From assembly GCA_021234155.1 (NCBI GenBank), contig JAJEKV010000020.1, forward strand, positions 16,855,018-16,919,017: DNA of 64,000 bases. The letters run 5' to 3'. The position numbers were made by a program, and so were the translations under genes. Of the stretch, positions 1-64,000 are shown piece by piece. Positions within the stretch are counted from its first letter, which is position 1. The number at the start of each line of letters is the position of its first letter. The notes beneath the pieces were generated by a model. The model saw only the letters and a program-made list of their open reading frames with translations. It ran no database searches and had not been told where the DNA came from. The stretch comes from Isoetes taiwanensis (lineage: Eukaryota > Streptophyta > Lycopodiopsida > Isoetales > Isoetaceae).

Positions 1-148
1 TCATACTTAGATCATTTTGTCATTGCTAACGGTTTATTCTGTGGATTCTCTAGCAAACCTAGACGGTTTACAGATTATGAGAATATGATTTGCTTGAAGA
101 GATCAGGTATTCTATTTGGAAAAGGTGAAAGGAATGGTTTATTGTTGT
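1..148 (+). repeat. Inverted copy of LTR segment (left arm)
   Basis: These 148 bp are the reverse complement of 948-1095 with a single mismatch that I can find. The left arm starts at the window edge, so the true repeat may be longer. The arms are separated by about 800 bp. After position 148 the two copies diverge, so this is a fragment of the LTR at 937-1718 placed in opposite orientation, not a simple tail-to-tail pair of complete elements. Confidence 0.9.
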
Positions 149-922
149 ACATGAGCACCAACTCAATCCATTTTAAGGACCAAAGGCTAGGATTATGATC
201 ATTCATTAGAAGGAAGCAATACAATCATAAAATAGATTTACAATTTCTCTAAAGGCATGAATCCTTTAAAATCTTTTAACAGATTTTAAAGTCACCTCTA
301 CCTTTAAACTACAATTTCTTACAGACAGATATTCATTATTAAGACATCTTACTAAAACAATGGGCCGCAACTTACATTGTTTAGAATTTGTTTAGTTTGG
401 AATAGTTCAAGATTTGTTAAGGATAGAGAGTTCAGATAAAGATTGATTTTGATCCGTCCACCATAGATACGCCCTCCGTAGATGCAGGAAAAGTTTCAAC
501 GGAGATCCATCCCGCCAAGGAGATGGATTGTCACCCGTGTTAGGCTTGATTGGAAGGAGATCCATTTTGGCAAACGAAATGGATTGGTCAGGAAGATTAG
601 GCTCAGTTCCCTCTGCTTCTTCCACGTCACCAATCACCTGCACCTATATGTTTCCTGCAACAAACAATTTTTGTCGTACCGATATCCAAAGATTGATTAC
701 TCTGAGTAGAATTGGATTGGAAAGAATGATCCAAGAAGTTAAAATTCATAGAAAGAAGATCATTTAGATTCTTAGGAGGAGGAATTCTATTCCAGTTTGC
801 AATCACTAGCACCAACTAGATGACTTACAAACATCAAGAATAGCCGTAATAATGTTCTCTATTCCTCGCTTGCAATCTCCAAAGACCAACCGTAAGTCTT
901 TGCAAACTTTAGGAATAGCCCT
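149..922 (-). mobile_element. Internal region of a small LTR retroelement, no recognised gene
   Basis: This stretch lies downstream (on the minus strand) of a primer-binding-site-like sequence and an LTR-like sequence, so it should be the start of the internal region of that element. Short open frames exist on the minus strand (407-643 and 627-815), but neither shows a domain that I recognise and I see no gag, protease or reverse-transcriptase motif. It could be a non-autonomous element or a 5' leader with the rest lost. The inverted LTR piece at 1-148 closes it on the left. Confidence 0.4.
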
Positions 923-934
923 GGCTCGATACCA
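923..934 (-). other. Primer-binding site (initiator Met tRNA type)
   Basis: On the minus strand the sequence reads TGGTATCGAGCC. It matches the common plant retrotransposon primer-binding site TGGTATCAGAGCC, complementary to the 3' end of initiator tRNA-Met, except for one missing base. It sits two bases inside the putative LTR end at 937, as expected for an LTR element read on the minus strand. Confidence 0.55.
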
Positions 935-936
935 AT

Positions 937-1718
937 TGATATGGCTCACAACAATAAACCATTCCTTTCACCTTTTCCAAATAGAATACCTGACCTCTTC
1001 AAGCAAATCATATTCTCATAATCTGTAAACCGTCTAGGTTTGCTAGAGAATCCACAGAATAAACCGTTAGCAATGACAAAATGATCTAAGTATGAAATAA
1101 ATAAGCACAGATCCAATGAACATAAGATACAAGTTACACCAATTGATATGAACTACACCAATAGCTCAGAATGACCTGGCTCTAGTTCACCAAAACTAGA
1201 GGAAGATTCTCAATACAAAGCAAATAATGGCAGTTCTCCATCCAACCGGGCCAACCGATGTTGAGATCTGGCAAATCAACAGCAAGGTGGAAGGCAATGG
1301 CAATTTCTAGGCAAGGAGCTTGGTTCTCTTAAAAAAGGCAATCTTGGTTGTGCAGTCCAGTCTGACCCACGGCCACTCTTTTGGCAATATCTCACGATCC
1401 GCAAGGAGTTAGCGAATGAGCCACCCCAATCCGGAAACTAGACACTGAGATCTTTCCAATGAGCCCTGGATCGCAATAATCCGACTTATATTCGCTGAGA
1501 TATGACCTTTTGAAGTTGGCCTTTTAGAAACTGCTATTTTTGGACTGAGATATTATCAAGGAGATTAGCTTGGCTTAATAGATATTATTTGACCATAATC
1601 ATTACAATTGCCATTTAATTGCCTTGCCATGCTATTAGTTTGCCCTTCTCACACACCCATGCTAGTCCACCAAGACCAACGTTCAAGGCCACTCCCCCGA
1701 GCTACCATATCCATATCA
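937..1718 (-). repeat. Putative LTR (782 bp)
   Basis: The segment is bounded by TGATATGG on the left and CCATATCA on the right, a perfect 8-bp terminal inversion of TG...CA type. It is directly preceded (plus-strand view) by the primer-binding-site-like sequence. Part of it (948-1095) recurs inverted at 1-148. The right boundary rests only on the terminal inversion, because no second full LTR copy is present in the window. Confidence 0.5.
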
Positions 1719-4508
1719 GTGTCATCTTATGGGTGCAAGTTTGGTGCTTTGGGATAGATTTAGATTTTGAACATGGAAATGGAAGCATGACATGGCATGG
1801 CTAGAATGGTGATGTGTATGGTGACTTGGCATATAGAATGAAGTGTAAGGTGACTTGGCACATAAAATGCATTTTTCATAGGCCAATTTTTGTGAAATGC
1901 AACTTTTTGGCATTCCCTAGGGCACACTTGAGTTTTGAACATTTCCCTTAGGGATTTTGCAACTTTTCCTTTTTCTTTGACCACATGAAATGTTGACTTT
2001 TGACCACATGTATGACCAAGTCAAGTGAAACTTTGAACTTTTGGATGGTGATGAAGTGGTGTGAGTGGTGTGTAGCAAATGGATGTTTCATGAGGGTGTA
2101 CTTTGACTAGAAAGAATTTTCAAAGCCGAGTTTGACTTTGGAAGGAGTTGTATGCATGGAATCAAAGTCTAATGGGTGTTTTATGGTGGTGGAGGGTATG
2201 GGGAATGTGAAATAGGAGTCACAATGCACAAAGATGCCAAGAACACAAGTGATCACATACCATGAGATGATCTTCAAGGGGTCTTCTCTTTTTCCTCCTT
2301 CTCTTTTCCTTTGCTTGATTCTCCTCTTGTCTCCTTTGAGTGACTTGAGTCAATTGTCTTTCCCTTGCTCTTCAAGTTCTCAATGTATACTAGTGAAGCA
2401 TTCTTCTAGTGCCTTGTAATTCAGATCAAAGTGTAAGGATCAGTCCAAAAGTATGCTTAGCTCTTCCATGCTGCCATGGCAGCAGACTTTTCCCAAGAAT
2501 TTCTCGTATTAATTCTTTTGATATAAAGTGTTGCCTGTAACCTGAAGAGGAAGTGTAGTGGATGGAAAGTGTATCAAACATTCATTTGCAAGCTATAACA
2601 AGTTGATGATTTAGGCCCGCAAATATTACGTGAAGTTAGATTGAAAAGGTTTTTTATAGCAAGCAATAGAATGACTATTCGTCAGCAAACACTAATTTGA
2701 TGTGAATGGACCTATAGCATATACAACCTTTACCATCAAATGTGCAGCCAGTTTGTTTTGCAACTGCCTTTATATTTAAAATTCGCAGTTGATTGATGAC
2801 TATATTTGATCCTACTAGTCCCTGCCCATGAACATATGATACATTTTAGAAACATGCAATAGTCTTTATTATATATTGAGACTATTGCAACATAGAAATA
2901 TCCTGAAACCATGTGCTATAGCAATTACCATAAATTGTGTTTTGTCAATCTATATGACCTCCTTTTCCTCATAAATATGGTCATTTTCAACCTAAAGCAC
3001 ATGCCAGTTATTCTAGGAGAAAGGATGGAATTGCAATGGATGAATGAGATGAGGAAATACAGCAGGCATGGCCAAGAACCAAAATCACGCAACAGTGCAA
3101 GGTTTCTAATTTTCAGAGTTTTCTTTTATCTATTGAATTTATGGCGTTGCAATCTATTTACCGAAGCTCTTATCCATTCTTTAACTGCTCTAATCTGCTC
3201 TTCTGTATGAGCTTCTGTGGAATGGTCAAAGTTTGCTTACTTGACTTTTTAGTTCTTAGCCAAGAACATTGCTGCTTGCTGTGCTAAGCCTTGATATGCT
3301 ATGGCAAACTCAATTTCCGTCAATGCTTCAATAACAAACCCATTTTGTGGAAGAGGATAAAGGAAATGCAGTAGAATATGAAGCAATATCAAAATTACAC
3401 CTTATGGTACTCCTTTTTTTCCATGTTCTAATTACATGCCTAGGTGCTTAATCTTATGCTTTCCATAAGTAAACATTTCAATAATCCGAAAATTTTTGAC
3501 TCATAAAGATGTAAGAACCAGAAACATTGGCAAAGGAAGTACTGGAGAGAGATAGCTCATCCAAATGTCCAATAAAAAACTAGCACGAGGATAATGGAGC
3601 AAACATAGAAAAAATGTTAAAGGTCATGAGGTAGATGGAGCCAGTTACAAAATTAAAGGACAACAGACAATTCACAATGCTTACAGGGCCATGTACGATG
3701 GGAAAGTTAGAGAAAAATATATCATTAACATAAATGTATCCTTTATAGAGATGGAGTTAGATTCTGAAAGGCGGGTCGAACAATGCATCATGATGCCTTG
3801 ATATCCTTATGGACCATACTATGAAGATTTGTTACAAACTCTATAGATATTGGGTTGGAAATAGACTTAAAGTAGTGGTCATAGTATTCATTTACGGTTA
3901 AAACATTGCAAGCATGAATAAGAACTAATGCATCTTAACATCTTGCGAATAGTACTAACATCCTCTAACATCCAAAGTTTCACAACATGTAAAACTAACT
4001 AAATGAAAATAACTAAATCACATATCTTAGTCTCATGTGCAAGTCACTTTGTTGCAACGCAATACAACAAAGTTTCTGCAACCATTTGGCACTTTTTCAT
4101 GTGGCAATTAAGTGTTTTGCACCTTGGTGTGAAGCTCATTTTTGAGCTAAAGCTCATAAACATGGTCATAGAAATCTTAGAGCATCTATAGAATTAAAGC
4201 TAGAGAAATGCAGCTACCGAACCCTTACCCTTATGAAGATGACCCACCTTTTTTTTTTTTTTTTTTGGGGTGGTGAAAACAAAGACGAGGAGCAATTTTT
4301 AAAAAGGAGAACTCTCATCAAGGTGTCCTATGTGATAATTCTACTTTTCTGATTTAGAAGGTAGCCTTGTAACATCCAGTGGACCAATTGTCTATAAAAT
4401 GCACACACTAAGCCAATATTTCTCATTGGGACCTTACATCATGCACATTGGTAGGCCCAAACTCATGACCTATTTGTATCAAAACTAATGTGTACACACA
4501 TTATTCCT
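1719..4508. other. No gene recognised
   Basis: Short open frames occur (for example 2234-2419 and 2911-3210), but they have no recognisable domain, no consistent coding signal and no neighbouring splice structure that I could follow. A T tract lies at about 4251-4266. I treat the stretch as intergenic or as unrecognisable old repeats. Confidence 0.6.
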
Positions 4509-4770
4509 GATTTTTTCTACGATTGTACTGTCCATCTTCATGATGAGTGATAGTTGACCATTATACTGCCGATTTGTTCGATGAAATACCCTTTATCTGC
4601 TTGGATCAATGCTTCCACTAAATAGAAAAGAAGAATTATGTAACGATTTTTTTTTTATATATTTATTTGATGACTTTTTTTAAGATTGTACTGATGATCT
4701 TCATGATGATTGATATCTGACCATTATACTGATGATTTATACGATGAAATACCCTTTATCTTTCTAGATC
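4509..4770. repeat. Diverged 99-bp tandem duplication
   Basis: Two copies, 4509-4607 and 4672-4770, share the core TGACCATTATACTG and the run GATGAAATACCCTTTATCT. They are separated by 64 bp of AT-rich sequence. Each copy is 99 bp long with scattered substitutions, so the duplication is not recent. No coding content is evident. Confidence 0.75.
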
Positions 4771-5199
4771 TTTTCTCTTTCCATTGAACAAACACAATCA
4801 GGCGGAATTGAGCCCGTTGAACATGATTTCTAATGCCATTATTGGATATTCAAAGAAAATTGGAGAGGAAAAAAAAAGAATGATTAATTTATAAGAAAAT
4901 TCTAAACTATGATAAGTTTTTTACAGACCTACTAAATCAGTGATGTGCAGTGGTCCTTGCACGCCTAAAGAGCTATGAACAAAATCCTGAAGCAAGGTAA
5001 CAAAGAAGGACCTGTAACATAAAGCTTTGGGATGAAACTTTAGGCATCAACAAAACAATAGAGTTGTATTGACATTTATTTTGTCGTTACAAGCATCAGA
5101 AAATGTCTGATTGCGTCAGAAAAGTGCTCTTTAATTTTATTATGTTTTTTTAGGTTTATTTTCCGGTTTGAAGTTCTTCATTCTCACTTCCACTACTCA
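4771..5199. other. No gene recognised
   Basis: AT-rich sequence without a convincing open frame, RNA gene or repeat that I can identify. It leads into the decayed transposase region that starts near 5200. Confidence 0.5.
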
Positions 5200-6450
5200 T
5201 GGCTTCACCTTATATTGAGAGTTCTGATCGTCATGTTAATTCACATAATTCTAGCACCGATAATTCACATAATTCTAGCAGTGAGCCTCTGCCACCTGTA
5301 CAGTTGCTATCCAGGTGAAACCATGGCATATGATTTGGTGCTAGTTTCACGTCATTTTGTTTTTAAACGCATTATTCCAGGTGTCTAGGGAGCTTAGTTC
5401 CTCTTCATGCTCTTCAAAAAAGTAATCGCATAGCAGTGCTTTATGATGATCTCATTCAAAGGCAATATAGACAAGTTGGCACTTGTTCTTGTAAACAATG
5501 CAAAGGGGCCAAGGCATTATATTAGAGAGCAACGCAGATTAAAGCATGTTTAGATGAGGAATGCACTACCACCAAGCGATGAAGAGCGCCGTGTTCAACG
5601 TAACACTGAGGAGGTACTATCTATTCATATGAAATCAAATAATTGTATTTAGAACCTTTGCAACGTACTTTGAGTAACACAATTTGCAATACATTGAATT
5701 GATTTATAAACAACCAAATCTTTGAAAGGAAGTGTATTATTCAACCATCCTCCGCATCATCTTCCGATGATACAAACATATATTACTGGCATAATGAATG
5801 ATAGCTCATCGAGGACAACACAAATGGAGGAGATGGTGTTGAACTGCTTGTGTTTTAGGATGCACTAGAGGAAAATACGTTGCTTTAACTTTAAGAACTC
5901 ATTTCGAATTGTAAATAAGATACCATTCTCAATCTGGGCATACAGACAACACTTTCATATTGAGGAAGTTGACAAGGAATAATTGCTTCTCTTCTTTAAA
6001 GGAGACAATGTAGTGCATGAGACGTAAATCCTATTAATTGCAATGTAGTATGTTAGAGTTATTACCAAAAACATGGACTTGAACTTTTGCTCACTCCATG
6101 TGAATGTACTGAAGGCCACAACAAACATGGTTTAAACAACAAATGCAAGAAAGAAATTAAACCATTTGAGCACACCCTTCTAGATTCTATGAGGTAGATA
6201 CTTCACATATCTTAAGTGATCTAGACGAGCCTTTTATATTTTTGAGTCAGGTGAAGAAGTTTTTTTCCATGATAATCCTAGGGATAACAAATTGCGGGTA
6301 GTGGTTCATTTACAACCAACTTCTCGAAGAGTTATTGCCATATCTGTCCTCAATCATACTTATCGTGACATTCAAGGATTATCATCTGATAGACCCCCGC
6401 CTCCTCGCGAGTTGGAGTTGATGAACATCATATATACTTGATGATTGCTT
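5200..6450 (+). pseudogene. Decayed CACTA (En/Spm, TNP2-type) transposase remnant
   Basis: Disconnected plus-strand pieces recall TNP2-like transposases. A short start reads MASPYIESSDRHVNS at 5200. A cysteine-rich piece TCSCKQCKGAKALY lies near 5480-5520 and resembles the Cys-rich N-terminal region of these proteins. A C-terminal piece EEVFFHDNPRDNKLRVVV lies near 6255-6310 and resembles the segment of the family in which a 'VFYV.DP' motif precedes the end of the protein. Stops and frame changes separate the pieces, so nothing functional remains. The assignment rests on motif memory and could be tested by a translated search. It is separate from the CACTA-type insertion at 8971-17775. Confidence 0.45.
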
Positions 6451-7136
6451 TGATGAAGAGGATGGAGAAAATTAAATGGAGAGACATGTATCACAGCTGT
6501 TTTATAATTGGATGATGTTGAAATAGAAGAGGTTGAGCGTGATTTTCCACATAACATTACTAAATATTAATTCCATTAGTTTTTGAAGTATATTTAATTG
6601 TCGTTGATAAATATTATGTTGATATCCTCTTGATACAATTGTTAATATTATGCATTGATGAAAGTTTGAAGTATATGAGATAAATAAGATAATGCACACA
6701 TTATGGTAATCTAATTCAAGCTACATAGGTTGATATGAAATGAAGGCTTTGAGAAAGTGACTAGAGAAATAGTAACTATATTAAGATTGTAGAGGCAAAT
6801 GGTTCTTTGCATATATGGCAAGTGAGTTCTTTTTTGGTATCTTTGCATGTGAAATTATTCAAAAATTTAAAAATATATAGTAAAGCGCATGGCTAGTCAG
6901 AGTGTATACTATATGGGTCAATTATATCGAGTTGGGCATAGAGTCAATGGTAGCATCAAATCTAGAGATAGCATACAAACAAGAGTGAGATCACATGGTA
7001 GCATGAATAGTAGGGCTCGTACTAATAGTAGGGCTCGTACTATTTTATGAATCAACAATAGCCTCAAACATACGGTTAGATATAGAGTCAGTAGTAGCAT
7101 CAAACATAGAGTCGGTAGTAGAGTCAGAATTAGAAC
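6451..7136. other. AT-rich spacer with short degenerate repeats
   Basis: The segment 6895-7136 is built from imperfect short repeats around 'TAGCATCAAA', 'AGAGTCAGTAGTAG' and 'TAGTAGGGCTCGTACTA' (the last is repeated in tandem near 7010-7045). It directly abuts the first recognisable codons of the chromovirus at 7137, so it marks the breakpoint of the 5'-truncated element. No gene is visible. Confidence 0.55.
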
Positions 7137-8290
7137 TGACATTTTGATTTACAGTAAGTCAATGGAAGAGCATGTAGTGCACTTAAGGAAAGTTTTAAAG
7201 AAGCTAAAGTGGCACCGCTTGTTCAACAAGCTTTGTAAGTGCCATTTCGCTACACCAAAAGTTGAGTACCTAGGCTATGTGGTATCAATTGAGGGTATCG
7301 CCACCTGTCTGTCGAAAATCGAGGCAATAAGTAGTTGGCCGGCATCGAAAAACGTAGCAGAAATAAGAGGCTTCCTCGGCCTTGTGGGGTACTATAGGAA
7401 GTTCGTGAAGTACTTTGCTAAGTGGGCAGCTCCCCTCTCAGATCTCACCAAGCATCACAAAGTCAGAGATTGGATGGATCGTCGGAACATTCAAGCTTCA
7501 TTTGACAAGCTCAAGAAGCCTTGACAACAGCCCCAGTGTTGACATTGCCAGATCCAGAGAAAGACAAGCTAATGGCAAGTGATGCAATTAAGAGAGCCAC
7601 ATGGGGGGTGCTTATGCAGGAGGGCAGATTTGTAGCATACGACTCCAAAAAGATGAATGACGTAGAGCAACGCTACTCGACTCATGATGAGGAGCTTTTA
7701 GTCATTGTTAGGGCCCTACATATTTAGAGGCATTATTTGCTGGAAAGGAAATTTTAGTTAGATGTTGACCACCAGAGCCTCTAGTACATCTTCATGCAAC
7801 CACTCCTCAACTTAAGACAAAGACATTGGATGGAGTTCCTGGAAGAATATGATTTTGAGATATCTTATAAACCAGGAAAGTTAAATATGGTTGTCGATGC
7901 ACTTTCTTGCCGGCCATTGGTGACTAGAGTGCATTGCAATGCCATCTCGACCCTCTCCAGTGAGTTCGACAAGAAGATTGAAGGTACTATCCCCTCTAGT
8001 GAAGAATTTCGAGAAATATTGCAAGAAAGCAAGGACAGAGAAAGAAAGGGAGGCCTACAAGAAATTTAAGAAGACAACCTTTTATACTATAAGGATAAGC
8101 TTTGTGTACCAGAAGTATCAGGAGTAAGAAAGCTGATCCTCCATGATACTCACAATAGCCCTATAGCTGGCCACGCAGGATTTCGGAAGATATACTTCAA
8201 GATAAGAAGTAGTTATTTTTGGCTTGGCATGAAGGACATCGCCAAATATATTCCAAAGTGTCATTTATTGATGACCTTCGGGAGTGTCAG
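7137..8290 (+). pseudogene. Chromovirus (Ty3/gypsy) pol: RT end, RNase H, integrase start
   Basis: The frame opens in the middle of the reverse transcriptase palm with DILIYSKS, the residues around the second catalytic Asp. The thumb region follows (FLGLVGYYRKFV at about 7370-7412). The RNase H domain runs from about 7560 to 7905 with ASDA, EELL, DHQSL and YKPGKLNMVVDALS. The integrase zinc-binding region begins near 8150 (HAGF). Stops interrupt RNase H near 7725 and 7780, and frames change near 7520 and 8070. The 5' LTR, gag, protease and the first RT half are absent upstream. The element continues after a SINE-like insertion, then after the 8.8-kb CACTA-type insertion. Confidence 0.88.
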
Positions 8291-8500
8291 TTATATTGTG
8301 ACGACCATATGGATATTCGTATCATACGAACATTATACTCGTATATAAAAAAAAAAAGGTCGTCACATGCATGCAAAAGGGTAGTTGCACAAAATAGAGG
8401 TTTGAACTTGCAACCTTCTAGTTCCAAGTCACACACCTTTACCGAGTGCGCTACCAATACTTGTTGAAAATATTCCCTGGTTCATAACATATGCTAGCAG
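8291..8500 (-). mobile_element. tRNA-derived SINE-like insertion in integrase
   Basis: The integrase zinc finger is interrupted here and resumes at about 8500. On the minus strand the insert carries a polymerase III A-box-like sequence TAGCGCACTCGG (8442-8453) and, about 35 bp further, a B-box-like AGTTCAAACCT (about 8397-8407). Order and spacing fit a tRNA-derived SINE. Downstream on the minus strand lie an A/T run and a 10-bp inverted repeat TGTGACGACC/GGTCGTCACA (8297-8306 and 8358-8367). Exact ends and a target duplication could not be fixed. Confidence 0.45.
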
Positions 8501-8970
8501 ACAAAGGTAGAGCAACTTCGAATCCCAGGGGCTCTTGAACCATTGGCAGTGCCAGACGCCAAGTGGGAGATGGTAAGTATGGACTTCATCACAAGTCTTC
8601 CCCGAACATCTAAGGGCCATGATGTCTTGATGGTGGTGGTTGACAAGTTGTCTAAGATGACACTTCTTCCCATGCAAAACCACGGATACAACCCTAGATA
8701 CAACTTTGCTTTTTGCCAAGGAATGCATGGGATGTCTAAAGGGATCATTTCATATAGAGACCAGAAGTTCATAAGTGCATTTTGGAGAGACTTCTTCAAC
8801 ACCATTGGGACAAAGCTTTGTATGAGTACAACATATCATCCCTAAACTGATGGTCAAACGGAAAGGACGAACAAGATCTTGGAGGATATGTTGAGGCACT
8901 ATGTCTGGAATAAGCAATCAAAGTGGGAGGACTATATCTACTTGGTTGAATTTGTATATAACAGTACCAA
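8501..8970 (+). pseudogene. Chromovirus integrase core
   Basis: This continues the same chromovirus. The run PGALEPLAVPDAKWEMVSMD (about 8528-8587) contains the first catalytic Asp of the integrase (MDFITSLP). A deletion follows MTLLPMQ. Then come SYRDQKF, which holds the second catalytic Asp, and the YHP.TDGQTER motif with the third catalytic residue Glu, where a Gln codon has become the stop TAA near 8843. The frame runs to VYNSTNT at 8967 and is cut there by the CACTA-type insertion. The missing C-terminal part resumes at 17776. Confidence 0.88.
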
Positions 8971-8993
8971 CACACTAACCCCAAAATTTGCTC
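8971..8993 (+). repeat. CACTA-type left terminal inverted repeat
   Basis: The 23 bp begin CACACTAACCCCAAAATTTG and pair with the right terminus at 17753-17775. The CAA directly before it is repeated after the right terminus. Confidence 0.85.
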
Positions 8994-9000
8994 AATGTGT

Positions 9001-9480
9001 AGTTTTTTGCTATTGTTTTCGCATAAAAACAACACTTAAAGACCACCCATAGTATTGTTCCGAAAATGCTAGAAACAACATATAGTTTTTGTATAAAAAG
9101 TCTACGCATAGAAAATTAACAGTCCTGTTAATAAAATTCTATGCGTTGTTTTTGGGTGTTGTTTTTACTAAAAAAAAACATATGGTTTAACAGAATATCC
9201 ACATGCGGTTTTTTAAATTAGTAGTTGTTTTTAAGTGTTGTTTTTACTAAAAATACAACATGTGGCTTAACAAAATATCCACGTGGATAATAGTTGTTTT
9301 CAGGTGTTGTTTTAACTAAATAATAACATGTGGTTTAACAAATATCTACATGTGGTTTTCTAAATTAGTTGTTTTCAAATGTGGTGCTTTTCAAATAAAG
9401 ACACATTGTTGTAAAGAATATCTACATGTTGTTTTCATGTACATTCTAAAATAAAAAAGTATTATTTTAACTAATTAAAC
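9001..9480 (+). repeat. Left subterminal repeat region of CACTA-type element
   Basis: About 70-bp degenerate units recur, built on TTGTTTTTGGGTGTTGTTTT, ACATGTGGTTTAACA and ATATCCACATG (clearest at 9130-9450). The right end of the element (17455-17725) carries matching motifs in the opposite orientation (AAAACCACAC, AAAACAACAC). Such subterminal arrays are a hallmark of CACTA elements. Confidence 0.75.
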
Positions 9481-11732
9481 ATTAACACATGGCATTCCTT
9501 TTTAATAAAAAAAAGTCTTTTTTTGTTTTTCTTTTCCTACGTAGCCTTTTGGGAGTCAAACCCAAACAAGTCCATAAGGTATTATTAAATTACAATCCAC
9601 ATTCTATCATTAAAACATTATGTTCAAAATATTACATCAATAGTCAATGGTTAAGGTTTAAAACCATTAAATAAAAGTTATAGGTTCACAACAATCTTGT
9701 CTTACATTTCTTTCCATCTCGTTTTCATACCAAATCAGTTAAAACAGTATTCTTTCCTAATTCTATAGAAATGTAGACTTTATCAGATTTTGTCTTAAAG
9801 ATCGGATAGCATAGTATTTAGATCATACATCAAATATGCTTCTAGAACATTTACAAAGATCTGCCTCAAACAAAAATCAAATTGTTGAAAGCTCATAGGC
9901 TTCCTTGAATGCTACATCGGGGAGCTATTCCTTCCACCCGACTCTATTCTTTTTCCGGCTCTAATTGCGCTTAACTTTGTTATATACGGTAGAAGCTTAG
10001 TTCTCCAAAAAACTTTGGCAAAACAAAAAAACAAAAATAAGGTTACCTGACAAGCAGGCAAGGCTTCGGCCATGAGAGTCTTGGCAATCATTTTTCTCTT
10101 AACTTAGAAGTCCTTCCTGCATACAAAATATAAGGGATAAATATCAGAGGTAATAGAGCTCAAACGATTCTTACCTGACATTGCCAATCTCGTTTAGGGC
10201 TTAATAACTCCAGTTTTTGCAAGCCTGGTTATGTTTGCTCGAAACAAGCCAAGGCCAAGCATAGCAAGATTTTCACTGGTTCCAGCTGATAAAAACCCCC
10301 TGGCAGAGCAAATCAAATTAAAACATAGACTGGGCATAAATCCACTTCTAAAATCTACAAATATATCTAATCCTTGCTTTTTTCGTAGTGAAATACACTG
10401 CGACCTTTGTATCAGAGCAAAAAGGCCTGCTCGAAAACCTCTGGCTTCCTGGTGTTTTGCATCGAGCTGAACCATAACTCCTTGTATCTGTTCAAAAAGC
10501 AGCTTGGGCGCCACACTTCTGATATGAACTATGGCGGTCGATGAGGTCGATGAAGCAAGCCGCCATTTGCCATAGCTGGAGCATTCGAGCCTTAGCTGGA
10601 GCCATTTGCCATTTTGAGCTGCCATTCGCCATAGCTGGGTCGCATGTTTGAGCCGCTTTGAGCCGCCATTCGCCTTTAGCCGGGCATAATCGAAATAATA
10701 GCCGGGCGATTCGAACAGAATAGGCGGTGGAGGCGGGCAAGGGAATCCCTGGTCAAGGCGGTGGAGGCGGGCAAGGGAATCCCTGTTAATTTGAACACCA
10801 ATAGAATGATAGGACCTGGATCAAAATCCAGGCCGTCCAGTTTGGCATTAATCTCGGCCGTTGAATACATGGGTCTCTATATATATGTGATATTTATTAG
10901 ATAATGTTCAAAATTTAAAATGTCCAATAAACTTTATGAAAGTATTTGTTCGTCAATCGACATCAACTAACGCCCGATTCCACTACCGATTCGTTTGCTA
11001 CATATGGACTAATCGGGGCCACAAATGTCCAATTAACACCATCGTTGGGATTCAATCGCAGTCTAAAGCCTGAGTGAGATATCACAAAAATTACAGGAGG
11101 GGGATCTTGCCAAGGTGACATTGGCAAATTTTGGGTGACATGGCACCTAGGCTCCAACTGCCGAGTTAAAGTTCATCTCATGATTGGTTATGTGATGATT
11201 GTTTATGATGAAAAGATTTCAAAGCATTAGCATGGAACCGAAGTTTTGTTCATAGGGGAATGAAATATGATCATGAAGTTGGACTGATGAAGTTGGACTG
11301 ACACAGTTGAGCCAGATATGTGGTACCAGCATAAATTGCCCTATGCAATATGAGCTAAGAAGATTGAATTTAAATTATAAATGGTGGCAGTTACATCTCA
11401 AGGTCAATGGTTGTTTGTATAGGAATGAGAATGAGAGTCGTACATAATGGTTGCAGTTACATCTAAGGTCGAAGGTCATTTATATAGGGAACCCCGGATA
11501 TACATTTGAAAGTTAAACCATTGATGATTTATATTTTAAGAAAGTTGACCTAAGATAATTTCGGTCCAATAGACGAAAGCCAGTCCATGCCGGTCGAATG
11601 ATCGTGCTACAGACAAATTATGAGAGCTCGGTGGTTGCCACAACCACCGGGCCCAACAATGTAAATACAATGAGAATCGTTAGAATGTTATCTTTGGGAT
11701 GTTGGAGCCCGTGATTGGTATTTTGTTTTCTT
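9481..11732. other. CACTA-type interior, no gene recognised
   Basis: Open frames on both strands (10194-10625 minus, 10231-10470 plus) show no known domain. Local repeats include GCCATTTGCCATAGCTGG variants (10555-10680) and a tandem doublet GGCGGTGGAGGCGGGCAAGG (10722-10785). The part 11095-11160 already carries the phrases that recur around the satellite arrays (ATCTTGCCAAGGTGACAT, GGCACCTAGGCTCCAAC). The sequence may be captured genomic DNA, but no source is recognisable to me. Confidence 0.5.
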
Positions 11733-11767
11733 TGTTGTTTTCAGCCGTGGACCAAATGTTGGGGTTG
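11718..11767 (+). repeat. Internal copy of the CACTA-type right end
   Basis: The sequence GTATTTTGTTTTC...GTTGTTTTCAGCCGTGGACC...AAATGTTGGGGTT recurs almost unchanged at 17721-17768, the true right end of the element. Here it ends in GTAGTAATC instead of AGTGTG, so it is a truncated or mutated terminus inside the element, either from a nested relative or from an internal duplication. Confidence 0.75.
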
Positions 11768-12060
11768 TAGTAATCGGTTTGCAAAAACCGAGGCTTCACC
11801 GATGAGCTCCAGTCAAACCAATGCAAGCAAAAGACCCCACGAATCACTTGTACAGAATGCCGTGACTTTTATTCAAAAAGTAAAGACTTGCTTCAAGTTA
11901 ACATGGAATATGATGATGTGGCACTCCAATTTGGTGACATGTCATGCCAAGTAAGGAAGGCCGACCAACAATGAAGTACAACCCTGGTTTTTCATGGGAT
12001 GGTGTGGTAATGTTTGGCGACATGGCCAAGAGCCCGGGTCACCAAAGACTGGGGAAAGCT

Positions 12061-12903
12061 CCAACATGCCAAGGTGGCTCAAACATGCCACCTAGGCTCC
12101 AACATGCCAAGGTGGCCCCAACATGCCACCTAGGCTTTAACATGCCAAGGCGGCTCAAACATGCCACCTAAGCTCCAACATGCCAAGGTGGCCCCGACAT
12201 GCCACCTAGGCTCCAACATGCCACCTAGGCTCAAACATGCCAAGGTGGCCAAACATTCCACCTAGGCTCCAACACGCCACCTAGGCTCCAACATGCCAAG
12301 GTGGCTCAAACATGCCACCTAGGCTCCAACATGCCAAGGTGGCCCCAACATGCCACCTAGGCTCCAACATGCCAAGGTGGCTCAAACATGCCACCTAAGC
12401 TCCAACATGCCAAGGTGGCCCCAACATGCCACCTAGGCTCCAACATGCCAAGGTGGCTCAAACATTCCACCTAGGCTCCAACATGCCACCTAGGCTCCAA
12501 CATGCCAAGGTGGCTCAAACATTCCACCTAGGCTCCAACATGCCAAGGTGGCCCCAACATGCCACCTAGGCTCCAACATGCCAAGGTGGTTCGAACATGC
12601 CACCTAGGCTCCAACATGCCAAGGTGGCTCAAACATGCCACCTAGGCTCCAACATGCCAAGGTGCCTCCAACATGCCACCTGGGCTCCAACATGACAAGG
12701 TGGCTCAAACATGCCACCTAGGCTCCAACATTCTCAAACATGCCAAGGTGGCTCAAACATGCCACCTAGGCTCCAACATGCCACCTAGGCTCAAACATGC
12801 CAAGGTGGCTCAAACATGCCACGTGGGTTCCAACATGCCACCTAGGCTCCAACATGCCAAGGTGGCTCAGGCATGCCACCTAGGCTCAACCATGCCACCT
12901 AGG
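12061..12903 (+). repeat. 19-bp two-monomer satellite array, direct
   Basis: About 44 copies of a 19-bp unit follow one another with no large gap. Two monomer types alternate irregularly: AACATGCCACCTAGGCTCC and AACATGCCAAGGTGGCTCA (or ending CCC). The two share AACATGCCA and differ in the middle. The reading frames across the array (12673-12927 and others) are simply translations of the repeat and are not genes. Confidence 0.92.
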
Positions 12904-12966
12904 CACTCCAAGTGGAACTTTTGGTAGAGGAGTTTGGCAAGGGATACAATAGAGGGATCTTGAAGA

Positions 12967-13190
12967 ACTAGGTGGCATGTTGGAGCCCACGTGGCATGTT
13001 TGAGCCACCTTGGCATGTTGGAGGCCGCGTGGCATGTTTGAGCCACTTTGGCATGTTTGAGCCACCTTGGCATTTTGGAGCCCACGTGGCATGTTTGATC
13101 CACCTTGGCATGTTGGAGCCTAGGTGGCATGTTGGAGCCTGCATGGCATGTTTGAACCACCTTGGCATGTTTGAGCTACCTTGGCATGTT
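12967..13190 (-). repeat. 19-bp satellite array, inverted
   Basis: The same 19-bp monomers occur here on the minus strand (CATGTTGGAGCC, CATGTTTGAGCCACCTTGG). The inverted block starts about 65 bp after the direct array ends, so the two could fold into a long hairpin. The 65-bp spacer itself recurs at 14832-14875 (TTTTGGTAGAG...GAGGGATCTTG). Confidence 0.9.
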
Positions 13191-13579
13191 GAAAAACTCG
13201 AGATAACATCATTTGAGTGTGCAGATCTTGTTTTGTCTCAAGGAAGTGCACTGACCAAATTTTCTTCCAACTTTGAACCCGATTTACTCATACATCCCAG
13301 ATCCAAATTGAGTCACCACAACGTTTCTCTTGTTGTTCCTCCAAAAATCATTTGAAAAAGATAAGCACAACTCGAGATATTCAGATCTAAGTGCAACTAC
13401 CTCATTTTGCTTTAGGGATCCTAATGTAGTTGATATCTTTTTGCAAAATTTAGATAAAGATTGGTTGCCTTAAGCAACACGGAGGTTCTAACACACCATA
13501 TCTATAGCACAAAGATGTGACCTAAGTGCAAAGACCAAAATTCAACCTCCAAAATGTAAACCCTTCAACAACCTAGCAA
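13191..13579. other. CACTA-type interior spacer
   Basis: No gene is visible. The stretch separates the inverted satellite block from the first palindromic module and holds no repeat that I could place. Confidence 0.5.
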
Positions 13580-13905
13580 CTCATAGGGTTTACGTTTGAG
13601 GTGGAAAACGCGGTTCTTTTTCATGGATAACTTCGGTGCACCATCTCTAAACATGAATGCAGAGTCATGCCAACTGAAGAAATGGGGTTCGGATCTATCG
13701 GTCATCCAGAATATCCCAAACAATGTCTTCCTACTGCAAAAGTGGCTCTTGATTTCTAATTGCCATAGCGGGAGAAGAATAGATCCAAACCCCATTTCTT
13801 CAGTTCATATTGCTTCGCGTCTTCGACTGCAACCTCTCGACCATGTCCCAAGTGCAAACCACCAGAGCTCGACCTCCATAACGTAAACCCTTCAATAACC
13901 TAGCA
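13580..13905. repeat. Imperfect palindrome with GTTTACGTTT ends
   Basis: The segment begins AGGGTTTACGTTTGAGG and ends CCTCCATAACGTAAACCC. Its halves are diverged inverted copies: 'GAAGAAATGGGGTTCGGAT' near 13676 pairs with 'GATCCAAACCCCATTTCTTC' near 13781. The same design recurs at 15660-15985. Confidence 0.7.
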
Positions 13906-14445
13906 TCACACAGGGTTTACGTTTCGGAGGCCATATCCTAGTCAGATTCGACCAGGATCTTGCACAATGTCATCGCGTAGAGGGAGGGTGTTGACGCCAG
14001 AAGACAGACCCTTAAAACCTTCTGAAAGCAGCTCGACCTAAAAGTCAATTGGCCTAGGAGGTGGCTGCGGAATACACCATTCCGGAGCCTTTGTACTGCC
14101 CGAACGACAAAACACTTGGGTTTCTACACGGTCAACCGCAGGACGCTTCGCGGTTTGATAAGTTCTCCCGGACCGATCTTGGATTTTTTTGAACCTGCTC
14201 GAAGCAGGTTGCTTGAACAGCGGATTCAACGGTTGGATAGCGAAACCGAGATCCGGGAGGGGGGGCATTGGCATTTTCCCTCCCGGAGGAGCGCTGGCAA
14301 GAAAAGCTGCCTCGACAACCTTTATGATGTCCGTCTCCTGGGGTCTGGCCTCTCCCCTCTGGTGAGGAAGCCGCGCAAAGTCCTGGCCTGGTTCGACTTG
14401 GGGAAGGATGTCAGTGCTTTAAGTTCTTCAAGATCCCTCTATTTA
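13890..14445 (+). repeat. Module copy A (direct, internally deleted)
   Basis: It starts CAGGGTTTACGTTTCGGAGG and ends near GATCCCTCTATTTAACC. Landmarks shared with copies B and C are CATATCCTAGTCAGATTCGA, GAGGGAGGGTGTTGA, ACACTTGGGTTTCTACACGG and CTCCTGGGGTCTGG. Relative to copies B and C it lacks roughly 200 bp between GCTCGACCT and AAAGTCAATTGGCCT. Confidence 0.8.
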
Positions 14446-14645
14446 ACCTTAACTATGTTTGAGCCTAGGTGGCATGTTTGAGCCACCTTGGCATGTTTGA
14501 GCCTAGGTGGCATGTTGGAGCCATGTTGGCTCAAACATGCCAAGGTGGCTCCAACATGCCACACTGGCTCCAACATGCCACCTAGGCTCCAACATGCCAA
14601 GGTGGCTCAAGCATGCCACCTAGGCTCAAGCATGCCATCTAGGCA
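14446..14645. repeat. Mixed-orientation 19-bp satellite block
   Basis: The block begins with minus-orientation monomers (TTTGAGCCTAGGTGGCATG) and changes near 14527 to plus-orientation monomers (AACATGCCAAGGTGGCTCC). It therefore contains its own short inverted repeat. Confidence 0.85.
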
Positions 14646-14867
14646 CTCCAAATGGTGACATGGCATGCCAACTAAGCAAGGCCAAGTTTTGACTAGGCCG
14701 AAAATGAAAAGATGTCCATCTTTGGTCTTTTCATTGGGTGATGTTGGCAAATTTTGGGTGACATGGCTAGATGGTGGTGACATGGACATGATGACTAGGA
14801 CTTTATGCAAGAAATATGATAACCTTTGGAATTTTTGGTAGAGAAGTCTGGCAATGGATAGAATAGA

Positions 14868-15655
14868 GGGATCTTGCGCTGACACCCTTCCCCAAATCGA
14901 ACTAGGCCAGGACTTTGCGTGGCTTCCTCACCAGAGGGAAGAGGCCAGACCCCAGGGGACGAAGCTCAGAAAGGTTGCCGAGGCAGCCTTTCCTGCCAGC
15001 GCTCCTTCGGGCGGGCAAATGCCAATGCCCCCCTTCCCGGAGCTCGATTTCTCTATCCGACCGTTGAATCCACCGTTCAAGTAACCTGCTTTGAGCAGGT
15101 TCAAAAAAATCCAAGATCCGTCCGGGGAAACTTATCAAACCGTGAAGCGTCCTGCGCTCGACCATGTAGAAACCCAAGTGTTTTGTCGTTCGAGCAGTAC
15201 AAAGGCTCCGGAATGGAGATTCGACTTCGCCATATCGTCCAGAATGGTGACATTACCCTAGGGACCAAGTTATACGGTCATTTTTGGCAACGAAAGAAAC
15301 ATGAACCCTCTACATGACAATATTCTGCAGCCATCCCTTACGCCAATTGACTAGGAACGTATTGGAGATGAGCTACTTTGGCACTTCTTGGAGAAAGAGT
15401 AGTCTTCTGCTCACGAAACTTGGTCCCGAGGGTAATCTTGACGTTTTGAGTCCATTGGCAGAGTCAGTTTACAATTTTGGAGTGCGAGAGTTGTCTGTCC
15501 GTGGCCAAGGGCCTTTGGGAGAGGATCTTTGGGGTGAACTGTCTGGAAGGTTTTAAGGGTCCATCTTCTGGCGTCAACACCCTCCCTCTACGTGATGACA
15601 TTGTGCAAGATCCTGGTCGAATCTGATTAGGATATGGCCTCCGAAACGTAAACCC
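14868..15655 (-). repeat. Module copy B (inverted)
   Basis: This is the reverse-orientation copy of the module: GATCTTGCGCTGACACCC on the left pairs with the end of copies A and C, and CCTCCGAAACGTAAACCC on the right pairs with their start. It is the fullest copy together with C. The long frames 14854-15084, 14919-15317 and 15314-15556 are open by chance or are relics; none carries a domain that I recognise. Confidence 0.8.
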
Positions 15656-15989
15656 TGTGTGTTGCTAGGGTATTGAAGTGTTTACGTTTTGGAGGCCGAG
15701 TTTTTGTCGGTTGCACTTGGGACATGGCCAAGAAGCTGCAATTGAAAACACGAAGCAATAGGAATTGACGGAATGGGGTTTGGATTTATCCTCCTCCCAT
15801 AATGACAGATAGAAGCCAAGAGCGCCTTTTGCAGTAGCAAAATTGTTTGGGATCATTCGGGATGGCCAATAGATCCAAACCCCATTCCTTCAATTCCTAT
15901 TGCTTCATGTTTTTAACTGCAGCTTCTTGACCATGTCCCAAGTGCAACCGACTAAATCGCGACCTCCATAACGTAAACCCTTCAATAAC
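15656..15989. repeat. Second imperfect palindrome
   Basis: GTTTACGTTTTGGAGGCCGA at the left and GCGACCTCCATAACGTAAAC at the right are inverted partners. So are GGTTGCACTTGGGACATGG and CCATGTCCCAAGTGCAACC, and GGAATGGGGTTTGGAT and ATCCAAACCCCATTCC. It is homologous to the palindrome at 13580-13905 and separates module copies B and C. Confidence 0.8.
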
Positions 15990-16805
15990 CTAGCAAACCA
16001 CAGGGTTTACGTTTCGGAGGCCATATCCTAGTCAGATTCGACCAGGATCTTGCATAATGTGATCACGTAGAGGGAGGGTGTTGATGCCAGAAGATGGACC
16101 CTTAAAACCTTCCAGAAGCAGTTCGCCCCAAAGGTCCTCTCCTGAAGGCCCTTGGCCACGGATGGGCAACTCTCCCACTCCGGAACTATAAACTGACTCT
16201 GCCAATGGACTCAAGACATCGACATTACCCTCGTGACCAAGTTTTGTGGGCGGAAGACCACCCTTTCTCCAAGAAGCGCCAAGGTAGCTCATGTCCAATA
16301 CGTTCGTAGTCAATTGGCCTAAAAGGTGGCTGCGGAATACTGCCATGTAGAGGTTCGTGTTTCTTTTGTTGCCAAAAATGACCGTATAACTTGGTTCCTA
16401 GGGTAAATTTGTTATTTCGGATGACATGGCGAAGTCAAATCTCCATTCTGGAGCCTTTGTCTTTGCTTTCGAGCGACAAAACACTTGGGTTTCTACACGG
16501 TCGACCGTAGGATGCTTCGCGGTTTGATAAGTTCTTTCAGACAGATCTTGGATTTTTTTGAATTTACTTGAAGCAGGTTACTTGAACGGTGGATTCAACA
16601 GTCGGATAGGGAAACCGAGCTCCAGGAGGAGGGGGGGGGGGGGGGCATTGGCATTTGCCCTCCCGGATCGTTGGCAGGAAAGGCTACCTCCGCAACCTTT
16701 TTGAGGTTCGTCTCCTGGGGTCTGGGCTCTCCCCTCTGGTGAGGAAGCTGTGCAAAGTCCTGGCCTGTTTTGATTTGGGGAAAGGTGTCAGCGTTTAAGT
16801 TGTTC
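15990..16805 (+). repeat. Module copy C (direct)
   Basis: Third copy of the module, in the same orientation as A and opposite to B. It starts at CAGGGTTTACGTTTCGGAGG and ends near GGGAAAGGTGTCAGCG. A run of 14 G lies at about 16632-16645, where copies A and B have shorter runs. Confidence 0.8.
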
Positions 16806-16814
16806 AAACCGCTT

Positions 16815-17362
16815 GGAATGCCTAGGTGGCATGCCTGAGCCACCTTGGCATGTTGGAGCCTAGGTGGCATGTTGGAGCCCACATGGCATGTTTCAACCAC
16901 CTTGGCATGTTTGAGCCTAAGTGGCATATTTGTCACGTTAGAGCCTAAGTGGCATGTTGGAGTCTAGGTGGCATGTTGGAGCCCACGTGGCATATGTTGG
17001 AGCCTAGGTGGCATCTTTGAGCCACCTTGCCATGTTTGTGCCTAGGTGGCATGTTGGAGCCACCTTGGCATGTTGGAGCCTAGGTGGCATGTTTGAGCCA
17101 CCTTGACAAGTTGGATCCCGCATGGCATGTTTGATCCACCTTGGCATGTTTGAGCCACCTTGGCATGTCGGGCCGAGGTGTCATGTTTGAGCCACCTTGG
17201 CATGTCTGAGTCTCCTTGGCATGTTGGAGTCTATGTGGCATGTTTGAGCCACCTTGGCATGTTGAAGCCTAGTTTCCATGTTTGAGCCACCTTGGCATGT
17301 TGAAGCCTTGTTGCCATGTTGGAGCCACCTTGGCATGTTGGAGCCTAGGTAGCATGTTTGAA
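16815..17362 (-). repeat. 19-bp satellite array, inverted (second large block)
   Basis: Roughly 28 minus-orientation monomers (CCTAGGTGGCATGTTGGAG, CACCTTGGCATGTTTGAG) with more substitutions than the block at 12061-12903. Together with that array it gives the element a large-scale inverted layout. Confidence 0.88.
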
Positions 17363-17439
17363 ATCAAATGCTAGTGAAGTGTGTCAAGCATATATAACTC
17401 TTGTATGCTGCCATTTTGTGGCAATAATGGCATGTGGAC

Positions 17440-17775
17440 AACTTGGTCATACATGGATTTTTAGAAAACCGTAAAAAACCACATCTCAAAAAATCACTAC
17501 CTTAAAAAACAACACCTTTAAAAAAAACATCCCTTCAAAAAACCATACTGCTTGAGAAAACAACACATCCTTAAAAAAGAGACTACACCTCCTTAAGAAA
17601 CCACCCATTCTTAAAAAAAAAAACTACATATTCTTAAGAAAAACTACAGTATATCCTTGGAAAACCACACCCCCATATAACTACATGTAGGTTTTTTTCA
17701 AATCTTCAAAAAAACAACTCGTATTTTGTTTTTACTGTTGTTTTCAGCCGTGGACCAAATGTTGGGGTTAGTGTG
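17440..17775 (-). repeat. Right subterminal repeats and terminal inverted repeat
   Basis: AAAAACCACA, AAAAAACAACACC and AAAAAACTACA motifs recur about every 25-30 bp from 17460 to 17725. They are the reverse complement of the GTGGTTTT and GTTGTTTT motifs at the left end. The terminus 17753-17775 ends TTGGGGTTAGTGTG and is followed by the CAA target duplicate. Confidence 0.8.
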
Positions 17776-18435
17776 CAAGCAAGAGTCATCTCAGATGCCC
17801 CCCTTCACGATCAATTATGGCTATCAATGCCTAACACCAGATACATGGCACAATCTTGTGTCAAGGGGAGAAGTGTCTCAACAGTTGTTGGCAGATACAC
17901 AGCAACTAGTGGAAGAGGTCCGAGCATATTTGCTCGCTGCAAGAAGCCATCAGAAAAACTTGGAAGACAAGCATAAGACGGTAAGAGAGTTCAAGGTGGG
18001 TGATAGTGTGTGGCTCAAGATCAAGGTCAAGCAAGTCAAGCTCCGAATTGGGAATTGCAAGAAACTTGCTCCTAGATGGGCGGGGCCATTTAAAATTGTT
18101 GGGCGAGTAGGGAACCAATCTTATAAGCTTGACTTACCTGCTCATCTGAAGGTTCATAAGGTCTTCTACATGAGCCTACTTAAGAGGCATACCCCAAACC
18201 CAGAGGAGGTTTTGGAGACTCCAACCTTGTTGGAAATAACTGAGGAATTCCTGAGCTGATTCTTGACAAAGCGTTCAAGAAAACAAGGTGGTCTCAATTC
18301 CTTTAATACTTAGTCAAGTGGAAACACTTGCTAGTGGAAGACACGACATGAGATTTCGAGAAGCAATATCCACAATTTATAGATAAGTTCAACGGCCAAG
18401 TCATCTTCGACCCCAACCTGTTCAGGTGGTTTTAG
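17776..18435 (+). pseudogene. Chromovirus integrase C-terminus and chromodomain
   Basis: This continues the frame interrupted at 8970. SSQMPPFTINYGYQ follows directly on the residues left of the insertion. A DNA-binding region follows (EFKVGDSVWLK, LAPRWAGPFKIVGRVGNQSY, HKVFYMSLLKR). After a frame change near 18247 comes a chromodomain-like segment: ELILDKAFKK, then YLVKWKHLLVEDTT and DFEKQYPQF. Two stops lie inside it (TAA near 18304, TGA replacing the Trp codon after EDTT near 18350). The chromodomain places the element among chromoviruses. Confidence 0.88.
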
Positions 18436-18676
18436 CTTAACTTGTATGCCTTAGAGTTAAATGTAGAGAGCATATGCATTCTAGGTTGGTTAGGATGCAT
18501 ATGTGAAAGTAATTAAGTGGAAGTTGATCATTATATTTTAAGTGGATTACATTATAAGTAATTAAGTGGAAGTTGATCATTTCAATGAAGTCAAATTGCT
18601 ATATTCTTGTTGTTGTATCTTGCAAAACAGATGTAGGTTCGTCACCTTACCGCAATGCTGAGGACATCATTATGCT
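18436..18676 (+). mobile_element. Chromovirus 3' untranslated region
   Basis: Non-coding spacer between the stop codon after the chromodomain and the polypurine tract. It contains a tandem doublet of TAATTAAGTGGAAGTTGATC (near 18512 and 18557). Confidence 0.6.
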
Positions 18677-18690
18677 AAAGGGGGGAGAAT
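18677..18690 (+). other. Polypurine tract
   Basis: AAAGGGGGGAGAAT precedes TGACGTTCCCC, which begins the putative 3' LTR. Position and composition fit the plus-strand primer of a Ty3/gypsy element. Confidence 0.7.
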
Positions 18691-18716
18691 ATGACGTTCC
18701 CCTAAAAAAAGAAAAA

Positions 18717-18757
<41 letters not shown>

Positions 18758-20305
18758 CAACAAAAATGTTGGCCAGCTGATGTTCCCCTAAAATATACGA
18801 TATAAATACGTATATTTTAAGGCCACATCACCATACAAGCATACTATTTAGTAGCCTTGTATATGTCAAAGTGTGCTTAGGGGAGCATGGCCAAGTATCT
18901 AACTTTGCCAATCTTAGGATGGAAACATTTCCACATGGCCCCATCCTATTGGGCAACCCGTCACACAGATGCACCCTAGTGGAGCCACGTGGCACGACAT
19001 GGCAACCCTAACCTATTTATAACCTAACCCTAACCCTAAGCCACTTTTGGCTCCTACCAACTTGGGACTCTATTTCGCCCGGAACTCCGTTTCGAGAACT
19101 GTTTGTTGCAGCATAGCACGGATCAACGGCCCTAAGACCGTGATTACGTCAAAAGGATCAGAGCTACCTTGAATTGCTTGCAAGCCATGGAGACCCCAGG
19201 AGCAGGTGGAAGTTCCTCCGGAGCAGGTATTTGGAGTAGTTTCCTAGGTAGATCTTCTGGAAGCTAAGACTCCAGATGAGCTAGTATCTTGTATTTCTAG
19301 TAGAGCACTCCTAGGACCCTCAGTTTGGATTTTGAACCCTAATCAATGAACCCTAATTGTAAATTAGATGCATGTGATTAAAATTAGATGTTATTCTCAT
19401 TATTTATTATGCTATGTGGATATATGATGTTAATTGATCATGTTTGCGCCTCTTGTGTTGGGAAGGGGGGTAGATACCTAGTAGCCTTGTTTAGATGATG
19501 CTCCTAGCTTAGACCCTTTAGTTCCTATCATATTGCGGCCTGTGCATAGAGCCCACCAGGCTATAGAGGCTATGGAGTGACTGAGCACCACACAAGGGGG
19601 TTAGTGGTAAGTAGAGGGAATCCCTGCTGAGTGCGACTACTGGGGACTTGGAGCGAGCTAGGCTTGTAGCCAGTCACTTCATGTGGGCCGGCTATGGGTC
19701 AGACATTTCTTGGGTCGATGGTATCGCCCTGACCCTTAGGAGTTGCAGGTGTTGGCTTGGCTCTTGTTTTGGGGAGTTCAGTCGGGTAAGGATGTGTGTC
19801 ACCACGATCCTCTAGCCGCCTATCGATCCATTGTCTTCTGGGAGGCGAGATGCAATCCTTCCTACCTCATCGAACCGGGGAGATACAACCTGGAGTAACC
19901 TCGTTGGGTGATGCCAAGAGGTTACATCTCCGGAAGGTTACAGTCATGACAGAGCCTAACTTAGCCCATCTGCAAAGTATGCACATGAGGGGCGGATGGA
20001 GTGGTCAACCCTAACCATTGTCTATAGCCAGCTCCACCATTGTTATATCTCGGTCTGCTCTACCTTGAGGCCCATCCGCCAGTCTACTCTCCCTTGTGAG
20101 TCTGAGCCTGGGTAGGAGGTTATATGTTTTATGCTATGTTATTATCTTTGATATATCTCTGGATGGATGGATGTGCTACCCTTCGTAGTAGTTGTTTATG
20201 TTATACTGTTGCTAGTGCTGATGTTATAGTATGCTTCCGCTATTATAGGAGCCCATAGGGGACGGGCGCGAAAGACACCTCCGTGTTTCCCTACGCGTTG
20301 CAGAT
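18691..20305 (+). repeat. Putative 3' LTR of the chromovirus
   Basis: The start is set by the polypurine tract and TGACGTTCCCCTAAA. A second TGATGTTCCCCTAAAATA lies at 18779, after a (CA)18 microsatellite (18721-18756), so the first 90 bp look like a local duplication with microsatellite growth. A TATA-like CTATTTATAACC lies near 19012. The right end is uncertain, because the 5' LTR is missing; I place it near CGCGTTGCA at about 20303. Confidence 0.5.
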
Positions 20306-20326
20306 GGAGGGCCCATGTAATAGACG

Positions 20327-20581
20327 ATGCTGGATGGGAGATTTCCCGTTGGGTATATGACGGGGCATCGTATACTTGCCGGGAGCATCACACACCACAA
20401 GTATTTGGAGCAGAAAGGAAGGGTGCTAAAGAGACATTATGTGTTTTCAGATGCTGCAGCATCGCAACTCAAGGCTTCTAAACTGTTTTACTTTGTGGCT
20501 AGGTACACAAACAACTCTGAAGTCTACATTTTAGTTCTAAACACGGGAGAGGTGAACATGATGGCAAGTCTGCTGAGTTGA
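20327..20581 (+). CDS. Unrecognised open frame, 84 aa
   Basis: The frame encodes 84 residues with SITHHKYLEQKGRVLKRHYV and LFYFVARYTNNSEVYILVLN, which look protein-like rather than random. I do not recognise the family. It lies just after the presumed 3' LTR of the chromovirus and may be an exon or fragment of a gene disrupted by that element. Nothing upstream could be joined to it. Confidence 0.25.
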   Translation: MLDGRFPVGYMTGHRILAGSITHHKYLEQKGRVLKRHYVFSDAAASQLKASKLFYFVARYTNNSEVYILVLNTGEVNMMASLLS

Positions 20582-20955
20582 AGAGATGGTTAACACAACT
20601 GCAATTAAAGTACAACACTATGAAATTTAGATAATTCTCATGAAGTGGTAGAAGTTGTTGAAGAGATGTTTACTTGTGGAACATCCGAGTGGATGAACAC
20701 ATCTGAAACTAGCAAGGGTATAAAAAGGTTCTTTGGAAAGTCAAAGTGGAGGATATAAATTGAAAGCATGGGGAGGCAGAAAGGATTCTGGACTCTAGGC
20801 AGATCTATTGTATGTATGCATTCAATCCTGACTCTCCATTGCAGTTGCATACGAGGGAACTTTCATGTTTCTGTAGCTACTGATTGGATGGCATGTGGAA
20901 CAGTTGTGTGAACAAGGACTATATTGATGATTGGAAACTTTAACACTAGAGCTGT
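20582..20955. other. No gene recognised
   Basis: Possibly degenerate coding sequence (for example around 20690-20860), with stops in every frame. No family is recognisable. Confidence 0.4.
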
Positions 20956-23100
20956 CAGGCAATGGACCAAAAATGGTGCATTTGCACTGTTCATTTTAAA
21001 ATTTATATAAAATCAATGGCTCAAAATTCCAAATTCTTTCCTAGAAATTCATATATGGCAGCCATATTCTATATAAAAAATACTTAAAAATCTATCTACC
21101 TCCCTTCTTGGAAGTTATGCTTATGTGAATCCAAGGGGTCATGCCAAGACTGCCTTATGTTTACATACGGTAAAACTGTCTTAATAAAATGATTTTTTTC
21201 GAATTTTTTTAGTATTTTTTTATTTTTTTATGCAAGTTAGAGAATACAATACAAAAACCTGCACCTCATTCCGAGGTATGAGAAGGAAGATAGAGTTCTT
21301 CGAACATGACAGGGTCAAAACTGTTTTCTGTCTTCTATGGACCAATAATGGTTCCCAGAAGGCTGTTCTCGAATTAAATCTCTAACTTTTTTCAATAAAT
21401 GAATTTTGGCTTGGAATTTGGAATATAAGTAGCAAAACAAGTTGTTTCATCCTAGAAAAATGTTTATTGGTCTTGATTTCTATGTTTTGGTTTTTTCATA
21501 CAATTTTTAATACGATCGACTAATAATTTATGTCTATATTGAAGAAGAAAAAAGAAGAATGATTTAAGTTTCTCCTTCAAAAAATTATAATATGAAAGCT
21601 TATAAGAATATGAGACAAGTGCAAAAAAAAGCACACAAAATGCGCATAGCACTTGTTCTAAAAAAATCAAGAAAGATTTATGTCCTGAACCCATTATTGG
21701 TCCACAGTTTGTTTAAAATTCAAGAACTTCCTCATGTTAATCGATTGCAGTGTGAATTTTTGGAAATGAGTAGTTCATGAGTTACTCTATTCATTAAAAA
21801 TATGTAATACACATATTTTGTTGTTTGGATTAAACATTTTAGCATCAACTTCAAATTATTTGCTAAATTGCGTCTTTCATGAATTTTGAAGCTTATGGTT
21901 GGAGTTATGACCTTCAAAAGTTATATTCTTAAAATATAACAAGTTGCAATACCAATGCAATAAGAAAGAAGGAATACTATTAAATGCTATTATTGTAAAA
22001 AAATAAAGATAATCTGCTATGTCCGCGACCATTATTGGTCCAAATGGCTTAGGCCCATTATAAAACCAAGAGTGTCACCATCTTAATCCATATTGACCTC
22101 AATTTCAGAACATAAGACACATGCATAATACTCTGATTGATAATTAGTTGATTGTGGAATTGCCTCATTAGGTGTAATCTTGAGGCATAAGCAAATTGAA
22201 TCTATGAGTATTTCTACTCATCCCTTATGCTATAGAAGATAAGAATTCATCATTATCATTGTATAGATGACAAATGAATAATAAATATGGTTATTTATAA
22301 TATTTAGAGAGATGATATTAGATAGCAATTTGTTTAATTATGGACCATAAATAGTCAACGGCCATTTGTATTCAACTCTTGCATATAGCGAATTATTTTA
22401 ACATGAAACTAGAGATCTATAGTTCCAAGAAAAGCTTGCATCTATAAAAAAAAATATAGCTCATATCATGAAAGATGATCTACATGCATTATTATCATAC
22501 TTAACCTACAATACTTCTGGCAGCAAACACAGTAGTAAGTTTATGATAGCAAGAGAGAAGTAAATTTCTTTGTGTTTTTTGCAACATATGACATCAAGAA
22601 CCTCTATGCACATGTGTTATCATATGTGAGTTGAAAAGAGTGTTATCTTGATTAAATAATTCAAATTTTGACAAGTCTAAATATTGACCATTAATGGTCC
22701 ATGGATATTTATATTTAAATCTTGCAACTACTATGTCATTTTGACATGAAATTTGAGATCAGGCTTGCATTCATTAAAAATATAGCATTTCCTAAAAGAT
22801 GAACTTATATGTACAATTAGCATACTTAAACTCCAATACCGTGTAGCCACAAACACAACCAAATGTAGAGAATGGATGATTAGCTAGAAGATATAGGTTG
22901 ATAAAATTATAATCTACGTAGATATAAGTGTAGTGCATAGCATGCATCTTTAGTTACCCTTCTAAAGCTGATATACGAGTTTTATTAAATCATTTTAGAT
23001 TTATTTTTGTCCTGAATTCTATATAAGAGATTCTTTAGTCAATATTTAAATCATTATAACTTATGAATGCTTCAAAAAAATATCGGACTATAGCTCTTAG
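20956..23100. repeat. Diverged ~340-bp tandem repeat
   Basis: A palindromic motif of the form GGACCATTATTGGTCC recurs at about 20962, 21338, 21689, 22028, 22343 and 22684, so every 315-375 bp. The last two units also align outside the motif: GACATGAAA/ACATGAAACTAGAGATC, CTTGCAT, AAAAATATAGC, CATACTTAA and CAATAC occur in the same order. The rest is very AT-rich with no gene. This looks like an old satellite or a repeated element now decaying. Confidence 0.6.
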
Positions 23101-23476
23101 AGTCAACAACTTATGGGCACAAGAATTAGGCTAAAACTTGTAATAGTAAGAGAGAAATAATTCATACCCTCAAACAATGCTTTTAAGCAAAATTGGGTAT
23201 GGCGACTTCATCTAATGTCATATAATAGTGAAAAAACTTAGGAACATGCAAATTAATATGTATTATCATAAAAAATTATTTGCTTTTGATTTTGGCAAGG
23301 TTTGGACCCCTTTGTGCTAGAAAACACGAAGAATGCAGTTCTAGACTAGAATGCAGGTCATGAAATTCTTGTAGATCATAAAGAATCAAGTGAAGATTCA
23401 TAAAGTGGTGGTAGATTGCAAAATGGAGAAGTTTATCTCTAGATATATGGGTTTAAGTGGCAGAGGTACGATGGAG
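23101..23476. other. AT-rich spacer
   Basis: No gene is visible. The homology to the retroelement to the right begins abruptly at GCAACTACAGTAGG (23477). Confidence 0.5.
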
Positions 23477-23714
23477 CAACTACAGTAGGAGAATCAGGTG
23501 GTGGTGGAGTTACTGGTGGCGTGTTTGCAGGCAAAGGAGGCTGTTGGAATATGTCTGGCAAGTGCCCATACAGAATTGCTACATATTCAAGTTTCCTCTG
23601 GTTCTCCTCAAAACTAGCAGATGTAGGCATGCCAATCTGTGCTGCAATCTGCGCAGCAGCATTCATAGCCTGATTATACTGGTCTACGGGAAGATTAAAT
23701 TTGTTCTGGGCCAT
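23477..23714 (-). pseudogene. Truncated gag N-terminus (second copy)
   Basis: The frame starts MAQNKFNLPVDQYNQAMNAA and stays open to a Pro-rich segment (PPVTPPPPDSPT) before homology ends at 23477. It matches the start of the gag at 25650-25905 but retains 15 bp that the other copy has lost. The ATG lies 25 bp inside the primer-binding site on the minus strand. Confidence 0.75.
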
Positions 23715-23738
23715 TTCACAGGATATTAGGATGCAACA

Positions 23739-23750
23739 GCTCTGATACCA
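23739..23750 (-). other. Primer-binding site, left copy
   Basis: On the minus strand TGGTATCAGAGC follows two bases after the LTR end GTATCA, a standard initiator-tRNA-Met site. Confidence 0.8.
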
Positions 23751-23752
23751 CT

Positions 23753-24385
23753 TGATACAACGGGCTTCCCTGTCTGCAAAAGCTCAAATTCCTCCCAATT
23801 CTGAGAGTCTGCTAACCAGCTGGATAGCCTCTCTGGGATTCTCTGGAATTCTCTAGAGCTAAGGAAAACACTTAAATTCAACCACAATTTACCAAGAGAT
23901 CTACTGTAGACAGGATTCTATATCATACTAGGCTCTTACGGCTGCTACAATTCTGCAGATCAATTCTTTCTTATACTATCTTAAAAGGTGTCGTGCAACT
24001 AAATTTAATTTCCTTTTACCTTTTGCTAAAATCGGCAGACAGAACCTTTTACTGCTATTCTTGGCAGTCCGGAAGCCCTTTTCCGGCAAACCGACCAGGT
24101 CCGCTGACCCAGGAACTGTTTCTATTCAGTTCGCCTTTTTCCGACAACAAAGGCTCGGTTTTCGATTTTGTCTGTTTTACATGCTTCGTTTGTTTTTTAA
24201 TCTTAACAGTTAAATCGATTCCAATAGTTCCTTTTAGTTAACACGTTTAACTTTTTTAATGGTTCCCTTATTGAAAGTGCAATTTAAAAACGCCTAAGGC
24301 TCAACATGCAATCAAAAGAACCCTTGCCTCTGTGTTTTCTGCAAATCCTTTCTCTGAGCCACGCCCCCAAGCTAGTGCCGTATCA
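23753..24385 (-). repeat. LTR, left copy (633 bp)
   Basis: Bounded by TGATACAACGGGC and TAGTGCCGTATCA on the plus strand. It is homologous throughout to 25941-26679 but lacks about 106 bp near its left end. I count about four to five substitutions in the remaining part. Confidence 0.9.
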
Positions 24386-24400
24386 ATTCCCTCCCTTTCC
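24386..24400 (-). other. Polypurine tract
   Basis: The minus strand reads GGAAAGGGAGGGAAT immediately before the LTR start TGATACGGC, the expected place for a plus-strand primer. Confidence 0.8.
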
Positions 24401-24444
24401 AAGGCTGATCGTCCTCAATCATCTGCCTTTAGGGAGTAACAATC

Positions 24445-24620
24445 TTTCCCAAAGCTAGTCAACTGACTATCTGCTTTGTCTGGAATTTTTCCCAAAGCTA
24501 GTCAACTGACTATCTGCTTTGTCTGGAATAACCACCTTTCTTTCTAAGCTAGTCACCTGACTATCTGCTTTGAAAGGATTTCTTCTAGGCTGGTAAACTT
24601 ACCATCTGCCTTACAATTTT
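24445..24620 (-). repeat. ~42-bp tandem repeats between gag and polypurine tract
   Basis: Two nearly identical units carry AAAGCTAGTCAACTGACTAT and CTGCTTTGTCTGGAAT (24451-24486 and 24493-24528). Two diverged units follow (from 24547 and 24588). Each unit contains the inverted pair TAGTC...GACTA. Confidence 0.85.
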
Positions 24621-24701
24621 TAAGGGTCTGGCTTTTTGTGCTGCAGTCACAATTGCCCCCTCAACACACACACACACACATGTCTACACAGACATTTTAC
24701 T

Positions 24702-25905
24702 CTACTTGTTTTTACCCACGTAGCCAATTTGAAGCCGACTTCTTTCATAGTCTTCGTACTTTTCTTTGTCAAACTTAGCGTGGGAACTTTCAGGAACCTT
24801 TTCAGGAACTTCTTCTGCAACACGAACATGGGCAATCTGCGCAGATGTTCGGGCTTTTGCTCGAGTATCCTCCTTTGGTTGCTCAGGATCTCCTTTGGAT
24901 ACAACTTTTGGACATTGATTCTTATAATGTGGACCTCCACATATAAAACATCCTCCTGGGTGTGCATTTGTCTGTGTTTTGGCCATCCCGCGTTCTCCAT
25001 TGCTTTTCTTCGTATGGATTTCATCATTACTTACTCTGCTCCTCTTATTCTCTCTTTCAGATCCCTTGCCATTGTCTGGCTTAGAATTCTTCTCTTGAGG
25101 GTACCCCTCCCAGATATCATACCGTACTGCACTAGGATTGAGTTTCATCTCTGCTGACTTGACCTTTTCGCCTTTGCTTCATCAATAGTTTGGTTACGCA
25201 AAAGCATAGCTCTGCGTATAATGGATCTCGTAATCCAGCTACAAATTTTCGCATCACTTCACTTTCAGATAGTCCTCCTGGCTGTAATTCTCCCATCTGT
25301 ACCGCTAAGTAGGCGAACTTGGAATAAAAATGATGTACCGATTCATGTTCCCCTTGCTTAAAAAGATCCCACTGTCTTTTAAGATCTGGGTAATAATTTG
25401 CATGCAAGTTGTGCGACTCAAATGCTTTTCTAAAAGCTGCCCAGGTTTTTATCGGAGGTAACAATTTCTTACGACCTTGCCACCATATTCTGGCTACGTC
25501 AGTCAAATATTTGTCCAAGGCCTGCAGTTTCTGCTCCTCTGTGGCTTTTACTCTTTCAAAGAAACTTTCCCAACTGGCCAGAAATCCCAGAACTGCTGGT
25601 GGACTCCGCTTATCTCCGGCATATGACGGCATTCCTTCTACCTTCTCCAACTATTTAATTCGACCTGTTTTGGCATTGGCAACTACAGTAGGAGAATCAG
25701 GTGGTGGTGGAGTTACTGGTGGCATGTTTGCAGGCAAAGGAGGCTGTTGGAATATGTCTGGCAAGTGCCCATACAGAATTGCTACATATTCAAGTTTCCT
25801 CTGGTTCTATGTAGGCATGCCAATCTGTGCTGCAATCTGCGTAGCAGCATTCATAGCCTGATTATACTGGTCTACGGGAAGATTAAATTTGTTCTGGGTC
25901 ATTTC
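24702..25905 (-). pseudogene. Gag with retrotransposon gag domain and zinc knuckle
   Basis: The N-terminus starts near 25905 (MTQNKFNLPVDQ). The gag domain spans 25650-25132, with VLGFLASWESFF, ARIWWQGRKK, WAAFRKAFESH and a KFVAGLRDPLY end. A zinc knuckle CFICGGPHYKNQC (CX2CX3HX4C, one residue shorter than the usual CX2CX4HX4C) lies near 24950. A 15-bp deletion with an in-frame TAG near 25809, a TAG near 25652 and frame changes near 25195 and 25150 disable it. There is no pol downstream. The domain would have formed the retroelement particle. Confidence 0.8.
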
Positions 25906-25927
25906 ACAGGATATTAGGATGCAACAA

Positions 25928-25938
25928 CTCTGATACCA
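25928..25938 (-). other. Primer-binding site, right copy
   Basis: TGGTATCAGAG on the minus strand, two bases after the end of the 5' LTR. Confidence 0.8.
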
Positions 25939-25940
25939 CT

Positions 25941-26679
25941 TGATACAACGGGCTTCCCTGTCTGCAAAACTATCAAACACGGTTAGTCCAAACAGCCTGG
26001 AATCTCCAGATCAAAGTCTCTCGGCACAACTTATCCATCCAACCGGGCTCTGATTTGCAAACACGGCAAGTCTAAGCTCAAATTCCTCCCAATTCTGAGA
26101 GTCTGCTAACCAGCTGGATAGCCTCTCTGGGATTCTCTGGAATTCTCTAGAGCTAAGGAAAACACTTAAATTCAACCACAATTTACCAAGAGATCTACTG
26201 TAGACAGGATTCTATATCATACTAGGCTCTTACGGCTGCTACAATTCTGCAGATCAATTCTTTCTTATACTATCTTAAAAGGTGTCGTGCAACTAAATTT
26301 AATTTCCTTTTACCTTTTGCTAAAATCGGCAGACAGAACCTTTTACTGCTATTCTTGGCAGTCCGGAAGCCCTTTTCTGGCAAACCGACCAGGTCCGCTG
26401 ACCCAGGAACTGTTTCTATTCAGTTCGCCTTTTTCCGACAACAAAGGCTCGGTTTTCGATTTTGTCTGTTTTACATGCTTCGTTTGTTTTTTAATCTTAA
26501 CAGTTAAATCGATTCCAATAGTTTCTTTTAGTTAACATGTTTAACTTTTTTAATGGTTCCCTTATTGAAAGCGCAATTTAAAAACGCCTAAGGCTCAACA
26601 TGCAATCAAAAGAACCCTTGCCTCTGTGTTTTCTGCAAATCCTTTCTCTGAGCCACGCCCCCAAGCTAGTGCCGTATCA
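25941..26679 (-). repeat. LTR, right copy (739 bp, 5' LTR)
   Basis: Bounded by TGATACAACGGGC and TAGTGCCGTATCA. It is the longer LTR copy. The base after its outer end (26680) directly adjoins coding sequence of the thymidylate kinase remnant. Confidence 0.9.
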
Positions 26680-26680
26680 G

Positions 26681-27579
26681 TGTAGTGCTAATATGAGGGC
26701 TCTCTTATTGTCTGGAACTACACTTGTTGTGGATCGATATTCCTACTCAGGTGTTGCTTTTTCTGCTGCCAAGGGTTTGGATTTAGAATGGTGCAAGGTA
26801 ACGGGCCAAGTTATTAACCACGTCTTTATTTTTTTTCCAGCCTATTGTGCATTTGTTAAGTGAATGTATCATACGTTGCTACCCAATGTGGTTTATACCC
26901 TACAAACTATGTTACGGTGCATGCAGTCATCGAGTTTATAATCAAGACATATTCATCTATTAAAATCGATTTGGCCACTGACTGAATGTTGTCATTGATG
27001 GTAATGCTCCATAACATGCTTGAGATAATTCCTAGTTTGTTAGGATATTTCTTTGGAAGGAGGTAAGATGGTTTACAACTGCTAGGCACATGTGTAGTTG
27101 GTGAAATGCCATCTTATGTATTTTACCACAGTTATGGCAGGCACCTGAGGTTGGACTTCCAGAGCCAGACTTGATTTTTTATCTCAACATTCCACCAGAG
27201 GTAGTTTAAAAAAAATGGTGGTTTATGCTGCTTCATATCAGCCAAAGCAGATTACTTAATATTATGATCTTTCAGGCTGCAGCTAACAGAGGAGATTATG
27301 GAAATGAACGTTATGAACGATTGGAGTTTCAGAAGATGGTTGCGGATAAATATCAACAATTGCGTGGGCCAAAGTGGATGGTATGCTTCTTACTGCTTGT
27401 ATTGGAATAGCAAATCGTGTAAATTGCTTGTGTATCATAAACATGATATTGATGCCAGAGGGACTGCGGAAGATGTTCACAATGCCATGAAAGAGACGTC
27501 CTTGAAGGTTGTCAGCATGTGCCAAAATGGACTTCCACTATCAAGTTTGTGGGAGAATGCACGTTTTGCTTGTGTGTAA
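26681..27579 (+). pseudogene. Thymidylate kinase, 3' half only
   Basis: Thymidylate kinase phosphorylates dTMP to dTDP. Exon-like blocks match the family in order. Block one (26681-26797) contains [20 protein letters not shown] and ends WCK before GTAACG. Block two (27141-27200) reads APEVGLPEPDLIFYLNIPPE between AG and GT. Block three (27276-27380) holds the lid-type segment ANRGDYGNERYERLEFQK. The last block (about 27450-27579) starts near IDARGTAEDVH and ends in TAA. The P-loop exons are missing; the LTR at 26679 abuts block one. Block one also looks shortened before [10 protein letters not shown]. No in-phase acceptor was found for the last block. Confidence 0.82.
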
Positions 27580-29282
27580 TTGAAAGACCCTGCAATGTGT
27601 ATTCTGCTCTCTATAACGTTTAACAATGTGCACCCAGCTGGTAAACCTTTTCCCTGATATGCTGACTTATACAACTGTAAACAAAGAATGTGTTTGCATG
27701 GTTCTGTTTTGGGTTTGTCTTAGCTAAAATAGAACGATCTTTTATGGGGCACTCACTGTTTTTGGGTTTAGGCCAGAGGGACGTTATTAGGGCCAATGTT
27801 TTCACTTCATCTCTTGCTCTTTAATTATGTTGCGCCAACAGTTGTCTAAAAGGGCCTCCAAATCAACAAGCTAAAAACTAGACCTATATGGAATTGGTAG
27901 TAGCTTTTTTTTATGACTCTCCATTTGGAAAGGCGGCAACTTTACGGTGTATAACTATTTAGCCATTGGCTGTTTGAGATTTCTTTACTTTAACCCATCT
28001 ACATTAATTACCTAGATTGAGGAGCCTTGCATCGATTTTCCTGATTTTCCTAAAACTGTTTGTAGAACCAGCTCGAAAATTTGCGCTTGTTCAAAGTAGT
28101 TCAATTGGAGACTACTGACGGTATCATTACTTGTGGAAAATGTATAAGGTCTTATAATGCTGAGGCTAATAAAGTGCAAACTGCCTTATGCTTTGCAATA
28201 AAAAATCAATAACCTTTAGCTTTACATCAAGTTCGTTGTAGTTCGTTCGTTGTAGGTTCATTCTTGATCCATTTGAGCAAATATTTGAATAACATGTGTA
28301 CATAACATTCTATAACCTGGTGTGATGTGTAAAATAATGGTTGAATGTGTAGGGAATTTTCGAATTAATATCAAATGTTATCAAATTTGGCATTGTACAT
28401 ACAAAAAAAAATACATAAGGGGCCTACAACTCAGTAAGGCAATGACCTTGAAATGAGAAATTCGCGTGCCTATGTGTAATGCCTTTATGCATCATCACCA
28501 TGCAAAACATGCAATGATGACGCCTCTTGCTACAAGGTATGTAAAGCACGGGCAAAAGGAATAATAAACATCTCATGTCAGGGATCTCAAGTCATAAGCA
28601 CCATGCTAGAAATCGCCTTGATCCATGTACACTTTATAAACAAAAGAAAACAAAACAACACAAAGCAAAACCCCATGTTCAAACTATTAATAAGCCCCGA
28701 CACATCAAATGATCCAACAAGAACCATGAAAACGGAAGGACAACAAGAAACATGAAAACACACTCTCGGGCCACCGGAGGGCAACCCTCCGTGCGCAACA
28801 CCTTGTTCTTTACTTTGTGTAGTTTTGCTTTCTTTTGAAGACTTATAAAACATATAATTTCATTCAAATGAGTCGAGGTACAATAACAATTATATTCAAT
28901 AAAAAAGATATACCATGATTTGAAGGTATGAGGTGGCTCATGCACCTAAATACTTCCCAATATATATGTTCCTCTCAGTTCCAGCCTTTGGTGCGTCTAA
29001 TCTTAGAGTTTTAAGCATAAACACTCTAACATCCAATAGATCTTGGTTTGAAATATCCATAACCTGGAACCCCACTTTGGCAATAACAGAAATTGGCATG
29101 TCTGCTGAATTTGAGATAACTTAATATATTAGGGCAAGAATATGTTCACTCCTTTCAAATACCCCCTCACAAATTTCAGCACAATTTCATTAAATTTGGA
29201 CAATACCTGAATTCGTGGACTTTTTGTGAAAACCTTACTTCCATGACAGTTTTCTTAGACTAACATATATCCCCAGTGAGTG
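27580..29282. other. No gene recognised
   Basis: Mostly AT-rich, with an A-run near 28402-28412. Short open frames on both strands have no domain that I recognise. It may include the 3' untranslated region of the thymidylate kinase remnant. Confidence 0.55.
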
Positions 29283-30688
29283 CTACAATGCTTCGACAAC
29301 AAACACAGGAATCTTGACAGTGTTGGATAGCTTCTTCTTATTGGAAGGACTCCATGCATAATTAATAGTCTCTATCTCAATGCAGTCACGAGCAGTCGTC
29401 GGCCTCCATCTCCCTTCCAGCAATTGATGTAATTGGCTGGGAACACCTGGTTCCTCATGGGAATAGGCTCCCACCAAGTCACCTAGATAGTCTCGAAATT
29501 GTCTTTCTTATCATCCATTTGGTGGTCTTCGATAGCACACCCTAACCATATCAGACATATGACATCATCAGGGTGCGCCATTATAAACATGCCTTTCTTC
29601 AAATCCATGAATGGATTGAATTCTGGTATGGGTTTATCCTTCCAGGGACCAACATAAGTAGGAATGATGCTTGCAATTGGCTCCACCATTGCTACCACAA
29701 CAGGTATGGCGGCTCGTCCTTGCCTAGTGAGCAGCCAGAAGTCCTCATAAGCATCTTCAATACTGGTGATCTTATCTAGTTGCTGCAAGAGCCCCATCCA
29801 ATATCCAATTGTCGACGTAAATTATGCCAAATATTTGGCCGTCTTTGAAGCACCCTTCAAGCACGCAACCCAATGCAGGATATGCTTATGGATATTGTTT
29901 CAGAGCAGACTGAGGTCTTTCACCGAACTCTTGGGTGCTAATATATTTGGATTTTCAAATGGCATTAAGGGTCTACCATCCTCCCCTTCTTTCCACATTC
30001 TCATTCCTGGAGCAGGTAACCAATCCATGAAAGTAGGATGGGCCTTGTGGTACATGATAGGACATTCACCATTCATCGTGAACTTAAAAGTTAGATTGGT
30101 ATGACCAATCAATCTGTCTTCCCCGTCGGGGATGTACCCTTCTATGAAACCTTTCCAATTTGGAACATTGTCAACAAGATATTGCACAAGTGCATTGAGA
30201 TTACACGTGTTGAATTCATAAAGCAACTCAGGCATGGTTAGCACTTCTGCCTTCTTCAGGGTAGATGAAAGTTTTCCAAACAAAGCATCAATTTGGCTCC
30301 CCAAGTGCATGCCCGCTTTGAGCTCTAAAGCTAGCAAATTGGGCACCTCCCCAGTTTGCTCCCATTGTTGCATGCCCCCTGAGTGCATGTAAACTGTCTG
30401 CGTCGAAATCACCTGGGGTTGCTGGCCCCCCAAGTGCATGCTTGGCTTCATACCGAGCTCTCCAGAGGGAGCAAATTGGGCAGGCGCCCAATTTGGCTCC
30501 CCAAGTGCATGCCTAGCCTTTGTCTTGAGCTCTAAAGCTAGCAAATTGTGCAGGCATTCAATTTGCTCCCCTGGTGCATTCCCCCTGAGTGCCTCGACAT
30601 CATCTGCGGTAGCAAATTGGGCGTCTGCCCAATTTGGCCCCCCAAGTGCATGCTTGCCTTCATGCCTTGAGCTCTCCAGAGGGAGCAA
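29283..30688 (-). pseudogene. Unrecognised element-like protein with SH3/BAH-like C-terminus
   Basis: The minus-strand frame continues from about 30688, with the first plausible core Met at 30235 (MPELLYEFNTCN). It reads DWLPAPGMRMWKEGEDGRPL, then WLLTRQGRAAIPVVVAMVEP, then PDDVICLIWLGCAIED, VTWWEPIP, INCWKG. The pattern 'P..IWLG.AI..... V.WW.P' followed by a Trp resembles a small SH3- or BAH-type reader module. Stops at about 29900, 29822 and 29484 and a frame change near 29400 break it. The N-terminal part to 30245 consists of translated palindromic repeats (LGGPNWADAQF-like). It lies head-to-head with the H3-tail gene at 30811. I do not know the family, and the function is unknown. Confidence 0.5.
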
Positions 30689-30720
30689 ATTGGGCGGACA
30701 TTTAATTTGGCCCCTTTGGT
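30290..30720. repeat. Palindromic minisatellite, left block
   Basis: Five copies of an inverted motif of the form AAATTGGGC...GCCCAATTT lie at about 30335, 30474, 30537, 30612 and 30682. They are joined by CCCCAAGTGCATGC linkers. The perfect core is TTGGGCGGGCGCCCAA in the right block. The same motif recurs at 32490-33140, 33778 and 34722, so both divergent genes carry it. Confidence 0.85.
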
Positions 30721-30810
30721 GTATGCTTTACTTGCTTTTTATATGCTTAGACTTACTCAAGAGATTAGTACCCGCTGATGCGATATACTTCCTTTTGTTA
30801 TGCAGCACCC

Positions 30811-31706
30811 ATGGCAAGAACCAAACAAACTACCAGTGTAGCTGGAACTGGCCCTCGGATAGTGCAAATAGTTGCTGCTGCAAAGGACATAGAGCCGGGT
30901 ATGGTTTTTTGAAGGTATTGAAGTGGTATCAGACCAGATAACTTCTGTTGCTGATAAGTACACCTGGTGCATCAAGATTGACCCCGTACCCTGGATCTAG
31001 CACAAATCACCTCAAGATCTGTGCTTATACTTTGTTGTACCAGGAACTAGGAAGATAAGCAATGCCGGTATAGCAATTGATATGGTTGTTTGCACTGAGG
31101 TGGATGAGGAGATAAATGTTTATGTTGAAGACGTTTTGAACAAGTCCTTTCTTGGGCACATGCTTCTTTTTGCCACTTACGAACCTCAACTCATGACGAC
31201 AAGCATCACTGAAAATGTACAGCCGTGTCAAGCCAAGGGCTGGGCGTTAGCCTCTTATGAGAGACTGGAGAGATCTGGAATAAAAAAACGTGGAGATATA
31301 ATAGATGGTTTCAATATAGTTAGGCAGTGGATTCTTGATCACAAGCAAAATAGGTCTAAAGCCCTTTACACGGAATATCATGGCAAGAATCAACCAAAGG
31401 TGTACGACACACCATGGTTGAAGTCACGTTATGGAGTTCCTAAGAAGGGAGAGGCAGTGAAAAGTACAGAGAAGGTCAAGAGCGTGGCAGCAGAGAAAAT
31501 CGCCATTTTAAAGAAAAAAAGAATAGAGTCTGGCAGTAAACAAAGCATTGAAACACCAGAACTTATTCTCGGAGGTATGCAAAGAAGAGGTCCTAGCTTG
31601 GACTCCAGCCCTGGGTCAAAAAAGTTATCCGAGGAGTCTGTACAAGCTCGGGAGGTGAAGAAACGGAGTAGACACGAGGTAGTGGGGTCCTCCTCCAAGA
31701 GATGTT
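30811..31706 (+). pseudogene. Element-like protein with histone H3-tail N-terminus (N-terminal part)
   Basis: The frame starts MARTKQTTSVAGTGPR at 30811. The first seven residues equal the universally conserved start of histone H3, and the following spacing (a G..PR) recalls its continuation. A frame change near 30914 and a TAG near 31001 interrupt it. The frame is then open for more than 200 codons (31082-31706) with DVLNKSFLGHMLLFATYEP and SYERLERSGIKKRGDIIDGF. A basic stretch (KKKRIESGSK, KKRSRHE) could be a nuclear-localisation signal. It ends at TGA 31706, followed by the acidic run ESEGESEAETRSEE. I see no histone fold, so it is not a histone gene. Few lesions mean recent decay. Confidence 0.6.
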
Positions 31707-31915
31707 GACAAGCCACTCCACCCGAGACTTCATGTGAATCGGAAGGGGAGAGTGAGGCTGAGACTAGATCAGAGGAATGCAAATTGTGAAGTGCTCAACC
31801 TCTGATGGGGACTTCACTCAGGAGAGCAGACGTGGGTTATCTCAGGGCACGATGATAAACATAAAACATAGGGAAAGGATATATTCTCTTGGAGTCGGAG
31901 GTGGATATATTCAAA

Positions 31916-32391
31916 ATGCATGAAGCCCCTGCAAATATGACGTGTAGGGTTATCAGTGCAGAACATATTGACAAGCTTTATGATTCATTCATTAGTATGC
32001 AGATGCATCCACCTTGTGCAGACGTCGTTCCTTATGACCCGAAGACTGGGCATGCAATTAACTAGAAAAGGGCGAGTGATTTGGACAATGCAGACTTCTG
32101 GATTGTAAATGGGAATCACACTATTGATGTTGCCCAGATTCTTGTTAATCATGCTATGGAATGGCCCGCAGAGAGGGCACACTTGAAGGACCTTATATTC
32201 TTCTTCCATGCTAAAAGGAAATATCGGGTGCTTGCTGGAAATCTGACTCCAACGGAGTATGTTAAAGTGAGCCAGGAAAGCAATGACATTACAAAGAATA
32301 CCATTCATATGGATGTCTACTTTGAGCAAATTCAAAAGCTTCGTAATCAATGGGAGTTTTATGGCAAGCCGAAGAAAGGAAAACGTGGACT
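31916..32391 (+). pseudogene. ParB-like domain region of the H3-tail gene
   Basis: In one frame, with a single TAG at 32063, the residues run CRVISAEHIDKLYDSF, then HPPCADVVPYDP, then DFWIVNGNHTIDVAQILVNH, then FFFHAKRKYRV and VYFEQIQKLRNQW. The order 'isaeHi..L..Sf', 'vvP', '[DN]GNHt..A' is that of ParB/sulfiredoxin-like N-terminal domains, whose DGxHR motif would be NGNHT here. It probably belongs to the same gene as 30811-31706. The segment after 32391 leads into palindromic repeats, perhaps an intron. The role could be nucleotide hydrolysis or DNA binding; this is inference. Confidence 0.5.
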
Positions 32392-32472
32392 GTTCCAAGG
32401 AGGCGCATATTCATTAACTCTCATGAATTTTTGCATTCAAGGTGTTTGCTTTATACCCCCCATGCTTTTTTA

Positions 32473-33145
32473 ACATTCTCCCTCTGCGTCAAATTGGGTG
32501 GGTACCCAATTTGGGACCCTGTGTGCATGGGACATGCTAGCTTCACACCCCCTCATCGACTTTAGACATCTCTCTCAAAGTCCAAATTGGGCGGGCGCCC
32601 AATTTGGAGCTCCTGTGTGCAAGCAACATGCTTGTTTGACATTCCCCCTGTCCCTCAGATTGGGCGGGCGCCCAATTTGGGACCATGCGTGCATGGGATA
32701 TGCTAGCTTGACACCCCCCTTATTGACTCTAGACATCCAAATTGGGCGGGCGCCCAATTTAAAGCTTCTGTGTGAAAGCAACATGCTTGTTTGACATTCT
32801 CCCTGTCCCTCAAATTGGGTAGGCTCCCAATTTGGGATCCTGCGTGCATGGGACATGCTAGCTTGACACCCCCTTATCGACTCTAGACATCTCTCTCAAA
32901 GTCCAACAATTTGGAGCTCCTGTGTGCAAGCAAAATGCTTGTTTGAAATTCTCCCTATACCTCAAATTGGGCGTTGGGAACTTATGTGCATGGACATACT
33001 AGCTTAACACCCCTTATCCACTCTAGACATCTCTCTCAAGGTCCAAATTGGGTGGGCGCCCGATTTGGAGCCCTGTGTGCAAGCAATATGCTGCTTGATA
33101 TCCACATTGTGCATCAAATCGGGCAGGCGCCCGATTTGATCCCAA
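32473..33145. repeat. Palindromic minisatellite, right block (~155-165-bp unit)
   Basis: About four tandem units start at ATTCTCCCTCTG (32473), ATTCCCCCTGTCC (32640), ATTCTCCCTGTCC (32797) and ATTCTCCCTATACC (32947). Each unit normally holds two palindromes with core TTGGGCGGGCGCCCAA, separated by GTGCATGGGACATGCTAGC and CTCTAGACATCTCTCTC linkers. The block lies inside the decayed gene between the ParB-like part and the next coding block, as an intron expansion would. Confidence 0.88.
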
Positions 33146-33190
33146 CAATATTCCAATGTTCTAATGTTGCTAGATTGTGCAGGATTAGGT

Positions 33191-34680
33191 TGCCATAGCG
33201 AAGCAGATGCTAAAAAAAGACGACATGTGAGACTATGATTACTTTGTGTATTTGGATGACGAGACATGGAATATATGCACCCAAATTGCTCAGTTATTCT
33301 ATGAGGACCAACTCAAGGATGAGACGGGTGACTCAATAGTAGTTAAAGATCGCCTGAGGATGTTCATGAATAAAAATGGACCATGGAGGAGTATCAAAAG
33401 TTCTTGGATCAGATTAGTATACTAACGGACCAACATCTTTATTGGATCACAATATTTACCAGTCTAGATCGTTTGAGTGAGTGCTTGTACACCATGAAAA
33501 TGATAGACGGTGGTAGTTGGGTATGGGTGGGTGCGTATTAGGACCCCCAAATAAAGACATCTTCTTCCTCTAGAGTCCGCGAGCTTCAGAGTCTTGTGCT
33601 CGTAATGTACATGGCCACAGACCAAGTGGTTGCCCCTGCTCTGCATGACTTGAATCTATGCTTCATGGACAGAGACCATCCTCAAGAGCATGTGAAACTT
33701 CCCCAATACTTGAAGCAAGCTGAGAACATAGAGGAAAACTTGCCTGACCAGGAATGCACAGCAGGTAACAATAGTTGAAATTGGGCGGTCGCCCGATTTG
33801 ATTTAGTATCAATCACCAATCCTGACATTTTTCTTTCTTTCGACATATTTATTGGCTATATCGTCCTGGGGTGATAAGGTTGCAACAGGTGGCATGGGCG
33901 CACGATTGTCGAATCAACTGGACTCCAAGACATGCACATACCCAGTACACAAGTTTATGATGGAAGGTTGCAGTGTGCTGGATTTCTTTTCTGGAAGTTC
34001 CTTTAACCATGCAGCCTTGTGTGAAGGGTACAAGGCATCGTCATTTGAGATTGAAGAGACTATGCAAATGAAGCTGGTGCAAATTTTTGATCAAAGTAAT
34101 GCTTGACGAGAGGAGATCATGTGCCCATGTGGTGCAAAAGATTGCAGAGGGCAAAAAGAAAGTGAATGGCTCCAAGGCCTTGAAATTAGCTATTCCTCCA
34201 CCTCCTTGTCCATTTTCTGCACAAACTGTGCAGGAGTTGCAATCCACTCTCTAGATGACTAAAGAGTCTGTCACAGACCAATTAAAAAGGGTTGCAGGCA
34301 TTGGATCGAAGGACTTATCTTTTTTTCAGAAAGAAGAAAAAGACCATTAATGCTTTGGATGGCATGACACTAGTGTATACCTAAGATGTGATCCAGGGTA
34401 GCTCGAAATTTTAAGAGCTACCATCAGGGATCAGGATCCTCCAATCGTGATGGAAACACAGGAATCTCAATCCGCAGAATCCGTAGAACTAGAGAAAGAA
34501 AGGGAGGCAGAGGTTGAGAAGTCATCTCCATGCAAAGTAGAGGAGGCAGGAGATGCCTCACTAAGCTCCCAAAAATTCATAGCGAGGATGGAGTTGATAA
34601 AATAGGTCACACAACAAGGGGCACTACAAACAGAAGAAGATGAAATTGAAAAGTCTGCTAAAGGCCTGGCTAACCCTTGA
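33191..34680 (+). pseudogene. C-terminal part of the H3-tail gene with methyltransferase-like motif
   Basis: After an AG at about 33190 the frame reads VAIAKQMLKKDDM, TGA, then DYDYFVYLDDETWN and QIAQFYEDQLKDETGD. Further blocks lie at 33546-33775 (VLVMYMATDQVVAPALHDLN) and 33850-34103 (MARLS-type start, CSVLDFFSGSSFNHAALCEGY). VLDFFSGS resembles motif I of S-adenosylmethionine-dependent methyltransferases (V.D.F.G.G), and a charged helix follows. The end (34440-34680) is acidic (ELEKEREAEVEKSSPCK). Several stops and frame changes occur. If the blocks are one gene, it joined a ParB-like and a methylase-like domain. No catalytic (N/D)PP[YFW] motif was found. Confidence 0.4.
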
Positions 34681-35040
34681 CATTTTCTAGTTCTTTAATC
34701 AAGGCCATCATTGAAGCATTCTGGGCGAATTGGGTGCCCACCCAATTTCTAAGTCCCTTAATGTATATTGTGTTCAAAATTTTATAGAACTTACACGTGT
34801 GAAATTTTCTCAAATCAGTTTCATAACTTTTTTCTCTATTATTTAGCATAAGTACATCCAAGAAACCCCTCTATTCTAGACAGTCATTTGAGATCTGTCC
34901 TTGAGACTCATAATAGTTTTGAGGCCGAGACATGGTATTGTATTCATTTAGATAACATAATGCATATCTCTATAACAATTTAAAGCTTTAAGAAGTCTGC
35001 ATCAAGCTAACCATATAAGAGACTTAGATAATGAACTGCT
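34681..35040. other. Spacer between two element-like genes
   Basis: No gene is visible. It holds the last palindrome of the family near 34722 (GAATTGGGTGCCCACCCAAT). Confidence 0.5.
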
Positions 35041-35700
35041 CTTGATGCCCTGTAGATATAGCAGAGTTTCAAGACATATCCATTTCTGCATGTATAAGAT
35101 CTCCAAGAGTGAATTCCTCAATAGTATTTCGGTTATACAGATCCAACCAACTATCCGAATCATTGACAGGGTAAGTAGTGTTATCCAAGAGGATAATTGC
35201 CAAAGCTTCACGCTGCCTTTGCAGGCCTCTCATAAAGAGTCTTGAAAATGGGTTTAAATGAGTTGTGTATCCAAACATCCTCCCTTTTCAGCAGCCTCTT
35301 CAGTGCCTTTGCCTTATAAATATGGAATTTGAGTGAGAGATATCAAGTAATCGGCCAGCTGCACCCTGTCGAGCCGGTCCGTTCATTATACACTCGACCT
35401 GATCCCTACTCTCGAAGCTCTGATCTCCTTCTTTTTGTGCTGGTTGATTATGTTGCCTCATGTTGCAGCTGATTGGCATGGGCCAGAATGGTTTCAGAGA
35501 TTTGGCACTGCATTTCTGATAATGTATGGCCCGCTTGATGCCTGGTTCCAAACATTTTTAGAGCTTGGAGATGGAGAAGGAAACTGTGGATTCACACGAC
35601 TACATCTTCTGTAGATGATGGTGTACCAACATGTGCGAACCCCATTCAGGCAAATGTCTCCCATCTCTGACTCTGTTGCACAAATCACGAAGCATACTTT
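35041..35700 (-). pseudogene. Minus-strand open segments downstream of ULP1 core
   Basis: Frames 35494-35688, 35300-35551 and 35069-35278 on the minus strand look coding in composition (for example LLDNTTYPVNDSDSWLDLYN) and follow the ULP1-like core in the transcript direction. I do not recognise a domain. They may be the C-terminal end of the same decayed gene. Confidence 0.3.
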
Positions 35701-35830
35701 TGCCGCCTCAGAACGGAATCATGCTAATATATTCCATTGTTTTACTTCTTAGAACCATGTACTCTAGATAATAGCTATCATTTAAGATATATATGGACTT
35801 GCGAAAAGTCCATATATAATGAAATTGTGC

Positions 35831-36135
35831 TTATTTGTGCATAAAGGAACATACAGCAGGACCGCAAGAATGACCATCATTTTGATGAGGCCTTCTAGAA
35901 AATTTCACAATATTTGAGGTTGTGAAGCTAAAATTATCGTGTCCAAGCGATTTCAAGAACCTACATTCAAAGTCTGTTGTGATTTTATTGTGATTATATG
36001 ACAACGTCAAAATGCAATGTGCAAGCACTAACCTCTCAATATGTTTGCTTCTGCTGTGCAAGCCCATGCAAAGTGACATATTTCTTGTTTATATCTATGT
36101 GGAAGACATGCACAGCTTACAATAAGAAAATAGGT
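35831..36135 (-). pseudogene. ULP1 (C48) cysteine protease core fragment
   Basis: On the minus strand the frame reads GLHSRSKHIERLV, then FSFTTSNIVKFSRRP, then HQNDGHSCGPAVCSFMHK. The last piece fits the Q....[DS]CG catalytic signature of ULP1/SENP proteases, with the oxyanion Gln and the nucleophilic Cys. The first fits the segment in which these proteins usually have 'yDSLh'. Such proteases cleave SUMO-like conjugates and are often carried by plant DNA transposons. Only the C-terminal half is visible, and stops lie upstream. Confidence 0.6.
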
Positions 36136-36770
36136 CGAATGAAGTCCATCACAAGCAAGAACAAACAATGTATGTGCACTTATCTAGATTCTTGTGTTTC
36201 CTTATTGTTTTGTAACTATTTGTGTCCTTGGACAATGTCAAATGAAAAAGCGGGTCAAAGAAATGAAAGGGATAGCTCACTCCTTGCAATATCAAGTAAT
36301 ATTCCATATATCTGCAAGCATATACACATGATGGCACAATCATGTATCTGCAAATCAGTTGAAGGTATCACCTTGAAAAAAAAAGGGTTAATTGATCTGT
36401 GAACCACTGTGTATCAGCTTTCAAAATTTCGATGGAGCTAACCACGATAGTTTGAGTTCCACTCAGTAATACTTCCAAATATGTATGTGGCTTTAGATAA
36501 ATAGAGACTACGGAAGATCTCTCATCTTTAGTTCTAAACACACAGGAGAAGATTTGCTCACAAATCCATTCAAATGTTTAAAATTGAAAAAGTATGACCC
36601 ATATCAGAAAAAAATGTAATTTCATCGACTATCACAGAGTTTTACAAGATTCGTCTATGAAAATACTTGTCGAGTATTTTCACACAGTTGCACAACTTTT
36701 CTTAATCCCACATTTTCTACATTGGATTTTTCTTCACATACACAGACACACTTTCCTGCAGCCAGAAGTT
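36136..36770 (-). other. Spacer or intron within the minus-strand element gene
   Basis: AT-rich sequence with no continuous frame. It separates the phosphatase-like and protease-like parts and could be intronic. Confidence 0.4.
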
Positions 36771-37400
36771 CTTCTAGCCTTTGAGTTGCTCCAAAAGAAA
36801 ATTGAAATCCAATCTGTCAGGTGCAAAGGTATTTGGACATACCATAGTGTTTGACTGGTTGGCAGAACATTTATACCTGCTGTCATCTATCAACAATATG
36901 TTTATACTTGGTATTTATAGTAGTTCTGGTACACTTTGGACAGATCCTTAAGAAAAATTGGCTTATTAATCACTTTTAACTTTGTGTTGGTACACTCATC
37001 CTGATTCTAAATAAAAAGAAACCTTCCCTTATATTCCTGCAACGACTTTCTCACCAACAAGTCGACATCACTTCTTGTCATGCTGGACCACAATGTAATC
37101 TGAAATTTTGAAAAACACCATTCTAAGAACTCCCGTAATCCAAGCCTGGAAACTGCTGCCTTTGAAGTTTCAATTTCTGGAGGATCACTTCTGACTCGAT
37201 CGATGCAGGGATCCTCTCTTTCAAGTCATAAAACTTGCCCAAAACCCCATTAAAATCAAGAACAAAGAGAAATTCAGTTAACCTCTTTGTTTTCCTTGGC
37301 CGAGGAGGTACTGGACTTGATGAACATGCTGCACCTTGTTCAGGATTCGGAATTTTCTTCTCAATTTGATCACCTGCATCTGCCTATGGCACATGCTCAG
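36771..37400 (-). pseudogene. FCP1/NIF-type HAD phosphatase-like fragment
   Basis: In transcript order the minus strand encodes a basic Pro-rich lead (SSPVPPRPRKTKR), then LTEFLFVLDFNGVLG, the motif I strand with nucleophile Asp and Asn in place of the second Asp. After a frame change come LGLREFLEWCFSKF and ITLWSSM (motif II-like), DECTNTKLKV, and LLIDDSRYKCSANQSN followed by MVCPNTF, the motif III 'DDS' region of the FCP1 homology domain. A tail resembling VYVKKNP closes it. The order and spacing are those of CTD-phosphatase-like domains. Several frame changes and a stop after LLEQLKG show that it is dead. The substrate is unknown. Confidence 0.65.
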
Positions 37401-37925
37401 CAGCAAAATTTTTGTTTCATGCAGGATCCCGTGCAGATTGAGTCTCATAGGAATTAATTTTTCCTTTTACAACAATTGTAGAAGCTTCTTCTGCATTGGG
37501 AATCTCTTCGTCATGGCTTGTAGTAAAAATTATATCTGTAACATAATTGAGACGAGGAAGACCAAAGACTAAAAATAAATGTGAATGCATAAATCATTTC
37601 TGTGGCATTGCTACTTACTTGACGCGACTGCATTCAGTTCACTATCCAACTTTCGTTTTGGTTTCTAGCCACTGTCAGCAACTGAGATTGACTTTGAGTA
37701 TCCAATGGATTGAATTCTAGGTGCACTCGGGTGGTATCTTACAGTCTCATATTTGATCGAGGTGTCGTGGATTTTCTTGGTCTCAAATTTCTGCAATTCT
37801 GCAAACACTAAATCAGTAGACCTGTGACAACATTAAAGAACATTAATTAAGTTACTTGTGTTCATTGGTTCTTGTGGTACCACTCAAACACCAAAAGCCA
37901 AAAGCCATGCAAACAAGGTTATAGA
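37401..37925 (-). other. Linker region of the minus-strand element gene
   Basis: A possible coding block lies at about 37620-37800 on the minus strand (YETVRYHPSAPRIQSIGYSK, KPKRKLDSELNAV). It is basic and shows no fold that I recognise. The remainder is non-coding. Confidence 0.35.
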
Positions 37926-38460
37926 TGATAACGTTTACCTCAAATGGTGTGACAAACATGGAATGTGATACTGGTGACTGCATTCTACTATGACAATTGG
38001 CAATGATTTACCCTCCCATTCCACAATATGGACAACCTTTATCACCCTCCTCTTCTGCCTCAGGAAGCATTGGAAGCAGAATCTAAAGGAGCATCATGGC
38101 CACATGTCTAGAAAAAATCTCAAATCTTTGCATTCGATGTTGCAGCTCCTGCAGTAAGGCTTTACATGCCCTTAATTTAATTTCAGTTTCCTCTAGTTCC
38201 TTTGCAATTGACAGCCCAGGCAACACTGTACCATTTAGCTCTTCATCTTTCAGTTCACTTACAACCCGAACACCCTCTGTTGCTTGGATTTGCTGTCATG
38301 AATGACTGCCATCTGTGCAAATTAGCTCTAATTTCTGATGCTTTATGCTCCATCAACTCAATCTTTCTATTGATATCACTGTTTCTATCCTTGCTTGCAA
38401 TCATTGCTTGCATTTATCAAACCTAGCTAATGTTGCAGCTACCATAATCTGCAATACAAA
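37926..38460 (-). pseudogene. Coiled-coil and zinc-finger-like block
   Basis: The minus-strand frame reads EGVRVVSELKDEELNGTVLP, then a heptad-like helix (IAKELEETEIKLRACKALLQ), then a stop, then EEEGDKGCPYCGMGG, and after another stop an IIANCHSRM-like piece. CPYC followed at a distance by C.H suggests a degenerate zinc finger. It sits upstream of the phosphatase-like block on the same strand, so it is likely the same decayed gene. Confidence 0.4.
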
Positions 38461-38519
38461 ACACTCCGTCTATGTCAGCTTCCTAAGATTAGCCATATAC
38501 TGATGGAAGACCACAATCA

Positions 38520-39340
38520 CACATCACATAACACAAGCTACTACCATATAGACAACACATAGTAGCAATACCATTGGCAACACAACACCCTCCGCTACAC
38601 CATAGTAGTGTAATATACACCACACGCCACATGCTACCATTGTCACCACTACTGGCAGGACGACACCCTACACCACTTTATCCAACACAAAGTGGTTTCA
38701 CCACTGACAATGCAACACTCTATATGACACCACATGCCACACCACATGATACCATTGTCACAATAATTGCAGCAAAAAACACGCTATACCACATCACACA
38801 ACTCAAACTAGCAACACTAGAGGCAACCCAATGCTCTGCATCACATTACACACCACCCACTATATAGCACACTGTACACACCTCACACCACACTACACAC
38901 CATAACACACTGCATATGCCACACAACATAGGTTGTACTATCACCACTATTGGTGGCACAATAACCTACACCACACTACAGTAGTACACCACACCTCACT
39001 TTCTACCACTGTCACCCCACATATGCCACACACTATAATGTAGCAATGCTTTTACCACCATTGGTAGCACAATACCCCATTCTGCCATGGAGATACACCA
39101 CACCATAAGTACTAGCATCATTATCACCATTAAACCACAAACAACATGCCAACAACTCACCACTCACCAGACCACACATACCTCATCTATCATTGTGGCA
39201 GCCATTGTATAGAATGGCCCACAGTAGGACAAAATACATGCGTAGATGACATCACATTCCACTACTACAGTGGCACAACATGACAATACAGTCAACATGA
39301 GAACAAACCTAAACTACGCTGCAAAATAGTAGTGGACATA
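38520..39340. repeat. CA-rich degenerate minisatellite
   Basis: The stretch is made of ACCACAC-, ACACCAC- and TACCATTGTCAC-type phrases. A longer unit of roughly 110-120 bp carrying TACCATTGTCACCACTACTG / ACTATCACCACTATTGGTGG recurs from 38630 to 39080. The open frame 38574-38867 is a translation of the repeat. Confidence 0.7.
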
Positions 39341-39559
39341 CCTGATTCTTGTACTGGATTTGAGGTCGCCTTTTTTGTGCCGACAGAAACAATCTAGGTC
39401 AAGCTTGATATTCTTTTCTAATGTAATACAACTAATAACTGAATATAACTGCAATGACATATTTTGATCTCAAAACATTGCTCTGTTTTTCTATTTTGAT
39501 TGTGAGTTCAGAAGCAGACTTGGTTTTTCCCCACCATCTTCATCAGCTCTGTCACTTTT

Positions 39560-40062
39560 ACTGTTTTCAACCTGGTCATATTGGATTTGCCTATGCTTTC
39601 TCTTGCGTCTAGAAAAGCTGGCATCTCCTATCGCATCAGGAATTTTATAATAATCCAAGAAGCTCTTCCAATTAACAACTTCCCCCTTTATATGCAGATA
39701 ATAAGCTACTGCCTAGGTTCCAGGAGCCATTCCACCCCATGTGTGTGGCTTCCCTATAATTCTTTGGAAATTTTTCATGAACTCCTTATATTGTTCATTG
39801 CTCAGATTCTTCAACCTGTGTAAGAAAACATATGCCTTAAGTTTTCAGTTTTAAACAAACATTTGGGAGAAAATATCTGTAGCCAAATTTATTTGGCACT
39901 TTGTCATCCCAAAGCTTCTTTAGACCTTCATGGGCACAATCTCTTGTTTGAGGAGAGATATCATCGTGTAACTAATGGCATTCAACTCTGACTCCATTAG
40001 GGCCCAATCGGCAAGAAACGACAAAAAGCCAGAAGAAGAGATGATTATTTTCCTAAGTCGAA
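39560..40062 (-). pseudogene. Possible OTU-like fragment (N-terminal part of element gene)
   Basis: The minus strand from 39820 encodes LKNLSNEQYKEFMKNFQRII, then GKPHTWGGMAPGT, a stop, AVAYYLHIKGEVVNWKSFLD and YYKIPDAIGD, then a basic RRKRKHRQ. The 'F...M.....tWGG..e..A.a..l' pattern recalls the C-terminal half of OTU cysteine proteases, but no DG.CL..a motif was found. Upstream frames (to 40062) include ELNAISYTMISLLKQEIVPM without recognised similarity. The assignment is weak. Confidence 0.3.
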
Positions 40063-40175
40063 AAGATGACGTGACATAAAATTTTAAAATATCGACACTC
40101 ATTATATCGCAATCATTGCATGATTTCTTACTTGCCAGATGATATGCACTCACCACATGACCCTTTTTTTCCAGA

Positions 40176-42030
40176 TTATGAGCAAGAGTACATGGGACCA
40201 GGACCTGTACCTGTCTATGCTGTCCAGAAAGAGAAGAAAAAGGTAAAATGGAAGATGCTGAGGCTCCTGCAGCAGATGTAAGAGCAAAAATCACCAAAGT
40301 GTCTGAGGCATTGGTTGAGGTAACCAAGCAACTCCAAGAGCTAAAGAGCTCAAAGTTTGAGAAGAAAACTTATCCTCCATGTGTGCATTGCTTTAGGGAT
40401 ACTCATACTTCTGACTATTGTTGGTATAGGCCATGCACAAAGTGTGGGAAAAGAGGACACTTTGGCAAAGAATGTCCTGTGTGTGCCTTTTGTAAAGCTG
40501 TAGGACATTATGAGGATAGGTGCAGTGTGAAAGAATACTTTGCTAGGCAAGAAAAATCCAAAACTAATGAACAAAATGCGTCCATAAGATTTGTGCAGGA
40601 AATTGAGGAACAGGAAGAGATAATGGCTGTCCATACCAGGAGAATGAATAATGCCAAAGAGAAAGAACCAGCTCATGCCAATGAGGAAGCTGAGGTCTTG
40701 AAACACAAGGAGGGTGAGCAGACAATGGTTGTGCCTCCTCCTCCTGCTCAAAAGTTTGTCAAAAGAGAAAAGGACTGTGAGGATTTTGAATATTTGCTAA
40801 AGAATTCTAAAATCTGTGTGGACTTGCTGACTTTGCTCAAGATAGCTCCATCTTACAGGAAGAAAGTTCTCAATTTGACCAGAGAGGATGAGTTTGCTTT
40901 AACAAATCATATTGAAGAACATATGCTTACTCAGGAGGATTATGATCCAGGGGCTTTCACCTGTGTTGCCAAAATGGGGAAAAAGATCTTAACTAAGGTT
41001 TTACTAGATGGAGGATCACCCTTGAATGTCATGCCTCATCATGTTATGAGGCTGTGTGGTCTTGAGATAGACAAGAAGGCTCCAATGATATTGAAATCTT
41101 TCTCAAACACGAAAATCAACCCTGTTGGAATAGTCAACAATGTGCCTATTGATGTTGAAGGGATAATGGTTGCAGCTAATTTTGTTGTGGTTGCTTTTGA
41201 AGGAATAGAAGACAAGTCAGACATATATGACTTACTCTTGGGGAGAAAATGGCTCTCTACAGTTGATGCCAGGCCCATATGGTCAAAAGGGGAGTGCACT
41301 ATTTCAAATGGCAAAAAGAAGGTAACTTTATACAATAAGCTGGGAGAATTTGAAAGCATGAATTTCATTGAAGAAGAAATGCTATTATCAAATCCATGTG
41401 GGGAATTTGAGCTGAATGCAATAGAGTTGGAGTCCAGCATGAAGATTCCTAAAGAATTAGCTTCTCCTAAACCAGGTAATTTTGTATACTTGTGGTTCGA
41501 TGGTGGTGTCTCCAAAAGGCTTAATGTGGCTTCTTCTGCTGCTGTTCTCAAAGACTCTTCCAACAGGTTGTTGGCAAAAGTAGGAAGAATCTATCCTAAC
41601 ACCACTTCTAACATGGCAGAGTACAAAGCATTGATTGCAGGTCTCCAAGAGGCAAGAAATTTAAGCATCAGTGAAATAATTATCTTTGGAGATTCTCAGC
41701 TTGTCTGCAAGCAAATATTGGGAGAATATCAGGCTAAAAGTGAAGACATGATTCAGCTCAGAGATCAAGCTATGCAGGAACTGAAGAATTTTGAGACCTG
41801 GGAGCTTTGTCATGTGCCAAGGGAGCAGAATTGTGAGGCTGATTCTCTATGCAAAAGTGTTCTACTTGAACACTTGGCTGAAGGAGCAATACAAGAAGAA
41901 GAACTGGAAAAGAAAGATCTGCAACAATTATACCCTATTCTGGTAATCAATGCAAGTGAAGACAAACAAGTAAAAGAAATTAAAGTAAAAAAGAGAGGTC
42001 TAGATAGAGTGTTGTATGTTGGGGGGATTT
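40176..42030 (+). pseudogene. Ty3/gypsy Gag end, protease and extra RNase H
   Basis: A long frame (40248-42167, useful to about 42025) carries three zinc knuckles near 40378-40530: CVHCFRDTHTSDYC, CTKCGKRGHFGKEC and CAFCKAVGHYEDRC. An aspartic protease follows at about 41000-41270 (VLLDGGSPLNVM with DGG instead of DTG/DSG; DLLLGRKWL). Then comes a complete RNase HI-type domain at about 41490-41860 with WFDGG, MAEYKAL, FGDSQLV and NCEADSL, all four acidic residues kept. The gag start is missing; a +1 frame change precedes 40248. A second frame change sits in a run of six G at 42021-42026, after which the reverse transcriptase continues. Confidence 0.88.
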
Positions 42031-42715
42031 GTTTAAAGAGGAGGATGATGCCTTTGTTACTAAATTCTTTGATGATTGGAAGGACATTTTTGCTTGGGAT
42101 TATGATGAATTGGTTAGTGTTGACAAAAGCATTTGTGAATTTGAAATTAAGATCAAGGAAGGTATGAAACCTGGTTTTAATCAAATAAGCATCAAGGAAA
42201 AGGATCAGCCAAAAACTTCATTTATTACACCTTGGGGAACATTTGCCATGAAAAAGATGCCTTTTGGATTAATGAATGCCTCTGCAACATTCCAGAGAGC
42301 TATGGATACAATTTTTAGAGATATGCCCGCTAATACTTTTCGTGTGTTTTTAGATGACCTCTGCTTGGGAACTTCTCTTGAAAAACATTTTGATATGCTG
42401 ATTATGTTGTTTGCCTTGTGTAGAAAAGGAGGAGTTAGTTTGAATCCAAAAAAATGTGTTTTCCTATCCTCAAAGGGGGAACTACTTGGACATGTGGTGT
42501 CTACAGCAGGTATTCAAATAGGTGAAACCAAGATTGAAGCTTTAAAAAGGTTGGCACCTCCAAAAACCCTCAAGCAGGTAAAAAGTTTCATGGGGATGAC
42601 CAGCTTCTTGAGAATGTATGTCCCTCATTTTTCTCACACTATGAGCCCAATCTCTAACCTTACAAAGGTTGGAAAATTTTCCAAAAGTGAGAGTAAACAT
42701 ATTCTGATAGATTGA
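42031..42715 (+). pseudogene. Ty3/gypsy reverse transcriptase with internal deletion
   Basis: The frame enters with FKEEDDAFVTKFFDDWKDIF, the usual N-terminal lead of Tat/Athila-like RT. After KEGMKPGFNQ it jumps to ISIKEKDQPKTSF, skipping the fingers and the first catalytic Asp, about 80-100 residues. The palm continues with PFGLMNASATFQRAM and FLDDLCLG (second and third Asp), then the thumb (LKQVKSFMGMTSFLRMYVP). TGA at 42713 ends the frame and the RNase H follows. The jump lies between two NQ dipeptides. Confidence 0.88.
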
Positions 42716-43942
42716 GATGAACAATGCCAAGAGTCTTTTGATAAAAGTATTGATGCCATTTGTAAGTCCATCCTGCTCAAGCCTCCTGATCTAGAGAAAC
42801 CTTTCAAGGCTTATATTAGTGTCACAAAAAGAGCAATTGGTTTGGCATTGCTGCAAGAAGATCATGTGATTGCTTTTGCAAGCAAGATGTGGTCTGACAC
42901 TGAACTGAGATATCCCAGGTTGGAAAAGAGTGCAGCAGCCTTGATGTTCTTGATAGAGAGACAAGGGCACTTGCTTCAAAACAGTCAAGTTCAAGTATTT
43001 ATGAGGCAGAATCCTTTATCACTTCTTTTTGCAAAAAAAACAACCAAAAGCTAAACTGTGCAGGTGGGCTTGTAAGGTCCAAGCTTATGATATTATTGTG
43101 AAAGTGGTAAAGCTAATTGAGAATCCCAGTTCTTATCTTCCCCATATGCTCTTTGAGCATGAAGATCAAGATGGTTTATGCAATGATGATAATATGACTA
43201 ACTTGGTTTCTTTTGATGCAGAGAATACAGACTGGCAGCATGAAGTTAGAAATTATCTTGAGAACAATGAGGGACCCGAAAATTTGAACAGCAGTCAAGA
43301 GAGGAGATTTAAAGACAAGTGTAAAAAGTTCAGGCTGATCGAAGGTGTTTTATGCAAAATTGATAAAGAAGGAATCTTATTGAGGTGTGTGGATGAGGAA
43401 GAAGCCAGAATGATAATTGAAGCATGTCATGAAGGAATATGTGGAGGACATTTTGCAGCAGACACAACTGCAAAAAAGATCTTGAGGTCAGGATATTTTT
43501 GGCCTACTCTTTTTAAGGATTGCTACAATACTATAAAGTGCTGTCATAAATGTCAGATTTTTGGTAGGAAAACTCTACAACCAGTAGCCCTTACTGCAAT
43601 AACATCTCCTGGACCTTTTCAAACATGGTGTTTGGACTTCATAGGCCCCATAGATCCACCCTCCTCAGCTCAACACCAGTTTATACTAGTGGCCACTGAT
43701 TATTTTACCAAATGGGCAGAAGCAATTCCTTTGAGAGAAGCAAATGCTCAAGCTACTGCAAGATTCCTCCATGAGAACATTTGTGCCAGATTTGGCATTC
43801 CCTTCAAAATAATCTCTAACAGGGGTAGCCAATTTATCAATCATATAATTACACTCTTGCTCGCCACCTTGAAAGTCAAGCACATTAAGAGTCCATCCTA
43901 TTATCCTCAAGGCAATGGCCAGGCAGAAATGGTGAGTCCTCC
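42716..43942 (+). pseudogene. Ty3/gypsy native RNase H and integrase
   Basis: A degenerate RNase H lies at about 42790-43050 (KPFKAYISVTKRAIGLALLQ, where the first catalytic Asp is not evident; ELRYPRLEKSAAAL). After a frame change near 43030 the integrase frame runs to 43942. It has the zinc-binding HHCC (ACHEGICGGH, CCHKCQIFG), the first catalytic Asp in WCLDFIGPI (about 43634), an Asn (AAC, 43818-43820) where the second Asp belongs (ISNRGSQF), and Glu in YYPQGNGQAE. Homology stops abruptly after QAEM. No LTR was found on either side. Confidence 0.88.
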
Positions 43943-45698
43943 CAACTCCTTCTTGATACCACGCAGTTCTTTATAACTGTAGGAAAAAATATGCTTGAAT
44001 TTTTTAAAGAGCTTGAGGGCACGTTCCTACATTGTCGGTCCGTGCAGGTATAAAACAGGAAAATATCTGGAGTTGCAAGGTCAGGCTGGTCAAAAGCAAC
44101 AAACTCGGCCATGAACACTGCAGCGAGACCTTCAGAAGTCGATCAAAACATAAAGGTCGGCCATGGGAGCAGAGTTGCTAAGACCGATCAAGAACATTGC
44201 TGCAAAACATTAGTTAGCAAACCAAAAAACAATCCAATGAAGAAGCCATAGATCGGTTTGTTTAGAAAGAGCAGAACCCAATGGTGCAAGTATGACTTAA
44301 GGCGGCTAAAATACAACTGCAACTCTGTTACGTGGGAAGGGAGAAAATCTGTTATATGCATTAAAGAAATACTGTCACAGCTATGGCCTACAAGAACCAC
44401 CTGCCGTTTTCAAAATGCCACAGAGAATATAGAGGCGAGCTCAACCGAAGAATCTTAGTTCTTCGACCGGCCTATGGGTTCTCATGCAGCAAGAAGCTAA
44501 GCAAGCATTCAAAATCTTCTGTTTGGCTTTCTCCGCCTAATTCTAGCAGCTTTGTACTCGCCATAGCTCCACTGTTTGGTGCTAATGCCCCCTCACAGCC
44601 TTCACGCGTAATGACCAGTAGGTTTAAATTACGCCATTATTATCCAAGAATTATAATGCAAAATATGTGTGCAAACATTGGGGAGCGGCGCCGCTTTTCC
44701 TGTTTCTTGTATACCGCTTCCCTTCCCCTGTTCGAGTGCCTATGCGACATGCAAATCTTCGGGCCATGTGCCCACATAGAGCTTTTCAGCCCATGTGCCC
44801 ACACAGAGCTCATGCGCCCAGACAGAGCTCAATCTCAAGCTCTCATAGAGCTCAATGCTGAGCTCAATACTACTGCTTTTTACATGAATCAGGTAGGTTG
44901 TGGGCTTGTTTTGATGTTTTGCTTCCTCTGTACAAGCTGGGGACCTGTAATAGCTAATGATCGCCGATTCAGGTACTTTTTAATGGAGCCTCTTTTTAAC
45001 ACAATGCAGCCGCTTCTTGATCTTGGAAGATCACATAAACCAACCACCTTTTTCAAGATTTAACAAAGAAATCTCATCTGACCAGCTTCCATTCACGCAA
45101 AGAATCTGTCGGATCAAAGCAAAGGAGTGGGAATTTAAACCCACTGATCACTACTCCTGTAATTGTCGTGGTTCAGGCCATTCTGCCTGTAAAGGGCTCC
45201 AGTGGTGCCGCCAGATCGTGCGCCGCCTCGTCTGGTGGCGCTGCCAGAGCCTTTTACAGTGCAGAATGTCCCTCCTCATGTCAATTACCTAGTACATAAT
45301 ACATGTGGCCTGCAAAGCAGGTATCCTCGGCTCCCATTCTATCATGGCCATCCTCCCAGAATATCCCATCACATATACTCAATAAGACTAATTCACGCCT
45401 TCAAAACGTCATTTCCCCCCTCCACAACAAGGGTTGCCCATGGGCAACCCAAAAATCAAACTACGTTATATAGGTTTGGGGGGGTATTTACCAATAATGC
45501 ATGTCGTTTTTGTTTTTTGGGATGGCACTTTGGAGATTCTAAAAATTAGGGTAGGGATATGAAACTAGCCAGGATTTAAAATTTAATGATCTCCTCGTAC
45601 CCCCGCCTCCGCCTCAACGGTAAAATTTGAACCGAGGCTTATATTCCTTTAGAAGGCTACGCTAGTTGGAGAGGTCCTCCTGCTCGGCGCTTCTGAAA
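43943..45698. other. Intergenic region upstream of the SAP-domain gene
   Basis: The open frame 44383-45063 (226 aa) has no recognised domain and contains internal repeats (CCCATGTGCCCACA, CAGAGCTCAT), so I do not call it a gene. A 29-bp imperfect inverted repeat (45187-45215 and 45231-45259) could form a GC-rich hairpin. The promoter and 5' untranslated region of the following gene must lie here, but I could not fix a TATA box. Confidence 0.5.
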
Positions 45699-48600
45699 AT
45701 GGCGAGGATTGCAAACGGTTTGGACTATCATACTTTGCCCCGAAGGAAACTACAACTGCTTTGTAAAAAGCACGGCATTCCGGCAAACAAGACCAATCTA
45801 TATATGATTGAAGCTCTCTCTAGTCTGGACAAGGTAAGATTTGGGTCATCTTTTGTAAAAGAGTCTAGATGTTAGACAAAAGATATGAATTTATGTCATA
45901 TGCATTGTTTTTTTAGGAAAAACTTGATGAACCGAGTCACGAAGGAGGGACCAAATTAGAAACTGCGCATAAAGAAGGCGATAATAAGATACGAGAATCA
46001 CAGAGATGCAATGCAGGAGATGGTGCTCAGCTGCCAGTACAATCGACAGAATCCGGTGGAACGGTTGGGCAATTCCTTACTGAGGTAAAGGTATCCCATG
46101 AAGGAAGGTTCATAAGCAATTATAACGCTCTGATGCATTGCTTCTCTGCAGAGTATTGGTCCTATACCGTATGGTCTACAAGTTGGTATAGGAGAGGCTA
46201 AACAAATCGAGGGACCTGGAAGTTCAGGCAGCTTTCTACGTGCAGTTGTAACAAGTGGTGTATGTGTAAGTCTTGAAGATCTTGGGACTAAACTAGGCGC
46301 AGACATTATAGAACATCTTCAACATTTGGAATTTAAGGAAACAGATGTTTCTATACCGGAAGATGCAAAAGATTGTGCTTTGGCATTAAAGGATGATAAT
46401 CATACATTACCTTCTAATCCTCCTCAAAGCCTTCAATTTAAGGATACATTTGCCTCCCAAGTCAAAGGTGAAACTAATGTCTCCGTCCCTTTTGAAGGAC
46501 TTGAAACTCAAGACAATGGGGGAAGAATGTTGCAGTTGCATGGTGATAGCAGCAACAGCACACTTGAAGTCCTTGAAATTCAAGTAAATGGCAACAACAT
46601 TTCTCAATTGGATGATGACATTGCAGCTATTCAAGACCCCAAGATTGAGGATACATCACAGGTTATCAAGGAAGAGGTTATTAAAATTGAGGACGCCTTT
46701 GTCTCACAAGTCGAAAGCAAAACCAAGGTCTCTATCTTTTTTGACGGACTTGAAACTCAAGGCAATGAGGAGAGAATTTTGCAGTTGCACGTTAATAACA
46801 GTAACAGCATGGTCTGTACACCGCTTGACGTCCTTGACGTTCAAGTAAATGGCAAAATAGTTTCTCAATCAGATGGTGTCAAGAATTTTGCAGCTAATCG
46901 AGACCCCAAAATTGAGGATGCATCACAAGTTGTCAGAGAGGAGGATCTCTCTATATCTGCTGCAGATCTTGAATTGGGGGATCCAGATGCCATTATATCA
47001 CCAGCTAAGAGAAACTGGAATGTGCCTACATCTCTCGAGGATCATCAAAGTCCAAACAACACACAAGACTTAGCCAGTGACAGCTATCTATCACCCCCAA
47101 AGATCAACTCATCACATGTACTTCATGAAGATTTGGAGTTTAAAGGTGCACCTGTCACTGCCGAACGAATGCAAAACTCATCTAATGCTCAAAACGTCAT
47201 GTCGAATGAGGATGATTTTGGACTACCAAGAAGTCAATGTTCTCAAGTGAGTTCAAAGCTTATTATGGTCATTATATCTTGTGCTTTCTAGTTCTTTACA
47301 AGTATGTTTCTGAATTGGAGTTTTGACTCACTGTCTTGTGAAATTCTATGAAGATCTCTGTCGAGATGAGTTTTCAAGAGACACCACCTTTAGAAGACCT
47401 TAGACAGGTATGTCTACATTCTCGTTTGCAGAGTATCAACCTTATTCTCATACTTATAAATTGTATAATGTGATTTTTTCTTCATTGTTGTGAATCAGAT
47501 TTCGAGTTTCCACATTGAGCAAAGTCTTTCAGTTCAACAATCTCAATTTCAAAGTATCACAAGTTCGGGCCACTGCCAGCAAGGCAACAGTTATATACAT
47601 GATGAGAAGCAGGTTGACTGGATTGTCTTGTTATTTTGTTCACTTCTTATGGATGCATTTTCTTTTAGCATGTTTTTATATTTTACTCTACCAGGTTGCA
47701 AGTTGTAAATTAGACCTCAAAGATGTGCCCAAGGATGTGGATGTTTCTGCACTATCCTATAATTCAGATGCAGTAGCTGTTTGTTTGCAAGAACCATTAA
47801 ACCAACTTCCAACCCTTTGTATACCTCATTGTAATAACCTTGAAGATAGTATCACAAGCCGACATACGAACGCAAGACAGGATGTAAGGCATAATTTGTG
47901 TAAATCAGAATTTATTCCCTTAATATATATTCTAATTAAAAACTTATTGCAGATTTATGAAGATATGGTTAATGTACCAGCATTTTCAGAAGAAAAGCGC
48001 ATTGATACGGACATGGAAACGTCCGATGTCTCCGAAATAAGTGTTTGCTCTGCAGAAATACATTTTGGAATTATTGTTCCTCCACCATCGGATGGTCTGT
48101 TTCTAGATAATGTCTCTAGTAACGCTTCAGAAGGAATTGACACTGATACCTGTCCTATGGTTCATGAGACAAAGTGCATAATACCTAGCGAGGTAATGGA
48201 ATATTTTTTTATTGCTTTGCACCAACAATTAATTGAATGCTTATTTTATGCATGGTATAGGCCAATTCAATCGTTCTGCAGCCCTTGGGCCCATTGCTTT
48301 CCTCTTAATTTCGATTTATTTTTAAAGGCTGTAGGAATCTACAGGTTGCCCATATAAATAAGTTGTATTTTAATGTACAGGCTTGGAGTCGGCAAGAAAC
48401 TTCACATGGTAGTAAAAGGTGCGCAAAAATTTTGAGTAATATTACAAGTATATGAATGCCAGGCTGATAGTCTTGGCTGATAGCTTTTGCTTTTACTGCA
48501 GGGTAAAAGGTGTATCAGATTTGCAAAAAGTCTGTGTATATAATAGGTCGTCTCATTTGAAAGATGCATGGCATCAAGTAAAGTTGAATGCAAAGCACAA

Positions 48601-49366
48601 ACAGCATTATAAAAGAACTCCATTCGTTAGAGCAACTTGGCTCAGCAGAAGTTTGATGAAGGGAAGAGATAAACGTGCACTGCTGCTTAAACAAAGGCGC
48701 ACAAACACTACACTCAATAACACTAGTTGCTCATATATGGAGACTTCTGATTACTTCCCTGATGCTTCTCCTTTGAATTCATGCACTTATGAGCCAGTTC
48801 GTGCCATACCAGAGACTGTTAGAAGATATTCATGTTCATCCATGGAAAATCTCAATGTGCCATATTCACCATCATATGAACAGCAGGCAAAACAACTGTT
48901 TATCTTTGGAAGAAAGAGATTTATAGAGAGGGCCATGAGAGAGGCCGCTAGAAGGAAACAAGAAAGACTAGGCGTGGCACCAAACCTAAGTGCAAGTCCA
49001 ATGAAGATAGCTTCAGCTGCTCAAAATGCGCATTTAGAATGTTCTGAACAGAACAAGAAAACCAGGATCAACTTATATGGGGCAAAAACTAGCGAAATAC
49101 AAAAGAGACATCAGGAGCAGTTTAAGACCCCCCTGAAGGGTAAGTCTTTTCAAAAGGCAAGAAAGATGGCATCCCAACTCGCATCAGGTCAGCGAGAACA
49201 AGTTTTGAGAGCTAGAAGGGGAATATTGGCTTCAGAAAATAAAGCTGGCGATTGCCATGTAAGTGGATGGACACTCATATCCTTTTTTTGGTATATGATA
49301 TCATATTAACACATGTTTTTCTTAATACTTGTGTAGATGCGTGGAGGCACATTCCAAAACTCATGA
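45699..49366 (+). CDS. SAP-domain, NuSAP-like protein, ten exons, 939 aa
   Basis: The exons are 45699-45833, 45917-46084, 46152-47246, 47354-47407, 47499-47612, 47695-47883, 47953-48192, 48381-48418, 48502-49258 and 49337-49366. All introns are GT-AG, all junctions stay in frame, and the sum is 2820 nt with TGA. The start is the first ATG of exon 1 (MARIANGLDYHTLPRRKLQL). Residues 9-43 form a SAP-like helix-extension-helix. The middle is acidic, with diverged internal repeats (EGLETQ..., EDASQVV...). The C-terminus is basic (GRKRFIERAMREAARRKQ) and ends with QVLRARRGILASENKAG. SAP at the N-terminus plus a terminal VL..RRGIL resembles animal NuSAP, a microtubule- and DNA-binding spindle protein; that is inference. 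It is the only intact gene in the window. Confidence 0.85.
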
Positions 49367-49437
49367 GGGAATGTCATTTACGCCAGTTTTTTTCCCAGGG
49401 CTTTTTACTTCATCTCTGTCCATATAACCCAAAAGGG

Positions 49438-49443
49438 AATAAA
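49438..49443 (+). terminator. Polyadenylation signal AATAAA
   Basis: AATAAA lies 72 bp after the TGA of the SAP-domain gene, a usual distance for a plant near-upstream element. Confidence 0.45.
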
Positions 49444-50390
49444 CAACATGCTTGGTCAATCCAATCCGCATGAAATAAATTTACGTTTTCTGCTGTGTTA
49501 TTCACAGACAAAGGACCACTGGTCCTCCGCCCTTGAATTCAGGGCTGGGAAAAAGTGCACAGCAAGCAGTTTGGAAAACCAAAACTGCTTGCTTTTCATT
49601 CAGAGTTTGGAACCAACAGTGGCATTTCTTCGGTCACAGAAGTCTGTCCACCTTATGTACAATTGAACATTTCGTGGATCATTTTTAAATAATGGTAAAG
49701 GCATGCGAATAGAAATGCTTTCAACCTTGCCTATTGTCTAAATTTAAAGCATCCAGTTATGTCTTTGCAGTACGACATTGCTACTCTGTTCCTTTTCTTT
49801 TTTTTAAAACAACATTAACCCAGTTATCCTTTTTAATAATCTGTTGCCTGTTCCTTTGTTTCACAAAAGCTTAGAAGTATAATCATCTTAAATTCTTACA
49901 TATGTATATTTTTTTACTCTTATTTGCTAATTTAAAACATTCTCTATTCGGAACAGCAGAGCTCTAAACAATGTTCTGGCAAATCAATCATAAGTCACGA
50001 ACAAACAGACTTAGATACAATAGTTTCTAATCATTATGCAAGTGACTTTGCAAGTAGTCATTCTTCTTGAGCACCGTGCTATCAATCAGGCACTATCAAT
50101 AATTAATCAGCTGCCCGAAATCTGATTGAAGATTCTTGTACGCCTGAAGCCTGCTACCTCTAGGTAATTTTTGATTTAATTTCATTTTCAGTTCTCTGCT
50201 CCTCGGACGCCTCCTGTTATGAAGCCATTAGTCTAAGGTGATTACAATCGTCGTAGCATGAAACCAAAATTGTGTTGGGCCTGCTTGGGCAGTGGAAAGC
50301 AGGCAGAAGTACTTTAAATCAGTAACTTTAAAATTAGCAGTTTGGGTAGCAATTAAAAATTGTTCCTTACTAATTCTACCCGAAGTTTTA
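49444..50390. other. No gene recognised
   Basis: AT-rich spacer downstream of the SAP-domain gene. An open segment at 49506-49666 follows an AG and could be an alternative last exon, but it shows no conserved feature that I trust. Confidence 0.5.
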
Positions 50391-50414
50391 AGATATTCAA
50401 TAGACAGGACCGGT

Positions 50415-51112
50415 TGGTACCTGTTCTTCAACGAACTAAGCTTCCAGGATCCAAGTTTTTAGCAACTTTACAAAACTAACCTGAAGAGCTTTTATTTAGC
50501 TCTGAAGTAAGAAATAAACATCTTTATATAGCAGAATCTTTAGAATAGGAACAATGCAATCTCTCGAAGGAGACATGCCATTTCTTATTAAATTTTATGA
50601 GTGCCTAATGCAGCAGCTTAAAAGAAAATAATAGTAATAGACACATAAAATTGTGGAATGCATTATGTTTCTTATATTGTCTGCTAGTAAAGGACAGAAA
50701 TGAAGAGAGAACAAGACTTGAATTACCTTCTCGGAAAGGTTCTTGTAAGGGCAGGATGGTGGGACTCGAACTGGTTGCTTGTAATCTTTGCCAAGGAGTG
50801 AAAAAATCTTCCTCTGTGCATTAACTAACATGTTAAAAGCCCAATCATTGCAGCAGAAATGGCAAACGACTCAATTTGATTACCATAATTAGGTCAAGCA
50901 GTCTAGGTATGAGATTGACGATAGGAAGCAGGAAAAAGGGCAATAAACACGCCACACACACCTGCAAAATTACATGCTTATTAATTGTATTGTTGCGCAG
51001 GAAAAATGGCGACCTCTAAACTTACCATCGCTTCGCAGGGCGCTAGCTAGAGCGGCGTTGACAAACACTGCTGATGACAGGGCAACATCTTCCTTCCTTT
51101 TAGGAACTACCG
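50415..51112 (-). CDS. Possible minus-strand exons of an unrecognised gene
   Basis: A block on the minus strand (about 51097-51023) reads PKRKEDVALSSAVFVNAALA and ends SD before a donor GTAAGT. The next block (50820-50732) starts after CACAG and reads EEDFFTPWQRLQATSSSPTI, then LPLQEPFRE before GTAATT. The phases agree. A final piece near 50455-50415 could read VAKNLDPGSLVR and stop. The composition and splice sites look genuine, but I do not recognise the family, no start was found, and the last junction is doubtful. Confidence 0.3.
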
Positions 51113-51979
51113 TCACGCAGCATTTTCAATATGGTATAGACACCTGGCATTTTGAAGGTGGTATTTGTACAATACTATACACCACCAATTATAAGCAATT
51201 AATTAAGCTAATAGTTCCATACCACATCAATGATAGATACTGGAATGGAACGGGAATGTCGTTTTCTTTCAAGACAACGGCCACACCATTGACCAAATAT
51301 AGAGCACATGATTTCAAATTTTTACTTGTAGTGCATACATGGAGAATTATTTATGCTCAAGGCACATTAGCTGGTATTCTAGCCTTAATGGAAAGTTCCT
51401 AACAAGTAGGCATTTGGAGACGAGGTGCTCTTCGTTCTCACCAACCTTGAATTCCTGCAACTACCAACGGAGTTGCAAGAGCAGTGGGTTCTTGTTACAG
51501 CCAATAGAATGTGCAAGTCTAGCAGCTAATGTTTTTGAATTGGAAATTGAAGTTCATAAGAGCAGCATTATCACCTTCCATTATTTGGTGTAACTTCTCT
51601 TGATAAATAGAAACTGGGAATCCTGATTTTCTTTGACATGTATTGTTTCCTTTTTTAGTAGCATTTTCAACTAAGCGAATGTTCTTAGATGTTGAAGACT
51701 TGTATTTATTTGGTCTCGTGGCTATTTGGTCCTCCCTCCCTCCCTCCCTCCCCGAGGGATTCAAATAGTGGTGGCATAACATATGTCATCTGCATTCTTG
51801 AAATTGGACCCCCCAAATGGATGCCTACTAAGAAAAATGCCTCCTTATATGATTTTATGTCTATTTAAATTCTATACCCCTAACTTACATGGGAACCTTA
51901 CATATATATACAAGAATGCTGTCAAACTAATATAAATATACATATCAACACACATACAAATCAGGTGAGTGTCTGGAGA
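51113..51979. other. No gene recognised; (TCCC)n tract
   Basis: The stretch holds a short CCCT/TCCC microsatellite at about 51731-51752 and AT-rich sequence. Open frames are short and unrecognised. Confidence 0.5.
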
Positions 51980-52475
51980 CATAGTTGGTCCCGCACATCC
52001 ATGACCTCCAGAAGCCGAACTGAAGCCGTGCTTAGTATCACGTGTAGCGGCTGGCCAGGCCTTATTAACAGTCCTGTAGGGTATGGCATTCATCCTCAAT
52101 GACTCCCATATGGCAGCATCGACAGAGCCTGTCCTGTGTAGCTTCCCAATCCATCGCGTTGTCTCAGTTCCGAGATGCCCTTGTGAACCATGGCAATGAG
52201 TTTGCGCCTTTTCATAGGCAGATGGGACGCAGGCAGCGTTGCGGGCCCCATTCCAATGTGGGATTTAGTTGGCACTGGTAATGTGTTGTCTTGATCTGTT
52301 CAAGGGCGCTGGCATCCCAAAGTTTGCTGAGGAACCAAGCATCAAGGTACTGCCTCAAGCTGCGGTGATCTGCTTCTGTTTGTACCTGTATGCACCTGTG
52401 CTCATGCATATTCCATTTGGCGAGCCACGGAGCTAGCTTTTCCTTCCAATAGGCCTTGAGGCACTGTGGTCCCAT
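51980..52475 (-). pseudogene. Possible LINE 3' coding fragment
   Basis: The minus strand encodes MGPQCLKAYWKEKLAPWLAK, then WFLSKLWDASALEQIKTTHY and NPTLEWGPQRCLRPICL, and in a following frame AIWESLRMNAIPYRT. It lies downstream of the LINE at 54.4-57.8 kb on the same strand and looks like the tail of such a polyprotein. I cannot name a conserved motif, so this rests on position and style. Confidence 0.3.
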
Positions 52476-53630
52476 TGCTACGGTATAAGCCAGGCTAGGG
52501 AACGAGCATCATCCATAGTGACCACCTTCTAAAAGGATGTGTGGGTTTGCTTTTGAGTGCGCTTCAAGCCCGATAGACGTGAGATTTTCTTTGGAGCTGT
52601 CATAGAATGTACTGCACCTTTTCAAAATTTGATCAGAGAAGTTTCTTATATCATTTCTTTCAATCTCTGCTAGCCCATATGCACGAGCAGTTCATGAGCT
52701 CTCTTGGCTTGAATTGTATAATTTCCAGAATGACTAACATTTTAGATCATTTTTATTCTAGTTTTATCAGGGTAGCCCTTAAGCCCAAATTTTTATAGGT
52801 GTAATTTAGAATGTGAGGCGAATCTTAGCTTTTTTCGATTAGTTATGTTGGCGATTTTGTTTCGAGCTTCAATTTGAGTTGTAGCAACCTTGGCGAATCT
52901 TTCATCCATATATACTTTTTTCTCAAGTAAAATTTGGGTCTACTATATATATATTTGTTATGTACGTATACAGTTTATAAGCGTAATGCTCACATTATGA
53001 ATATACATGTCACCAGACATTGGCATATGATTGTAAATCTCAATAGCTCCACACTAAGGGCTAAACAACAACAAGTACATAAACTTAGCCGAGGCATGAT
53101 TGCATATTATGGTGGGCAAGCACAAATCGATTTGATTTCAGTCATCTTTTTAAGATTGGATAAACAACAGACCAAAAGCAAAAATACTCCAGGATTGCAT
53201 ACCTGGATGTTGGAACCGGATCATGAAATCCATATAACATGCATGGTTTTTTCCCTTTTCTTTTTTTTTTCTTGAAGGTAAACGACAATTCTAAAAAACT
53301 CGAATAGAATTCGTATTAATTATACATGATTTTAGGGGGTGAAGGGGTGATTTTAGAATAATTACCAAGAATAAAATTCACATGGGGGCGAATCCAAGAA
53401 TCTGTCATTTAGTGGTGTAGGCTAATTTATGAGTGGAGGGAGAAAATTTCGTAGACAAGGTGGCGATATTTTATTGGCACCACTCCTAATTGATCCTACT
53501 CAACAATAGTGAAAAAAAATGCAAATGTCCCAAAAAATAGCCTTTTGGCGATATTTCGAGCTTAAGGGCTACCCTGAGTTTTATCCCTAGTCCCAGTCCA
53601 TCTTCATTTCATGCCCCTGAGCTGCCAACT
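52476..53630. other. No gene recognised
   Basis: AT-rich sequence with no convincing frame on either strand. The phrase AAGGGCTACCCTGA near 53560 recurs inverted near 52770 (TCAGGGTAGCCCTT), together with neighbouring bases. Confidence 0.45.
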
Positions 53631-54396
53631 ACTCCAGTTCAAGTGCTATCTCTTGCTCCAGTCTGTGGCCCTAATTTTGTTCTAGCTCCTACTCTAGTTC
53701 CTGCTCCAATTCCAGATTATATTCTAGTTTTTGTTCCCATTCTGGGCCCTAAATCCTGCTCAAGCACCTGCTTCAATGTTTGTTCATTCAAATATTATTT
53801 CAATTTCGGATCTACCACGTACTCAGGCTCCAGTTTCTTCAAAATTTTCTTCTTCCACATTGTAACCTCTGTTCAAATCTTGAAGATATCTCTCCATGTG
53901 TTCATTAAAACTAGTAGGTGGCAGCCAGATTCAATGTGTGATTTTTTAATGAGCTTTGGGAATGTGAAATCTGCTCCAATACTTCCAGATAAATACCAAA
54001 ATTTCTCTAAGTTTCTTGATAAACTTAAAGCTAGCAAGCTTCAATAGTATTCTCCATGTGATTATCTTATTGATCTACAATGCCACAACCTACTACTAGT
54101 TTAGTTGGAGGTTCTTATTGAGGAGAATTTGACTACTGATTTTATTCGGCGTTCTTAGTCACCTAATGGTACATCTATTTTCTTTGCCAAGTTACAAAAG
54201 AGTATCTCTCTACAATTGGTTGTACATTATCGTGATCTCAACAAGATTTATATGCCAAACTGGTATCCACTTTCTTTGATCCCAAGTTAATAAAACATCT
54301 TACATGGTATTCTATCAAGATTGATCTTTATTGTGCGTATAATTTTATTTGGATTTAGGGGATAAATGGAAGACAACATTTTATTTGGGTTTGGGA
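53631..54396 (+). pseudogene. Ty3/gypsy reverse transcriptase fragment
   Basis: Plus-strand pieces line up with the N-terminal half of gypsy RT: LPDKYQNFSKFLDKLKASKL (about 53970), LIEENLTTDFIRRS (about 54115), VVHYRDLNKIYMPNWYPLSL (about 54220), IKIDLYCAYNFIWI (about 54317), and GDKWKTTF after a frame change. A Pro/Val-rich lead (53643-53760) precedes. Stops interrupt it throughout. Homology ends near 54396, where the minus-strand LINE begins. Confidence 0.65.
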
Positions 54397-56232
54397 GAAT
54401 CATCTTCACCATTCAGGAGTCTCCAAATGGACTTTGAAATAAGGACTTTGCTCTGCAGTAAGAAGTCCATCATACCCAGACCACCTGCCCATTTGGGAAG
54501 GATGCACTTCGACCACGCCACCTTAATCACAACACCTTCCTCAGTACCTGCCCATATAAAGTTTCAAACTATTGCAATGAGCTCACGTACTTTGTTCTGC
54601 GGGGCTAGCAGTATGGATGCCATATAAACATAGGTACTACTAAGGACTGACTTGGCCACTGTAATGCGACCCGCAAGAGACAACTTTGCGGTGGACCACC
54701 AGAACAAGTGCTTCTCCAAACCCTTAATGATCTCCTCCCATGCAGCTCCCATAGTAACATGGATGCCAACTGGAATCCCCAACAACTTGATGGCCTGTCC
54801 ATGCGCAAGTAATTTCCATGGATAATCATGAACACACGCCGGAGTCGGAGTATCCGATGTCCATAAAGCTGTACACTTCTGCCACCCCATAAGGACACTA
54901 GAAGCCAGTGAAAAAGTGTCAAAGAGCAATTTGGCAGCTGCAAGATTCTCGACATTAGCGACTAGAAAGAGGAACGGATCATCTGCATATTGATTGCAAA
55001 CCTCCTGTGTGCCATCCTCCATTGCAAAACCATGGAGAAGTCCCTCTGTGGTTGCGATGGTGAATAACAGTGATAAAGCCTCTGTGACAATTGTGAAAAG
55101 TAGTGGTGCTAAAGGGCATCCCTGGCAAATATCACGACCGAGTGAGAAGGCATCTGGCGGCTCACCATGGAACATAACAGTCGCCCGAGCAGAGACATGC
55201 AGCTTCATAACATCTGATGTGAATTGTTCCCCAAATCCCAGTCTTAGCATACATCTACGTATGAATTTCCAGCTAACACAATCATAAGCCTTTGCAAAAT
55301 CAAGCTTAAGGTATACAACTGGAAGGTTTTGCTTACGTGCCCAATAAATTCCTTCGTAAGCAGCAGCAACATTGTTCAGAATGCATCGTTTTGGAAGAAA
55401 ACCTGATTGAGCTGTTGAGATGGACTCTGCCAAGATGTCTTTCACCTGCTCTGCAAAAGCCTTGGTAAAGATCTTATATACAGATGACAATAAGGTGATG
55501 GGCCGCTAGTCTGAAATAGTCTGAGGATCCTTGATCTTGAGGATGAGTGAGATGGCACCTGTGTTTAGAATTCTATCCAAAGCAGTGGACCGCCGAAAGT
55601 CACAGAAAGCATCATACACATCTGGCTCCAGCCATTCCCAATAACTCCTGGAAGAACTCAATTGATAAACCATCCAAACCTGGGCATTTGCCTCTTTTCA
55701 GTTCAAAGACTGCCGAACCTAAATCATCAGCTGTTATAGCCGCCTCTATTGACACGTGCTGCTCGTCAGAGATGATGGGGGAAATCCTAGACAAAATAAC
55801 ATCTCGCATTTCTGATTGAAAGGGAAGATATCGGCAAAGAAAGTCTGAAAGTGGCTATGCAGATATTGCTTGATTTCGGTTGGCTCTGTTAGCACCGAAC
55901 CATCCAGCAAAACCAATGAGAACATGGTTGACGTCATGCGAGGCTTCTTAGCTGCATGGAAAAAGAAGCTTGTACAACGGTCTCCATCATGAAACCACTG
56001 CAAACCTGCCTTCATCTTTGCTTGTTGGATTTGCTCCTCCTGCAATGCTTGGATCTTTGCCAAAATATCTCGATCGTGGACACTTGAAAGGAGTCCCTGT
56101 CGAGAATGGAACAAGTCCTGATAGAAGGTATCCAATAAAGCACGACCTGCTGCTGCAGACTCTTGGCCCCACTGTTTGGTAAAGCCTTTGACTGCCGCAA
56201 TTGCATCCACTATGCCAGCCATGCCTCGACGT
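54397..56232 (-). pseudogene. LINE ORF2 reverse transcriptase region
   Basis: On the minus strand the segment follows the endonuclease. Motifs in order are GLQWFHDGDRCTSFFFHAAK (about 56000), ELKRGKCPGLDGLSIEFFQE (about 55660), ISLILKIKDP.TISD.RPIT with a stop, SGFLPKRCILNNV, LDFAKAYDCVSWKFI, GCPLAPLLFTI and YADD at about 54970. GRITVAKSVLSS and a thumb-like region follow. A TAA closes the main frame at 54564, and coding similarity runs on to about 54397. Frame changes near 55800, 55610 and 55510 disable it. The order fits L1-clade plant LINEs. Confidence 0.85.
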
Positions 56233-57125
56233 CAGTTGAAGGCAGTTGTCCAAGTGTTCTTGCAGCCTTTTTGAAAGTCAGCATCCTTTAAGAATTTTAC
56301 ATTCAAACAGAAACATGTCCGTCCAGGCCATCGCTGCTGCAGAGGCTCGTCTGAAAGGAATTGCGGATGGTGGTCTGAAACTGAGTTGTCCTTGAGACAG
56401 AACCGGAAGAGACCTAGAAGTGCCACAACTGCATCTGCATTCCAGTAAGCTCTATCCAACCGAGAGCTTGCACGACCCCCACCAACTTGACCATTACACC
56501 AAGTAAAGGAGCCTTCACCATCAATCTCCAAGAGGTTGCAGTCATGGAGTAGACGGAGCCACTGTTGGCCTTCAAAACCAGACACCACTGTAGAGGTAGC
56601 CTCCAACCGACCAGACTCCATTTCCACCATATTAAGATCCCCAACAAGAAGCCATGAAATGTGGCAGCCCAAACTGAGCATCTTTCCTCGCAAGGAGGCC
56701 CATAGTGCAGCTGTCTGATGGGACCTGTTGTGGGCGTAAACAATAATTAGACCATACTTAACCCCTTGTTCCTGCCATACAATTAGGGCCCAATGACCAA
56801 AATGATCAGCCTGAGTGAAGATGACTGGCAAAGAAGGAAGCCATGCTAGCACCACCCCTACACTGGCAGAATCAAACCTTCGACCAATCATGTCTGCAAG
56901 CTTTGATACGTCTCCCTTACAGCACTTGTGCTCTTGAAGACATACAAACTGAGGATCCAATCTAGATAAGTATAAAGAAATGTGATTCCGCTTGGGGGGG
57001 GAGGGGTGGGGGGGGAGGCTACCCCCTGAACATTCCATGAAACTAACTGCATTGACCTTCTGACGGGGCCAATTCAGATGAGATCGCTGGTGTCTCAAGG
57101 GAATTTGAGGAAGGCTCCTGGGCAT
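56232..57125 (-). CDS. LINE ORF2 apurinic endonuclease domain
   Basis: An uninterrupted minus-strand frame of 297 codons. It contains VNAVSFMECSG near the start, RLDPQFVCLQEHKC, then HISWLLVGDLNMVEME, GEGSFTWCNGQVGGGRASSR, LDRAYWN and VSDHHPQFLS. These are the conserved blocks of the exonuclease-endonuclease-phosphatase fold used by L1-type LINEs to nick target DNA. The frame ends at TGA 56232, before the RT part in another frame, so the element is defective even though this domain is open. Confidence 0.8.
   Translation of the reverse strand: MPRSLPQIPLRHQRSHLNWPRQKVNAVSFMECSGGSLPPHPSPPKRNHISLYLSRLDPQFVCLQEHKCCKGDVSKLADMIGRRFDSASVGVVLAWLPSLPVIFTQADHFGHWALIVWQEQGVKYGLIIVYAHNRSHQTAALWASLRGKMLSLGCHISWLLVGDLNMVEMESGRLEATSTVVSGFEGQQWLRLLHDCNLLEIDGEGSFTWCNGQVGGGRASSRLDRAYWNADAVVALLGLFRFCLKDNSVSDHHPQFLSDEPLQQRWPGRTCFCLNVKFLKDADFQKGCKNTWTTAFN
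56992..57018 (+). repeat. G-rich tract
   Basis: Runs of G (GGGGGGGGAGGGG, then GGGGGGGGAGG) lie inside the LINE. Four or more G-runs so close could form a quadruplex on the plus strand, which is the antisense strand of the LINE. Confidence 0.7.
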
Positions 57126-57771
57126 CTAGCATGGCAGTAACCTCATCAACCAAATCAGTCCACTGAAGTAGATCAAAGCGACCACAGTGGGATGCAATGG
57201 GAGGAGCAGAGCTACATGAAGCCAGAACTGAGGGTTGGGATGCAGAGGAGTTAGGTCCCTTAGCTGATTTTCGTGGTTGACGAAGAGCCGGTGGATGTTT
57301 TGGTGGTGGGTGGAAGCCACACCGATCAATGTCCATGTACTATCCACGAGCCTCTTCAATTTTCTTCTGCGACTTCTGAATTTCAGCCAGTCTCAACATT
57401 TGGTGATCCAGAGACTGAGGTGAGGAAGCTGCAACTGGAAGAGTAGAGGGGGCAGCCACCGGGATGTGAGAGATATCCATTGAGGTGGGAGCTGATCTAG
57501 GAGCATGGAGTGCCAGAGGAGCAGATGGAGATCCCTGCTGGCGAACCTTGCGAAACTGAGCAAAGAGAGGGGCCTCAGGAAACATGAGAGCTAGCTCATG
57601 ACCATTCAACAAGGACAACTTAAATGGAAAGAACATGGGCCTGCTCTGGACAACAATTGTTTGAGGCAAATCACGATGAATGGGCCTTGCAACACAAATC
57701 TTGGTGATGCCATTGCTTATAGAGTGTTGCAAATGGAGTTCAATCTCACCCACCCCCCTCCCTCTAAGCAC
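57043..57771 (-). pseudogene. LINE 5' region, ORF1-like
   Basis: Two consecutive minus-strand frames (57340-57771 and 57043-57336) separated by a TAG near 57340 encode Pro/Ser-rich sequence (PLALHAPRSAPTSMD, HPPALRQPRKSAKG) with no RNA-binding motif that I can identify. The second overlaps the start of ORF2 in a different frame. The position suggests ORF1. The start of the element is not defined. Confidence 0.45.
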
Positions 57772-57779
57772 CTCAACTT

Positions 57780-58410
57780 AAAATAGAAGTTGCTAAGAAT
57801 ATTAAATTTTAAAAAGATCATGAAAATAGTAACTTATTATTGGAATCTAGAGGAATCTTCATAAAATCTTTGAGAATCTAGGGGAATCTATAAGAATCCA
57901 AGGGACTCTTCATGGAAGATAGGGAAGTCTATAAAAATAGTAACTTTTTGCTGGAATCTAAAGGGATCTCATAAAATTTGAGGTAATCTTGAAGAATATA
58001 GGGGAAGTTTTATATAGAATCTAAGGGAATCTGAGGGAGTCTTCATAGAATCTAAAAGAATCTCACAAAATCTAAGAGAATCTAAAGAAATATGAGGGAA
58101 TCTTATAAGACCTAGGCGAATTTAAGGGAATCATCATAAAGTCTTTGAGAATGTAGAGGATTCCAGTAAAATCATAAGAAGGAATCTTCACATGATCTGA
58201 GGAACTCTAAGGGAATCTACATAATATCTTGGAGAATCTAAAGGAAATCTCATAAAGTCTAAGGGAACGCAGGGGAATCTAGATAATATCTAGCAGAATC
58301 TAGAGGAATGTTCTTAAAGACAAAGGAATATCATAAAATCTAAGGGAATCTCATAAAATCTAAGTGAATCTAAGGGAATCTTCATAAAACATTAGAAAAC
58401 CTACGGGAAT
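57780..58410. repeat. Degenerate minisatellite of AGGGAATCT phrases
   Basis: Phrases such as TAAGGGAATCTTCATAAAAT, ATCTAGGGGAATC and AATCTCATAAAATCTAAG recur every 20-45 bp over more than 550 bp. They are too diverged for a fixed unit. No open frame is present. Confidence 0.8.
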
Positions 58411-58429
58411 CTTGTAATTGGTTTTCATG

Positions 58430-59660
<1,231 letters not shown>

Positions 59661-59990
59661 GGTTTAGTGGCCGGAATCGAAAGAATGGGGAGGGAAAACT
59701 AGAAATGAATTATCCCACATAGCCCGCCGAACCAAGAAATACAGGCTTGAATATCCCACAATTTGGCGCCCGAATTGAACGTTACGATCGAATTATCCCA
59801 CATTTTCTCTAGTCGGCCGGAATTGATGCGTGATCGAAAATCCGGCAAACAGCAAAAAATCTGCCAATAACAGAGGCTGTTAAGCCTCGAGAGACAATCG
59901 TCTCTCCTCTCCTCCCAAAAAAATACGTACATTTCGGGGAGGAGCCGTATGTGACGAGAGATGGATTTTTTTACGAGCATGTGGCCGACG

Positions 59991-60029
<39 letters not shown>

Positions 60030-60455
60030 TCTCCCACATGATAGTTTTTTTTGTGGGAGATATGATTAGAGATCGTGCGAGGTGCGAGAGGAGGTGAGAG
60101 TGGGGAAAACGCTCTCTCACCTTTTATGGCCCAAAAGGCAATTTTTAGCCTAACTGGCAGATGGGCCGTTTCCCATTGGGTTATGCTAGTTAAGCTTAAC
60201 CCCTGCGGAAATGTTTTTCGCCCCCTATTTTGGCCTTCCCGCACTTATCGTGTATTTTGGTGGTTTCTTGGCGCAATTTTGACCGGATCAATGCCGATTG
60301 AGAACGAGGTAAGCATTATTGCTTCAGAATTTGGCATTCTTACATCACATTTTTGTATAATTCAATTTCTTATATCGACATTTGGAATAGGAATTTCATG
60401 GCAGAAAGCTGATTGTCTTCATTATTGGCTGTCTTGTAGATTCTAGACTTGATAG
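59661..60455. other. Spacer between divergent Harbinger ORFs
   Basis: No gene is visible. Contents are a short (AG)14 tract at 59995-60023 and repeated phrases ATATCCCACA / TTATCCCACA at 59715-59800. If copy A and the Myb-like ORF belong to one element, this is their shared promoter region. Confidence 0.45.
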
Positions 60456-61603
60456 TATGACAAGGGCTTCAGATCATTCAAAGGCCTTTGTTCCAAAGCG
60501 TGAAAAGGAATTTCAGCCAAGAAAACCAAAGAAAATGACCGGATCAGTATCTGCCCTTGTAATTCAAGCACTTGCTGCTGAAAATGAGCCATAGAGAACA
60601 AGAAGTAGGTCGGACGGATTCCCCAGCAGTTTATGTTAGAAGGACAAACTTTGAAGCAGGGCAAGTAAGTCAAAACTCTGTTTCTTGTGGAAAATCCCAA
60701 GCATTAATAGTTATGGATCCGAATTCCGACACAGTGGTGCCGAAAGCAAAGCAAAAATCACCACTAGAATGGTCGGATAATGCCATTAGTGCATTATTGA
60801 GCCATATCATGGAATTCAAGGCACATAACAATGGTAACATCAATCTTTCGAATTCCCAATAGAAAGAAATTTCAGAAAGATTGACTCCCATAGTACCAGG
60901 TTTAGTTGAATTGAGGCAGTTGAAGAACAAATGGGACAAGCTTCAGGCTAAATTCAAGGACGAAAAATATGCCGAAGATAGAACAGGAGGCAGAGCCTTC
61001 TACTTGGCAATGGTATGAGAGAGGGAAGAATTGAAAACAGGTTGCACGAATCACACAGATCTCCCTGGAGCTGGAGATGATGGTTCATTTGGGAAAGAAG
61101 CTTTCCATGCTACAGAGACGCACTCATCATACCAGGATACTTATATGACAGATTCATACTATGAAACGTTTGGAACCAATTCTCCATTCCAGGAAGAACA
61201 GTTCAAAATTCCAAGTAGTGAACCTCAAACAAATAACACAGAACCCCCTCAAACACCTTCAAACCCAAGCACCAATGGTGGAAATTCAAATAGCACTTCC
61301 ACTTCTACTGATAAAGACGGTGTGCATGAGATCAGTCCTAGATCAGCAGCTTGTATGCAGCTTGGAGTTGCAGGTACGCCAGTCTCAAAGAAGAGATCCA
61401 AATTGGCTATTGTTGAGGACATAGCATCAGGAATTAGTGAAATGGCATTACGTTTTGGGGCAGCAGAAGATAAGAAGTTGGAGTTCATGAAAGATGAATC
61501 CATGCGAAAAATTCAACAAGTTAAGGAACTGGAAGAAATGGGATCTTCTCATAGTCTGAAAATTGTTGAATCGATGGCTAACATGACTCAAAGTATTTGC
61601 TAA
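60456..61603 (+). pseudogene. PIF/Harbinger ORF1, Myb/SANT-like protein
   Basis: Plus-strand coding sequence with lesions. An early piece starts MTRASDHSKAFVPKREKEFQ at 60456. The Myb/trihelix-like part is at about 60755-61000 (PLEWSDNAISALLSHIMEFK, then a stop, ERLTPIVPGLVELRQLKNKW, DKLQAKFKDEKYAEDRTGGR). A Ser/Thr/Asn-rich linker and a helical C-terminus follow (IVEDIASGISEMALRFGAAE, MRKIQQVKELEEMG), ending in TAA at 61603. In Harbinger elements ORF1 binds DNA and helps the transposase. Lesions include stops near 60594, 60862 and 61017. It is convergent with transposase copy B. Confidence 0.7.
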
Positions 61604-61986
61604 ATGACCAAGGATACACTGCTTGAAATTGCAAAACTTTCTGCTTCAAAACAAGGAAATTGAAGGTACTTTTTGTATTTTAAGTAAGGGTATGTATCTT
61701 TGTTTTTTATTGTTACATGATGTAATGTGTTTGTCATGCAAATCCCATTGGAATGGGAAACATTCTTTTCTTAACTGTTTTGTAGTCTGACAGAAGAGAC
61801 TCCCAATAAGTTCGCGACCACTTATAAACCAGAATTTGCACTTTCCATACCATTAGATTTCGATGACATGACATAAGGTCATTCCATAATTTCATAATTT
61901 CCCTGTACCATTAGATAGCGACCTCTCATAAATAAAGTCATCGATTACTGTGTCAATATCAATTCAATATTTCTACGTCTCATTAG
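61604..61986. other. Spacer, no gene recognised
   Basis: Non-coding, AT-rich; probably the 3' region of the Myb-like ORF1. Confidence 0.5.
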
Positions 61987-62337
61987 ATGGCCAGGCCAAA
62001 GGTGCTTGTTAGAAGGCGCTTCAGATTCTGGCGCAACCCATCTCCGAGCTCTTCTTCAGACTCAGACATGTCGGAGGGCAGCGTGAACTCTTCATGCATG
62101 GTAGAACAAAATGATTTTTCTGTTCTTAGTCACTGGAAGACTCACAACTCCATCACTGCGTAGGCCTTTGTGCAATATTTGGATATGGGTATTCGAGTCG
62201 AGCCTGAGTTGTTCAACTGGGCTATGAATGCATCTGTTCGACAGAAGGTGCATGTGGAGTTTATTTTTGTCAAGATCTCAGGCCATTGGGTGCTCATGGA
62301 AATAAAAACCTCGGATACAAGCTGTGTTGCATGCTGA
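61987..62337 (+). pseudogene. Unrecognised open frame with one TAG
   Basis: From ATG 61987 the frame reads MARPKVLVRRRFRFWRNPSP, a Ser-rich stretch, then after a single TAG near 62162 AFVQYLDMGIRVEPELFNWA and VEFIFVKISGHWVLMEIKT, ending in TGA. The last phrase resembles the 'HWvL..id' strand around the catalytic His of ULP1 proteases, but no D or Q..CG follows. I regard it as a decayed fragment of unknown origin. Confidence 0.3.
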
Positions 62338-62941
62338 AGCTGCCCCCTTTTTTTTCTTGGTTTTCTTTAGTTTTACAGTCAAGCTTTTTGTATCTTCTGT
62401 ATCTCCAGCTCTTGAGGATGATGGTTTTTTTGTACCTACTTTCTTGTAAAAAAACAACATTCATGCCGATGTAAATGGTGTGAAATGCCAAAGATTATCT
62501 GTTCCTGCAAGACTTTGTGATTTCTTTTTATTTTATTTTATTACTAACACAGTCTACAACAGGGACATGTATGCTTGATGCTGATACCACGAGTTTGTGA
62601 CCTCAAGCAAGCAAAGGGTTGCTGAGAACACTTATTCTTTAGGTAGTGGAATTTACTTAGTCTTCAGGTTTTGGTATTTTGTTTGCAGGTTATTCCATTC
62701 AAGAGCACTACATTTGAGTGCATTCATGATTTGTAAGACCAGATTTTAATGAATACAATTCTTCTTTAGTTCATATGACAACTGTTGTCTGTCATATACA
62801 AAGTGCGAATAAACAAAGTGTATACAAACAAAGTATATAAACAAAGTGTTCATGACTCGGATTTCTATACAATATAACTTCAGAAATACAGTAATGTGTC
62901 ATAATAGGAAGTGCAATGAAAGAACGTAACTTGCTTAAGAT
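62338..62941. other. No gene recognised
   Basis: AT-rich spacer downstream of two converging decayed frames. Confidence 0.5.
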
Positions 62942-64000
62942 TCATTTCTCCAGATTCTGGACGAGGATGTGCCTGATCTGATCTCCCTCCTTCTTCAATT
63001 TCTTGTTCATGTCTTGTGTCTCATAATACTCTACCTGTGGAATTTTGGAGTCAATGGTAGCAATTCCATTCCCTCTCTTTCAAAAATACAGTAGTTACAC
63101 AACACAACACATGCATACATAATTTTGCTAGCTTGTGATGTTTGAAATGTGAGGCTCTTTAATATTCTCCACTTTTCCTTAACTATGCCAAAACCATTCC
63201 AATAACAACTCTACCTCTGCAGATTCGCTTGTTGAATCGATTCTTCTTGCAATCAGGATCAGGAAAATAAGAAAGGCATGCTAGGATATGCAGAATCACC
63301 AAATAGTTGAGGAGGTATATTTACAATTATATCATCCTAAGTAGGCATACCTTTCTTGATCTTCTTCCCTTGTAATCTAACAACTGGCTCCTGTCATATA
63401 AATTTGGAGGCCAACCTGTTAGAAATGGTACTTTTTCTGAAATGGCCAGAATCATGTACAGATCCTACTCTAATACAACACACATTGAGAAACAATTTAC
63501 TATGAGTTACACAGCCTTGAAACAGAATGGAGTGTCTTTTATTTTTGCTGTGTTAGTCATTTGCATGATTCTTTTTCTTTGGTTTTCTGTACAAATATAT
63601 GTGGCTGCCATCAACTGCAGCAAATACATTAGGAAGACTAGTGGCTTCCTTAAATTCTGCTATAATGTCAAGTAATCTCTGCCCTGATGGAATGGCTACA
63701 AATCTTTATACAACATGCTCTTGAAAGCCAAAGCAAGTGTGATCTTCCTCATATACTTCTGAACTGTGGACTGACCAGCATAAAATCTCCTTCCGATATG
63801 TAGAGGAGATTCATCATGAGCTAGGAAATAAACAACCATAGCTATAGCCCTTCTTGGCTCAATGGGAGCCCTCACTTTATTGCCTAGTTTTACAAAATAT
63901 GGGGCCAGAAGACCTACCAGTTTTTGAATGCGGATCTTGACATTTTGTAACATTGTCTCCACATATCATCTTCATAAGAGGGCAAGCAATTCCAGGCATG
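62942..64000 (-). pseudogene. PIF/Harbinger DDE transposase, copy B, partial
   Basis: The minus strand encodes HAWNCLPSYEDDMW near the window edge, then LVGLLAPYFVKLGNKVR, AIAMVVYFLAHDESPLHIGR and QSTVQKYM. The core follows: FAAVDGSHIYLYRKPKKKNH with the first catalytic Asp (about 63615), then GSVHDSGHFRKS with the second (about 63450), then FGDSAYPSMPFLL and CKKNRFNKRICRGRVVI. After VVI the expected Glu codon reads GGA (Gly), and a frame change follows (FGIVKEKW). A last block after CCACAG gives VEYYETQDMNKKLKKEGDQI and a TGA at 62942. Stops near 63520 and elsewhere make it inactive. The gene's start lies beyond the window. Confidence 0.8.

Follow-up and report, generated by a model that had tools for sequence, protein, structure and literature searches.

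A histone H3-tail sequence recurs in a repeated gene of an inverted-repeat element in Isoetes taiwanensis

Introduction

Histone mimicry occurs in viruses and in host enzymes. Influenza NS1, with the sequence ARSK, and the ARKT motif of G9a are examples, each an H3-like peptide on an unrelated protein. Chromodomain LTR retrotransposons (chromoviruses) are mobile elements that read H3. Here we describe a repeated gene of the quillwort Isoetes taiwanensis, termed the tail gene, in which residues 1-8 of histone H3, initiator Met included, are identical in 21 of 40 loci. The family differs from histone H3 in that K9 is replaced and no histone fold was found. Set against the NS1 and G9a mimics, the match here extends to eight residues, a plant transposon gene carries it, and the segment could lie inside the protein. 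If the mimic reading holds, the element is like the chromoviruses in using histone-tail recognition, but it would present the H3 tail rather than read H3. Another family of the same genome (L032, L033, L038) also starts MARTKQTAR and is also repeated; it differs from the tail gene in having a charged linker of ~300 residues, a full H3 fold and, in many copies, K9.

No transposon with an H3 tail was described among the full-text literature matches listed, a set that leaves most subscription papers and preprints outside its coverage. Histone mimicry as such is known; what is new, as far as can be told, is that a transposon gene conserves an H3 tail in a genome whose repeated H3-fold family bears that tail too. 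Were the mimicry true, it would offer a testable case of transposons imitating a histone instead of reading it, and the natural variants of the tail (K9 kept, K9 lost, K4R, MARTKSTAR and MARIKKTAR) could be used to ask which residues it depends on.

Results and Discussion

A decayed copy of the tail gene inside an inverted-repeat element

The window is the whole stretch of DNA analysed, 64,000 nucleotides in length. The frame at 30811 starts MARTKQTTSVAGTGPR and meets a stop at codon 34. Reading of the frame confirmed the MARTKQT that had been noted there as identical to the start of histone H3, and the H3-tail codons of this copy (30811..30837, plus strand) spell MARTKQTTS, one of the poorer tails, with TTS where most homologues have TAR. 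A second frame follows and runs to a stop at 30998-31000. The two lesions counted earlier ahead of a long open stretch are correct for that stretch, and more lie 3' of it: a stop at 31706-31708, a TAG at 32063-32065, and TTAACT at the position where L022 and L024 carry the donor GTAAGT. The 30811 frame is a dead copy of a repeated gene within a quillwort inverted-repeat element. The preliminary description had suggested recent constraint or a young copy; constraint is seen in the family, whereas the window copy is decayed. The features of the element and of the gene are as follows.

29178..35831, no strand: mobile element with imperfect 24-bp terminal inverted repeats, the arms 92% complementary; related ends occur in other copies
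29178..29201, plus: left terminal inverted repeat AGCACAATTTCATTAAATTTGGAC; L012 and L014 cease to be homologous to the window near here
30050..30301, minus: remains of a divergent gene with a weak DUF7869 match (PF25273, E 2.4e-5, 24.5 bits against a cut-off of 26.0)
30335..30709, no strand: five copies of a 24-nt palindrome, CAAATTGGGC to GCCCAATTTG, from a repeat search, within the presumed first intron
30804..30805, plus: AG of the inferred 3' splice site, which falls between TTATGCAG and CACCC ATG in an alignment of 20 copies
30811..32413, plus: tail-bearing exon, a pseudogene copy (535 codons in L026), placed by homology and by the L026 open frame, with the exon end set by comparison
31001..31705, plus: longest surviving open stretch, 235 codons
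32066..32413, plus: region with an NGNHT motif, ParB-like according to the preliminary description; no family match above cut-off
32490..33138, no strand: region of the second intron, where the 24-nt palindrome occurs seven times; splice sites in L022, L024 and L026
33183..33775, plus: remains of the next exon (DYDYFVYLDDETW...); compared with other copies, sequence is deleted near 33374; limits approximate
33851..34602, plus: remains of the last exon with VLDFFSGSS, similar to a methylase motif (PHROG 498); placed by homology, limits approximate
35808..35831, minus: right terminal inverted repeat AGCACAATTTCATTATATATGGAC; L016, L018, L020 and L022-L026 end similarly on the right

The element thus ends in terminal inverted repeats as a TIR DNA transposon does, and the transposon-like setting first proposed for the gene was borne out. 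At the window copy, the one for which both flanks were compared, inspection by eye found no target-site duplication. We infer that the divergent DUF7869 gene encodes the transposase of the element and the tail gene an accessory protein. A viral origin of the tail gene was rejected, since no pattern stretch on a viral contig encodes a relative; three viral-contig scans with exon alignments (19, 33 and 18 pattern stretches) confirmed none.

Retention of the tail across the genome

The genome searched comprised 1,658,258,908 bases in 1110 contigs, in agreement with the 1658.30 Mb in 204 scaffolds and 909 contigs given for the published assembly (PMC8566536). A DNA search with positions 30811-31706 returned 41 matches, with 40 loci scored among 182 candidates, and the place homologous to the tail was read in all 40 (20 long and 20 short, window included). 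MARTKQT was exact in 26 of them, again counting the window (14 of the 20 long and 12 of the 20 short loci), while the longer MARTKQTAR was exact in 12 long and 9 short loci. The 14 loci lacking exact MARTKQT fell into three groups. Eight carried MTRTKQT (two loci), MARTRQT, IARTKQI, IARTKQT, MAVTKQT, MARTKQI or MARIKQT; in four the start was broken by a stop (L052, L063, L066, L068); two had no homologous start (L050, L056). In L013, K4 is changed to R.

The position of H3 K9 was replaced in the homologues, mostly by V or M. K9-S10 occurred in none of the 40 loci and in none of ten more distant starts described below, so the full H3 sequence ARTKQTARKS is not reached.

A protein search with the 535-codon L026 exon gave 94 matches, 81 of them scored among 4664 candidates. 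Six matches were stop-free from residue 1 to 534 or 535, and four of these had exact MARTKQTAR (L026, L058, L059, L091). The remaining two read MARTKSTAR (L090) and MARIKKTAR (L092), and the exact tail is therefore not kept everywhere. Among ten deeper starts with 52-68% identity, Met was found in 10/10 and MARTKQTAR in 6/10; alignment from residue 1 was the basis for picking them, so the sample is tilted towards copies that retain Met.

Absence of the MARTKQT start from related copies, or an ATG never joined to the downstream frame in any intact copy, had been named as signs of coincidental resemblance. Neither came true: in L026 a single frame holds both the tail and the downstream gene, staying open for 590 codons that start at MARTKQTAR and take in the NGNHT region, and the 26 loci above share the start. 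In longer open copies the downstream regions form exons of the tail gene itself.

The exon is under constraint: among 13 pairs drawn from 12 open-frame copies, dN/dS was 0.10-0.31 in 11 pairs, with a value of 0.43 for L010/L011 and saturated dS for L023/L028. Over codons 1-9 of six chosen copies, one of the 15 pairs was identical and each of the other 14 differed by 2-8 synonymous changes and 0 nonsynonymous ones, but the set leans to intact tails: L031 and L074 were drawn with tail-requiring patterns and the other four were chosen with the tail; L013 with its K4R lies outside it. A genome pattern search for MARTKQTA[R/S] gave 1888 matches against 0 for the reversed control. That MARTKQT resembles H3 by chance is accordingly very improbable; we rejected this explanation on the conservation among homologues, most of which keep the tail through synonymous codon changes, and on the pattern control.

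Gene structure and the position of the tail

The preliminary description had placed the H3 tail at a free N-terminus. For the window family this is unsupported as stated, given an apparent 3' splice site and an in-phase upstream exon. TACTAAT stands ahead of the tail ATG in many of the 20 aligned copies, and roughly 1 kb 5' of the tail lies an exon with a GT donor at its end. Its phase fits that of MARTKQT and its pattern is M-[E/A]-x-R-P-x-[K/T]-x-G-[K/N]; seven copies read MEKRPLKEGK, MERRPLKGGK, MEQRPLKGGK, MEHRPSKAGN, MESRPSKGGK, MESRPTKGGK and MASRPTTGGK. A spliced product would be, for example, MESRPTKGGK-GL-MARTKQTAR, with 2 or 3 residues between exon and tail. The exon was broken or partly deleted in L012, L013, L016 and L024, and none was recognised for L010, L011 and the window copy.

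The R, P and G of the upstream exon are kept with synonymous codons. Nonsynonymous differences exceeded synonymous ones in nine of ten pairs, which makes its coding status likely but short of proven. Its frame and its retained R, P and G make a free N-terminus improbable for the tail of the long form, and the main product of the window family may carry ARTKQTAR internally. Pointing to a free N-terminus is that the Met is kept while the residues directly before it change freely (AP, AS, GL, GIN); the nine residues from Met onwards stay.

Two introns 3' of the tail exon have clean splice sites in common in L022 and L024. The first of them is shared by L026 too, and the second lacks both donor and acceptor there. 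The two exons after the tail exon are about 355 and 300 codons long, giving a product of ~1,200 residues from four exons, assembled from different copies. The 24-nt palindrome CAAATTGGGCGGGCGCCCAATTTG was found in 14 copies within 30335-34749, the two intron regions holding 12, and it also occurs 5' of the tail in other copies of the gene.

We consider that the ARTKQTAR segment may act as a short histone mimic toward proteins that bind the H3 tail, and put the probability of this reading at about 0.45. The segment would offer a docking sequence to host H3K4 readers, writers or erasers, or to H3 chaperones, and docking would either hold the element protein on open chromatin or draw H3-binding factors to the element. 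A short form made from the tail Met would give a free H3 N-terminus; alternatively a long form, with 12-13 residues more, would offer ARTKQTAR internally. K9 is the lysine used for silencing plant transposons, and the mimic would be one without K9, and so without that lysine. In favour of the mimic reading are the retained starts, the solely synonymous changes in codons 1-9, the low dN/dS of the open exons, the variable residues ahead of the kept Met and the second family with the tail on a real H3 fold; against it are the in-frame upstream exon, the diverged tails MARTKSTAR and MARIKKTAR and the selection built into the six-copy and deep-start samples.

The tail could also be a substrate rather than a lure, with host H3K4, H3R2 or H3T3 enzymes modifying it and so switching the element protein on or off. 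Such a role would suit an internal segment too, and most homologues keep K4 and its neighbours but lack K9; the R for K4 in L013 speaks against it, and we regard it as quite improbable.

Domains of the predicted protein

The statement that the protein has no histone fold was right within L026 exon 1 and L022 exons 2 and 3, none of which matched PF00125. The ParB-like region found no support: the NGNHT region had no match to ParB in Pfam, PHROGs, PDB or phages, and its fold model, with a mean pLDDT of 37.4, was set aside. The methylase likeness fared better in part. The last exon matched PHROG 498, a DNA methyltransferase, weakly (E 0.0038 and 0.0076), and a phage search with it gave 65 records; among the eight listed, seven were annotated as methylase or methyltransferase (E 0.2-5). 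As evidence for a SAM-binding region of the FxGxG type, these matches are weak yet consistent; on the other hand, the tail gene had no methylase match in Pfam, and by eye exons 2 and 3 showed no catalytic DPPY-type motif. Sub-cut-off Pfam matches of the tail gene were Ig_NUP210_9th, DUF3634, bPH_9 and Mce4_CUP1.

A second tail-bearing family with an H3 fold

Extending the tail pattern by the next codon gave 701 matches with V, I or M and 25 with K then a WSN codon as in H3. A sample of 20 pattern places was taken in list order, passing over loci already read and two others on C35. To the eye, going by the leader and the residues after the tail, 15 looked like a second family, 1 like the window family and 4 like two further kinds. 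Members of the second family, including L032, L033, L036, L038 and L041-L043, have the MARTKQTAR tail and the charged linker.

Downstream frames matched the core histone domain in L032 (E 1.6e-28), L033 (7.1e-27) and L038 (2.6e-25), and the L033 fold matched H3.3 in PDB (E 1.4e-29). Tail and fold lie in one frame with one stop between them in L033, and in different frames in L032 and L038. With the L033 fold as query, 129 matches were scored among 12,333 first-look candidates. Four of these were probed at a guessed distance and three had the tail, the fourth probe having missed the start. By arithmetic, each of these three tails lies 330-333 bases ahead of the fold and shares its frame; the frames there (447, 424 and 423 codons), free of stops, have room for both. 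Over four loci the fold had dN 0.07-0.27, with dS saturated in 5/6 pairs.

Upstream of the tail, 21 of 30 second-family copies have an in-frame stop ahead of the ATG, and 12 of the 30, only 15 of which had more than 60 upstream bases covered, have TATAAA at -102 to -112. The stops and TATAAA make it more likely that the tail of this family is a real N-terminus. Against a clean N-terminus, an ATG directly precedes the tail ATG in the three probed copies and in L044, L046, L079 and L082.

An LTR retrotransposon as carrier of the H3-fold family was disfavoured, no partner having been found at the usual LTR distance among the matches scored. In L036 the 600 bases ahead of the ATG recur elsewhere, with 43 matches (40 scored among 2782 candidates), and the nearest same-strand pair of this upstream repeat on one contig was 21.6 kb apart. 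One copy (L049) nevertheless had a piece of Retrotrans_gag (25.2 bits against a cut-off of 24.1) about 4 kb 3' of the tail. GGCGCC before the second-family ATG was considered as a primer-binding site and dropped, because the stretch varies between copies.

The window-family tail was probably taken from H3, as was that of the separate family with a whole H3 fold. As an alternative to mimicry, the tail may be an inherited relic: the element would at some time have become joined to the first exon of H3 or to the beginning of the H3-fold family, and the piece would have been kept as a start codon, nuclear signal or structural cap rather than for any likeness to H3. The identical tail on many copies of the H3-fold family in the same genome fits such a history, the basic residues could serve nuclear entry, and MARTKSTAR and MARIKKTAR stand in stop-free exons. 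T3, Q5, T6 and A7 are, however, among the residues that survive synonymous change across the chosen subfamilies, a retention beyond the need of a generic basic signal, and we hold the relic explanation to be possible though somewhat doubtful.

The histone-mimic reading has a broader version, which we consider unlikely: the H3 tail would be a module common to unrelated repeated elements, on a tail-only accessory protein in the inverted-repeat transposon and, in the other and very numerous family, on an outsized H3 of tail, long charged linker and histone fold, and the elements would present or deposit tails of their own, steer the H3K4 machinery and escape K9-based silencing. More generally, the observations suggest that mobile DNA in the quillwort copies or borrows chromatin signals of its host.

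Two further kinds of start were observed. L029, L077 and L087 share a repeated one that reads MARTKQTARIHPVV followed by a stop, with TATAAA shortly upstream, and L045, L076 and L078 start MARTKQTARK[A/Y/F]xERPTLSMAxxAAGRHVKK, with K9 kept.

Other features of the window

Extended arrays in either orientation, built on a 19-nt unit around GCTCCAACATGCC, occupy 12058-17361. A direct repeat at 24000-26593 has copies of at least 300 nt, 99% identical and 2294 nt apart, which could be a young pair. By eye, frames at 40248-43976 (plus strand) resemble a Ty3-type gag-pol, and frames at 54564-57125 (minus strand) resemble a LINE reverse transcriptase.
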